Source of the DNA: Lantana camara
Lineage: Eukaryota > Streptophyta > Magnoliopsida > Lamiales > Verbenaceae
Length of the DNA: 64,000 nucleotides
NCBI GenBank assembly: GCA_037501455.1
Contig: CM074858.1
Span: 92,974,501-93,038,500 of the forward strand
Direction of reading: 5' to 3'
Under the pieces are notes generated by a model. It saw only the letters and a list, made by a program, of their open reading frames with translations. It was not told where the DNA came from and did no database searches. Of this stretch, positions 1 to 64,000 are shown one piece after another; positions within the stretch are counted from its first letter, which is position 1; the number at the start of each line of letters is the position of its first letter. The translations under genes and the position numbers were made by a program.

Positions 1-629
1 GCTGGACTATTGTTTGGTTATTGTCCATGGATATCCATTTAGCCGACAACCCTGCCTAGGAATAGAATGATGGTCTTAGTATTGTTCTTTGAGCTAAACC
101 AAATTGTTCATGGACTCATTGTTTGGAAATTGTCGTTATGGCTTATTGATAAGAAAATTGGTATGATATTATTTGTATAAAATGGTAAGTTTTTTAAATA
201 TGCTTGATTGGGTAGAGAAAGTCGGGAATTACTTATTGAGTGTGCAGCTCACCGCTTGCTATTGTTTTTCTGATATTTAACCAAGTTTTGAGGTCAGGAA
301 GATGGATTTAGGATCTATTTATTTTATCTAATTTCATATTGTCAAGGACTTCTGTCTTTTTTAATTTCATTAGCTAGTTCGATTAAGATCTGTTTATTTT
401 TCTTATGGGAACTATAGATACTAATGACTTCTCATATATATTTGAGAAGTTGTGTTTTCGAATTTAGATGCTCTGTACCATGAAATATTTGGATCTTATT
501 GAAGGATTTTGCACTCTACTTGGATATTTAGATTAATTGTTTTTCTAAGTTCATGGTTTAAGAGGGCCTTGTGTTGTCGGGATGCAACCGACGGCACGGC
601 CGGTCACATCCTGATTTTGGGGCGTGACA
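1..629 (+). mobile_element. 3' end of a Ty3/gypsy-type LTR (truncated by window)
   Basis: The segment ends in a GC-rich stretch closing with GGGGCGTGACA, a terminus I associate with LTRs of the Del/Tekay type of Ty3/gypsy elements. No tRNA primer-binding site follows the terminal CA; pararetrovirus-like sequence begins at once. It is therefore a 3' LTR or a solo LTR, or an insertion into the pararetrovirus copy. The start lies outside the window, so length and target duplication cannot be judged. The rest of the segment is AT-rich with no coding potential. The lineage call rests only on the terminal sequence. Confidence 0.5.
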
Positions 630-631
630 CA

Positions 632-1490
632 TTAAGACTTAGTCTGCTCAATTTGGGCCTCTAAGTATCTTTGATAAGCTATAAGCTTTGGAATCATTAA
701 TTTATGATGCCAAATAATTTCAAGGCCAGGGGATTTAATATTAGTCCTGACATCAAAAGGACCAATTAAAGGGGGATCGAAATCATATTTGAATTCTTCC
801 CAATTCCAAAGATTTATAACTTGAATCCTAGGGGAATTCATTCCTGCAAAATCAAGCAATATAATAATTAATTTCTTCAAGGAGTTTTTCCTTAAAATGT
901 CTGCTAGAATTAATATGAAAACAAGTATTTTCATATTGACTTTTTCTCTCAATATAATCAATGTTGATTCTTGGATTAAGAATCTCATAATGGATTTTAT
1001 CCTCCCAATAAATAATATTCCTGTCATGCTCATGTAAAGTATACACTATTTTTTCACATAATTATAAATTAGCTTTATCCCAGTTGATAGATTTATAAAA
1101 TCTGTGGGAAGGTAACTCTGGAACTCCTCTGGCTTCACACATCCTGTAAATATTCTCTTGTTAGAAAATCAGGAAGACTATTGTCAGTTCCTTTTTTATA
1201 AACAATTTCAAAATCAAAAGGGGCTAATTGAGCCTGCCATCTAGCAAACATCTGCTTAGAAACTTGATGATCAAAATTTTTATTAAACATATATTTAGCA
1301 GCCTGACAATTTGTCCTAATAACAAATTTTTGATTATATAAATCATCTTGGAATTTTAGAACACACTTAAGAATAGCCAAAATTTCTTTTGCTATAGTAG
1401 CATAATTCTTTTGGCTATCTCTCCATTTCCCAAAATGGAACCTAACAAGATATTCTTGTTGGTTATGAGGAGATTTCTGTTTAGATAATT
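632..1490 (-). pseudogene. Endogenous pararetrovirus (Caulimoviridae) remnant, RNase H and downstream region
   Basis: Read on the minus strand, 1490-1135 encodes the C-terminal half of a pararetroviral polymerase: an RNase H segment with the IRTNCQAAKYMF and FARWQAQLAPFDFEI motifs, ending SLPDFLTRE, which is typical of plant pararetrovirus RNase H rather than Ty3/gypsy. Downstream sequence continues in two overlapping frames (1046-852 and 1033-632) that look like one original reading frame broken by a frameshift and stops. There is no movement protein, coat protein or full reverse transcriptase in the window, so this is a dead integrated fragment. It abuts a gypsy LTR end at 629. It could belong to the florendovirus-like endogenous group, but I cannot assign a genus. 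Confidence 0.75.
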
Positions 1491-1639
1491 ATATCATCTA
1501 GTAATGAATCTAATCGAATCAAAAATTTAGTCCACATGCAATTTTTATGTCACTTGATTCATTTGTTTATGATTTGTATTGACAAATGATAGTTTATTTG
1601 CCTCAAATTAGTTATTAAGCATGTTTATATAATCTTGCT

Positions 1640-2699
1640 ACTATCTCTAATTTTAAGAATGAAATATCTGAATTGAATAGTGAAAATTACAAAATATGGA
1701 AGGGAGTTCTCCTCCATTTGGGTGTACGGGCATTGATTATGCTATTAGGAAAGATAAAAACACATACCGATGAAACCAACACTCAAGCAGAAAAAGCGCT
1801 TTAAGAATAGTGGGAGCGGTCTAATCATTTTAGTGTCATGTTCATAAAGATAAAAGTTCCTACTGGAATCGTGATTCTGTGAAAAAGCATGACGATGTTC
1901 GGACATTACTGAAGGCATTGGATGAACAGTTTGAAACTTCAGATAAGACACCTGTCAACACCTTAATAATGAAATTCTCAAATTTAAAACTCACTAAAGT
2001 AGAGGTGTACGTGACCACATTAATAAGATGAGGATATGGCAACTCAACTTAGAAATCTTGAGTGTGATATATCTGAAAGCTTCCTTGTGCACTACATATT
2101 GAACACCCTTCCTAATCAGTACGACCCATTTAAGATCTCTTACAGACGTAAGAAAAAATTGTCAATTAATGAACTTATGACCATGTGTATTCAAGAGAAG
2201 GTACGATTGGTTATGGAAATGGAAAAAGTGCATTGGTTACCAAAAAAAAAAAAAAAAAAGACTTCTCATGCCATAAGGAGAAGAAGAAATTACTTCCTAA
2301 TGCTGATATCAAAAGGAAATCCAAGTGTTTCTTTTGTAAAAAGAAGGGTATGTAAAGTAGGATTGCATCAAGTGTAAGAAATGACTTGAGAATAAAGGTA
2401 ATTTAACCTAATTTGTCACGTATGAAGCAAATATAGTTGATGTTAATTGTAACACATGGTGGATTGATTTTGGATCTACAATCCATGTCTAGAATTTATT
2501 GCAGTGATTAACCAATCTGAGGGAACCAATGGAAGTGAACGTTGCATTTATTCTGGAAACAAGATGCAGTCATATGTGGAAGCTATTAGACCATGCACTT
2601 TAGTTCTTAAGAGTGGTTTTCTTTTGATTTTAGAAAAGATTTTTTTTGCATAGTTTTTCTAGAAATTTAATTTTAGTTTCAAAACTTTCCATTTGGATA
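1640..2699 (+). pseudogene. Ty1/copia gag and protease remnant
   Basis: The plus strand shows a decayed copia gag: a start with NSENYKIWKGVL, then the central gag (UBN2-type) region around 1990-2230 (NLECDISESFLVHYILNTLP), a lysine-rich linker with a run of A, and a zinc-knuckle-like stretch (KCFFCKKKG) near 2315. The protease follows near 2455-2480 (WWIDFGSTIHV; the usual active site is D-S-G, here changed). The frame shifts several times and carries stops. The segment ends inside the protease-to-pre-integrase linker (FPFGY) where an LTR fragment begins at 2700. It belongs to the same copia copy as the RT pieces at 4582, 6512 and 21215, as shown by order and orientation. Confidence 0.75.
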
Positions 2700-4581
2700 T
2701 GTTGGGAATAGTGACTTAGAAAGCCGATTCGATATAATCCGTTTTGGCATTTTCCTTGTCTTTGAATAATATACGTGTGATATTGATTATATACAAACAC
2801 TTCTTTATATGCAATTGTATGTTTTGTGTCTTTCCTATTACGTGTGCATATATTAAAACTCCCATAATCCATCAGGCTGTTAGAGACTTTGTCATTAGGT
2901 GAATGACAAATAAAACAAGCCCTAAATTAAGTCAGATTAGAAACTAGTCCAAGTCAATGAGTCCAACGAATAGTGGGAGTGTCAATTAGGCTCGATTGAG
3001 GCTTGCTTGTGGGATTGTGTTCTTAAGGAGGATCACCCAGTTTCATGGGGTGTAAAGTGTATAAGTTGATGCATGCACAATACACGAGGGTGCTCATTAT
3101 GAGAATGAGTACATTGAGTTGTCCCGCGTGAGAAGATTCCTAAATGGGAAAGAAAGTTTCCACTTCTAAAAGAGGAAACTTCCAAATTAGAAAACATCTC
3201 ACATATCAATGACATGAGTAATTAATCCTTTGACTTGAGATTCCACTGATGTCTAGTGTGAGCAAAACTATGCAATCTTAGATATAGGTCTAAAAGGGTG
3301 TCGCTCGAGACACCTAAATTATGACTTACGTTGGGGTTACAAAAGCGGCACATGAAGGCATGTGAGAATCAATAAAGGACCTACACTTGCTTAAGGTGAG
3401 AAGATCTCTTATTACATAAGTCGTTCATATACCATCCTAAAACACTCAGTCGAGGTAGTGGATCAAGACATTAAGAAAAGTGTTTCTTGGATTGAGATCA
3501 AATGAATATGAAATGAACTTAGTTTTAAGATTAAAAAAAGTGTTGTGTAATGGTCTTTATTCTCTTTACTCTCTTGATTAAGAAAAGTGTTGTGTGAACA
3601 CCACTAGTCCCAATCCCCGGTGCCACAAGGTAGAAGAATTCTTATTTGTAACATACCTCTTAATACCAGCTTGAACATGCACAACATTATGAGTGATATC
3701 ATTTTGCAAATCAAGAGAATAAAGACCATCACACAACACTTCTCTTAATATTAAAGCTAAGTTCGTTTCATATTCAATTGATCTCAATTCAAGAAACACT
3801 TTTCTTGATGTCTTGATACACTAACTCGGCCGAGGGTTTTAGGATGGTATATGAACGACTTATGCAATAAGAGATCTTCTTGCCTTAAGCAAGTGTAGGT
3901 ACTTTATTGATTCTCAAATGCCTCCATGCACCACTTTCGTAATCCCGACATAAGTTATAATTCAGTTGTCTCGAGCGACCCCCTTTTAGATCTATATCTA
4001 AGATTACTTAGTTTGCTCACATGAGACATCAATGGAATCTCAAGTCAAAGGATTAATTACTTACGTCATTGACATGTGAGATGTATCCTAATCTGTAAGT
4101 TTCCTCTTGTGGAAGTGGAAACTTCCTTTCCCATTTTGGAGTGTTCTCAAGTGGGACAACTCAGTGTACTTGTTCTGATAACAAGCACCCTCGTGTATTG
4201 TGTACACATCAACGTATGCACTTTACACCTCATGAAACTGGGTGATCCTTCTTAAGGACACAATCCCACAACAAGCCTAAATCGAGCCTAATTGACACTC
4301 CCACTGATCGTTGGGCTCATCAACTTGGGTAGTTTCTAATCCGGCTTAAGTTAGGGCTTGTTTTATGTGTCATTCACCAAATGACAAAGTCCCTAACGGC
4401 TTGATGGATTAGGGAAGCTCTAATACATGAGCAGGAAATACACAAAACACGCAATTGCACAAAAAGAAGTGTTTGCCTACGATCAATATCATAATTCTAT
4501 TACTCAAAGATTGTTTGTGATATAAGGAAAGTCCCAAAATGGATTACATTGAATCGGTTTTCTAGGGTACTATTCCCAACA
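2700..4581. repeat. Long inverted repeat made of two family C copia LTR fragments
   Basis: The left arm begins TGTTGGGAATAGTG at 2700 and the right arm ends with the reverse complement, CTATTCCCAACA, at 4581. The arms (about 2700-3570 and 3710-4581) are inverted copies of the LTR 3'-terminal region also found at 5450-6511, 19921-21214, 52650-53721 and 60400-61479. A loop of about 140 bp carries antisense copia pre-integrase coding sequence. The flanks (GGATA and GTAAA) do not match, so this is not one clean insertion. More likely two LTR insertions in opposite orientation recombined, with loss of the integrase region of the host element. Confidence 0.7.
3538..3745 (-). pseudogene. Copia pre-integrase (GAG_pre-integrase) fragment, inverted
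   Basis: On the minus strand the loop of the inverted repeat encodes GLYSLDLQND followed by HVQAGIKRYV and STLWHRGLG, the signature of the pre-integrase zinc-finger region of Ty1/copia polyproteins. The surrounding gag, protease and RT pieces are on the plus strand, so this segment has been flipped. A short sense copy of its beginning (VLCNGLYSL) also occurs near 3544-3570, so part of the domain is duplicated in inverted form. Integrase proper is missing. This is a rearrangement scar, not a gene. Confidence 0.65.
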
Positions 4582-4605
4582 GTAAAACCAATTGGTTGTA
4601 AATGG
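4582..4605 (+). pseudogene. Copia reverse transcriptase, first fragment
   Basis: Twenty-four bases encode VKPIGCKW, the start of the conserved copia RT segment. The reading continues at 6512 and then 21215 once two LTR insertions and their duplicated target bases are removed. The last five bases (AATGG) are the target-site duplication of the solo LTR at 4606-6511. Confidence 0.7.
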
Positions 4606-6511
4606 TGTTGGGAAATACGAAACAGTAATGCAGCAGAATTTAATTTTTTTCCCCAAAAGCAAGATCTAGACTTGCAATTCCTATTCCTGATTCGTAAGGA
4701 TTTAAGAAACTTACTTAAATCGACGCTTTCTTGACACGTTTTGAGCCGACCTTAAACGCGCTTCAAGCGACAAGTCCCTCGAAATTTTTTGAATCTTCAA
4801 GACTCCGAAATTGCAGTCCTCTAGAGTAATAATCCACACCAACCTCGATCACAATCTGAATAATGAGGATGCTATTACTATATTCAGTGTTTAGGCTCTA
4901 GGGGATTGTGTATAGTGATTTGGAGAATTTTTTCTATCACCTTCCCATGGGGTTCAAACCCCACCCTTAAATAGGCTAGGGTGGTTCGAACCCCTTGTCT
5001 TGTGGGGTAAGAATTTCTTATCCTCCAAGACTTTGAATTACTTGGTAGGTAAGAAAGGTTTTGCACTTTGACCAAAAGTCTCATTTTGATCAACTTGCCT
5101 TGCAAGAAATTCCATCTAACTCTCTTAGATATTTTATGGGATATTTTTATTTATTCATAATAAATAAATTAATGTCAACAATTAATTAATTCACAATTAA
5201 TTATATATTGAACATTTAAACTCCAAATTAGGAATTTATAATAATTCATAATTAAATTAAAGTCTATTAAATAATTGATCAAAATTAATTATTTAATTAA
5301 CCACAGAAGGCGTGACACGTGTCTTGCCTAGACACTTGCCCCACACTTGTGGCCCTCTTTCCAATTCCTAATTGGTTTGATCAACTCGTTTAATCGATTC
5401 AAGCCTTAACCCTCGTGATCGAGTATTTGTGTGTGACCCTCTAGGTTCTTTATTCAATTAGTAGTGATCCCCATTAATTAATTCCTAATTAATTAATCAG
5501 TCCATAGATCACACTACCATAGTCTAGCAACAGGTGTGTGACCCCTAGTTGAATAAGAATGTATCAATTCGAAGAACCTTTAAGTCATTAATATATGTGA
5601 AATAAGGCCCTCCTACAACCTATCTCCCAACCAAGATCTAAGGTAAAATAATAACTAGAACCCTAATAATCTCAGTCTTAATGTTAAGTGCATTTCATAT
5701 CCATTTGATCTCGATCCAAGAAACCTCTTTCTTTATCTCGATCCACTGCTTTGACCAAGGACTCCGAGATGACATATGAATGACTAACACAATAAGAGAT
5801 CATCTTGCTAAAGGAAGTGTAGGTCCTTTATCGATTCTCATATGCTTTCATGTGCCACTTGTGCAATCCCAAAATAAGCCATAATTCAGTTTTCTCGAAC
5901 GACATCCTTTTAGGCTTATTTCTAAAACTACAAAGTTAGCTCACATAAAGCATCGATGGAATCTCAAGTCTAAGGACTACTGAATCACATCAATGACTTG
6001 TGAGATATTTCCTAATCTAGAAGTTTCCATTTTCAGAAATAGAAACTTCCTTTTCCATTTAGGAATCTTCTCACATGGGACATCTTAGTGTACTCGTTCA
6101 AATCAAGCGAGCACCCTTATGTATCACGCACGTATCGACTATACACTTTACACCCTATGAAACAAGGTGATCCTTCTTAAGGGCGTGATCACACAAGAAA
6201 GTATCGAGCAAGTCAATTCGACATTCCCACTGTCTTTTGGACTCATCGACTTGGAGTAGATTCTAATCTTAACTTATGTGTTTTAGAGCTCGTTTCATAA
6301 ACCACTTCTCCTAAATGGTCGAGTCCTATAAGTTAATTGGATTTGGGGAGTTCTCACATGCACAGTTAGAGAGAATACACAATCAAACAAATAAAGAAGT
6401 GTTGCCTTATGATCAAATCAGTTCGTTTATTATTAAAAAATTATCTGTGATTCACAAAGGAAAAACACTAAGCGAATTACAAGATCGGCTTTTAGGGTAC
6501 TATTCCTAGCA
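4606..6511 (-). mobile_element. Solo LTR of copia family C (1.9 kb), TSD AATGG
   Basis: The element runs from TGTTGGGAAATACG to CTATTCCTAGCA and is flanked by identical 5-bp duplications AATGG (4601-4605 and 6512-6516). It is homologous along its length to the LTRs of the complete family C copia element at 51457-61479; by that comparison its sense strand is minus. No internal region remains, so it is a solo LTR left by recombination between paired LTRs. It interrupts the copia RT reading frame inside the conserved KWVFKTKR motif. It contains AT-rich stretches with TTAATTAA repeats and the family's 3' part, with several substitutions and indels. Confidence 0.85.
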
Positions 6512-6546
6512 AATGGGTCTTTAAAACCAAGAGGAATTCATTAGGC
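6512..6546 (+). pseudogene. Copia reverse transcriptase, second fragment
   Basis: Thirty-five bases between two LTR insertions encode the next RT residues (WVFKTKRNSLG, sharing duplicated target bases with both neighbours). Its first five bases are the AATGG duplication of the upstream LTR; its last five (TAGGC, 6542-6546) duplicate 21215-21219 across the second insertion. Confidence 0.75.
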
Positions 6547-7858
6547 TGTTGGACAAACTAGTTTGAAACGCAGTGAAAATTTAAAATTTTTCGCAACAAA
6601 GACCGTTTGCTTGCAATTTTTATTCCAAAAACACAACAAAAAAGTTCAAGTATCTTACATAAATTGAAGCTTTCTTGAAACGTTTTGAGCCTCTCAAACG
6701 TTTTCCAAGCGATAATGAATTCTCCATTGATTGATTCTTTTATTCGAAACTCCAAGCAGAAGTCCTCTAGAAGTATCCACACCAGTCCAAAATTCAGATC
6801 AAATAGGTGAGTATATTAGTACTGTAAACTGTGTATTGAAAGAAACAAGAAACGAGAAAAAGAATAGGACAAGAAAATTTTTCCTTCAAAACCCGGATTG
6901 ATGCATGAGAGAATTCTCATATCTGATGAGAAAAAGTCACGTTAGTTTTCTCTTAGGGAAAACATTTTTCTCTTTAACCCTTGTCTAGGGGATTTCCAAA
7001 ATCCAAGTTTTAGTAGTACAGGTTTTCTACTTTTACTTTATCTCCTATTTTTCATTATCCAAATAAGCTTTTATTCTTTTGGAAAAAGAACTCCTAACTA
7101 AAAGTTAGGGTTATTTAATTATTCCAAATCATATTATAATAATTAAATATTTATTCCAATAATGTTTATTCTAATCATATTAGAATAATTATGATGGTAC
7201 TGAAACGGAGAAGGTCACTTTAGCACCAAACACTTTAGATTTATTCGTGGAAGGGAAAGACTATCACAGGCGTTTGAGCATCAGGAACCGGGTTTCCTTT
7301 TGAGCGCGGGTTCTTCCAACTAGGATAACACCAAGAGTTCAAAGTGTGATTAGAATGCAGCTGTAGTGAAGATCATGCAGAGCTTGGGAAGATGAAGAAA
7401 AGCGGAAAATATGCCCAGTTTTAGAGTGTAATGTACTATATAGAAGATGACTTGGGGAAGAATGCAGGGGTTTCTTCCTATTTATATGTTAGGGGTGAGG
7501 GTGCTTTGGGTATTTTGACCAAGTGGTCCCAAACCTGTGTTGCCCTAACACGTGGCGAGCCGTGATGGTATGAAAGCAATGTCTCTGAAAAGTGGGCGGC
7601 GTGTCAGGTACAAGGTGCGCACTGCCCCTGTGTCAGAGGTTTTTGGCGAGGGTAGTGTGATGGGAGGCTCAAGATCTGTCACGCAAGCGTACGGATGCCT
7701 TTCGTAGGACAGATCTTATCGGAGCGAGGGTAGCGCTCGAAGGGACGCACAAGAGGGTTTCCCCTGGCAGATGACCTACGAGCGTCAGTTAAGCGAGCAT
7801 AGGAAATAAAGTGCCCTCGTAAAGTGTTCCTTTGAGAAGGATGACCCTGAGGGGTTAT

Positions 7859-10603
7859 TGTAACGCCCCATTTTTCAATCATGCATTATGTTACCTTATA
7901 TTAAATTTCATAACATTATATGCCTTATATTCTCATGTGTTTATATGAACTTCCATTAACGTGAAAATTACGTGAATTAATTGATAACGTGTCTAATTGA
8001 TATTATGTGACCTTATTTGACCATTTCATAAATTTAATGACTTAATTGCATAACATGAATTGGAGTTAAGTGATCATATTCCATGAGATGAGATTTCATT
8101 GCATTCATTCATATAGACTAGGGACTTAATTGCAAAAGTGATGATTCATGTATTTGAGTGCAAGACTTTAGGATATATGATGAGTTTCCACATTATTCCA
8201 TTCACTTTCTCATCTCATCTAAGAGCATAAGAACACACACATTCACACCTAGTAAATATCGGTTTTTCCACCTTGAGAAGAGGAAAGAAAGATTTCTCCA
8301 TAAATCAAGCTAAAGTTGAGGAATTGAAGAACTAGGAGCATCATCAACAACATATTATCATCTCATCAACCATCTCTTTGATTCAAGGTAGAAATTATAA
8401 ATTCTATGAAATTCTTGAATATATGATCAAGTATGAATTTATGGATTTGAGGATGAATTCTTGCATGATTGGAGTAGAGAGCATGTTGATGATCATTTGG
8501 AGTGAACTTTGCATGAAATTCTTGGATTTCATGAAGATTGGAAGCATGTGTATGTTATGGGTTTTAAGCTTGATTCTTGACAATTTGATGCATGATCCTT
8601 GGTTAGTTTGATAGATGGTTGAAGTATAATGTGTATTTGATGATATGAAATAATTGTTATGATTGGAACTTGGTGTTATAATTGTTTTGGTTGATTTTGG
8701 TTCGGATTTGCCCTGTTTTCCCCTGTTTTGTTGCTGCTGCGTATATGGTCGCGCCCGCGACCAAAAATAGGCCAAAACTGGTCGCGCCCGCGACCCCATT
8801 TTAGCCAAGTTTCGATTTTTGAGAAAATTGGAGAAAATTCGGCCAAAAATACTTGGTCGCGGCCGCGACCATTTTGTGAAGGTTTTTGGTCGCGCCCGCG
8901 ACCCCCTCAAGAAACTGCATTTTATCCAACTTCAAACCAACGCCATTTTCACCTCGGTTTGAATTAAAAAACGTGCCATATAGCGTTGGAAAGTTCTATG
9001 TGTCTACTTTCATATCCAACAAACAAAACTCAATTCCCATTTCTAGAATTAAAGATATTCCAGTTTTCCCTCAACATGTACATTTTCTAAAATTGTCCGT
9101 TTTTGCTAAACTTCACCAAAACCTTTCATATTGCATTCTTTTCACTTCTTTGGCTCCCGTATGTGACTTATATGAGTTATAAACTTGGTTTAGTGATAAT
9201 TATATTCCTACTTGACATTCCTTGATTGTTATTGCATGATATATTGATTAGGGCATTGCCGTGCGTCTTAAATGGTTCATGCGAGTCGAGTCTTACGTAC
9301 ACTTGTCCTTATTGCACAGATTTCCTTCCCGTTGACGAGGAACACGCATCGTAGTTATATCCTTGTTTTGGTCATCACAGGTGAGGTTTAATTTCTAGTT
9401 ATATGTATAGAACCCGTACAACCCTTATGTGACCTTTCGGCCAAAATGTATAAATATATGTATAGTTTTCCATAAATCTCAAATGGTTTACAACTGAATT
9501 ACTACTATTGTACATAATTATTGTTACTGATATTGTTACTGAACTGAATTGATTGTACCAATTGAATGGATTGTGTCTTGGCGAGTAAAGCATGTTCACT
9601 TTGGGCCCGAGGGTAGTGTATTGAGCCAACCGGGAAAGCAAGGGCTGACGGGTAACTCTTGCACTATCCTCACCGATTTTGGGATGACCCCTGAATCCAC
9701 TAGGAGATTAGTGGAGGAAGGAGTTCCGGGTATAGGGAATCATGAACCCTATACTCAATGAGCATGGATGGCGGGGCCTTGCAATCCCCCATCACCCGGA
9801 GGAAGAAGGAGACTGGGGACGGGTCCGGCACCACGGATTGTCCTCGGGTTATTGTCATGATTGCACTTATTGATTGTCTTGCTTGAATACAATATGCACG
9901 AATGCACAATAATTGAACTGCATGATCACCTATTGATTAATAAAGCAAGCACGAATTGTACACAGTCGGAGTAAGGTTGGAGAATTGCCCTCACTCGCCG
10001 GGCCACTGATTGAAATGGATTGTAATTGATTGTATTGTTAAATTGGATAGTTGTAATCTCGGGCGACGATTATTTCTTTTATTAATGTATATTGTTTCAA
10101 CTGGAAAAGACTTTACCCGAGATTATAGCTTGCATGATACGTGCGCTAATATTTATTTAAACCCCTCACTCAGTCTGTGGTAGACTGACACCTCACCATT
10201 TTCAGGTCGTGCAGATCGAGTGCTAGGCGGGGTTTGAGTCCAGTTTACCGTTTTTTGGAGTCTAGCATTAATCTTTCATATTGATGCATGTTTTGAACAC
10301 TTATGAATTTTGGGAATATGATTTGGTACCTGTATGTATATGATATAATGGTATACTTGCAAGTGGAATACTTGATAATGTAAATGTTGTATTGGAACGT
10401 GAAACTAAGTAATGTATAGTTCTATGCTTCCGCTTTTACTTTGAATTATTGTATTATTTGAGGGTATCCCGCCTAGCTAGTGTCGTGTTTTTTAAATTGT
10501 CACCCGTTCGCCATGAGTCCGGTTCATATATGGACTACCCATTTCATGTGTGAGCTAGACTTATGGTGCGGGGGTGTGGCATCTCGGCGTTCCGAGTGCT
10601 ACA
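7859..10603 (+). repeat. Left LTR of the LARD-like element (2745 bp)
   Basis: Directly repeated at 14540-17286 with few differences (for example one extra A near 14818 and several C/G-to-T/A changes in the palindrome cluster). An LTR of 2.7 kb is unusually long compared with the 3.9-kb interior. It holds no supported gene; short reading frames inside it occur in both LTRs only because the LTRs are copies. Confidence 0.88.
8747..8905. repeat. Cluster of four CpG-rich palindromes GGTCGCG-NN-CGCGACC
   Basis: Four copies of a 16-bp palindrome (GGTCGCGCCCGCGACC, or with GG in the centre) lie in about 160 bp of otherwise AT-rich LTR. Each has 7-bp perfect arms and a 2-bp centre. The same cluster is in the right LTR (about 15429-15588), where some copies have decayed by transitions. 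They can form hairpins and are dense CpG sites. Confidence 0.85.
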
Positions 10604-13600
10604 TCTGAGGCGGTATCAGAGCCCGGTTGCAAAACCGCGGTTCTAGTGTCGTGTCGTGTCAAGTCTAGGTCGAACGACATAGGATTAATTGATAATTTGC
10701 GAGTCTTGTATCTTATTTGGAACTACTTGGACTTATTTGAAATTATGTGAACTTACCTGAACATCTTTAAATTACTTGATGACTTGTACATGACATTAAT
10801 TTGCGTTACTACTTGAGGATTAATTGACTTTCTATGGTTTGGGAATTTATATGTATAATGTATCTTCTTTAATTTAATTGAATTAATTATTGCATTTTAC
10901 ATCAAATATGTGTTTAAATGCTAATTATGTGACATGAGCATGCACTAATCGCATGCATTTAGCTTTGAATTGATTTCTGACTTATAAGTTATAAAGGTCA
11001 TATCAAACCACGACCAATTTATATGATAATCTCAATCTACCGCAAGTTTCTCTCTCTAGCTTTGGAATTGTGAGGAATGCACCGGGGAATTTCACACAAG
11101 GATTCAAGAGCCATGATTTTTTTTTCTAATCGGGTTAAGATTCAAGTGATAAAATCTGAAATTGAGAGGTAATTGTGGGAGTAATTTACAAACTATAGGA
11201 AGTTAGAGAATGAAGGAGGAAAGTTGCAAGCTATGGTACCAATGGCGAAATACAATGGGAAGTTGGGGGGTGTGATGACTTTAATTCACAGGATCAACAC
11301 ATATGCCACGCTATGAAGACTTTTCAACCGGATTCTACAGGAACATTCATTTCGGAGTAAAGTAACTAAAGTCATGAAGATGTTTAGGTTCAAGGTTTTC
11401 ATCAACAAGGAGGGATGTTTATAACTCGCAAAATAAAAAATGTGAACTCACATTATGAAAGAATTTGACCAACCGGGATCAAGAGACTCATTATCTCAAG
11501 GGAGTGATGAAGGAAATCTTGAGAATAATTTCAAGAAGGAGAAGCACTTCAAGAACCGGAAATGGGTATTCAAGAAATGATAGGAGAATTAGAACTCGGT
11601 GAAATTTCAAGATCAAGGTAAGAAAGACTTCAGGTATAATGATGGAAAAAGACGAGTGCGTCGAGAGATGAAGATATGGATTCAAAGAGTGTTGAAAAGT
11701 TAATGGATAAGACATGGTAAAGTTTCCGAAATCATAACGGAAGAGGTAAGTGCTTCAAGAGTGGGAGGTGAGTATTCAAGAAGTGTTTGGGAATTGAAAT
11801 GACCAGGTAGAGTAAAGGATGAACGATAACGACTTTGGTTGAAATATATCGGATCCTCGGGTAAGATAGGATGAGTTCAAGAAATTTGGGTAGATGTTCT
11901 CAAAAGGGTATTAAGCAATTCGGATTGAGGGGTTAGATTGATGAAGAAGAACGAAGAGGCTAAGAAAAGGGGAGTTGAAGCCACTACAAATTTCGAATAA
12001 GGAAGAAGTTGAATTGGAAGACATGGGGCAACAAATGGAAACAGGTAAAGAAAAGAAAAGAGTTGTTGGAAGCAAATTAGGTGCTCAAGTGTAAGTCCTT
12101 GGAGGATGAGTTCATTTATTTATTCAACTCATAAAGATTAAACCGAGGGAACCTTGATTAAGGTGTTAATTATGGGGAGGAGTCGGACGATACTTGGAAA
12201 TTAATTTTGAGAAGAAGCTAAGATATCAACTTCAGGGGTAGAAGAATACGAATCTAACAATCACAATCTTAGATCATAAAGTTATACCAGTTGATATAAG
12301 GAAATTGTGATTAAGGAGATAACTATAGTGAAGGCCCAGGCAAACACTTAGAGATCGATAATTGGGAAGGAATGGGGTTCAAGAGATTTCAATATCGAGT
12401 CACGAAAAGGGACCAGTTGAATCTAGGATTTTGAAGAAATTAGAGAACCGTGGGAAAACTGGAGATGATCAACAGATCAAGACAAGCTTGGAATTCAACC
12501 AACAAGGAATGAGTGCCGGATCAAAGTCTATCATTATTACGGTGACAGGTTCAATGCATTCATGAACACGTGCATCATATATTGTTTAAATTATTTAAAT
12601 TTCTTTAACATATATATGAATTCTTAATTGAGCCTAATTACTCCAACGTGTATACTTTATTACTCACAAGTGTGGCGCATGCATTAGCATATTAACCCGA
12701 CATGCATTGTTAAGTGTCTACTTGATAGGAACTCTCCCCACCTCACGTATCAAGTATTACTTCAACCGAGATATAACCGAATTATGACAAGGAAATTATG
12801 GGGTTGGAAAAGAATAAAAGAGGAAGAGCAATTTAAAGGTCGGAGAAATAGGCGAGAGTTAGATTGGTAGAAGTGGGTTGTTGTTCCTACCGATTGTTGC
12901 AAAAGTAATGTGAGGAAAATTTCGGCTAAGTGGTGTGGTTAGAATCACTTATACCAAGGAAGCTAAATTTAAGGAATTGAGAATTTTCAATTTAAGGAGT
13001 GATGTTGCGAGCCAACGGGTAGGAATAGGCATTCTTAAGGGGGAGAGTCGACCGGGGAAATGATCTCAAAGTTATGGATGGGCCCGAACTAGTTACTTTC
13101 AATAGAAGAAACAAAAATGCAAGCGTTATTAACAACGGGATTTATTGGAAACGGAGAAGGGAAAGGACTAGAAGACTTTGGCTCTTGATGATCTTCAAGA
13201 TTTGGATAAAATTTTGTGAGAATAATTTCAGAAAAGGTTAAGTGATTCAAGAACCGGAGGTGAGCATTCGAGAAGGGATGGTGGACTTTGTGCTCGTTTC
13301 AATCTCCCACCGGGATGGAGGAATTTTCGGGAACAAGATCGGAAGTGATAGGTAGTTCAAGAAAATTAGAAAGAAGAGATTCTTTGCTTTGAGGAATGGT
13401 AGAACAAGTTCAAGAAGTGAGATGAAAAATATATCTATATGGTTTATTTTCCTAAAGGGGGAGAGCCGGCCAGGAAACTTCAAGAAAAGTGGTTCTTCAT
13501 TCCCTCTATCAGAACCATGTGGACGAATTTTCAATATCTCAAAGCTCATGCGCCTACCGTTCTCAAAATGGAAGCTTATAAAGTGAAAAGGAGGCGTATC

Positions 13601-14539
13601 TTAAGCGGAGCTGGAATTAAAAAGAAATTTGATAAGGAATGGGAGAAATAATGACTTCTATAAGTTGATGGAACATACCTTGATCAAAGGTGAGAATTTT
13701 CCAAGGAAAGCGACTGTCATTCAAGATTTGAGCGAAGTAACCAAAGAGGTGCGACACTATAGCCATGGTGCTAGATAATAACAACTTGACGAGAACATTC
13801 ACTATATCACAAAGGATCACATGAGAGTTACTTGAACTGGGAATATTAGGAAGGATAAAAGCTAGACTTCGAGTTATCAAATAATTAGCCCGGGCATCGG
13901 AGGAGGTCAACTATATTTGGTAAAAGATTGAGTGGGGCAGATTATTACCAAGGGCATAGTTAAGAATTGAATCTTCGAACCGTGGTGGTAGAAAGGATAG
14001 AAGATTTGATCACGGGATGAGGATTGAGTAATTATTGGAGTATACACTTACGTTGGGCATTCGAGGAATAACATTTTGGTCAGAAGGGATTCCGATCAAA
14101 GAACCAAGTATTAAATCAAGTCACTGCCAGTGAAGTTTTCTAAGATCATGGTGAACGGTACACCTAAACATGCATATCACGTGCAACATACATTTTATTA
14201 TCACCACGTATGGTTCTTTGAATTTGGTAATTACTTTTGTAAGACTAGTTGGTATATTTGACTTCTTCTATTTGTTCATTACGTGAAGTTTTATGTGAAT
14301 ATTTAATTAAGTGTTCTTGTGGGATCCTTGCTTGTGTGAGAGACGGGGTTCTCTCATTACTTGTTTGAAAGACGGGGTTCTCTCATTTCTTGTGGAGAGA
14401 CGGGGTGCTCTCATTTCGTGTTAGGGAGACGGGGCTCTCTCGTTACTTGTCTAAGAGACGGGGCTCTCTTGTTACTTGTGCATCCTTTTAAAACTCGACA
14501 GTGGACCTGGGGACCAGGTCCTCTTAAGGGGGAGAGAAT
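10604..14539 (+). other. Internal region of the LARD-like element, no coding function seen
   Basis: The interior begins with TCTGAGG and a primer-binding site CGGTATCAGAGCC (about 10611-10623; the usual site starts TGG). It is purine-rich on the plus strand and full of stop codons in all frames; the longest open stretches (about 65-100 codons) show no family resemblance. It ends with a polypurine tract AAGGGGGAGAGAATTT just before the right LTR. A possible decayed gag trace near 11235-11300 is too weak to call. Confidence 0.6.
14339..14481. repeat. Five-copy 28-29 bp tandem repeat near the polypurine tract
   Basis: The motif AGACGGGG followed by a CTCTC-rich arm recurs at 14341, 14370, 14398, 14427 and 14456 (spacing 28-29 bp). 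Each unit pairs GAGA(C) with (G)CTCTC, so every unit can fold. It sits about 60 bp upstream of the right LTR, the 3' untranslated position where plant LTR elements often carry tandem repeats. Confidence 0.8.
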
Positions 14540-17286
14540 TTTAACGCCCCATTTTTCAATCATGCATTATGTTACCTTATATTAAATTTCATAACATTAT
14601 ATGCCTTATATTCTCATGTGTTTATATGAACTTCCATTAACGTGAAAATTACGTGAATTAATTGATAACGTGTCTAATTGATATTATGTGACCTTATTTG
14701 ACCATTTCATAAATTTAATGACTTAATTGCATAACATGAATTGGAGTTAAGTGATCATATTCCATGAGATGAGATTTCATTGCATTCATTCATATAGACT
14801 AGGGACTTAATTGCAAAAAGTGATGATTCATGTATTTGAGTGCAAGACTTTAGGATATATGATGAATTTCCACATTATTCCATTCACTTTCTCATCTCAT
14901 CTAAGAGCATAAGAACACACACATTCACACCTAGTAAATATCGGTTTTTCCACCTTGAGAAGAGGAAAGAAAGATTTCTCCATAAATCAAGCTAAAGTTG
15001 AGGAATTGAAGAACTAGGAGCATCATCAACAACATATTATCATCTCATCAACCATCTCTTTGATTCAAGGTAGAAATTATAAATTCTATGAAATTCTTGA
15101 ATATATGATCAAGTATGAATTTATGGATTTGAGGATGAATTCTTGCATGATTGGAGTAGAGAGCATGTTGATGATCATTTGGAGTGAACTTTGCATGAAA
15201 TTCTTGGATTTCATGAAGATTGGAAGCATGTGTATGTTATGGGTTTTAAGCTTGATTCTTGACAATTTGATGCATGATCCTTGGTTAGTTTGATAGATGG
15301 TTGAAGTATAATGTGTATTTGATGATAGGAAATAATTGTTATGGTTGGAACTTGGTGTTATAATTGTTTTGGTTGATTTTGGTTCGGATTTGCCCTGTTT
15401 TCCCCTGTTTTGTTGCTGCAGCGTATATGGTCGCGCCCGCGACCAAAAATAGGCCAAAACTGGTCGCACCCGCGACCCCATTTTAGCCAAGTTTCGAGTT
15501 TTGAGAAAATTGGAGAAAATTCGGCCAAAAATACTTGGTCGCGGCCGCGACCATTTTGTGAAGGTTTTTGGTCGCGCCTGCGGCCCCCCTCCAGAAACTG
15601 CATTTTATCCAACTTCAAACCAACGCCATTTTCACCTCGGTTTGAATTAAAAAACGTGCCATATAGCGTTGGAAAGTTCTATGTGTCTACTTTCATATCT
15701 AACAAACAAAACTCAATTCCCATTTCTAGAATTAAAGATATTCCAGCTTTCCCTCAACATGTACATTTTCTAAAATTGTCCGTTTTTGCTGAACTTCACC
15801 AAAACCTTTCATATTGCATTCTTTTCACTTCTTTGACTCCCGTATGTGACCTATATGAGTTATAAACTTGGTTTAGTGATAATTATATTCCTACTTGACA
15901 TTCCTTGATTGTTATTGCATGATATATTGATTAGGGCATTGTCGTGCGTCTTAAATGGTTCATGCGAGTCGAGTCTTACGTACACTTGTCCTTATTGCAC
16001 AGATTTCCTTCTCGTTGACAAGGAGCACGCATCGTAGTTATATCCTTGTTTTGGTCGTCACAGGTGAGGTTTAATTTCTAGTTATATGTATAGAACCCGT
16101 ACAACCCTTATGTGACCTTTCGGCCAAAATGTATAAATATATGTATAGTTTTCCATAAATCTCAAATGGTTTACAACTGAATTACTACTATTGTACATAA
16201 TTATTGTTACTGATATTGTTACTGAACTGAATTGATTGTACCAATTGAATGGATTGTGTCTTGGCGAGTAAAGCATGTTCACTTTGGGCCCGAGGGTAGT
16301 GTATTGAGCCAACCGGGAAAGCAAGGGCTGACGGGTAACTCTTGCACTATCCTCACCGATTTTGGGATGACCCCTGAATCCACTAGGAGATTAGTGGAGG
16401 AAGGAGTTCCGGGTATAGGGAATCATGAACCCTATACTCAATGAGCATGGATGGCGGGGCCTTGCAATCCCCCATCACCCGGAGGAAGAAGGAGACTGGG
16501 GACGGGTCCGGCACCACGGATTGTCCTCGGGTTATTGTCATGATTGCACTTATTGATTGTCTTGCTTGAATACAATATGCACGAATGCACAATAATTGAA
16601 CTGCATGATCACCTATTGATTAATAAAGCAAGCACGAATTGTACACAGTCGGAGTAAGGTTGGAGAATTGCCCTCACTCGCCGGGCCACTGATTGAAATG
16701 GATTGTAATTGATTGTATTGTTAAATTGGATAGTTGTAATCTCGGGCGACGATTATTTCTTTTATTAATGTATATTGTTTCAACTGGAAAAGACTTTACC
16801 CGAGATTATAGCTTGCATGATACGTGCGCTAATATTTATTTAAACCCCTCACTCAGTCTGTGGTAGACTGACACCTCACCATTTTCAGGTCGTGCAGATC
16901 GAGTGCTAGGCGGGGTTTGAGTCCAGTTTACCGTTTTTTGGAGTCTAGCATTAATCTTTCATATTGATGCATGTTTTGAACACTTATGAATTTTGGGAAT
17001 ATGATTTGGTACCTGTATGTATATGATATAATGGTATACTTGCAAGTGGAATACTTGATAATGTAAATGTTGTATTGGAACGTGAAACTAAGTAATGTAT
17101 AGTTCTATGCTTCCGCTTTTACTTTGAATTATTGTATTATTTGAGGGTATCCCGCCTAGCTAGTGTCGTGTTTTTTTAATTGTCACCCGTTCGCCATGAG
17201 TCCGGTTCATATATGGACTGCCCATTTCATGTGTGAGCTAGACTTATGGTGTGGGGGTGTGGCATCTCGGCGTTCCGGGTGCTACA
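14540..17286 (+). repeat. Right LTR of the LARD-like element (2747 bp)
   Basis: Direct copy of 7859-10603. Its first two bases are TT instead of TG, a terminal mutation; the polypurine tract lies immediately upstream and the duplication GTTAT follows at 17287. Confidence 0.88.
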
Positions 17287-17687
17287 GTTATAGTACGAGC
17301 GTTGAGTTTGACAATGGAACCCTCCGCCTGAACAGTGGGCCGAGGCGCATGGGCCTGAATTAGCCAACAAGCGAACGGGCCGGGTTGATCCGCAAGCCCA
17401 GTATTGCGAGCGTCCAAGCCCTAAGTCAATGGATGGCGACACGTGGACGGCTCTGATCCGAGCGTGGTTTTGGGTCTCATCAAATTAAATAAGAGATATA
17501 TTTGTTCTAATCACACTAGAATATTTAAATAATTAAATGCTTAGAATTAATTCTCCAATTAATTCCATAATGAGCTTTAGAATTAATTCTCTAATTAATT
17601 CTAATGGACTAAAATTAATTCTCTAATTAATTTGATTAGAGCTTTATAAAAATTCTCCAGTTAATTAGATTTGAATTTTATAATTAA

Positions 17688-19920
17688 TGTTGGTATTAGT
17701 TCCCTGAAAATCCAATTATATTGTAAATATTTTGGATCAATAAAACTGAAATTATTGCAAGTTATGAGTGTTTTACGTATTTAATTATTAAGACATGTGA
17801 TGGTATTTTTATATGAAATGTGTTTCATAGGAAAAGATTTTAAATACCAAAAATCACGTATCATTAAAATTCTAGTCGGTATGATAAGAAAATGTTTTTA
17901 TCCAAACTATAATGTGTTATATAAGATGATTAGTCTTTTGTCATAGGGAAATATACTTTTTGATTATAGCACATTGACGATTGTCAATGGGATTGGAAGC
18001 ATCGAACTGGACCACTAAAATTGTTCATTTTGTACTGCTATAAAAAATGAACAAAAATCTCAGGAAGCATTTGACTCTTAATCTTGACAGTGTTTCGACT
18101 TTACCCATGTAATGTTAATCACCGTGATGTTCTCAGAAATGAGGTCTCGGTAACGGGTGGCCAAAATACTTTGTACGTTCGGTGATTGCATCAAATGTGC
18201 TAAAGAGTAATACTGATCGAGGAATCTGTAGCCTTGCTGGAAGGTTGAAAGATATCCCTGAAATAGATTTGCACAAGTTCGAATTAAAACTTTGGCCAAA
18301 GTATTTCTTGTGTGTGTCACCGAAGTTGTATGTTAAATATGTTTCACATACAGAGAATTTGGACTTAAGGCGGATCAAGAAATTTCAGATTGTAAGTAAA
18401 AAATAAATGATAGTAGTATTAATTTATTTTTCATCAATATCTACACGAAGGAGTAAAATGCAAAATTATTTTAGATTGAGAAATTCATGAATAATTTAAT
18501 TAATTTTAGAGTGCAACAATGTTTATTTAGTGGAATTAAATATTGTTAAACAGTAATCAATTATCGTCATGAGATGATAATAGATTGACCCGTTTGTAGC
18601 TAAAATTAATTAGTCTTGCAGGTTCTCCTACAAGCCTCGACAAAGACCAAGAAGAAAATATTAAAATGAGAGAGGAAAATAAAATTTCAAAGCGTTCGGA
18701 AATGACCAATAGATTTATTTTGATAAAATAAATAATTTCCCAAAGAGTTGGAAATGCCCGAAATTTCATTTTGGAGAAAATAAAAATTTAAAAACAGAGT
18801 TTTTTTGGCTGACGTGTTACGACATGTCGACGGGTTAGGCACCAAGTGGCGCTGATTGGGCACCCCGTGGCTTGCTACATAGACGACTAGGATTGCACCA
18901 AGTCACGCAGGTTAATGGCCCAGATCAGGCCTGGAAATGATCCGGTTGAGCATACCGGTTTGGATAGGGTCGGGTCGGTTTAGACCAACCTGGACACGTG
19001 GCGGGATAGGAGGCAGCCACATAGGAAACGGGCCAGACCAGTTTAAACTCGTGGCAGGAACTCGTTTGTGCGTGAGTTTTGCACGTACCAAACACCCAGC
19101 CGCCACACTGGCGGCGCGCGCAACCTCTGTTCCGCGCGTGCTCGGTGACATCTGGCTCTTGGCGGTGCGAGCTCCGACATAGCGTCCTTGTATTCGTCAT
19201 CCGATCTTGGGCTACACGACTAAGACTTAAAAATGATAAAAATGCCCCTCATTTGAATGCGATAAATAGGGGCTGAAATAATTCTCTTTCTATCATCAAG
19301 AAATTTTATTCCTTTCAGCTTTCAAAATGCCTTCCGGCTCTCTTTCTCTCTCTAAAATTAATCCTTAATTAAATGTTTAATTTATATAATTAATACATAA
19401 ATCACTTAATTATTAGAAAATAGGGATTTTCTAATTTTAGAAAAATATATTTTTTTGAAAAATTATTTTCTCGAGTATTTAGGGAAATATTGTGGTGCCC
19501 ACACTCCAAGGTTAAGCCGGGAATATTGTGGGAAATCTCTACCGGTTTCACGAAAAGTAAAGGGGTGCTAGAATATTGTCGTTGATAGCCATATATAGTG
19601 TACGGTAATACCGTTATATTACTTCTAAGCATGATAAATCATATGCTCTTACTTGTTAATTGCATATTGTGTTTATCTGCTTTGTGATTTAAAATTATGT
19701 TATCGACACATGTGTATGTTGTTCTGGTCTAAATGTTCTGTTGCTTATTAAATTATTTTAGAACTATATTGATAATTGTATTATGGGAAAAATTTTGAAA
19801 TATGATCCCATACTGTTACTTTGTTTGGGCCGCTTACGCAATAATTTCTCAATTGGACCACATGCCCAAACTTTGCTCACGTGTGGTCTCGTTTCGATCA
19901 ACTATTTGATATTTCCAACA
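17688..19920 (+). mobile_element. Probable solo LTR of another element (2.2 kb), no TSD found
   Basis: The block starts TGTTGGTATTAG and ends ATTTCCAACA, giving TGTTGG/CCAACA inverted termini. It interrupts family C LTR sequence, which stops near 17687 and resumes near 19921. Inside, a GC-rich stretch (18800-19210) precedes a TATA-like GATAAATAGG near 19260 and a CT-rich segment, as expected for a plus-strand LTR promoter. The flanks (ATTAA and TTACC) do not match, so an insertion with loss of flanking sequence must be assumed. No gene is supported inside. Confidence 0.5.
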
Positions 19921-20262
19921 TTACCCTTTGAACCTAACATTTGTGTAGGTTCATTATTCAGTTAATAGTGACCCTAATTAATTAATACGCTTATCAATTA
20001 ATTAACTCACAAATCACACGATTGTATTTTAACAACAGGTGTGTGGCCCCTACCCGAATAACGAATTAAATCGAAAGAACCTTTCAGTCAATGACATCTG
20101 TGAGATACGATCCTTCTACCATCCCATCTCTCGATTTAAATATAGGGTATCATGAAAATAACGAGAGCACCATTAATCTTAATCTTAAAGCTAACTTCGT
20201 TTTATATCCATTTAATCCAAAAAACTCTTTTCTTGATGTCTTGATCTACCACCTTATCCAAC

Positions 20263-20448
20263 CCCGAGCAATCTTAGTTATTGGTGGGGGTTCGGTTCGC
20301 TAGCTGGTATTTGTTTAGTCATTCAGATAGTGACTGGCATTTTTCAGCTATCCATTACACACCTCATATGGATCTAGCTTTCAACAGCATAGAACACATT
20401 ATGAGAGATGTTGAAGGGGGCTGGTTGCTCCGTTATATACATGCTAAC
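20263..20448 (+). pseudogene. cob: Mitochondrial cob (cytochrome b) fragment inserted in nuclear DNA (NUMT)
   Basis: About 186 bp encode the N-terminal part of plant mitochondrial apocytochrome b: [19 protein letters not shown] and, after a one-base loss near 20343, [19 protein letters not shown] and [13 protein letters not shown]. In cob this region spans the first transmembrane helix and the first haem-ligand region. Here it lies inside the family C LTR between parts that are continuous in other copies (CTTATCCAA and CCCCAAGGGTTTT). The 3' joint carries a short repeat (TGCTAACCC / TTGCTAACCCC). It is a dead nuclear insertion, too short and frameshifted to act. Confidence 0.85.
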
Positions 20449-21214
20449 CCTTGCTAACCCCAAGGGTTTTATAATGGCATATGAACGACTTATGCAATAA
20501 GAGATCATCTTGCCTTAATCAAGTGTAGGTCCTTTATTGATTCTCACCTGGCTTCATGTACAACTTTTGTAATCCCAATATAAGTCGTAATTCAGGTGTC
20601 TTGAGCGACACCCTTTTAAACTTATATTTAAGATTACCTAGTTTGATCACACAAGACATCAATGGAATCTCAAGTCAAAGGATTAATTACTTACACCATT
20701 GACATGTGCGATGTTTCCTGATCTAGAAGTTTTATTTTCTAGAAACAGAAACTTCCTTTCCATTTAGGAGTCTTCTCATGCGGGACATCTCAGTGCACTC
20801 ATTCTCATAAAGCACCTTCATGTATTTGTATGCATAAACTTATGTACTTTACACCCCATGAAACTAGGTGATCTTTCTGGAGGACACAATCCCACAAGCT
20901 AGTTTCAACAGAGTCAAGTTGACACTCCCACTATTCGTTGGACTCGTTGACTTGGAGTAATTTCTAATCCGGCGGTTAGGGTTTGTTTCACGTGACATTC
21001 ACGTAACGAAAAAAATCCCCAACACTCTAGTGGATTGGGGAGGTTCTTTTACTTGTGAACATAAATGAAAACTTAAAAAACACGTAATGCATATAAAGAA
21101 GTGTTTGCCTATTATTAATAATCAATCGTCTATTATTCAAAGATCGTCTATGATACAAGGAAAGTCCCAAAACGGATTACAACGGGTTGACTTTCTAGGA
21201 CGCTATTCTCAACA

Positions 21215-22330
21215 TAGGCAATATCGAAAGATATAAGGCGAAACTTGTTGCAGAAGGATTCACTCAAAGCGAAGGAATCGATTACTCAGAGACATTCAAT
21301 TTTGTTTCTAAGAAAGATTTCTTACGCATTATATTGACATTATTAGCCCAATTTGACCTCGAGTTGCAACAAATGGATGTGAAAACGGTGTTTCTTAATG
21401 GTGATATAGAGGAAGAGGTTTACATGAAACAACTTAAAGGATTCTCCTCTAGTGACGGTGAGCAATTGGTATGTAAGCTGAAAAAGTCCATATATGGATT
21501 GAAACAAGCCTCTCAATAGTGGTATTTAAAATTCCATGATGCTATCTCTTCATTTGGTTCCGTTGAGAACATCAAGGATGAATGTATATACCATAGGGTT
21601 AGCAGGAGTTAAATTTGCTTCCTTATCCTATATGTGGATGATATCTTGCTTGCTACCAATTTTAAGGAAATGCTATATGAAGCAAAAACCTTTCTAACAA
21701 TTTTGAGAAGAAGGACATGGGCGAGACATCTTCTGTCATTAGCATTAAGATCCATCGAGATAGACATAAGGACATTTTAGGTGTATCTCAAGAAGCCTAT
21801 ATCAACAAAATTTTAGAAAGATTTCACATGAAAAATTGTTCACCTAGAATAGCTCCCACAGTGAAAGGTGACAGATTTAAATCAATGTCCAATGAACAAT
21901 CTTGAGAGGGAACAAATAAAAAATATTCCATATGCTACTATTGTTGGAAGCTTGATGTATGCTCAGGTTTGTAGAAGATCGAATATTACATTTGTAGTTG
22001 GAATGTTAGAAAGATATCATAGTAACCCAAGTATTAGCTGCATAGAAAGTCTTGAGCTATCTTCAAGGGACTAAGGATTACATGCGTATATACAATTGAT
22101 TAGAAGATTTATAGGTGATTGCGTAATTCTATTCAGACTTAGCTGGCTGCGTTGACTCTCGCAAGTCAACATGAGGATATATGTTTATGCTTTCCAGTGG
22201 AGGTATCTCACGGAGTGCAAAGCAAACCCTAATTGGTACTTTCACTATGGAGGTTGAGTTTGCTTCATGTGTTCAGTTGTAAAGTCAAATCCATTAAGGA
22301 ATTTTATGTTGTTTGTAAGAGGAAACTGCT
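21215..22330 (+). pseudogene. Copia reverse transcriptase and RNase H, third fragment
   Basis: This continues the RT begun at 4582 and 6512. The segment 21224-21519 is open and shows LELQQMDVKTVFLNGD and the end motif KKSIYGLKQAS; a stop follows at 21517. The catalytic motif appears as LYVDDILLATN near 21630-21660 in the same frame after further stops. RT C-terminal sequence follows in shifted frames (GVSQEAYINKILERFHMKNC, about 21780-21840; PYATIVGSLMYAQ, about 21930-21965). RNase H traces (DLAGCVDSRKST, SRSAKQTLIGTFTMEVEF) run to about 22270. There are many stops and frameshifts. The 3' LTR of this element is not recognised in the window. Confidence 0.85.
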
Positions 22331-22404
22331 GGGGAAAAACTAGACCTTGATAAATCCACAATGGTTTCCCGTTTTTGTATCAAATCACCAAATAATAAGT
22401 GATT

Positions 22405-22500
22405 CATGAGGCGTGGCTGAATAGAAAAAATTCATTTATTTTTAACCATTAAGGTTCGAATCTTAATTTTGAGTGTACATAAAACATTTTTAATTTTTTG
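22405..22500 (+). repeat. Possible degenerate tRNA-derived SINE
   Basis: An A-box-like GTGGCTGAATAG near 22411 is followed about 40 bp later by a B-box-like GGTTCGAATCTT. This spacing and the following AATTTTGAGTG fit heads of plant tRNA-derived SINEs. No clear tail or target duplication was found; short and uncertain. Confidence 0.3.
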
Positions 22501-23959
22501 ACCAACTTTCTATCCTTTAAAGTATTTACAATTCAATGAGAGAATTAATTATTATAGTCCACAATGTTACAGTTATAGGGGCAAAAAAAGTGATCCACAT
22601 GAATACCTCAATGTTAAGAAATCCCTTGTCTTGTACTCAGAGTTGGGCCGTAAAAGAGTTTGAGTCTACTCATGCACCTAGCTTCAATTGAGAAACAACT
22701 TTAGTTCAACTTGAGCTTAATCCAGCCAATGGTGCATAAGGTTCAGAATAAAAAATATGTTTTTTTATAATTTTAAAATTTTAAATATTATTATAGAGTT
22801 AATATATATTGTATAAATAATATCTGTGCACGTTAAAAATTTTCAATGTTATACAATATAACATAATACAATTACATTATTAATAAATAAAATAATTTTT
22901 TTAATTAAATTTGAAATTTTGTGCACAAGCTAGACCCCAATTGAGTCAAACCGAGCCAAATCCAATCTTTTATCGACCTCAAGTTCGAGCCTGAAAATAT
23001 TGAGCTGATACCGTAATTTTTTTTTGCGAAAGCTCGACTTGTCATAATACTTGTGGTTCTTGGTGATATACCCACAATTAGTGAGGGTTTTGGGTCATTA
23101 GATTTTATCAAGATAGAATATGAGAAAAGTAGCTTTGGAACCATAATTCATTGCATTTATTTGGATCTAACTTCTAACGTACACAGAACCCACACTTCAC
23201 TATAGATTCAAGAAAAATATTAATGTTTAAAATTAGAACCCATTGGTTAATTTAGCTACTTATTATTGGCTAAATTCGTCTCTAATATAAGTAGAATCCA
23301 ATTCTGCCACTCAAGACGGTTTTTTAGAAGGAAATAATTTTATATAAAAAAAGAAAATTAAAAGAGTTCATGTATATAGATAGAATAGGAGATAAAATAA
23401 AAATCTAAAACAAGAGATCCAAAACGAAATAAGACATCTTTGCTGGTGGACTTGCCTTTTCGAGTAGTTATTGTTATATATACTTTGCAGGTGAATGTCG
23501 ACTCAGACATCTTTTGGCAGCTACATTAGTTGTCCATTTAGCCCTTTTGCTAAATCTAATGAAATCCTTTTGAGTGACTAATTTAATTGATTAATATTAG
23601 TAATATCATAATACCTTTTTCGAATTTAAGTAATTAATCTCATCAGAAAATTTCTCCATATTGTATGTTTCTATCAACGTGCTGGACAATCATTATCTGA
23701 AGCTATACAACTTAAAAATAAAAAAACTTTATATACACTTACAAGAACTACATGGAGAATTTGGCCCATTGAAAACCTAGTGCATATGTTGCCACTTTCC
23801 ATCAATAAGACCACTAGCACATCCTCATTGTAATCAATTTCCTAAAACACCCTTAAAAGGAAACGTTGAAGAAAAGAAAAGAAAAGATAAAGGCTAAGTA
23901 ATCTATGGACTATGATACAATTGATTTCTATTCTAGTATGCTAATCATTAGGCTGTTGA
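22501..23959. other. AT-rich intergenic DNA downstream of the ATL gene
   Basis: No coding region, RNA gene or clear repeat boundary was found. A stretch at 22630-23010 has GAGTTTGAG/GAGCTTGAG-like phrases found in some plant hAT-type repeats, but no terminal repeats could be matched. Confidence 0.5.
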
Positions 23960-24649
23960 TTAAATTTCATGATATCTAACCATACACTCTGGTTGCAGGG
24001 GCTCAATACTTATGGCCACCACTTCTTGAGGTTGAGGCAATGGATCCGCCGGAGCGGGCCGGATTGACGTGCTACCGACAATTTTGTTGCACGTTTCAAT
24101 GAGGCAGTTCCTGCAGGTGGGGCATGATGAGTGTGCACTCAACCACTTATCAATGCACCGGATGTGGAACCCATGTTGGCATTTAGGCAAAACCCTAACT
24201 CGTTCCCCGGGGGCAAAATCAGAAAGACAAATTGCGCATTCACTGTCCAATCCCGGCAGTTTAAGATCGGCCGTGTAGCTAATTGTAGGGAACGTCTTAA
24301 GGGCTTTTTTCTTGATCCCTGTGTTGGCTACGTGGGCCGATGTGTCGCTGCCCTGGGAGCCAGTTCCTGCGAAGTATGAGCATCTTAGGGCACATTTTAT
24401 AATGGAGTTTAGACCAAGTGAGCAAATTAGGGCACATAGTAGGACAGATAGCACCATGACAACATTTGCATCAAAGGTGTTGCCATCCCTTGGTTGCAAT
24501 TGCGATGGTGATGAATCACTTGAAGGAGGTGGGGATGATAACAAAGGGTTTTGAAATAACAACTTCCTCGAGTGGATGGCATTCTGTAAGATGAGTTCGT
24601 GAATTGTGGAAGTTGTTGAGAATGAAAAAATAGAATTCGTTTGAGCCAT
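23960..24649 (-). CDS. RING-H2 finger protein of the ATL family (E3 ubiquitin ligase)
   Basis: A 229-residue, intron-less reading frame. A hydrophobic helix at residues 61-85 (MVLSVLLCALICSLG core) is the membrane anchor typical of ATL proteins. The GLD motif follows at 133-135, then a RING-H2 domain with all eight zinc ligands: C138, C141, C157, H159, H162, C165, C176, C179. The ATL-type proline precedes the third ligand (LPKC) and the conserved tryptophan is W169. The family transfers ubiquitin from an E2 to substrates, often in defence or growth signalling. Length and lack of introns fit ATLs; the C-terminus is proline-rich and without a known motif. The start is the only Met upstream of the helix and a TATA box lies about 80 bp upstream. 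The substrate and exact member cannot be told. No close gene neighbours. Confidence 0.93.
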   Translation of the reverse strand: MAQTNSIFSFSTTSTIHELILQNAIHSRKLLFQNPLLSSPPPSSDSSPSQLQPRDGNTFDANVVMVLSVLLCALICSLGLNSIIKCALRCSYFAGTGSQGSDTSAHVANTGIKKKALKTFPTISYTADLKLPGLDSECAICLSDFAPGERVRVLPKCQHGFHIRCIDKWLSAHSSCPTCRNCLIETCNKIVGSTSIRPAPADPLPQPQEVVAISIEPLQPECMVRYHEI

Positions 24650-24725
24650 TTGGTTTTTTGAATAACTTTATGTTTTGGCTGTGTTGAAGATGTTCTCCTT
24701 TTGGAGAGGTGGTTGGAGATGAGGG

Positions 24726-24735
24726 GTTTTTATAG
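24726..24735 (-). promoter_or_regulatory. TATA box of the ATL gene
   Basis: On the minus strand TCTATAAAAA lies 77-86 bases upstream of the start codon, leaving room for a leader of about 50 bases. It is the only good TATA match just upstream of the gene. Confidence 0.65.
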
Positions 24736-24739
24736 ATGG

Positions 24740-26164
24740 AAAAAGCTTTCTAGAGTGGGGTTCAACTTTTTGGGCATTCAACTCTATATTAATGCTTAAA
24801 AAAAAAAAAAGGGAAGAAAGAAAAACTCTATATTAATAGGTTGCTCAATAGATCAATATCTCAGTGTTTGAGAATATTCTCAAGATTGAGGCAATCTCAT
24901 GTTTGACCTTTTTTTTTTTCCCTCATGTAGAAGGGGTACATTATATAATGCATGAATACAAAAATAAATACCGATATAATACAACACATGTCTGTTGATA
25001 ATAATTTTTTGTTAAATTTATTATGTGACAAATATCCGATATGATGTACGAAATGAATATCGCAAGACAAAATATTATTTTTAAATTTTTTTTTTTTAAT
25101 GATTGGGCACATATAAAACAATGCAAAAATCTATAATAGTTATGAATTCTTCCTCAATCAATATCAATAGTTAATCATGAATTGCACCCACTAAACTAAA
25201 GAGGTAACATTCGCACACATTATTAGCAACGAGTCAAGACCCAGGTTTGAGGAACGTTTATAGATCAAGAGTCAAGACTATAAGCATACCAGATAACAGT
25301 TAGTAAATTACTGAAAATTAAAAATATATAGAGATAATTTTAAAATTAAGAGATGCATATATATACTTTTTATTTTTTATTATTTTTTTTATTTTTTGTG
25401 TTCAAATTGCTCTTTGTCCAAGTAGTTGTACTTCTTAAGAGATCCAAGTCTTCATCCCAAACCAACTACCTTCATATCTAAATGCTCTATCTGCAAGATA
25501 AAAATCTAAATTTTGTACATTTTTAAGTGATCTAGCGCTTCATCCTGAACCAACCGACCTGTTCACCTACTTTTTCTAGTACATACCGCCAAGAAGATGC
25601 TCACAAATTTAACAAGATCTAATTAATAGTCTGAATTTATACTTTGAAATCTTAATCATAACGGATAGAGAAAAGCTTATCTCAAGCTTTATGCGCTAAT
25701 TAGTTATTAGTTATTATTGATCTCCACTATACTACCTTTGTAGTTTAATGGGTTGTCCAATCAAACTGGGTCCGACCTACTTTCCATGCAGCATAGAGTT
25801 GCCAATTAAGCATTAATCATATCCTCAACAAATGCTATTTGGGTCCCATATTCTTGAGAAATGGCAACGAAGTTTCCTCATATTGATGTGGTGTGTTTCA
25901 AAACACACTATATGAAATAGTGTTGCCCTTGCTTAGCTTGTTTTTTTTAACTAAACGTTCGAGATAAAGGGCAAATTGAATGTCGTCCTTAAAAGTTCAA
26001 GTTTCTTGTTGCATTGGCAACGCACTTTGATGCAATGGAAATGTAGCCTTGAAAAGGTGAAAAAGTGATGAGCAATTCATTCGCAATAGCACCCATGGTT
26101 TATATTTAAAACTTGCATTTTTGTTTATTATTTTTTTTATATTTAAAACTTGCGTCTTTTGGCA

Positions 26165-26195
<31 letters not shown>

Positions 26196-26919
26196 TATCC
26201 AATGTACTGCGTTTGCTTGTTTGTAACTTAAGAAAAAGTGCCTAATTCAATAGGAAGTAAGCCGTCAGAAAATCATCAGTTATCTCAATGAAATACTAAT
26301 GGACTTCTGATGGAAATAAATAAATATATATATAGTGGTCGGTGATCTGGCGGAAATAATTTTAGAAAATCATTCAATAGTTACAGGCAGAATAGTCGCT
26401 TGCTTTTTCACGAAAAATTAATTTATTGAAATTAAAAATTAAATACAAATTTTAAGGACAGGAAAATATTGGTTTTCCATCGAAATAAGTAATTGAAGGG
26501 TGCAATTAACAAAATTGGTATTGTTGAATACTGTACTTAACGATTCAATACTATACTAACTTAACTAGAACAATTGTGTTTGAATCCATAGGTATGAAAT
26601 TACAATTAATAGAGAGAAATTTACATGATATCGTATTTTCTATTTCAATTATGTGATTCATCCATTGTTTTACTCAGCCTGCAATTCACATACATCAAAT
26701 TCATTACTATCTAGATGTTTGAAATTGTTAGGACATAAACTTTTGATTTAATACTTCCATGTCATAATTATTTCTTGGAAAAATTATAACTGATTACCCT
26801 CATTTTAGGCCTGATTGAATATAAGCCAACTCCTCCTTAATCGTTTTAACAAAATAGTTCTTGGTGGTTATGTTTGGTTTGTTGTCCCTAATGAAAAATG
26901 CAAAAAGACCTGAATACCC
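24740..26919. other. AT-rich intergenic DNA upstream of the ATL gene
   Basis: No gene or transposon with recognisable ends. Includes short A and T runs and the 30-base C run at 26166-26195. Confidence 0.55.
26166..26195. repeat. Homopolymer of 30 C
   Basis: Thirty consecutive C bases in AT-rich intergenic DNA. The opposite strand is G30, able to form G-quadruplex. True length is uncertain because such runs are error-prone in sequencing. Confidence 0.9.
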
Positions 26920-27588
26920 TTGACGATTTGTGTGCCATTTTTTTTGGGGGGAAAAAAAATATTTTTAGAAAATGAAAATGACCGTTATACTCCTTTTAAC
27001 TTAGTGTCTCCACCACTTTCAAAATCCCAAAAATATAAAACTTTCAAGACAAACCCTAGTTTTGTTTGTTTCTCCATTCTCTCTCTCCCTCTGGACGAAT
27101 TTGCAAGCGGCAGTGTAGATATGGGTGGTGGTGGTGTCAACGTTGATTTGGTGGCGGCAGCGAATTTGGTTGTGGTGAGCCAATTTGATGGTGGACTATC
27201 TTAGTAATGGTGGATCTGGGTGGAGGGCCATTGAAAGTGGCCGATGATGGTGGTAGTACCGTGAAGACACCAAATCTAGGCAAGGTGGGTAGAACTTGGT
27301 GGTGTTGGTGATGAGTGGAGGTGTGTTTATTTTTGATAATGGTGGTGAATGGTGTGCTGATTTGGCTAAGTTGGTGGTCGTGGTAGTGGTAAGTGGACAC
27401 TAGGGTTGATCGCCCCTAGCTGACGGCTTCGATGATTGTTCCCAAAATAGTGGAGGCGGTAAGAGGTGGTTCTCCATCGCCGAAGAACTTCTTGAGGAGT
27501 ATTGCGGCCGGTGGAATTGGTGTTCCAAGAAATTGTATGATAGCGCAAATTTTCTGATGTTATTTTTTTTAGTTGTTTATGATTCATC
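26920..27588. other. Low-complexity GGTGG-rich segment, origin unknown
   Basis: A G/T-rich stretch (27120-27400) with repeated GGTGGTGG gives glycine- or histidine-rich short frames in both directions, none with start context, splice sites or a known domain. It could be captured or decayed gene DNA beside the hAT element. I do not call a gene. Confidence 0.4.
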
Positions 27589-27771
27589 AGTGGGGCTAGG
27601 GATGTAATTGAGCCGAGCTAGCTTGCGAGCTTCGCGAGCCAGCTCGGTAAAAGCTCGCGCTTGGGTTCGGGATCAGCGAGCCGAGCCGAGCCACGGCTCG
27701 GCTTGTGTGCTTTACGAGCCAAGCCCGAGCCGGTATATTTGTGGTTCGAAGCTCGCGAGTCGGCTCGCGAG

Positions 27772-28012
27772 CTATATAATAAAATAATATAAAATTTATA
27801 TTATATATATATATAAACTGTACTGCGTATAATATATATGTTATATATATAAACTGAACTACTTATAATATATATATTTATATATTTATAGTTATATATG
27901 TATATATATATAATATAACATACAGTTTATAATATACATACATATATATATAAAATATATATATAAGCTGTGTTAATTATAATATATGTTAACAATATAT
28001 ATATATAAGAAC
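27772..28012. repeat. TA-rich low-complexity block inside the hAT element
   Basis: Almost pure A/T with many TATATA runs and repeated ATAAACTGTACT-like phrases; no other function seen. Confidence 0.7.
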
Positions 28013-28147
28013 AAAAGAAAGAGAAAACCCTAAATCTAAGTGTTCCACTGTCGCCGCCCAAGAGCAGAATTCAGTCTTCTCTTTCCACACCACTACAGCT
28101 TTCTGCCTCCACCACACCACACCAGACCTCCACCAACGGCCTCCTTC

Positions 28148-28400
28148 TGCACCAGATCTCTACCATCATTACGGTCGTAGTTTCCGTGCGCCTCCACCAC
28201 TACCGCCGGCGAGAACCACCACCTTCTTCAGGTTCAAGAGCGCACCAGATCTCTACCAAGATTAAGGTCGCAGCTTCCGTGCGCCTCCACCACTACCGCC
28301 GGCGAGAACCACCACCTTCTTCAGGTTCAAGAACGCATCAGATCTCTACCAAGATTAAGGTCGCAGCTTTCGTGCGCCTCCACCACCTTCTTCAGCTTTA
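28148..28400. repeat. 93-bp tandem repeat (about 2.6 copies) inside the hAT element
   Basis: The phrase CCGTGCGCCTCCACCAC recurs with 93-bp spacing (the CGTGCG step lies at about 28185, 28278 and 28371). Ninety-three is a multiple of three, so the plus strand stays open through 71 codons (RLHHYRRREPPPSSGSR twice). It has no match I recognise and begins inside the element; probably captured host sequence later duplicated. Not called as a gene. Confidence 0.8.
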
Positions 28401-30139
28401 AGAAAGCCACTATCATCCGCCTCAAATAAAAAAATTCCAAATTTTGTATGTATACATGTATAAGAAATTAGATTTTTAATCTTATTCCTTTTCAAGTTTT
28501 TTAGTTTTTTGTAATTTTATTGTCAAAAATCGGTTGATTTGCCTTGCTTGTAGATATAAACATAGATCCAAATCCTGTTTTTTTTAGGCATAGATCTAGA
28601 TCTGGGGTAAAAACACATCAGATAAATTTCGTTGCGTTTTTTTTTTTTTTTTTTTAATTTTTTCGTGGGGAGGCTCGTGGCTCGGTTCGACGAGCCCGAA
28701 CCCTACTGCGAGCCGAACCCGAACCATCCCTTTGGAGGCTCGCCGGCTCGCAAGCCGAACCCAAGCCAAAATTTCAAAGCCCGAGCCCGAGCCCGAACCA
28801 TGAAAAATCATCAAGGCTCGGCTCGGCTCGGCTCGATTACATGCCTAAGTGGGGCAATTAGTTTTAAGTAATCATTAGTGTAGAGAATTTTAGTTTGCTT
28901 CCCAAAATAATTAGTTTTAGTACTAACTCCCAAAATACTAAGTTTACGGGTAATGCCCTTCATTATTTATTTTTTTTTTCTTTTTATTTCTCATCTGTTT
29001 TTCTTTTTTCATAAAAGTCGAAAGACCTCCGCTGTTTCATCTTTTCTATCATTCAAGTGAATCAATGTTTCATTATACTACAACAACAAAGAGTTTTTAT
29101 AATCTTTCACCATGTGACATAATAACTTATTTTGAAAATTGGGTACCTTATTTTTGATTTGCTATACTAGTATGTTCTCAATTTAGTATCTTATTTTGAA
29201 AATTGAGTATCTTAATATTCTTATGTTATATCTAATACCTTGCTATGGGAAAATCATAATCCACTTTGTACGTTTTGATACCTTGATTTTTCTAAATTAT
29301 ACTTCGCCCTCGTTAATCTCTCTCTTCTCCGTCTCTAAGGCCTTTGTTTCTCTTTATCTTTTCCGTCTCTCTACTAATAGTTCTCTCTTTTCTCTCTTTG
29401 TCGTTTCTCTACTAATGGTTATCTCTTTTCTTTCTTTCTCTCTTTGTTGTTGTCGTCTCTCTTTCGGAAAGTTTCTGTAGGTGAACGCTTGTTTCTTTTT
29501 TTTTTTTTTTTTGGTCGCAGAACGTTTCTTTCTTTGTGTCGGGAGTGAAACCGCAATATTGGGGTGACGTGGATCTTTATAATTCTCTCTTAGGAATAAT
29601 AGAGTAATTTTACTTAAAATAGAGTTCGAATAAAAATTTATTTTTTTCAAATGTACAATTAGTACTAAAAAATTTTGAATAGGAGACAACTAAAATTGAT
29701 CGTAAATAAGTGGTATTTATCAATAATTATTCCTTCATCAATTTACAATTATATATTTATTTTTTAGTGCTGTGTATGTTTGTATTTTTTTATTTAAAAT
29801 TATCTATTTTTAATGATTAATTCAAATTATTTATATATAACATTAGCAGTATTAATATTTATTAAATTATTATAGATGTATTTCAATTTCTCAAAAATAC
29901 AAAATAGATATTGTGCGCAACAACAATAAAATTTTATAATTATATACATAAATTACAAATATTAAAATTTTAATATAATTTAAACATAAAGATGCTCATA
30001 ATAGGTCCTGAAATTAACAGATATTAATGAAACGAGACGTTAGATTAAACATATAACAAAATAGCGAGTAGGGGTATTTTCAAGAATGCAAAAATTATGT
30101 ATATATATAATTTTTTTCTAGTTTTCAAAAATATTCCTT

Positions 30140-30142
<3 letters not shown>

Positions 30143-30180
<38 letters not shown>
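30143..30180. repeat. (TA)n microsatellite, about 19 units
   Basis: An uninterrupted run of TA dinucleotides. Confidence 0.9.
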
Positions 30181-30183
<3 letters not shown>

Positions 30184-30420
30184 TAATGACACCGTAACAT
30201 AATATAGAGAACTAGCATGTACCCCGTGCTATGCACGATTTTTATAAAAAAATTATATTGTCAATTTTAACATTACATGTTAGTCGTAAATATTATAAAT
30301 TAAGATAACATTAAAAAAGTAATTTATTAGAATCTCACATATATTTATCAATAAATCAAATAATTCTCCATACTCGACACATAAAAATTTAAAACTATAT
30401 AATATATGATCCATATGCTT

Positions 30421-30421
<1 letters not shown>

Positions 30422-30452
<31 letters not shown>

Positions 30453-30496
30453 ATATATATATATATATATATATAGATAGATAAATAGAAAGATAG
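30422..30496. repeat. Compound microsatellite (TATC)n-(TA)n-(TAGA)n
   Basis: About seven TATC units, ten or more TA units and then TAGATAGATA; since TAGA/GATA complements TATC, the whole array is palindromic. Confidence 0.85.
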
Positions 30497-32009
30497 ATAT
30501 ATTAATCTAAATAAGAAAGAATGAATAAAATAAAAATCATGGTCAGAAATACAAAAATTAAAACTCAAGATAAATATAGTAAATAGAAAAAAATTTCATT
30601 AACAAAAACAACAATTGAAGTAATCTATAAAACAATGAAAAAATGAAAAATTAAGTTATATATATATATGAATTTAGTCTCATGAAATAAAATAAATAAA
30701 AAGGAAATTGAAAACAATCTCTTGAGTTATACAATTTTAATATAAATATATGCAAATGAACATAAAAAAAAAATGAAAAATATAAAAAAAAAACTAAAAA
30801 TAATATAAATAATTAAGGAAAATATATTAAATATATTAAAGTCCAAATTGAAAAGTTTAAAAAATTAGACAAATTTACAAAATAATAAAAATAAATCAAA
30901 ATTCCTCAAATAAATATAATAAAAAAATAAATTAAGAAGTTTTAAAAATATCAAAATCGACAACAAAATACATATACAAAAAATAATAAACAAAAATAAA
31001 AGTAAAAACTACTAAAACCGTGTGCTAATGCATAAACTTTGCTAATGCATAAAATTTGACTAATGACATTAGATAAAAAGAAAACAAAATTGAATAATAG
31101 AAAATAAAACATAAAAAATGATCAACAAAGTAAAAATTAAAAAAATAGGATAATAGAAACATGAAAAATCATGTCATATTCAAATTTATCAAAATAAAAC
31201 AAACATCACAACAAAAGGTACTATAATTGGAGTCCTAAAAATGTTAAAGATTTTTGTGATTAATAAGTTAATTTGTATGATTTGATAAATAATTGAAGTC
31301 CTAAAAATGTTAAAGATTGTGGATATATAGCTAAATCATCAATGGAATAATTTCTAAAAAATGAAATTTTCAAAGAAAAAAGAGTTAAAAAATATTAAAT
31401 CATAACTGAAATTAATTGGACCAAACACATCCTTAATATACTATATAGTATACATATAGTATACATATTGGTCCGTTGAAAATTTAAGAAAAAATTAGGC
31501 AAACAAATTTTTTCTTAAAAGATGAAAAGAAAAACTATCATATCACGAATATGTACACATTTAAAAATTATTTTAAAACACAATGAACATAAAACAAAAT
31601 CTTGTATGAATCCCGAAGAAACACTTAAAAATTATGATTTCCACCTACAATTATATTGATGAATAAGTAATTATATTAACTATACAATAGAGAAATAATA
31701 AAATAAGCCTAATTTATTAATTCTTATACAAAACGATATTTTAAATATATTTATTTCTTTTAGTGTTAAATATTAAAATTTTCTTGAATAAATATTCCTT
31801 GAGGAGGCTAATTAATTTTGAATAATGGGGTTAATACAAAATTTTCTCAAACAATTAAAATAGATAATTGTTTTGAGAAAAATGTCAAATTGAGTATTAA
31901 AAAAGATGAACAAATAATCAGATTCAAACAAAATAAAATATCATAATATTATGGAGAAGAAGAAGAAAAAGAAGGGATAAAATAATAAAAATTAATATTG
32001 AATTATATC

Positions 32010-32831
32010 TGATGGGTCCGGAAATGGGTGAATCCGAATCCGATCACTTTACAATTTATATTTGTGGAGGAAACCACCGGAGCTTCGCCGGAAAAGAGGA
32101 AGTGAGTTCAACCTGTTGGGACAAGCACAAGAAAGTCAGAAGGCCAAGCTGGGGGGAACTGGGGGTGATACCCAGTTTGGCTCTCCGACGCTCAAGTCAG
32201 TTCAGTGTATGAAGAAAATGTAAGTTCAGTCACAGTTGCAGTGATGAAGAAAGCTTAAAGAATGCTTACAGTGTAGAAGATGACTTGGGTTATTTATAGT
32301 TGAGGGTCAAGGGCCCTTTGGTCATTTGCCTCAAGTGGTCCTGGCCGAATGTTGCCCTAACACGTGGCGCTGTGAGAGAGAAACCTAGGAGGAATCTTCT
32401 GCAAAAGCGGCCCAAAAGTTAGTGCTAGCAACAGTGGCAGGTGCGCGGGCATGTACGTTGTGTCAGAGAGCCATGTGGGAGGTTGGTAACGAGGGCTTGA
32501 GAGCGCGCTCGTGACAACCTTGAGTCTTGGAGGCCAAGATATCCGCTGAGGGGAATGTTGGCTCCAATTCAAGTGACGAGCCAAAGGAGAGGCCACTCTG
32601 AGGGAGTGTGACGCTCGAAGAGGGCTCCCTTGGCACGTAGGCGTACCCATCGTTTGGTGTGTAGGACGCTCGTTGGAGTGATAGCGCTCGTTGGGCTTAA
32701 CTCCTGAAGAAGATCTGCGCTCGTTGAGTTCAGCGCTCGTGAACAGATGGCGCAGCCTTGGGGAGACAGATGTCATCATCTCGGTGATGCCACGTGTCTT
32801 AATGTGGGACGATCGTATTTTGGCCCCATCA
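32010..32831 (-). repeat. Left LTR of element B (822 bp), reading outward on minus
   Basis: On the minus strand it starts TGATGGGGCCAAAATACG at 32831, directly after a polypurine tract, and ends GGACCCATCA at 32010, so the outer tip is the U5 end. Its TATA box (TATAAATA) is at 32291-32298 on minus. The tip shares a 7-bp inverted repeat with the start (TGATGGG/CCCATCA). Open frames of 199 codons cross it but lie in non-coding U3 and are not conserved in element A. Confidence 0.85.
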
Positions 32832-32846
32832 TTTTGCCCCCCAATT
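32832..32846 (-). promoter_or_regulatory. Polypurine tract of the left LTR, element B
   Basis: Minus-strand AATTGGGGGGCAAAA abuts the LTR start; this is the plus-strand DNA primer site of Ty3/gypsy elements. It is duplicated at the other end (39806-39820) and in element A. Confidence 0.85.
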
Positions 32847-32850
32847 CTGT

Positions 32851-32870
32851 AGTCCTTAATGATAAGGACT
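32851..32870. repeat. Hairpin AGTCCTTA-ATGA-TAAGGACT beside the polypurine tract
   Basis: A perfect 8-bp stem with a 4-base loop lies 4 bases from the polypurine tract. It is mirrored at 39782-39801, and present in diverged form in element A (43024-43043 and 62134-62153), so it predates the split of the two elements. Confidence 0.7.
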
Positions 32871-33172
32871 GTAGAATTTTGACACGCTGAATCTCTTGCA
32901 CGCAACGCTCGTATAGAACTTGGCGTGTTGAGCAATTTTTCCTCTGAATGCGCCATTAATGCGGTCTTTTCAATTGACCGTTCGTATCACTTCCGCATTA
33001 AATGCTGGTACTATTCTGCAGCCCTTGAAACGTCAGAGCATTAAATGCGGGTGCGCGTGGGGCGCGTGAGCATTGGGAAGCATGTGCCGGTTCCATAAAG
33101 TGGGCGGTTTCCTAGGCGGGAAATGATTACCATTTTGAATTTATTGCCTAAAACGGCACCAACTTCCATCCC

Positions 33173-33180
33173 TATAAATA
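33173..33180 (+). promoter_or_regulatory. Inward TATA box, promoter of the antisense ORF (element B, left arm)
   Basis: TATAAATA lies 260 bases upstream of the antisense-ORF start codon. A possible leader intron begins at CCAAG|GTAAATC near 33305. The mirror copy on minus (39472-39479) precedes the fusion ORF. Confidence 0.7.
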
Positions 33181-33439
33181 CGGGATTCTGAGATCTTCAC
33201 ATTCTTTACGCATTCAAAACTCTCAAGCATCCTTTGCAAAGAAAAATTCTCTCGCATCTTCAGCATCTTCAACCTCTTCTCCAGTTTTCTCTAAAGCTTT
33301 CCAAGGTAAATCTCCAGTGTGACTTTCTGACTTTACTAACCGTAGATTCGGACCTTAGGATTTTGTAATCCCTCAGATTTTCGCCTTTCTGAACCTGAAA
33401 CTCTCTCCAAGAAAAACCTTCAAAACCTTAGTTTCTGCC

Positions 33440-36316
33440 ATGGCCGACCACCATATTGAAGAATTTGCCCGTGAAATCCAAGAGATGGCCACGGAGAGTT
33501 CTTCTTCCCCGGATTCCCCCAGAGATGAAGAGTTGGGGGCGGCTGTGATGGCCTTGGAGGACAGAAATCCAGGAGGAACGGATCCTCTCTTTGAGGAGAT
33601 GGATCTGGTAATGGAAGCAGAAAGACAAGGAGTCACCCTCCCCATAACTCAAAGTGCCACACATCCCCACCGCCACAGAGTGACCGTGGCCGTGGCAAAT
33701 CCGCTTCCAGTGGCGGAAGCCGTAACCGGGCCTTCAGAAAGGGCCCGTGTTGCAAATCCGCTTCCAGTGGCGGAAGCCGTGACTGGGCCTTCGGAAAGGG
33801 CCCGTGACAAGGGCAAGAGTAAGAAAACCCAGAAATCCAAAGGACCCAACGAGGGGGAGGGCTCAGGTTATCAGGCTACCGAGCGCACGCCAGATGAGAC
33901 TCCCAGCACCGTCACTGTGGGAGATGTAAAGACAATGATGGCCCCCATCCACTGGGACGAGCGGTATACATGGAGAATTCCTCAAAACCACGAGCGTGCA
34001 AATAATCCGCCTCCTGGGGAAATGGCAGTGTACGTGGACACCGTGCGCTCAGGAGGCCTGAGGTTCCCCATTTCAGTCTCAATGGCCCATTTGCTGAATG
34101 ACTTGGGCTTGTGTCCATCCCAAATAGTGCCCAACGGCTTGGCCCTCCTGACCTGTTTCGTAATTCTGATGAGGACCATGGGTTACGAGCCCTATTTGCG
34201 GAACTTCAATGCCCTTTTCCAAGTGGTCAGCTCCTCTCGCTCTTCTCCTGAGGCGGGTTTTTATTACGTCCAAGCGAAGGCCCACATGAAGCTGATCAAC
34301 TCGCCCTCGAGTACTTATGGCATTGATTGGAAAGAAAAATTCATCTTTGTCAAGGCTCCAGCAGGAGAGGGCTTTGGGGTGATCACGGAATGGGGCTCGT
34401 ACTCAAAGAGCCGTTTGCCACCCTCACTCCCCCGAGACTGGGCTAAAAACCTGGCAGCAACCTTAAGGGACGAGGGTCACCTTATACAAGCAAAGGACTG
34501 GATAGACGATGCGGAACTCATGTTCTTGTGTGGTCTTACCAACGACCCTCATTTTCTTGACAACCCTCCGGCTCGTGACATAGAGAGAGACGGTTAGATC
34601 CTTAGGGCACTAACCTTAGATAGGGATGAATACTAACTGCTTCTCTTGTAATTTGCACTTAACAATTCTTGTTCAAGGATTTATAACCCTCGTACTTTCA
34701 TTTTTGCAGGAGCCGCTATCTTAGAAATGGCCGGTGGAATCAGACAAGCGGCTCGTTTCGCCAACGCTCAGAGGAATCAAGCCACCCAGGGGAACCAACA
34801 GCGCGAGCCCCAACGCCCCCGTAACCGTAATGACAGAGGGGACGCTCGTGGGGGTGCCAGTTCAAGCGCCAACCCTGAGGTGCAACCCCCTCGTGGCCGA
34901 GGGGAACGTAGACTGGTCCCCAGGGAGACCAGGCGGTCGGAGAGAGCAGGAGATGTTCAACCTCTCCCTCCTGCAGAACCAACGAGGCCAAACACCACTT
35001 TGGCGATTACTAAGGCTCCTGCGAGCGAGAGCGCAAATAGACCTTCCCGCAAGAGGAAGAGAATGCCTGACTCCGCCGCGATCAAAGGAAAGGGCAAACA
35101 AGTGGTTGAGGGCCCCCGAGGCGAGGGGGACACTTCCTCTTCAGAGGAAGAACACATGTGGGAGTTCCCTCGCCGAGGGGACAGAGACTTTTCTGGCGCC
35201 CCCGACGGCGGGTCGGTTTTGCTGAGGCCGGGCTCGGTCGCCCAGACTATTACTGATGATTTGTTCAGCCGGGCTCAATTCTCGGCAGACCACAGGCATC
35301 TCTACAGTGAGTCTGTAGAGAAGGTGACGTTCGATGCAGCCCACGCCCTAATTTCCGTAAGTCCTCATTCTTTGCATTCTTCTTTTCTGTAATTCACCAT
35401 TCTTTTGCTAACACTTTTCCCCTCGTTTACGCAGCAAGTTCTTCCCCGGCTCCGGAATGTACAAATGCGAGCCTCCATCTATGCCGACCGGAAGGCCAAG
35501 TACAAGAAGATGGCCCGCTCGAATGATCCGGCCCATATCCAATCGGAGCTAAATGCGGAAATCGCCAAGTACGAGACCCTCAAGGGTTTGTTCGAGACAA
35601 CGGAGGAGGAATTGGGGAAGCTTAAGGAGGACTTCTTGGCGGTTGACGGCGCTCGAATTCGTTTGGGCAACGAGCTGGGCCAAGCCAACGAGCGGTGCAA
35701 GAAGGCTGAGGCAGAGAGGGAGAGCTGGAGAACGAGGGCTTTGGAGGCCGAGAGGAAGTTTGCCGATACCATGAATGAATGGCCTCGGAGCATGGAGCGT
35801 GCAAACAAGGAGGCCTTAATCAAATTTTGCCATTCGAAGGCCTTCAACTTCGCGGCCTCGTTACACTGCTTGGACGAGGCTCAAAATGCCTTCAACCTGG
35901 CAGTGGATCAGGGCATCCACAAAGGTCTGACAGATCCGGCGATGAGGGGTGCTGAGGGTACGGGGCTCATGTTCAATGAGCGCTGTGAGGAGGCAGATGA
36001 GGATCCAAACGACCCCGCGGACACCATAGCGGAAATGGAGTATGACTTCCTGGTAAAACTGCTCCAGGATGAGTACACCGATGCCCACAGGGAAAGGGGT
36101 GTGGGTCCATCTGGTGATCCCGAAGACGAGCCTCAAGCGCCCATCATAGAAGAAGCCCCAGTTCAAGCCGCTGAAAATGCCAACGCCCCAGAAGCCGCTG
36201 CAGATGAGCCCAACGATGAGCCCAACGATCCCCACGCTCAACAACAAGAGCCTGAGGGCCCAGTTCAAGGCCCCATTCTGGTGATTGTTGATGAGGACGT
36301 TGCCCCCGCCGCTTGA
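33440..36316 (+). CDS. Antisense additional ORF (aORF), Transposase_28-like protein, three exons
   Basis: Three exons give one open frame of 894 codons including the stop: 33440-34592, 34710-35356 and 35435-36316. The introns are GT-AG (34593-34709, G|GTTAGA to TTTTTGCAG; 35357-35434, GTAAGTCC to TTTACGCAG) and keep frame across both joints. Exon 1 encodes an acidic N-terminus (MADHHIEEFAREIQE), a 19-residue direct duplication, then at residues 195-310 a domain with GGLRFPISVSMAHLLNDLGL and a QIVPNGLALL motif, resembling the putative gypsy-type transposon domain Transposase_28 (PF04195). Exon 2 is basic and serine/proline-rich (RKRKRMPD nuclear-type motif). Exon 3 has a coiled coil (about residues 635-720) and an acidic tail. 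In normal Tat elements such ORFs lie antisense between pol and the 3' LTR; their role is unknown. No internal stop was seen. Confidence 0.75.
33692..33806 (+). repeat. 57-bp tandem duplication in the aORF
   Basis: Two 57-bp units encode VANPLPVAEAVTGPSERAR twice in frame. The element A copy has only one version of this region, so the duplication is specific to B's lineage. Confidence 0.85.
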
Positions 36317-36539
36317 AATCCTTCCTTTATCAACTTTCCTGTATTTCTCAGTTTTTCTGCTATTTCTTTGTATTAGAATTCCATGGGCCTTTGAGCCCCT
36401 TTTGTCTTGTAATACGCTTCCTTTTTAATGGATAAAATGTCTCTTTTTTGATGACTCTGTTGTTTTTCTTGTCCATTTATGAATCATATAATAAGGCTGT
36501 GTAGTATACTCCTGTGAATGCTTTATTCCTTTGATGTAA

Positions 36540-37085
36540 TGAAAATTTGCCTAAGTCTTGAGCGATCGTGTGGGGTCTTATTGTGAGATTGCCCCCCACT
36601 CAAGACTTGCACAAATTTTGTTTTTGCTCTTGAAATTGAAAAGTTGTCTAAGTCTTGAGCGCTCGTGAGGGTCTTATGGTGAGATTGCCCCCCCGCTCAA
36701 GACTTGTATAAATTTTGTCTTTGACACAAACCTTGAAAATTTGTTTAAGTCTTGAGCGATCGTGAGGGTCTTATTGTGAGATTGCCCCTGCGCTCAAGTC
36801 TTGTGTAAATTTTCCCCTTGTAAATTTATCTTAAAAGTTTGTCTAAGTCTTGAGCGGTCGTGAGGGTCTTACTGTGGGATTGCCCCTACGCTCAAGACTT
36901 GCATAAACTTTTCCTTTTGTAAATTTGTCTAAGTCTTGAGCGGTCGTGAGGGTCTTACTGTGGGATTGCCCCTGCGCTCAAGACTTGCATAAACTTTTCC
37001 TTTTGTAAATTTGTCTAAGTCTTGAGCGGTCGTGAGGGTCTTACTGTGGGATTGCCCCTGCGCTCAAGACTTGAGCAATTCCTTT
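36540..37085. repeat. Six-copy 86-98 bp tandem repeat at the convergence point of element B
   Basis: AAGTCTTGAGC recurs near 36553, 36650, 36747, 36845, 36931 and 37017. Each unit also contains the reverse complement GCTCAAGACTT about 55 bases on, so each unit can fold. The block lies between the 3' ends of the aORF (plus) and the pol remnant (minus). Variable tandem repeats in this 3' region are known in Tat/Ogre elements. Confidence 0.85.
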
Positions 37086-37144
37086 TTTGATTCTGAGGCC
37101 ATCATTCGAGCGGTCTGGCTCTGATCATTTCTTGGTTCTGCAGG

Positions 37145-37352
37145 AAATCCCATTTTCGAGCGCAAGGCGTTTTAAGAAACGACCAAGGCATACTAGGACC
37201 CTTTTTTTTTTTTTTTTTTTGGTAGATCCCGTTTTCGAGCGCAGGGCGTTTTAAGAAACAACCAAGGCCTACTAGGATGCGTTCTCGTGGGAGATCCCGT
37301 TTTCGAGCGCAAGGCGTTGTAAGAAACAGCCAAGGCCTACTAGGATTTTCTT
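37145..37352. repeat. Three-copy repeat with a CCCGTTTTCGAGCGC core
   Basis: Copies near 37150, 37227 and 37291 share TTTTCGAGCGCA followed by GGCGTTTTAAGAAAC and CCAAGGC(C/A)TACTAGGA; one spacing contains a run of about 20 T. One inverted copy is in element A near 48776-48835. Confidence 0.8.
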
Positions 37353-37652
37353 CGCGATCCCCTTCCTTCTTGCCTAATTGGTTTTGAGCGTAACCAGTCT
37401 ATCCTTATGAGGGCGTCCCCCCATGCGGAGTAGAGAGCTGGCCAACGTAACCCATAAGAGATAACAACATTCAAATTGGAATGGGTTGCCAACCACGCTC
37501 GCGAAGACGAGGGACGTGGGACTTATCCATTCAAGCAACCAAAGAAACCAGAATATTAAAGAAATTAAAAAGATTATGTTACCTTTCACTTTGATTTGAA
37601 GTACATAGTACCCGTCAGAGAGGGTTGTTACATCAGAGTTCGCAAAGAGCTT

Positions 37653-39212
37653 TTAAACATAAAACCGCCGGAGGTTACATGCGTTCCAAGGGCGAGGCAA
37701 GCGCTCCCCTTGAAGTGTCTCCAGGGTGTAAGTGTTGTTAGCTCTGAGTTGTATGACCTTGAATGGGCCTTCCCAATTGGGGTCCAATTTGCCCACATGT
37801 TTGGATACTTCCACTTTCTTCAAAACCAAGTCTCCCAGCTGGAAAGTTCTTTCCTTCACACGCTTGTTGTACTGTTGGGCTACAGAGGCTTTATAGTGGT
37901 GGATCTTAGCCCACGCTCGTTCTCTTCTTTCATCCAGCAAGTCCAACTCCAAGCTTCTGTTGTCATCGTTGAGCTGCGGCTCGAAATAGCCAACACGAGC
38001 AGATTCATTTACGATCTCTGCTGGTATCATTGCTTCTGATCCATAAACGAGCGCGTAAGGGGTTTCTCCGGTGGCTGCTCGTGGGGTGGTGCGATAAGCC
38101 CAAAGTGCTCCTTGCAGCTCCTCAGCCCATTCACTTTTCTTGCTTTCAAGCATGGTTTTCAGATGTTGCAAAATGATCCTGTTGGTAACTTCTGCTTGTC
38201 CGTTAGATTGTGGATGTCCTACAGAGGTAAATCGCTGTTCTATCCCCAACTCAGAACACCACTCTCGTGTGTCAGCTGCTATGAACTGGGATCCATTGTC
38301 AGATATGAGCACCCTCGGTATTCCGTACCTGCAGATGATGTTCTTCCAAATAAAGTCCCTTACAACCTTGAAAGTGATTTTTGCAACGGCTTCAGCCTCG
38401 GCCCACTTGGTGAAGTGTATGAGCTCGAGCGTTTCCTTCGCTTGGGAGGGCCTTAGGCATCTCATTGGGGATCCTTGAAATGATTTTTTGAACAATCTCC
38501 CCTCGGGATCCAGAGCGAAACGAGGGGCCTTATTCCTGACTTTCCTGGCTTCCACCTTGTCAGTTGGAGTGATTCCATCCCTCAGGAAAATGATGATGTC
38601 GTCAAGCCAACAGGGCTCGTTTGGATCAATCATGGCGACCATCTCGGTGGCGACCCTTTCCTTGATCAAAGGTTTCTCAGTTCTAAGGAACGTAACAGAA
38701 CGCTCGGAAGTGCCTTCTAAAGCTGAAGCGAACTTTGAAAGAGCGTCCGCACGCTCGTTTTCTCCTCGAGGCACTTGAAGTAGATGAAATTCCTTGAACT
38801 TCCCAATGATTTCTTTGGCTTTCTTTAGGTACTGTACCATGGTGGTTTCTCGAGCCTCATATGTTCCTTCAATCTGGCTCGCTATTAACTGTGAATCCAC
38901 GTAAGCAGTGATTCTGGAGGCTCCATTCTGAAAAGCTATGTTCAACCCTTGCACGAGGGCTTCATATTCCGCTTCATTATTAGTGACTTGGAAGTCCAGC
39001 TTGATCGCAAAGTCCAGTTCAATCCCATCGGGGCTTCTGAGGGCCACTCCTATTCCTCCAAAGAGAGGATCCGTTCCTCCTGGATTTCTGTCCTCCAAGG
39101 CCATCACAGCCGCCCCCAACTCTTCATCTCTGGGGGAATCCGGGGAAGAAGAACTCTCCGTGGCCATCTCTTGGATTTCACGGGCAAATTCTTCAATATG
39201 GTGGTCGGCCAT
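37653..39212 (-). CDS. Fusion ORF: aORF N-terminus joined to Tat RNase H (aRNH) and integrase
   Basis: A continuous 519-codon frame on minus. Residues 1-51 are the aORF N-terminus supplied by the right arm; residue 52 onward (GGIGVALRSP) is the second, archaeal-like RNase H of Tat elements, joined in frame. The first RNase H aspartate is lost; E82 and D106 remain. Integrase begins after about residue 150, but an in-frame deletion at residues 266/267 removes the HHCC zinc finger and the first catalytic Asp; D305 (ISDNGSQF) and E341 (NGQAEVTNR) remain. The C-terminus is complete, ending at RRFYV. It cannot be an active RNase H or integrase. An inward TATA box at 39472-39479 could drive it. The open frame through two deletions is striking, but chance plus youth may explain it. 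Confidence 0.8.
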   Translation of the reverse strand: MADHHIEEFAREIQEMATESSSSPDSPRDEELGAAVMALEDRNPGGTDPLFGGIGVALRSPDGIELDFAIKLDFQVTNNEAEYEALVQGLNIAFQNGASRITAYVDSQLIASQIEGTYEARETTMVQYLKKAKEIIGKFKEFHLLQVPRGENERADALSKFASALEGTSERSVTFLRTEKPLIKERVATEMVAMIDPNEPCWLDDIIIFLRDGITPTDKVEARKVRNKAPRFALDPEGRLFKKSFQGSPMRCLRPSQAKETLELIHFTKWAEAEAVAKITFKVVRDFIWKNIICRYGIPRVLISDNGSQFIAADTREWCSELGIEQRFTSVGHPQSNGQAEVTNRIILQHLKTMLESKKSEWAEELQGALWAYRTTPRAATGETPYALVYGSEAMIPAEIVNESARVGYFEPQLNDDNRSLELDLLDERRERAWAKIHHYKASVAQQYNKRVKERTFQLGDLVLKKVEVSKHVGKLDPNWEGPFKVIQLRANNTYTLETLQGERLPRPWNACNLRRFYV

Positions 39213-39471
39213 GGCAGAAACTAAGGTTTTGAAGGTTTTTCTTGGAGAGAGTTTCAGGTTCAGAAAGGCGAAAATCTGAGGGATTACAAAATCCTAAGGT
39301 CCGAATCTACGGTTAGTAAAGTCAGAAAGTCACACTGGAGATTTACCTTGGAAAGCTTTAGAGAAAACTGGAGAAGAGGTTGAAGATGCTGAAGATGCGA
39401 GAGAATTTTTCTTTGCAAAGGATGCTTGAGAGTTTTGAATGCGTAAAGAATGTGAAGATCTCAGAATCCCG

Positions 39472-39479
39472 TATTTATA
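39472..39479 (-). promoter_or_regulatory. Inward TATA box in the right arm of element B
   Basis: Minus-strand TATAAATA, the mirror image of 33173-33180, 260 bases upstream of the fusion-ORF start codon. Confidence 0.7.
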
Positions 39480-39805
39480 GGGATGGAAGTTGGTGCCGTT
39501 TTAGGCAATAAATTCAAAATGGTAATCATTTCCCGCCTAGGAAACCGCCCACTTTATGGAACCGGCACATGCTTCCCAATGCTCACGCGCCCCACGCGCA
39601 CCCGCATTTAATGCTCTGACGTTTCAAGGGCTGCAGAATAGTACCAGCATTTAATGCGGAAGTGATACGAACGGTCAATTGAAAAGACCGCATTAATGGC
39701 GCATTCAGAGGAAAAATTGCTCAACACGCCAAGTTCTATACGAGCGTTGCGTGCAAGAGATTCAGCGTGTCAAAATTCTACAGTCCTTATCATTAAGGAC
39801 TACAG

Positions 39806-39820
39806 AATTGGGGGGCAAAA
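39806..39820 (+). promoter_or_regulatory. Polypurine tract of the right LTR, element B
   Basis: AATTGGGGGGCAAAA directly before the LTR start TGATGGGGCC, in inverted orientation to the left tract. Confidence 0.85.
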
Positions 39821-40641
39821 TGATGGGGCCAAAATACGATCGTCCCACATTAAGACACGTGGCATCACCGAGATGATGACATCTGTCTCCCCAAGGCTGC
39901 GCCATCTGTTCACGAGCGCTGAACTCAACGAGCGCAGATCTTCTTCAGGAGTTAAGCCCAACGAGCGCTATCACTCCAACGAGCGTCCTACACACCAAAC
40001 GATGGGTACGCCTACGTGCCAAGGGAGCCCTCTTCGAGCGTCACACTCCCTCAGAGTGGCCTCTCCTTTGGCTCGTCACTTGAATTGGAGCCAACATTCC
40101 CCTCAGCGGATATCTTGGCCTCCAAGACTCAAGGTTGTCACGAGCGCGCTCTCAAGCCCTCGTTACCAACCTCCCACATGGCTCTCTGACACAACGTACA
40201 TGCCCGCGCACCTGCCACTGTTGCTAGCACTAACTTTTGGGCCGCTTTTGCAGAAGATTCCTCCTAGGTTTCTCTCTCACAGCGCCATGTGTTAGGGCAA
40301 CATTCGGCCAGGACCACTTGAGGCAAATGACCAAAGGGCCCTTGACCCTCAACTATAAATAACCCAAGTCATCTTCTACACTGTAAGCATTCTTTAAGCT
40401 TTCTTCATCACTGCAACTGTGACTGAACTTACATTTTCTTCATACACTGAACTGACTTGAGCGTCGGAGAGCCAAACTGGGTATCACCCCCAGTTCCCCC
40501 AGCTTGGCCTTCTGACTTTCTTGTGCTTGTCCCAACAGGTTGAACTCACTTCCTCTTTTCCGGCGAAGCTCCGGTGGTTTCCTCCACAAATATAAATCGT
40601 AAAGTGATCGGATTCGGACCCATCTATTTCCGGACCCATCA
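39821..40641 (+). repeat. Right LTR of element B (821 bp), reading outward on plus
   Basis: Starts TGATGGGGCCAAAATACG and ends GGACCCATCA at the target duplication. TATA box TATAAATA at 40354-40361. It is the inverted copy of 32010-32831; the differences noticed are a G-run length, a few substitutions near the outer tip, and a C/T change in ACACGTGGCG. Confidence 0.85.
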
Positions 40642-40646
40642 ATATC

Positions 40647-42177
40647 AATGATGATTAAATTTAAATAAAACAAATAGGCATAATTAGTATTTCGGAAGTA
40701 AAATCAATACAATATAAAAAAATTAAAAAATAAGAGTACAAATAGAAAAAGAATATGATGAAGCATCCTTACTGGGTGATTCTCATACTAATTTTCTTCG
40801 GATCGTCCGTAGAAAGAAGCCGGAGAAAACAAATTCCCCAAGAATATGAATAATAAGAGTGACACTCCATAGAAATGATTATTGAATGTACACTTTGAAA
40901 TGAAAACTTCACCCAATGATCTCGAATTTATAGACTAAATTTTGGTATTCATAATTTAAATTTGGAGAATAACTTATTTTTGAAAAAAATAAATTAGTCC
41001 AGTTTTTAATTCTCATAATATTTGAATTTTCTTTTTCAACCCAACTTATTAGCCCAATCAAATATGCAGTATGTGAAACTTGATATATTTTCCTTAGTTA
41101 AACACTTAATAAACATTAGTCACTAATTATGCAAAAAAGTTTGGAATTGATGTGTTTACCAAAACTAACACTTAACTTAAAATTTTAAAAAATTAGAATT
41201 TGATCAAAATTGAGATAATTAGGATATTTATTGAATTTTTAAACAATATATTTATAAATAATATAAATCAATAAAACTTTTTATTAGAATTGAAATATTT
41301 CAAAAAAGAATAAATAAATATTAAATTCTATAAATTTTATTTGAATTTTAAATGTTGCCATTAATAACATGAGTTGCATTTGAATTTAAATTAAAACAAA
41401 ATTTACCATAAATTGATACTTTAATTGATAACAACTCCCAAAAATCAAGGGATATATAAAATTACAAAATAAATAAATTAATTTAATAATCATCAACCAA
41501 TCACAAATTTTAATTCGAATTAAAAATTTCAAAAAAACCACAAAATTCCATTCAGTCAAAATCAATTTAATTAGGGTCAAACACACCCTTCCTATATATT
41601 ATAGTATAGATATAAAACAAAAGATAACTGTTACGCATTATTTATTAAAAATAAAAAAAGATTTGATTTGTAATTAGGCCTGAATTGAAGATAATTAAAC
41701 ATAATTTTTCCTAATTTCTTTTCTTTTTTCTCAGTAGTCTACTAATACACATGGATATATCCTTTTAAGTGAAACATAAAATTAAAGTAGGAAATTCAAG
41801 CCTAATTTATACCTTAATGGACATTTGAGCTGACTCAAAACATACAATAAAAAATAAAGATCATCAGTTCTGATATATGCTACAATTCAGCATTGTCCAT
41901 AATCATCGCTAACACATGTGACGTGTGTGCTTAAATGCATATATGGAGAAAATTGGGGCAGAAAACGAATATAAGAATTGCATTTCTTAGGGTTTTTCTA
42001 TATTAGATTTAGGATGATTTACATATGACTACCCTGTATTTAGCCTTAATTACAACGCAGTCTATCATTATCGAAAAATTATATTTTAGTCCCTATAAAT
42101 CTTATTTGGTCTGAGGTCCCTTAACAAAATTTGTAAAAATACACTTATGCCCCGACGGTTTTATGAGTGTTACATTG
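40647..42177. other. AT-rich DNA between elements B and A
   Basis: No gene. About 41990-42110 has an inverted counterpart at about 63130-63240 beyond the other end of element A (shared core TAATTACAACGCA, then ATTATATTTTAGTCCCTA), suggesting the two ends of an older repeat into which A inserted. Confidence 0.5.
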
Positions 42178-43003
42178 TGATGGGTCTGAATATAGGGTAC
42201 ATAGTCCAATCACTTTAGAATTTGTTTAGGTGAGGAAAACTAGTTGATGTTCACGGGAAAAGATGGGGGTTCTACCTGCTAGGACAAACACAAAGACAAA
42301 GTCAGAAGGCCAAGCTGGGGGAACTGGGGGTGATTCCCAGTTTGGCTCTCCGACGCTCAAGTCAGATGGAGATCTGAAAGAGAGAATATGCTAAGTATGG
42401 AGTTGCAGTAATGGAGATTGCTTACAGTGGAGAAGATGAACTCGCGTATTTATAGTTGGGGGTCAGGGACCTTTGGTCATTTGCACCGTGTTGTCCTGGC
42501 CGAATGTTGCCCTAACACGTGGCGTTGCGAGAGAGAAACCTAGGAGGAATCTTCTGCAAAAGCTGGTGGATGTTAGTGTTAGCTACAGTGGCAGGTGCGC
42601 GGGCATGTACGGGGTGTCAGAGAGCCGTTTAGGGGGGTTGGTAACGAGGGCTAAGAGCACGCTCGTGTCAACCAAGAGCCTTGGAGACCAAGGAACCCAC
42701 TAGGGGATGAAGGCCAAGGCTCATATGAAGAGGATTGGAAGCTTCCCTGAGGGAGAGTGGCACTCGAAGAGAGCTTCCTTTACTGATCGGAGCTTTAGCC
42801 ATGTAGTATGAATCGCACTCGTTGGAGAGCGGCAATGTTAATTACGTGTACACATAGCAGAGATGCCACGTGTCCTTGAGGAAGGCTGACGCTTGAGAGG
42901 TTTGAAAGCTCATGTATAATTACCTTAATCACAAGAGGACAGGTGTTGTTATCTTGAGCCGCCACGTGTCCAAACGCGGGACGAGTGTATTTTGGCCCCA
43001 TCA
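42178..43003 (-). repeat. Left LTR of element A (826 bp), reading outward on minus
   Basis: On minus it starts TGATGGGGCCAAAATACA at 43003 after a polypurine tract (43004-43019) and ends AGACCCATCA at 42178. Minus TATA box at 42447-42454. Inverted counterpart of 62173-63000. Confidence 0.82.
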
Positions 43004-43343
43004 TTTTGCCCCCCCAATTCTGTAGTCCTTAGTGATAAGGGCTGTAGAATTCTACTAATGTAAGTCATCGAGCGTTGCGCTCGTATGAGGCATGGCGTGT
43101 TGGGCAATCACCCTTCTGATTGCGCCATAAATGCGGTCTCTTCATCTGACTGCTTGTAACGTCCATGCATTAAATGCAATCCTTTCTTCTGACCGCTTGG
43201 AGCGTATAAGCATTAAATGCTGATGCGCGTGGGGTGCGTGAGACTTGGGAATTACGTGACGGTTCAATAAAGGGGCCAGTTTCCTAGGCGGGAAATGATT
43301 GTAATTTTGAATTTTTTGCCAGAAACGTACCAACTTCCATCCC

Positions 43344-43351
43344 TATAAATA
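43344..43351 (+). promoter_or_regulatory. Inward TATA box of element A, left arm
   Basis: TATAAATA about 290 bases upstream of the aORF start codon at 43633, in the same place as in both arms of element B. Confidence 0.65.
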
Positions 43352-43632
43352 AGGGATTCTGTATCCATTCCACCTTTTACGCAAACATATCTTCAGAGCA
43401 CATATTCGCGAAAAACTCTTTGCAAATAAGTTTCAGAGCATTCACAACTTTTCTTCAAGCTTTTCCAGAAAGCTCAAGGTAATCTCCGGTGAAATCTTCT
43501 AACTTTGATAACCTTAGAATCAGATTTAGGATTTAGTAATTCCTCAAGCTTTATCTCCCCAGAAATCCCAAATTTCTTTGAAAATCCCTCGCTTCCAAAA
43601 TCCTCTTATCCCTTCCAAATTCCACCACAACC

Positions 43633-43970
43633 ATGGCCAAAGATCATGTAGAAGAATTTGCCCGTGAAGTTGAAGACATGGCTTCCCAGAGTTCATCTCC
43701 TCCGGGTTCCCCTAGGGACGAGGAGCTGGACGCGGCCGTTATGGCCATAGATGAAAGGAACCCAGATGGGGCTGAGCATCTCTTTGAAGAAATGCATCTG
43801 GTGATGGAAGCGGAGAGGCAGGGGGTGACTCTCCCGCTAACAGAGAGCGCAACTCACCCTCATCGCCACACCGTGACCGTGGCCGTCGCAGCCCCGGCTT
43901 CGGAATCCGAGGGAGGAGCGGGGCCCTCAGAAAGATCCCCCCTCGTCGTTTCGAGCGCATCCCCCTTACA
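43633..43970 (+). pseudogene. aORF N-terminal fragment at the left end of element A
   Basis: About 112 codons homologous to the element B aORF start (MAKDHVEEFAREVEDMASQ; shared EAERQGVTLP and THPHRH). It stops matching at SASPLQ, where gag sequence begins in another frame. Its own frame runs on to 44034 through the gag part out of frame. This N-terminus could be mistaken for gag, but its true continuation is the Transposase_28-like ORF seen in B. Confidence 0.75.
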
Positions 43971-44286
43971 AGGCCAAATTCAGAAGTTTATAACCTTTCA
44001 GACAAGAAGCTCTTCAAAAGGCCCACGAAGATAAGGGAAACTGAGGCTTTGAGACACTCAAATAAGTACTGTGCTTTCCACAAGCAAAGGGGGACATGAT
44101 ACGGATGAATGCCGCCAACTGGAGGTGGAAATTCAAAGGCTTGTCGCTGGGGGCCACCTGAAGGAATTTGTCAGGATGTTGGAGCGTTATGATGAACGTT
44201 GCAACGAGCGCTCCGGAGAGAGAAGGAGGAGCCCGTCGCGTTCTAGAAGCCCGCGGAGGCGAGGGCCCACTGAGAGTAGCCATTGA
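43971..44286 (+). pseudogene. Tat gag C-terminal fragment
   Basis: Encodes ALRHSNKYCAFHKQRG, then after one extra G near 44090 HDTDECRQLEVEIQRLV and GGHLKEFVR, the conserved zinc-finger-like end of gag in Tat elements, followed by an Arg/Ser-rich tail. The N-terminal and capsid parts of gag are absent. A stop at 44284-44286 separates it from protease. Confidence 0.8.
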
Positions 44287-45543
44287 GGCAAAGGAAAGGC
44301 CCCAGAGCAAGAGAATGCTCCTTTTGCGGTCATCAACATGATAGCGGGAGGTTCCTCAGGAGGGGATTCCAATGCTTCCCGACGCCGATATATCCGGAGC
44401 TACGATCAGCGCCCCTCGGTGCCCAAATCAGTTTATGCCATCCAAGAGGCGAAAGATCAGCGCTCGAAAGAGAATGATGTAATAGGATTTGCTGACAGTG
44501 ATTTGGAACATATTGTAACTCCCCATGGGGTCAGTGAAACCTCTGACTGCCCCATGGTGGTTAGCTTGGATGTTCACAATCATATTGTGAAGAGGGTGTT
44601 AGTGGACAGTGGAAGCTCTGTTAACGTTTTTCCCTACACCACGTTCCGAAAGATGAATGTTACCAACATCCCGCTCGAATCCCTCAAAATAACCCTCATT
44701 GGCTTTGGAGGTTCTGAGGTCATCCCACGAGGGCAAATTCGCTTGGCCACTTCATTTGGCCGAGCCCCGCAGCGCAAAACGCTCATGGTCACATACGCAG
44801 TGGTGGAGATTGATATTCCCTATAACATCATAATCGGGAGACCGGCTCTCGTGGATTTCAAAGCTATTATTTCCACTTACCACCAGAAAATCAAATTCCC
44901 CACCCCCGAGGGCGTTGGAGAAGTTTTGTGCAACGTGCGGGAAGCCTGGGAATGCTACATGCTATCCCTCAGGAAGCCTAAAACAGAAAAAGCATTCCAA
45001 ATCGGGTCCACCAAGAAATCCGTTGATTTTCCCAATTTGGACGAGGATGGTCCCGTGCGCAAGAGGGCCAAGTTGAATAAGAAAAAGAACAAGAAGAAAG
45101 ATCCCAGCACCAAGGACTCCCTCGAAAATGCTCCGCCAGGGACAGTAGGAGAATCCTCCTCTGAGGGGGATGAGCCCCTTAATGATGGATGTTTGACAGG
45201 AAAGAAAAGAACGCTTGAGCTCCCCCATCCAGAAATGAGGATTGAGCCCTCAGAAAAATTCCGTACTATTGAGCTAGAACCAGGGAACAAGGACAAAACT
45301 ACTCAGATTGGGTCCAACCTCTCTGGGCCCTCGCAGATCATGATGATAGACTTCCTCAGAGAAAACATTGATGTCTTTGCATGGAAAGCCTCGGATCTTA
45401 CCGGGATTGACCCGAGCGTCATAGTCCACAAGCTCAATGTGGACCCATCCTTCAAGCCGATCAAACAGAAAAAGAGAGATGTGCACGGATTTCGGAAGAA
45501 AGTTATTGAGGAAGAAGTTAACAAGCTTCTAGAGGCCCAGTAA
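44287..45543 (+). pseudogene. Tat protease and pol N-terminus
   Basis: An open frame from 44338 (401 codons) covers the gag-protease linker, then protease with the VLVDSGSSVNVF active site (D90-S-G) and a GRPALVDFKA flap region at about 178-187. A lysine-rich linker follows, then the start of RT (DPSFKPIKQKKR). The frame ends at a TAA (45541-45543) where related elements read on into RT, so an in-frame nonsense mutation has split pol. Confidence 0.85.
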
Positions 45544-46286
45544 ATTGAGCCTATCTTGTACCCAGAGTGGCTGTGTAACGTGGTATTGGTGCCCAAGAGC
45601 GCAAATAAATGGCGCATGTGCAACGACTTTATGGATCTTAACAAGGCTTGTCCTAAAGATCCTTACCCATTGCCCCGCATAGACCAACTGGTGGACTCAA
45701 CTGTAGGATGCGAACTCATGAGTATGATGGATGCCTTCCAAGGGTATTATCAAATCTTTATGGCCCCAGAGGACCGCCCCAAAACTTCATTTGTTGTTCA
45801 CTTGGGGGTATATTGCTTCTTAGTCATGCCTTTTGGACTCAAGAACGCTGGAGCCACTTATCAATGCCTCGTCAACAGGATGTTTGAGAGAGAAATTGGA
45901 AGATCCATGGAAGTGTATGTTGATGATATGATTGTTAAGAGCAAGCGTCAGGGCTCGCACTTGGAGGATCTCAAACGCACTTTCGCCATTTTACGCCAGT
46001 ATGGGATGAAATTGAATCCTTCAAAATGTACTTTTGGAGTGCGAGGAGGAAAATTCTTGGGCTACATGGTCAGCCAGAGGGGAATTGAGGCCAATCCGGA
46101 AAAAAATCAAGGCTATTTTGGACATTCCATCCCCTCGTAATCTCCGACAAGTGCAGGTGCTGGTAGGAAAAATCATTTCCTTCAACAGATTTATCTCGCG
46201 CTCGGCGGACAGACAGAAACCTTCCTTTCTTCAAAATTCTACGTAACGCTCGGAATTTCGCTTGGACTGAGGAGTGTGAGAAGGCA
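45544..46286 (+). pseudogene. Tat reverse transcriptase
   Basis: RT proper with KWRMCNDFMDLNKACPKD, the first catalytic Asp in MMDAFQGYYQ (45730s), MPFGLKNAGATYQ and the YVDD box (about 45916-45927), plus thumb sequence. The frame shifts near 46105 into 46034-46246 (IKAILDIPSPRNLRQVQ) and is lost again near 46225-46260 before RNase H. The domain order matches Ty3/gypsy. Inactive because of the frameshifts. Confidence 0.88.
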
Positions 46287-47090
46287 TTGCAGGCCAAGAA
46301 GGCTTACCTTTCGAGCGCTCCGCTCCTGACCAAACCTGTTGAGGGTGAGAAGCTATTCATGTACCTCTCCGTTTCAACCGAGGCGACGAGCGCAGTTCTA
46401 ATAGCTGTACGGGAACGTAAGCACTTGCCTGTTTATTATTTGAGCAAAACATTACAAGGGACCGAGAAGAAATACTTGGAAATCGAGAAATTTGAGTTTG
46501 CCCTCATCAACGCATCAAGACGATTGAGGTCTTACTTTCAAGCGCACTCAATAACAGTCCTCACTGGTCAGCCTTTGAAACAAGTGTTATCCAAACCAGA
46601 CGTATCTGGAAGATTGATAAAATGGGCCATTGAGTTGAGTCAGTTTGACTTAAGTTTCGAGCCCAGAACCGCTATACAATCGCAGGTTGTAGCGGACTTG
46701 CTGGTTGAACGCTTCGGTTTAGAACCTGCTGCTCCAAAGAACGAGGGGCTGTGGGTCCTGCATACAGATGGTTCCTCAACCTCTCAAGGGGGAGGAGCAG
46801 GGGTAACCCTTAGAGACCCCAATGGGATTGAGTTAGATTTTGCAATAAGGTTAGATTTTCAGGTTACCAATAACAAGGTGGAATATGAAGCTCTTGTCCA
46901 AGGGTTGGGAATTGCTTTTCAGAATGGAGCCTCCAGGATCACCGCTTATGTTGATTCACAGTTAATTGCGAGCCAGATTGAAGGAACTTATGAGGCTCGA
47001 GAAACCACCATGGTGCAATATTTGAGCAAAGCCAGGGAAATTATTGGAAAGTTCAAAGAATTCCATCTACTTCAAGTCCCGAGGGGCAGA
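46287..47090 (+). pseudogene. Tat RNase H and second archaeal-like RNase H (aRNH)
   Basis: The first RNase H (residues about 5-145) lacks the usual first Asp (YLSVSTEATSAVLI). The second RNase H starts at LHTDGSSTSQGGGAGV (D161), with E199 (NNKVEYEAL) and D223 (YVDSQLI). Two tandem RNase H domains are diagnostic of the Tat lineage. A frameshift near 47085 (PRG then AENEPADALSKF) passes into the integrase frame. The same aRNH, minus its first Asp, is fused in element B. Confidence 0.88.
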
Positions 47091-48471
47091 AAACGAGCCC
47101 GCTGATGCTCTATCAAAGTTCGCCTCAGTGTTGGAAGGTACCTCCGAGCGCTCTGTCACGTTCCTTAGAACAGAAGAGCCTTTGATCAAGGAGAGAATCA
47201 CCAAGCAAATGGTTGCTATGATTGACCCTAGTGAGCCCTGCTGGCTCGACGATATAGTAAGATTTATCAAGGATGGTGTTTTCCCCACCGACAAGGTGGA
47301 AGCACGGAAAATAAGAAACAAGGCCCCTCGATTTTCCTTAGACTCCGAGGGGAGATTATTCAAAAAGTCATTTCAAGGACCCCCGATGAGATGTTTAAGG
47401 TCCTCGCAGGCCAAAGAGACGCTTGAACATATTCACAATGGAAGCTGTGGGAACCATTCAGGAGGGCGTATCCTTGCGAAGAAGGTCCTGAGGAGTGGGT
47501 TTTATTGGCCCACAGTTCTCCAAGACGCCACTGATTTTTCCAGAAAATGCCCTAAGTGTCAATTCCATTCTAACCTCCCTCAACTGCTAGCCGCTCAAAT
47601 GATCCCTATAGATGTCTCATGGCCCTTTGACCAATGGGGAATCGACATCGTAGGCCCCTTGCCCATCGCGGTTGGACAGAAGAAGTTTGTCATTTTAGCT
47701 GTCGATTATTTTACCAAATGGGCCGAGGTTGAAGCCGTGGCAAAAATTACCTTCAGGGTCGTAAGGGACTTCATTTGGAAAAACATTATCTGCAGGTATG
47801 GTATACCAAGGGTGCTCATTTCAGACAATGGATCCCAATTCATAGCAGCAGACACACGAGAATGGTGTTCAGAGTTAGGGATTGAACAACGCTTTACCTC
47901 CGTGGGCCATCCCCAAGCCAATGGACAGGCGGAAGTCACCAACAGGGTCATTCTGCAGCATCTGAAAACAATGCTAGAGAGCAAAAAGAGTGAATGGGCG
48001 GAAGAATTGCAAGGGGCACTCTGGGCTTATCGCACTACTCCACGAGCGGCCACTGGCGAGACACCTTTCGCGCTCGTATATAGGTCAGAAGCCATGATAC
48101 CTGCGGAAATTGTAAACGAATCCGCTCATGTAGCCTATTTCGAGCGTCGGCTTAACGAAGATAACAGGAGCCTGGAGTTGGACTTACTGGAGGAAAGAAG
48201 AGACAAGGCCTGGGCTAAAATACACAGATATAAGACAGCCTTGGCACAACAATACAATAAGCATGTGAGAGAGAGAAGTTTCCAGCTGGGAGACTTGGTT
48301 TTAAAGAAAGTAGAATTATCTAAGCATGTGGGAAAATTGGACCCCAACTGGGAAGGGCCGTTCAAAGTCATACAAATCAGAGCTAACAACACTTACACCC
48401 TGGAGACACTTCAAGGCGAGCGCTTGCCTCGCCCTTGGAACGCATGTAACCTCGGGCGGTTTTATGTTTAA
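47091..48471 (+). pseudogene. Tat integrase
   Basis: The frame open from 47044 carries a complete integrase: an H2C2 zinc finger (H131, H138, C169, C172), the D,D-35-E core (D201 in WGIDIVGPLP, D261 in ISDNGSQF, E297 in NGQAEVTNR) and the C-terminal GKLDPNWEGPFKV motif; no chromodomain. In the intact polyprotein it would follow aRNH. This domain itself looks undamaged, but the upstream frameshifts prevent its synthesis as part of pol. Confidence 0.9.
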
Positions 48472-48900
48472 AGCTCTCTAGAAATGATGATGTAACAATC
48501 CCACTAATGGGTTATATGTACTACTTCAAATCTCAAGTAAGTTACAATACATTCTCTTGAATATTTCTATACTACTGCTTTTAAATTACGCAAATGGATA
48601 AGACCCACGTCCCTCGTTTCCACGAGCGTGGTTGGCAATCCATTCCAATACGCACGATGTTATTGCACATGGGTTACGCTTGCCAGCGCTCTACTCCACG
48701 TGGGGGGACACCCTCATAAGGATAGTCTGGTAACACTCACAACCAACCTGACGAATCGGAGAAAAATGCAAGGAAAATCCTAGTAGGCCTTGGTCGTTTG
48801 TCACAACACCTTGCGCTCGAAAATGGGATCGCTTGCAAATCCCAAAAATTAACGGGTACCAGCGCGCTCGTTCAACGGTAACGTCATTCGGAAGGAATTT
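48472..48900. other. 3' untranslated part of element A pol
   Basis: Non-coding. Contains one inverted copy of the CGAGCGCA/CCAAGGCCTACTAGGA repeat of element B (about 48776-48835). Confidence 0.6.
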
Positions 48901-49520
48901 TCACAAGTCTTGAACGAGGGCAGTCTCTCAGTAAGACCCTCGTACTTACTCAAGACTTTGTAAAATTTTCCCAAGTTAAGAAGAATTTTCATAAGCCTTG
49001 AATGAGGGCAGTCTCTCAGTAAGACCCTCGTACTTACTCAAGACTTAGTAAAATTTTCCAAGTTAAGAAAAATTTTCACAAGCCTTGAACGAGGGCAGTC
49101 TCTCAGTAAGACCCTCATACTTACTCAAGACTTAGTAAAATTTTCCCAAGTTAAGAAGAATTTTCACAAGTCTTGAACGAGGGAGGTCTCTCAGTAAGAC
49201 CCTCGTACTTCCTCAAGACTTAGTAAAATTTTCCAAGTTAAGAAAAATTTTCACAAGCCTTGAACGAGGGCAGTCTCTCAGTAAGACCCTCGTACTTACT
49301 CAAGACTTAGTAAAATTTTCCCAAGTTAAGAAGAATTTTCACAAGTCTTGAACGAGGGCAGTCTCTCATTAAGACCCTCGTAGTCGCTTAAGATTTAATA
49401 AAATTCTCTAAATTTTAGAAACAAAATTTACACAAGTCTTGAATGAGGGCAGCCTCACAGTAAGACCCCTATGATTACTCAAGACTTAGTAAACTTTTTC
49501 AAGTTTTAAGATTTAGCTAA
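48900..49520. repeat. Seven-copy 87-88 bp tandem repeat at the convergence point of element A
   Basis: AAG(T/C)CTTGAA recurs near 48905, 48993, 49080, 49168, 49256, 49343 and 49434. Each unit contains ACGAGGG...CCCTCGT and AGTCTTGA...TCAAGACT pairs able to fold. It is the counterpart of 36540-37085 in element B. Confidence 0.85.
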
Positions 49521-49853
49521 ACAATACAATTTTTACTAACCATGGTACACACAATCTTAGTATCACAAGATTTTGTTATAACAAGCGCAAGGTAAAATTT
49601 CACAATCAAGGAAGTAAAAGAAGAACATTATGAAAAAAAGGAAGAATTTCATTAATTCGAGGCTTTCGCCAAAATTACAAAACAAGGGCTCATGGGCCCT
49701 TAACATTCTTACAAAAGGAAGTTCAACATAAGCAGATGAGGAAGAGCATCAAGCGGCCGGAGCAACATCTTCATCCAAAACCACCAGGATATTTTGAGCC
49801 ACGGGACCATGAACTAGGTCCTCCGGCTCTTGTGCTGGGGGGGCATTTTCATG

Positions 49854-50705
49854 TTAGTTCTGGGCAGCTGGAGGCGCAGACTCGTTGTTTCCTGGCGCTT
49901 GCGGAGCATTGGGCTCATTGGCCTCGACAGTTGGAATGTGGGCATTCTCTGCGACAGGCGCTGGAGGCTCGTTTGACAGAGGGTTTTCGGAAACGGCGCT
50001 AGCATTGTTATTTATCACAGTTTGTTCTGCTTGAGAGGCCTCTTCCGGAGGATGAGCCGCCATATACTCATCTTGGATGAGCGTAACCAGGAAATTGTAT
50101 TCCGGCTCGGAGATGCTGGCCTCAGGATCATCACGGTCGTCGTCATCCTCCACGCAACGCTCATTGAACATGAGCCCCATGCCCTGCGCCGCACGGATGG
50201 ACGGATCTGTTAAGCCCTTATGAATGCCTTGCTCAATCGCCAAATTGAACGTTTTCTGGGCTTCATCGAGGCAATGAAGGGAAGCTGCAAAATTGAACGC
50301 CTTGGAGTGGCAGAATTTGATGAGCGCTTCCTTGTTTGATTGCTCAAAGCGATGAGGGAGTTGGTTTATGGCATCAGCATATTTCTTTTCCGCCTCCATG
50401 GCCCTCGTCTTCCAATCGTTGCGCTTGGCAGTGAGCTTCTTATGATTCTCCTCAAGCTGGTTAAATTGGTTGCGCCAACTCCTTCGAGCATTCTCAGCGT
50501 TCGTGAAGTCATCTTGCAAACTCTTCATCTCGGCCTCCATCTTGTTATACTCTTCCTTAAAAGAAATATACATGGCCTTCTCTGTGTCCAATTCCTCCTG
50601 AAGTTGGGCAGGATCGTTTGAGCGAGCCATCTTCTTGTACTTTGACTTCCGGTCAGCGTAAACCGTGGTGCGCATTTGGATATTTCTCACCCTCGGAAGC
50701 ACTTG
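49854..50705 (-). pseudogene. aORF exon 3 of element A (coiled-coil part)
   Basis: On minus, 284 codons including the stop, homologous to exon 3 of the element B aORF (YADRKSKYKKMARSNDPA; NKEALIKFCHSKAFNFAASL), with a heptad-rich coiled coil and an Ala/Pro/Glu-rich tail. It starts after an intron (50706-50799, GTAAGTCTC to TGCAG) at the same position as in B. This exon is open; the gene is dead because of upstream damage. Confidence 0.8.
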
Positions 50706-50799
50706 CTGCACGGGCTCGAAAGGGTAAAAGTGTTAACAAATATATTGAAGAGCAATACCTTCAAAAGATAATCAAACTACAAAAGGAAAGGAGACTTAC

Positions 50800-51456
50800 G
50801 GAAATTATGGCGTGCACCATATCGCCGGTCACCTTTTCCACCGACTAGGAGTACAAATGCTTGTTATCCGCTGAGAATTGGGCCTTTTCATACAGATTTT
50901 GGCTGATGGTTTGGGCGACCGTTCCGTGCCTCAGTAATACGGCACCCTCATCTGCGGAGCCCTTGTAGCTCCTGTCCCCCCGGCGGTCGAAGTCCCATAA
51001 ATGTTTCTCCTCCGAGGAGGAAGTGTCTCCGTCGCCGCCTTGGGGCCTTCCACAACTTGTTTGCCCTTGCCGGTTATGGCGAAGGCATCAGGCATTCTTT
51101 TCCTCTTGCGGGAAGTTTGGCTAGAGCTCCCTTGAGCCTCGCTTATCACCACGCTTGCAGGGCGCCTCGTTTGGTTGATGACGTTAAGGTTGACCACCCT
51201 CGCATCTGCTGCGTTTGGTGGCCGCATCACTATTCGGTTTTCAGTATTTACCGCTCGGTTTTGCCCTGGGGCTTTGACAAAAATGTACTTTTCCTTCCAA
51301 TCTGGGCCATAAGTGGTTGAGGGGGAATTAATCAATTTCAAGTGGGCCTTCGCTTGAACGTAGTAGAAATAACCCGCCTCAGGTGACGAGCGTGGTGAGC
51401 TAACTACTTGGAGAAGGGCGTTGCAATTCCGCATCCAGGGCTCGTATCCAGCGCAT
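50800..51456 (-). pseudogene. aORF exons 1-2 of element A, broken
   Basis: Minus-strand sequence homologous to the B aORF from AGYEPWMRNCNALLQVV onward. An internal deletion joins KAPGQNRAVN to the exon 2 region, removing intron 1. A stop at 50931-50933 and another (LYS*SVEKV) nearby break exon 2. The 5' half is absent: at 51457 the copia LTR begins and no remaining aORF start is found beyond it. Confidence 0.8.
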
Positions 51457-53721
51457 TGTTGGAAAACACGAATCAGAAAACAGCGGAATTTAAAAAATTT
51501 TCCAACAAAAGGATCTTGGACTCGCAATCGTGTAACCAAATTCGTAGAGATAGAAAACTTACTTTTCTTTTTTTTTCTTTCTTGAAGCGTTTCAAGCCAC
51601 CCAAGAACGCTCTTCTCGCGGCTTGACAACCCGTCCCTCGAAAGTCTCTTTCTACTTCAGAATCCATTGTCGGGATAACAATCCACACCAACCTAGATTC
51701 AAATCATGTTAGGGAAGTTCTTAACAATATAACATAAAGAAAGAAACATGAAGCGAGAAAGGCATGATTGAAACTCCCTTCGAAAACCAGTTTTGCGAAA
51801 GTAGAAATCTGCCAGCCATAAAACCCTCGTGAAAAAACTCATCTTTCAGGATATGGACGAACGGTTTTCGCCATCTTCTTTGGTTCGATTTTTTCACTCG
51901 TTTTCTGTTGGGTTCAGATCCCTTCTGATCGTTTTGCTTAATCCCCACTTTTGGTAAAGCTCGAATCTTCAAAACTTCTAACTTGAAGTCTCTAGAGATA
52001 GTCCACCAACTTGGCTACAATCTAACTAGTAAGGATGCTAGTTCTCTAGTTAGTGTTTAGGCTTAACCTAGGGTTTTATTTTATCTTGGAGAAAGGAAGG
52101 TGTTCAACACATGAACCAAGAATTGTCTATTAGCTCCATAAGGAGCTTGAGCTCCCCTATTTATAGGGAGAGAGTGCCGATCCAAATCCTTGTTGGGAAA
52201 GGATTTGGTTCCTCTCTCTCCTATTACTTGATCATCAAGTATTTTCCAACTTTGACTTTGAATTCTAATTCTAGTCAACTTTGAAGAGAGCTAAAAATAT
52301 CCAAACTATTTTTGGATAATTTTATACTTTATTTATTATAAAAATAAATAACTTATTTTATCTAATTAATTAATTCATAATTAATTAACTAGATTATTTT
52401 TCTCCAAAATAAGACTTTCCTTTTAATTCAAAATTAAACCAAAGTCTATTAAATAATTAACACATTTAATTATTTAATATATATCATATATATACATATA
52501 CACGTGTGAGGCACGTGTCCCAAGGACACGTGCTCCTCACGTGACCCACACGTGTGATTTCACACGTGTGGAACCCTCTAGGCCCGATTAACTCGTTTAA
52601 TCATTTTCAAGCCTCAACTCATGTAACCAAGTTGTTGTGTGTGACCCTCTAGGTTCTCAATTCAATTAGCAGTGATCCTAATTAATTAATTCACTAATTA
52701 ATTAATCAGTCCACAGATTAAACGACCATAGTCTAGCAACAGGTGTTTAACCCCTAGCTGAATTGGAATGTTCGGATTCGACAGAACCTTTAAGTCATTG
52801 ATTCATGTGAGATACAATCCTCCTACTTACTATCTCTCAACCAAGATCTAGGGCAAGGGAATAATCAGAACCCTAATAATCCGGTCTTAAAGCTAAGTGC
52901 ATTTCATATCCATTTGATCTCAATCCAAGAAACCCTTTTCTTGATGTCTTGATCTACTGCCTTGGCCAAGGACTCCATATGGCATATGAATGACTTACAC
53001 AATAAGAGATCACCTTGCAAATGCAAGTGTAGGTCCTATCTTGATTCTCATTCACTTTCATGAGTCACTTGTGTAGCCCCAGCATAAGCCTTGAATCAGT
53101 TGTCTAAGGCGACACCCTTTAAAGCTTATACCTAAGACTACAGAGTTAACTCATAAAGTGACAAGGAACCTCAAGTCTAAGGATCAATTAATCACATCAA
53201 TGACTCGTGAGATATTTCCTAATCTGGAAGTTTCCATTTCCTGAAATAGAAACTTCCTTTCCCATTTAGGAATGTTCTCACACGGGGCACCTCAGTGAAC
53301 TTACTTATTAAAGTAAGCACCCTCATGTATCACGCACGTATCAACTATACACTTTGCACCTCCATGAAACAAGGTGGTCCTTCTTAAGGGCGTGATCCCA
53401 CAAGCAAGCCTTAGAGGAGTCAGGTTGACACTCCCACTGTCTGTAGGACTCATCGGCTTGGAGTATTTTACTAATCATGACTTATGTGATATTGGGCTCG
53501 TTTCATGAACCATTTCACCTAAATGGTAGAGTCCTAAAGTCATCAGGATTAGGGGAGTTCTCATACATGCACACATAATGGAAACACTCAAAACACGTAT
53601 TGGCATATAAAGAAGTGTTTGCCTATGATTAATCGTATATTATTCAAAGATTGTCTGTGATACAAGAAAAGTCCCAAAGCAGATTACGTCGAATCGGCTT
53701 TCTAGGGCACTATTCCTAACA
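51457..53721 (-). repeat. 3' LTR of the family C copia element (2265 bp)
   Basis: Runs TGTTGGAAAACACG to ATTCCTAACA on plus; sense is minus. Minus TATA box TATAAATA at 52158-52165. About 99% like 59203-61479, with a 12-13 bp indel near 51920. Confidence 0.9.
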
Positions 53722-55140
53722 ATCTCCCACTTGCCCGTAAAAGCCATTTAGGTACTCTAAGTCCCATCTTCTCAAGATGCACTTTGAGAGCCTATTGACT
53801 TTGGGCGTTTCCAAAGTGGATCTGCTATATTCTCTGCTGATGTGACCCTCTTGTTTACACATCTCTTAGGAAACACCTTTTCCTTATAAAGTGATTCGTA
53901 ATCACGTGTTCAGTCTCTTGGTGAGGTCTTGGTTCTCTTACTTGAGCAACCATCCTTTTTATCATACAATATGATCAAGGAGTTGTTTTCATGCTAGGAA
54001 CTTCATCTAACAAGTTAGATGGAGTTTCTTACCCAAACACTTAACTTAGTATTATATAATACGACTAAGTTCTCAATTACGATAGTTGAGTTTTGCAATG
54101 TCCGTCCTTGGAACCCCTTTCCAACACATTGCATTACCATTCTGGTAGAAGTTGTATCCTTTCAATGATTTCATAATCATCTATGTTTGATGAACGGTTA
54201 CATCAAATATCCTTCTAACAATAAGATCTTTTGGGCTCTGTAAACTAATACATGTCCTCATTTCTTCTCAAGTACTCTGAGGACATCCTTTACAGAGATC
54301 CAATGACCTTCTCTGAGGTCATATTAGATTCGGCCTACTACGCTTAGTGTTGCGCCATATCTAATTTAGTACATAACTTTTCATACATTATGCACCCTTT
54401 CACTTAAAGGGATTTTGGACATTCTAACTTTCTCAAAGTTATCTTAGGACACATACTCTTCAAAAGAGATGTTCCATTGTCCATACTAAACTCCTTTTAG
54501 TACCGTGGTTATGTATTCATTTTGTGATAATCCTTTTATTCTCTTAGATCTATCTTCTATAGATCTGAATGTCGAGAATATAGGATAATCACTAAGATCT
54601 TTCATGTCAAATTGTTTCTTAAACAAGAATTGGTAACTTTCACGTCGTCCTTGACATTCCTAATGAGAAGGATGTCGTTTTCTAAAGAACCAAAAATTGA
54701 CTCTTACATCACTAACTTTCCTATGTACACTTTGAGACTTATTCGACTTCTATCTGTGTCAAACGATTTGACTGTGGAATCGAATTGTCTAACTCCTAGA
54801 AGCCTTTATCAATCCACAGATTGACTTTAGGGATTTGCATACCTTATGCATACTCCCACTGAATATGAGATTTATAGAAATACCTTATTTCAGTCTCTTT
54901 CAATCTCATATTGAACAAGATAGTTGTCATATTCATTTATCATATCTCATAGTCAGAATATGAGGATGTGGTAAACATAATCCAAATGGACTTTTGCATT
55001 TCAATCGTCAAGAAGGTTGTAATGCTTTCCATTTACTCGAAGCTCCACGAGCTTGATCCTATCAGGTGGATCAACCAAGGTCAAAACTTGGTTTGAGTAT
55101 ATGGAATCCATATTGGATTTCAAGGCTTGCTTACACTACT
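53722..55140 (-). pseudogene. Decayed copia RT-RNase H of the family C element
   Basis: Minus-strand fragments match copia pol in order: the start of RT (MDSIYSNQVLTLVDPPD, near 55100), an RNase H/RT C-terminal trace (ISYSVGVCIRYA, near 54860), and the pol end (NKRVTSAENIADPLWKRPKS, near 53830), followed by the polypurine tract CAAGTGGGAGATT beside the LTR (53722-53735). Stops and frameshifts interrupt every part. Confidence 0.65.
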
Positions 55141-58100
55141 CAGATTCCAAATCTGACAGTGTCTCATCTTCAAGTAATTCCTTGGCTATCTAGGAACGCG
55201 TTCTAAACGCATCTTAAGAGAAGGGTTTCACACGTGTACATACTCTAAAATTTGGCTAAGTTTTATCAGATGGGCTCGTTTCTTCTATATGTGGCATGAA
55301 TATTTTTTCTCAAATTTCTTTGAGGTCTGCTTGCTTACCTTTCTTCTTCTATAGGAACGATTCCTTAAGAAAGGTACATTCCTTTGAGACAAACAACCTT
55401 TGTACAAGGGAATCGCAAAACTGATATCCAATATCATTGTATAAACTTGAACTCATTTCAAGCTTATCTCCCACTATCCTCTTCAAGTAAGAGGATTCCA
55501 TTGAATTCTTGGATAAGAATAATTAGGGAATTTACTATGCCACTTTGCATAGTGCAACTGAAGGACTGATTTTGGAAGGTACTAAATTCAAAATCTCTAA
55601 CTGCATATTCTAGGAGTTTATTCCTAGAATGATTATAAGTCAGTAAAACTTGCTATGGAATGGACCATATCCTATAAGGTTTCATTCCTTCATTCAGAAA
55701 CACTAAGGTGTTCTCGAATTAGTTTACTGAGAGATAATCCTATTATCTCTAAGATGAGTAAGGAATTAGTTGCTAAGATATTGGCTATCTCGATCATATC
55801 GATTTACCTATAACTTATGACTACTTCGGTTCCTAACCTCCTTTCGAAATTCTAAGAATTTCATATAAGTTTCGAATTTGTACTTTAACAAGTACATTCA
55901 TTCATAATGATTAAACTGACGATTGTATCTAGTGCTTACATTAAGCATCTTACACTCATCAGTATGGATCGAAATCCACTATAATTTTGGAACGTTCCAC
56001 GTTTCTTATAAACGGGATTCAGGAACGCTTCCCTCATGACAGGATTCACAGGAAGTCAACACTATAGGTTCATTTTCATAGAATGATCCTAAGGTGTCTG
56101 ACTTGCTAATCCTTTTATATCTCAACGTTCCAAAGTAATTCGAAGCTTTGTCATCTCACTTACTTTTGTTATCTCGTTGTATGTTCAGAACATTAGTGCC
56201 TTGAGTCTTTGCACAACGGCTTATGCAGAATTGACTTAAGACTAGTAAATTCTATTCCTAGTAGAATTACTAAACGAGGTAACATTTCAAAGTACTCATA
56301 CTCTTTGCAGTTCCCTTTTCAAAGTCCTTATTTGCTACCATAGAAGCAAACGTCCTATTTGATCTCTAGTGTCTTTTGGGCGTATCCCTTACATGCCCCT
56401 CCATTGGGCTCTTAAGGGTTTCTTCTTCTATAGGCCTTCAAGCCTTTAACTTGGGGAGTTTTAGAAGAAGAATTAACCATCTCAACCTTTTATTCCTTCT
56501 TAAGGATGCTCTCAACCATTATCAACTTAAATGATTAACTATGCTACATTAGCATCATTCTAGTTGAGCATAAAGGGTTTGAATGATGGTGGAAGCAATG
56601 TAAGCAATCAGTGCATAGAGAACTCTTTTCTTGGTTGATGATCGAGACCATAAGATCTTCAAATAAGATCTTTAGACCTTGTTCGTGTGTACTTGTTTCC
56701 TCATTTGGAATATTGAATAATTCCATAATGTTATACCTTGTAACATTTTTATGAGGTGGTTCAATTGCTCTTAAGTGGTTTGGAAAAATCCATTCACCTC
56801 AGATTGCTTCTCTTTTGGCCCGGGTCGAAATTTTCATAATTGAAAACTTCGCCCTTTAGAGAACACCTTTCTCTATTCGGAATGTAAAACGAATTTTAGG
56901 GTCCGAAGCCAATTAGAGTTAGTCAGGACTTAGTCAACTTATTTGACTTAAGGATGGATACGAATGGGTTTGCATTTCATATTTTAGAGAATCACAGAAC
57001 TACAACCTAAATGCTAAGCAGAGAACTAGGTGAGCATGCTGAATAATAATGATATACATAAGATAAGGTCTTTAATCTAATGTAGCTCCCACTGTTTTTC
57101 AAAGATCTATAATTCCCAAAGATCTAAGAGGAACACGTTTCCCAACGGGTACTAAGATCCTAAGCATTTTACCTCGAACCCAGGACTCGCTGACATTCTA
57201 AGTAAAATCCTAGGTAGGTACAACTTACCAATTCTAACACCTTTAGAACTCTTAGTAATTGTTTTTGCATCACCCATCTTTCAATATGGACCCACGACTC
57301 GTGCGACATCCATATTTACTTAGGCGTTAAGCTAGACCCATCAATCATAAGATCATGATCAAAACTTAGTTCGAACGACCCACGACTCGCGGACATCGCC
57401 CTTGCCAAAATTAACCACGAAATATTGATCATTTAAAATGATCAATTAGGTAACTAAGAACTAATAAGCTCCACTAGCTATCCCACGACTCGCGGACAAT
57501 AACTAGCTTTACTTACTAAACTTAAAATCTATTGATGGAATGCTAGGAATTTAATTCAAAATTTGCATCTCGAATTAAATACCTATTATTCGAAATGAGC
57601 TTAATATTTAATGGGAATTTTCGAATCAACCGAAGAGTTGTTCGGTTCGACCTCACCAACATATATGTTATCCAATTTAATTAGTCTTGATTAATGCAAG
57701 TACAACTTAAATGCATTTCAAACAAGCACATAAACAGATAACATGTCCTAGCATGATACTAACATGTAATGATCATGGGTTCTACCTATCTTATGCGTGA
57801 TATGTGGGAGCCACTCCACAATCACAAGTTCTAACATACATGCCACATAAACAGTTTAAATCACATAAGGGAAAGCGGTAACAAAATACGAGCCCTATCT
57901 CTATTACATTTAACAATTGAGATTCCCCTCCCTAACATTTTGAGGGGTCTTCACTTATGGCCTCCTTGTTACTTGAATGTGGTCCATCTTACTCCTTGGG
58001 TGCATTGTCTCCAAAATGAAAATAAAACCTCACCACCTATCTCTACTCTCAAATTACAATAAAAAGAAAAAGACATATAGTAATAAGGCTCAATCTTCAT

Positions 58101-58599
58101 ATTGGCCTTAGACAATTACACGGGGCATACCCCGGCCTCAAAAACAGTAATATGGAAAGCCACATAACAAATCACATAACAGTACGCACATAAGTGAGGC
58201 TCCAACCTCAATTGAAAAACGCAACTATAGGGCTCCAACCCCAATTTAAACCATCCATGTGCATAAATTAAAACCATACATAGATCTAAACCCATGATCA
58301 CCTAACATGCTTTTGCGAGAATTTAAATTTAGCTAATAAATTAAAATTCCCGTTTCAAGTCCTAATGACTCAAAACACGACTTGATGCGAGTCTTATTTA
58401 TAAAAGTTTTCAATAAATCCCAAATTACCAAAACAAATAAAATTCCAATTAATTTCTGAAAATTAATAATTTTATCAAGATGTATTTTCCCAAAATATAA
58501 ACCGTTTCAATTTCTCAAAAATCCCAATTTTAAGTTTTGTCCAAAATTAAAATAAATATTCAAAAATAAAATTTTAAAATTAAAATAAAATTGGGACTG
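55141..58599 (-). other. Unresolved internal part and leader of the family C element
   Basis: Expected to hold gag, protease and integrase on minus, but too decayed to place; a Lys-rich gag-like tract near 56300-56470 is the best trace. At 57170-57500 the phrase CCCACGACTCGCGGACA (or CAGGACTCGCTGACA, CACGACTCGTGCGACA) recurs four times at roughly 100-bp spacing, a dispersed leader repeat of unknown role. Confidence 0.45.
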
Positions 58600-58925
58600 G
58601 ATTGCACGAAACACGAAAAGGCCGGATCGCGAAAAACGGGACCCGTACGCGGAGAAGACCGCACGCACGCGGCGCGCGCGACAGGCTCGCACTGCTGCGC
58701 GCGGCTTTCCCGCAAGCATGCGGGCGGGGTGGGCGGCCAGTCTCGGCCGCCCTGGGCGGGCGCGCGAGGCTCCCGCACAGGCGTGCGGGAGGAGCTGGGC
58801 GGCTGGCCGGTCTGTCCCGGCCAAGCCTGGGCGGTTGCCCTTGCGCACGCCTAGCACAGGCGGGCGGCGGCGCGCGAAGCCCGCGCGCGCGACTCCTTCG
58901 CGGGCGGGGTTTCGCGTGTTCGTCG
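58600..58925. other. GC- and CpG-rich island in the copia leader
   Basis: About 320 bp of strongly GC-rich sequence (GCGCGCG runs, GGGCGG boxes, CCCGCA/TGCGGG inverted pairs) in AT-rich surroundings, 260 bp from the primer-binding site. It gives long open frames on both strands simply because stops are rare; no domain is recognisable. Confidence 0.7.
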
Positions 58926-59186
58926 CGATTTGGGTTTTCGTTTCGTATTTCGTTCAAAAACAAAACCAATCCAAGAAATCCAAAAAACAGTTTATACAGT
59001 TTCAAATCTAAAATTGTTTTTCAAAATTAAATTTTATAAAAACCAATTTTCAGAAGCTTTCAGGAAAAAATACAGTTTCGTAATTCAGGCTTTCTAAAAC
59101 AATTACAAATACTCAATCGCATCAAGCCTAAGAATTTCTACCAAATTCAGTATAATTGAGACGAATCAGAAACACGATTAACGAGG

Positions 59187-59200
59187 TGGCTCTGATACCA
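59187..59200 (-). promoter_or_regulatory. Primer-binding site (initiator Met tRNA) of the family C element
   Basis: Minus-strand TGGTATCAGAGCCA two bases after the LTR end; matches the 3' end of plant initiator methionine tRNA, the usual copia primer. Confidence 0.9.
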
Positions 59201-59202
59201 CT

Positions 59203-61479
59203 TGTTGGAAAACACGAATCAGAAAATAGCGGAATTTAAAAAATTTTCCAACAAAAGGATCTTGGACTCGCAATCGTGTAACCAAATTCGTAGAGATAGA
59301 AAACTTACTTTTCTTTTTTTTTCTTTCTTGAAGCGTTTCAAGCCACCCAAGAACGCTCTTCTCGCGGCTTGACAACCCGTCCCTCGAAAGTCTCTTTCTA
59401 CTTCAGAATCCATTGTCGGGATAACAATCCACACCAACCTAGATTCAAATTATGTTAGGGAAGTTCTTAACAATATAACATAAAGAAAGAAACATGAAGC
59501 GAGAAAGGCATGATTGAAACTCCCTTCGAAAACCAGTTTTGCGAAAGTAGAAATCTGCCAGCCATAAAACCCCCGTGAAAAAACTCATCTTTCAGGATAT
59601 GGACGAACGGTTTTCGCCATCTTCTTTGGTTCGATTTTTTCACTCGTTTTCTGTTGGGTTCAGAATCGTTTCATCATCCCTTCTGATCGTTTTGCTTAAT
59701 CCCCACTTTTGGTAAAGCTCGAATCTTCAAAACTTCTAACTTGAAGTCTCTAGAGATAGTCCACCAACTTGGCTACAATCTAACTAGTAAGGATGCTAGT
59801 TCTCTAGTTAGTGTTTAGGCTTAACCTAGGGTTTTATTTTATCTTGGAGAAAGGAAGGTGTTCAACACATGAACCAAGAATTGTCTATTAGCTCCATAAG
59901 GAGCTTGAGCTCCCCTATTTATAGGGAGAGGGTGCCGATCCAAATCCTTGTTGGGAAAGGATTTGGTTCCTCTCTCTCCTATTACTTGATCATCAAGTAT
60001 TTTCCAACTTTGACTTTGAATTCTAATTCTAGTCAACTTTGAAGAGAGCTAAAAATATCCAAACTATTTTTGGATAATTTTATACTTTATTTATTATAAA
60101 AATAAATAACTTATTTTATCTAATTAATTAATTCATAATTAATTAACTAGATTATTTTTCTCCAAAATAAGACTTTCCTTTTAATTCAAAATTAAACCAA
60201 AGTCTATTAAATAATTAACACATTTAATTATTTAATATATATCATATATATACATATACACGTGTGAGGCACGTGTCCCAAGGACACGTGCTCCTCACGT
60301 GACCCACACGTGTGATTTCACATGTGTGGAACCCTCTAGGCCCGATTAACTCGTTTAATCATTTTCAAGCCTCAACTCATGTAACCAAGTTGTTGTGTGT
60401 GACCCTCTAGGTTCTCAATTCAATTAGCAGTGACCCTAATTAATTAATTCACTAATTAATTAATCAGTCCACAGATTAAACGACCATAGTCTAGCAACAG
60501 GTGTTTAACCCCTAGCTGAATTGGAATGTTCGGATTCGACAGAACCTTTAAGTCATTGATTCATGTGAGATACAATCCTCCTACTTACTATCTCTCAACC
60601 AAGATCTAGGGCAAGGGAATAATCAGAACCCTAATAATCCGGTCTTAAAGCTAAGTGCATTTCATATCCATTTGATCTCAATCCAAGAAACCCTTTTCTT
60701 GATGTCTTGATCTACTGCCTTGGCCAAGGACTCCATATGGCATATGAATGACTTACACAATAAGAGATCACCTTGCAAATGCAAGTGTAGGTCCTATCTT
60801 GATTCTCATTCACTTTCATGAGTCACTTGTGCAGCCCCAGCATAAGCCTTGAATCAGTTGTCTAAGGCGACACCCTTTAAAGCTTATACCTAAGACTACA
60901 GAGTTAACTCATAAAGTGACAAGGAACCTCAAGTCTAAGGATCAATTAATCACATCAATGACTCTTGAGATATTTCCTAATCTGGAAGTTTCCATTTCCT
61001 GAAATAGAAACTTCCTTTCCCATTTAGGAATGTTCTCACACGGGGCACCTCAGTGAACTTACTTATTAAAGTAAGCACCCTCATGTATCACGCACGTATC
61101 AACTATACACTTTGCACCTCCATGAAACAAGGTGGTCCTTCTTAAGGGCGTGATCCCACAAGCAAGCCTTAGAGGAGTCAGGTTGACACTCCCACTGTCT
61201 GTAGGACTCATCGGCTTGGAGTATTTTACTAATCATGACTTATGTGATATAGGGCTCGTTTTATGAACCATTTCACCTAAATAGTAGAGTCCTAAAGTCA
61301 TCAGGATTAGGGGAGTTCTCATACATGCACACATAATGGAAACACTCAAAACACGTATTGGCATATAAAGAAGTGTTTGCCTATGATTAATCGTATATTA
61401 TTCAAAGATTGTCTGTGATACAAGAAAAGTCCCAAAGCAGATTACGTCGAATCGGCTTTCTAGGGCACTATTCCTAACA
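59203..61479 (-). repeat. 5' LTR of the family C copia element (2277 bp)
   Basis: TGTTGGAAAACACG to ATTCCTAACA on plus. Minus TATA box at 59916-59923. Followed inward by the primer-binding site and outward by a second copy of the internal 3' end. Confidence 0.9.
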
Positions 61480-61991
61480 ATCTCCCACTTGCCCGTAAAA
61501 GCCATTTAGGTACTCTAAGTCCCATCTTCTCAAGATGCACTTTGAGAGCCTATTGACTTTGGGCGTTTCCAAAGTGGATCTGCTATATTCTCTGCTGATG
61601 TGACCCTCTTGTTTACACATCTCTTAGGAAACACCTTTTCCTTATAAAGTGATTCGTAATCACGTGTTCAGTCTCTTGGTGAGGTCTTGGTTCTCTTACT
61701 TGAGCAACCATCCTTTTTATCATACAATATGATCAAGGAGTTGTTTTCATGCTAGGAACTTCATCTAACAAGTTAGATGGAGTTTCTTACCCAAACACTT
61801 AACTTAGTATTATATAATACGACTAAGTTCTCAACTACGATAGTTGAGTTTTGCAATGTCCGTCCTTGGAACCCCTTTCCAACACATTGCATTACCATTC
61901 TGGTAGAAGTTGTATCCTTTCAATGATTTCATAATCATCTATGTTTGATGAACGGTTACATCAAATATCCTTCTAACAATAAGATCTTTTG
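61480..61991 (-). repeat. Duplicated 3' end of the copia internal region
   Basis: A 512-bp near-exact copy of 53722-54233 (one CAATTACG/CAACTACG difference noticed). It ends abruptly at AAGATCTTTTG, where element A leader sequence resumes by about 62000. Confidence 0.9.
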
Positions 61992-62157
61992 CAATGTCCG
62001 CATTTAATGCATGGACGTTTCAAGCGGTCAGTAGAAAGGACTGCATTTATGACACAATCAGAAGGACGATTGCTCAACACGCTATGCCTTCTACGAGCGC
62101 AACGCTCGATGGATTACATTGGAAGAATTCTACAACCCTTATCACTAAGGACTACAG

Positions 62158-62172
62158 AATTGGGGGGCAAAA
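62158..62172 (+). promoter_or_regulatory. Polypurine tract of element A, right end
   Basis: AATTGGGGGGCAAAA directly before the LTR start; preceded by the imperfect hairpin at 62134-62153. Confidence 0.85.
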
Positions 62173-63000
62173 TGATGGGGCCAAAATACGCTCGTCCCAC
62201 GTTTGGACATGTAGCGACTCGAGATAACGACACCTGTCCTCTTGGACTAAAGTAATTATACACGAGCGCCCAAACCCCGACGAGCATAAAGGCTCCTCAA
62301 AGACACGTGCCGTCTCTGCTACATGCCTGTGTAATCAAATAATGCCGCTCCCCAACGAGCGTACTTCGTAATTATCGGGCTAAGCCCCCATCTGTCAAGG
62401 AAGCTCTCTTCGAGCGCCACTCTCCCTCAGGGAAGCTTCCCCTCCTCTTCGTATGAGCCTTGGCCTTCATCCCCTGGTGGATTCCTTGGTCTTTAAGGCT
62501 CTTGGTTGACACGAGCGTGCTCTTAGCCCTCGTTACCAACTCCCTAAAAATGGCTCTCTGACACCCCGTACATGCCCGCGCACCTGCCACTGTTGCCAAC
62601 ACTAACTTCCACCAGCTTTTGCAGAAGATTCCTCCTAGGTTTCTCTCTCGCAACGCCACGTGTTAGGGCAACATTCGGCCAGGACCACACGGTGCGAATG
62701 ACCAAAGGGTCCCTGACCCTCAACTATAAATACGCGAGTTCATCTTTTCCACTGTAAGGAATCCCCATTACTGCAAGTCCATACTTAGCTTATTCTCTCT
62801 TTCAGATCTTCATCTGACTTGAGCGTTGGAGAGACAAACTGGGAATCACCCCCAGTTCCCCCAGCTTGGCCTTCTGACTTTGTTTTTGTGTTTGTCCTAG
62901 CAGGTAGAACCCCCATCTTTCCCGGCGAACAACAACTGGTTTTCTCACCTAAACAAATTCTAGAGTGATTGGACTCTGTACCCCATATTCAGACCCCTCA
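62173..63000 (+). repeat. Right LTR of element A (828 bp), reading outward on plus
   Basis: Starts TGATGGGGCCAAAATACG, TATA box TATAAATA at 62725-62732, ends CAGACCCCTCA. The terminal region differs from the left tip (CCCCTCA versus CCCATCA), consistent with age. Confidence 0.85.
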
Positions 63001-63733
63001 AATTGAATATATGACCAAAATTATAAAATCATCCCTAAAGTTTACAAATATAACAAACGATCCTTACAAATTATGAATTTAACAACAAATTAGGGGTATT
63101 TTTGGAATGACATTACGAAACCCTAGGGACCATAAACGGTTCTCAAAGTTAGGGACTAAAATATAATTTTCCGATAATGATGAATTGCGTTGTAATTAAG
63201 TTTAAATTCAAGGTTGTTAGATGTAATTATTTCTTAGATTTAAAGACTAAAATTTTGTGTATACCCACATCTAAATAGAACAAAAAATTCATCTCTCTCT
63301 CTTGCAATTTACAAAACCTTCAACTTTGAGGAAAACCTCATCATTTCTGACTCTCTCGTAACTGGTAAGTTTTCAAAAAATTTCATTTATTTGCTTGATT
63401 TTTATTTGGGTTGAATTCCAAACTTTTGGACAAAAACTTTTCTCATTAATTAGAAAATGTTAAGCGCAAGACACTGATTTGGAATTTGGTATTCATTATG
63501 TAGTTGCGTTAGTATTTTGTTCATTTATCGATGTCTCCTATTAAATATGCTTATATCTTTTGTTATTCGTATGTCAATTTGTCATTACTTTTTTAGAATA
63601 TTGAGATTGTTTGCTAGAATAATTAAGACATTTTTCTTAATCTATTCTTCAAACTTTTACATATTTAAGCAGTGTTTTAATAGTGCTTCACTTGCTTCAA
63701 CACAAGAAAAGAGAAAAAATAATTGATATAATC
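63001..63733. other. Right flank of element A
   Basis: Holds the inverted counterpart (about 63130-63240) of the left flank at 41990-42110. A CT-rich stretch at 63290-63365 ends with CGTAACTG|GTAAGTTTTC, a possible leader exon and 5' splice site for the gene remnant that follows. Confidence 0.45.
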
Positions 63734-63998
63734 ATGCATCGATATTTTGGCAAAAGATTGAAGAGTTCTATTGAATCATCAAGTTCAATTTCTAACCAAT
63801 CAATATTGGTGGTGTAGAATTTAATTATGAAGACATGGATTGCGATTTGGGGCTATGAAAACCCTATTAAATGTTATGATGTCCGCTTTAGAGATCGCAT
63901 TTGAAGAGAATATATATCTAAGGGACCTTGCCAAGCAAAATGTCATATTTTTCCAAAAACTAAATTTGAAAAAGAGAACAGGAGATTTCAAGTTAGAT
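63734..63998 (+). pseudogene. hAT-like TTF zinc-finger gene, N-terminal remnant (cut by window end)
   Basis: An ATG at 63734 opens MHRYFGKRLKSSIESSSS, a start resembling plant hAT-type TTF zinc-finger (zf-MYM-like) proteins. After stops and frameshifts a segment near 63895-63995 reads YISKGPCQAKCHIFPKTKF and ENRRFQ, the family's conserved xYLxxGPCQPxxHxFP...RRF region. Stops make it non-functional as read. The rest is beyond the window. It may be part of a decayed hAT transposon or a domesticated gene relic. Confidence 0.55.
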
Positions 63999-64000
63999 GA

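Follow-up and report, generated by a model that had tools for sequence, protein, structure and literature searches.

We analysed a window of 64,000 nt of Lantana camara DNA (GCA_037501455.1, CM074858.1, positions 92,974,501 to 93,038,500 of the forward strand), which carries two neighbouring retroelements: element B at 32010 to 40641 and element A at 42178 to 63000 (all positions are those of the window). Element B and its borders comprise the following parts:

32005 to 32009: left target-site duplication (TSD), ATATC
32010 to 32831, minus strand: sense-oriented 3' LTR whose U5 tip is at 32010
32832 to 32842, minus strand: polypurine tract (PPT) adjoining U3
33440 to 36316, plus strand: antisense gene, whose first open frame encodes a PF04195 (Transposase_28/TRP28) domain
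36540 to 37346: tandem repeats, separating pol from the antisense gene
37656 to 39058, minus strand: pol remnant, RNase H and integrase
39058 to 39059: head-to-head junction, with a 1-nt overlap between the parents
39059 to 40641, plus strand: inverted 3' end, with the antisense-gene start, PPT (39810 to 39820), and LTR (39821 to 40641), U5 tip at 40641
40642 to 40646: right TSD, ATATC

In this element, the 5' LTR, the primer-binding site (PBS), gag, PR, and RT are missing, and the family's 3' end stands in their place as an inverted copy. Hence, its 5' end is swapped for an inverted 3' end and both outer tips are U5 tips. Read inward from the flank, both are TGATGGGTCC, and at the inner edge of both LTRs the PPT (GGGGGGCAAAA) is followed by the U3 start TGATGGGGCC. 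The inverted arms (32010 to 33593 and 39059 to 40641) differ in 7 of 1,584 columns, 6 of them within the outer 142, which confirms the near-identical 1.58-kb arms reported in the initial annotation. As a correction, the outer "94%" stretch does not hold evenly spread divergence; its differences are a cluster of four substitutions in 7 bp, another single substitution, and an indel of 1 nt. The junction lies in RNase H, and a single match among the best 40 of 2,790 genomic candidates crosses it, namely B itself. The integrase lacks 273 nt compared with a normal copy. The antisense gene forms one open frame once two predicted introns are removed (34593 to 34709 and 35357 to 35434, both GT..AG). 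Neither the fused antisense-gene/RNase H protein start nor the antisense-gene exon had a protein-search match at E <= 0.001.

The initial annotation had suggested searching the genome for inverted pairs of this LTR, and the layout does recur, in the adjacent element A. This element has the same topology with a different junction:

42019 to 42095, plus strand: MITE-like repeat hosting A, its left terminal inverted repeat (partner at 63150 to 63226)
42173 to 42177: left TSD, CATTG
42178 to 43003, minus strand: inverted LTR, U5 tip at 42178; PPT at 43004 to 43015
43633 to 43890, plus strand: antisense-gene start inside the inverted 3' end
43938 to 48471, plus strand: gag end and pol (PR, RT, RH, INT), split into several frames
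48895 to 49511: tandem repeats
49857 to 51449, minus strand: rest of the antisense gene
51456 to 61991: insert within A, an unrelated LTR element whose direct LTRs (about 2.8 kb) are 99.1% identical
62162 to 62172, plus strand: PPT
62173 to 63000, plus strand: 3' LTR, U5 tip at 63000
63001 to 63005: right TSD, AATTG, one base off CATTG

The junction with gag falls between 43891 and 43938, and the two arms of A diverge by about 11%.

Element B is a Retand-type Ty3/gypsy derivative, an assignment that rests on gene organisation (the antisense TRP28 ORF and the PR-RT-RH-INT order). As set out in the main text of PMC11963269, which does not use the word "inverted," Retand elements have gag-pol, tandem repeats between pol and the 3' LTR, an antisense TRP28 (PF04195) gene, and 5-bp TSDs; the normal copies in the Lantana genome fit this organisation. 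In B, the antisense ORF with the PF04195/TRP28 domain lies between pol and the 3' LTR (E 1.2e-7, above the cut-off), and homologous antisense ORFs occur in A. The domain order is seen in A, where RVT_1, RNase H, and rve are sequential after a weak Asp protease match (E 0.022, below the cut-off), and B retains RH and INT only. Unlike Retand, A and B lack the 5' LTR, the PBS, and most or all of gag, and instead of direct LTRs they show an inverted pair whose outer tips are both U5. Judged by the inverted LTRs and the missing PBS, both are derivatives of Retand and not standard members. Neither is expected to move autonomously, as the pol of A is broken and that of B is reduced to RNase H and an integrase with a gap.

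Nine other places in the genome were fetched: seven normal copies, a composite on C5, and C7:11944878, where a nested insert blocks the reading of the structure. When read at both ends, each of the seven normal copies proved to have LTRs in direct orientation, one U3 tip and one U5 tip, exact TSDs, and, after the 5' LTR, a PBS (within 2 mismatches). Neither A nor B has two direct LTRs followed by a PBS, and no PBS-like site with up to 3 mismatches was found anywhere in the window.

How did such units come to sit in the chromosome? ATATC borders both tips of B, as first annotated, and a match at all five positions is expected by chance at about 0.004 to 0.005 given the local composition. From this exact duplication it had been argued that a cDNA was integrated whole and that later rearrangement could be dismissed. 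We rejected the view that the exact TSD alone rules out later rearrangement: the U3 and U5 tips both start with TGATGGG (a 7-bp terminal inverted repeat), so a switch at the tip after insertion could keep the TSD, and the duplication alone leaves the timing unsettled. For B, the empty site is a stronger test than the identity of the 5-bp flanks. When the flanks are joined with a single ATATC, 30 of 41 matching rows cross the joint (B's own two halves excluded). The joint is gap-free in all four uninterrupted repeat loci aligned base by base, with ATATC as the joint 5-mer in two and GTATC in two. Hence, B is one insertion with a 5-bp duplication, and the initial interpretation is supported in part, as far as a single inserted unit with two U5 tips is concerned. 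The flanks of A close onto an uninterrupted MITE, gap-free at the joint in 12 of 12 copies, one of which also has the variant base of the right duplication. A, too, is one insertion with a 5-bp duplication.

These alignments contradict a merger by deletion of two separate insertions in opposite orientation. Head-to-head pairs of the family do exist (C3:8423287-8448842 and C6:25193432-25219612, among the best 40 of 4,985 candidates), but their element ends show four different TSDs, one per element, and we rejected them as further two-U5 units. Since the flanks of A and B close without loss at a single 5-mer, we regard such a merger as extremely improbable. A false palindrome or collapsed repeat made by the assembly has a next to negligible probability, given that the arms differ (7 columns in B, about 11% in A), that the inner sequences they enclose are unlike, and that the empty sites on which they close differ.

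A and B could instead have been ordinary direct-LTR insertions into which a microhomology template switch, or ectopic conversion, at TGATGGG later put an inverted 3' end. Such an event at the tip would preserve both the TSD and the empty site. However, two independent events, one in A and one in B, would both have to fall in the last few bases of the tip, A would need a donor from another branch of the family, and none of the seven normal copies carries an inverted LTR piece. As the same spot would be needed in both elements, we judge this course of events possible but rather unlikely. An antisense mRNA was also considered as a switch template.

The sequences of the arms bear on their source. 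In a tree with 10 relatives, chosen from the match lists of the two arms, the right arm of A falls in a clade with support 96/97 and the left arm outside it, so that they represent different branches of the family; each is also absent from the matches of the other (best 40 of 5,134 and best 40 of 4,547 candidates). The two U5 tips of B carry different haplotypes. The left one belongs to the type most often seen among the tips found; the right one has counterparts at 4 other places, each one mismatch away, and its exact form was found in B only. The inner 762 bp of the arms of B are identical, and the next genomic match is at 96% (best 40 of 2,526 candidates). The initial annotation held that an element had duplicated its own 3' end. 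Given the two-branch arms, this does not apply to A, and the two tip haplotypes make it doubtful for B, though its inner arms are identical. A single cDNA could have folded back and copied its own 5' part, the hairpin being opened before integration, which suits the inner arms of B and the lack of any other match above 96%. Yet the arms of A come from different branches, the tips of B differ in haplotype, and fold-back would be expected to leave a closed hairpin with one duplex end unless resolved, and we consider it quite unlikely. The two-branch arms of A and the two-haplotype tips of B make a second cDNA the better source of the inverted arm. This resembles ONSEN of Arabidopsis, whose new copies recombine two family members (a single parent in 5 of 32), according to PMC5668417, a paper whose main text does not contain the word "inverted"; the arms of A and the tips of B likewise mix two family members.

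Genome-wide, 65 exact PPT-U3 boundaries were surveyed (2,345 are counted when up to 2 mismatches are allowed), and the only outward pairs less than 30 kb apart are those of A, B, and the C5 composite. Three outward pairs within 20 kb compare with 0.016 expected for 65 random sites, two of the three being the discovery cases. In the C5 composite, the inverted 3' end is internal; the unit has one U5 and one U3 tip, with CTACC at both outer ends, which indicates that inverted pieces also form without serving as an integration end. Its junction, like that of B, lies in RNase H, but about 180 nt deeper, and that of A lies in gag. The overlap at the junction is 1 nt in B and, by the BLAST ends, none in the C5 composite. 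The ends of the three short arms cluster within about 200 bp; going inward from the PPT, they coincide with or slightly precede the first stretch of strong structure in the B sense RNA. Both the clustering and the link with structure are post hoc and computed on B alone without shuffled controls. Equally structured stretches of this RNA also occur further in.

The common topology and similar arm ends of A and B could suggest that the inverted-LTR form is inherited as a lineage of its own and mobilised whole by an integrase acting on inverted ends in the manner of Ginger. Bao et al. 2010, in the text of PMC2836005, propose opposite LTRs around an integrase as a possible origin of the Ginger1 terminal inverted repeats (TIRs). 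However, the arms of B are much closer to each other than to those of A, the two junctions lie in different genes, that of B is unique among its best 40 of 2,790 matches, and there are just three outward pairs among 65 exact boundaries. We therefore hold such a lineage to be very unlikely. As described there, Ginger1 has a Gypsy-type integrase between inverted ends beginning with TG, TIRs of about 40 to 270 bp, and 4-bp TSDs (CCGG/CCGT) (PMC2836005). A and B resemble it in holding a Gypsy-type integrase between inverted TG-starting ends, but they have 0.82-kb LTRs in longer arms (1.58 kb in B), retrotransposon genes, and 5-bp TSDs (ATATC in B, CATTG in A). Bao et al. imagined a second element inserted upstream, whereas A and B each sit as one insertion (PMC2836005).

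The likely origin, in our view, is a head-to-head fusion of two minus-strand cDNAs, both incomplete, probably via template jumping, after which integrase would have used the two U5 ends of the product to insert it. Two RNAs of the family would be copied in one virus-like particle, where one minus strand would stall about 0.7 to 0.9 kb inward of the PPT. The longer minus strand could then jump, by its 3' end, to the stalled strand with little or no homology, or the two could be linked by end-joining, and the stalled strand would be copied out as far as its U5 end. The resulting molecule would end in U5 on both sides and lack the PBS and the 5' LTR, features that are visible in the sequence. It would be inserted with a 5-bp duplication; this duplication and the empty site are observed, and the intact TG..CA tips and the size of the duplication point to the use of integrase.

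Some observations count against the fusion of two cDNAs. The identical inner arms of B would also fit a single molecule in which one arm served as template for the other, the right duplication of A is one base off, and the exact right-tip haplotype of B was found nowhere else.

Autointegration in retroviruses and Ty elements is an integrase-made rearrangement able to invert part of the cDNA. We rejected it as the origin because it would be expected to consume the LTR tips, while in A and B both tips are joined to the chromosome. DIRS and Penelope-like elements with inverted repeats use a tyrosine recombinase or a GIY-YIG nuclease, not a DDE integrase; A and B have an rve integrase core and 5-bp TSDs. 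Among HIV-1 proviruses, integrated reverse-transcribed DNA with inversions and unequal or asymmetric LTRs is known, but we found no two-U5 unit in that account (PMC9278108). The initial annotation knew of no named class with this layout, and our literature search found no described class with inverted LTRs and two U5 tips either.

If this fusion is correct, reverse transcription can give inverted dimers that insert with a proper target duplication, and a plant nuclear integrase accepts two U5 ends. Software that depends on direct LTRs would overlook or split such units. It is improbable, in our opinion, that head-to-head cDNA fusion recurrently turns LTR retrotransposons, in a single step, into integrase-bearing elements whose ends are inverted like those of transposons, that two-U5 units are the missing intermediate from gypsy to Ginger, and that the integrase of relatives still acts on them. 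The fusion would provide a one-step natural path to the layout that Bao et al. 2010 suggested, in the text of PMC2836005, for the origin of Ginger TIRs, and this route could be tested by searching genomes for LTR pairs in inverted orientation that share their 5-bp flanks and have a paralogous empty site. By cDNA fusion, a retrotransposon would acquire the inverted ends that characterise DNA transposons.

The initial annotation had described element B as bounded by inverted, outward-pointing LTRs, and this layout is borne out: it has inverted arms on the 1.58-kb scale with a U5 end at each outer tip. A neighbouring member of the family, element A, has the same topology.

32010-40641, sense strand (-): element B, a Retand-type Ty3/gypsy derivative with inverted LTRs and two U5 tips
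42178-63000, orientation opposite to B: element A, topology as in B

The arms of B (32010-33593 and 39059-40641) are inverted copies that differ at 7 of the 1,584 columns of their alignment. The LTR is about 0.82 kb, and in both arms the polypurine tract (PPT) and the U3 start (TGATGGGGCC) lie inward and the U5 end outermost. Read in the sense direction (-), B begins with an inverted 3' end and continues with RNase H and integrase, which lack 273 nt present in a normal copy; tandem repeats, an antisense gene containing a PF04195 domain, the PPT and the 3' LTR follow. Its junction has no second instance among the best 40 scored genomic matches, and no primer-binding site (PBS) was found anywhere in the window at up to 3 mismatches. 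At 37656-39212, a single open frame of 519 codons joins the beginning of the antisense gene to RNase H and integrase. This fusion is probably due to chance; protein searches with its start and with the antisense-gene exon gave no useful plant protein match.

Element A runs from an inverted 3' end through a junction, placed between 43891 and 43938, to the terminal part of gag, a broken pol, tandem repeats, the antisense gene, the PPT and the 3' LTR. It is interrupted at about 51456-61991 by an unrelated LTR element with direct LTRs of about 2.8 kb each (99.1% identical), whose exact ends are uncertain and for which no matching 5-bp flanks were seen; comparison with B indicates that about 1.2 kb of A is absent at this point. 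Diverged pieces of the nested element's family (about 71-85% identical), direct and inverted, recur at 2685-6512, 19946-21230, 52328-53722 and 60086-61480. The window also holds a 2.75-kb direct repeat (7857-10603 and 14538-17286, 99% identical) and, at 23960-24667 (-), an open frame that we take to resemble an ATL-type RING-H2 ubiquitin ligase.

The inverted layout is a derived state, because normal copies of the family have direct LTRs and the Retand order. We fetched nine places from the assembly (1.27 Gb in 378 contigs) and read seven at both ends; one of the others, which has a nested insert, was read at one end, and the last is the C5 composite described below. In all seven the LTRs are direct, one outer tip is U5 and the other U3, a PBS is present and the 5-bp target-site duplication (TSD) is exact. 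Normal copies share the order LTR-PBS-gag-pol-tandem repeats-antisense gene-PPT-LTR, as described for Retand (PMC11963269).

Could two separate insertions, joined by a deletion, have produced these units? The empty sites of A and B exclude this for practical purposes. The flanks of B joined with a single ATATC gave 41 matching rows, of which 30, besides B's own two halves, cross the joint and 9 are partial; the best 11 crossing rows have 95-97% identity. All four loci aligned base by base are gap-free through the joint, with ATATC in two and GTATC in two, so that the proposed ATATC duplication stands: the flanks with one copy match uninterrupted repeats elsewhere. The flanks of A, CATTG and AATTG, match at 4 of 5 bases, which is weak taken alone (chance about 0.03). 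With one copy of the 5-mer they make up a MITE-like repeat, and 12 of 12 such loci read are gap-free through the joint. Since the first base of the 5-mer is C in 11 of these empty loci (A in one), AATTG on the right is probably a later change. The repeat hosting A (42019-42177 and 63006-63226) is about 380 bp long, has terminal inverted repeats of 77 nt and is present in many copies in the genome. As a control, head-to-head pairs of family members on contigs C3 and C6 carry four different TSDs, one per element. In these pairs (C3:8423287-8448842 and C6:25193432-25219612), which were read at their ends, about 0.3 and 0.6 kb separate the 5' ends.

The paired arms of each element point to two sources. 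The arms of A are 88.7% identical to each other, with differences unevenly distributed along their length (chi-square p 0.0007). Each has relatives of 92-94% identity elsewhere in the genome, and neither appears in the other's best 40 scored matches. In a tree of 17 rows, ten of them relatives picked from the hit lists of these two arms, A_right falls inside a clade with support 96/97 and A_left outside it, the latter placement being weaker (92/83). In B, the outermost 142 columns hold six of the seven arm differences (Fisher p 3e-6, or 0.003 with clustered ones as one event). Among the tips found, B's left one belongs to the commonest type; the exact form of its right tip occurs only in B, and a one-mismatch form at 4 other places. 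Two sources are less easily reconciled with the inner 762 bp, which are the same in both arms, the next genomic copy among the best 40 scored matches being at 96%; this part of the arms likely came from a common source.

A scan of 65 exact PPT-U3 boundaries, out of 2,345 found in the genome, gave three outward pairs less than 30 kb apart: A and B, which are the discovery cases, and one new find, C5:9822240/9829342. A fourth pair is spaced at 69 kb. For random sites, 0.016 outward pairs would be expected within 20 kb.

C5:9821436-9835757 (loci L009 and L010): composite of 14.3 kb, CTACC at both outer ends

The composite has three LTRs that share an orientation, plus a single inverted 3' end. 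The latter stops 45 nt before its tip, and beyond it come a flipped LTR piece of 43 nt and then antisense-gene sequence. Within RNase H, the junction with pol is about 180 nt deeper than that of B. It also contains a 5-kb deletion form (LTR-PBS-antisense gene-LTR). As this case shows, an inverted 3' end can lie within a unit whose outer ends are ordinary, and this fits template switching during reverse transcription.

Minus-strand synthesis proceeds inward from the LTR. In B-equivalent positions, the short arms end at 33531 in C5, at 33593 in B and somewhere from about 33697 to 33745 in A. Going inward from the PPT, the sense RNA of B first becomes strongly structured (below -45 kcal/mol per 120 nt) at about 33592, with comparably structured stretches also further in. 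The minus strand may stall at structured RNA near these ends, a step proposed after the fact. The 3' end of one stalled strand would then jump onto another, or the two would be joined by end joining, producing a dimer whose ends are both U5 tips. Integrase would insert this unit, given that the TG..CA tips are clean and the duplication is 5 bp long. New copies of Arabidopsis ONSEN are mostly recombinant between two family members (PMC5668417), and inversions are present in some HIV-1 proviruses (PMC9278108).

The initial annotation knew of no named class with this layout, and our literature search, which covered few subscription papers, likewise found no described class of inverted, palindromic or head-to-head LTR layout. 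The head-to-head passages in PMC12312487 concern VANDAL DNA transposons. Oppositely oriented LTRs around an integrase were proposed as a possible origin of the Ginger1 TIRs (Bao et al. 2010); that scenario has a second element insert upstream, whereas in A and B the layout is present as one integrated unit.
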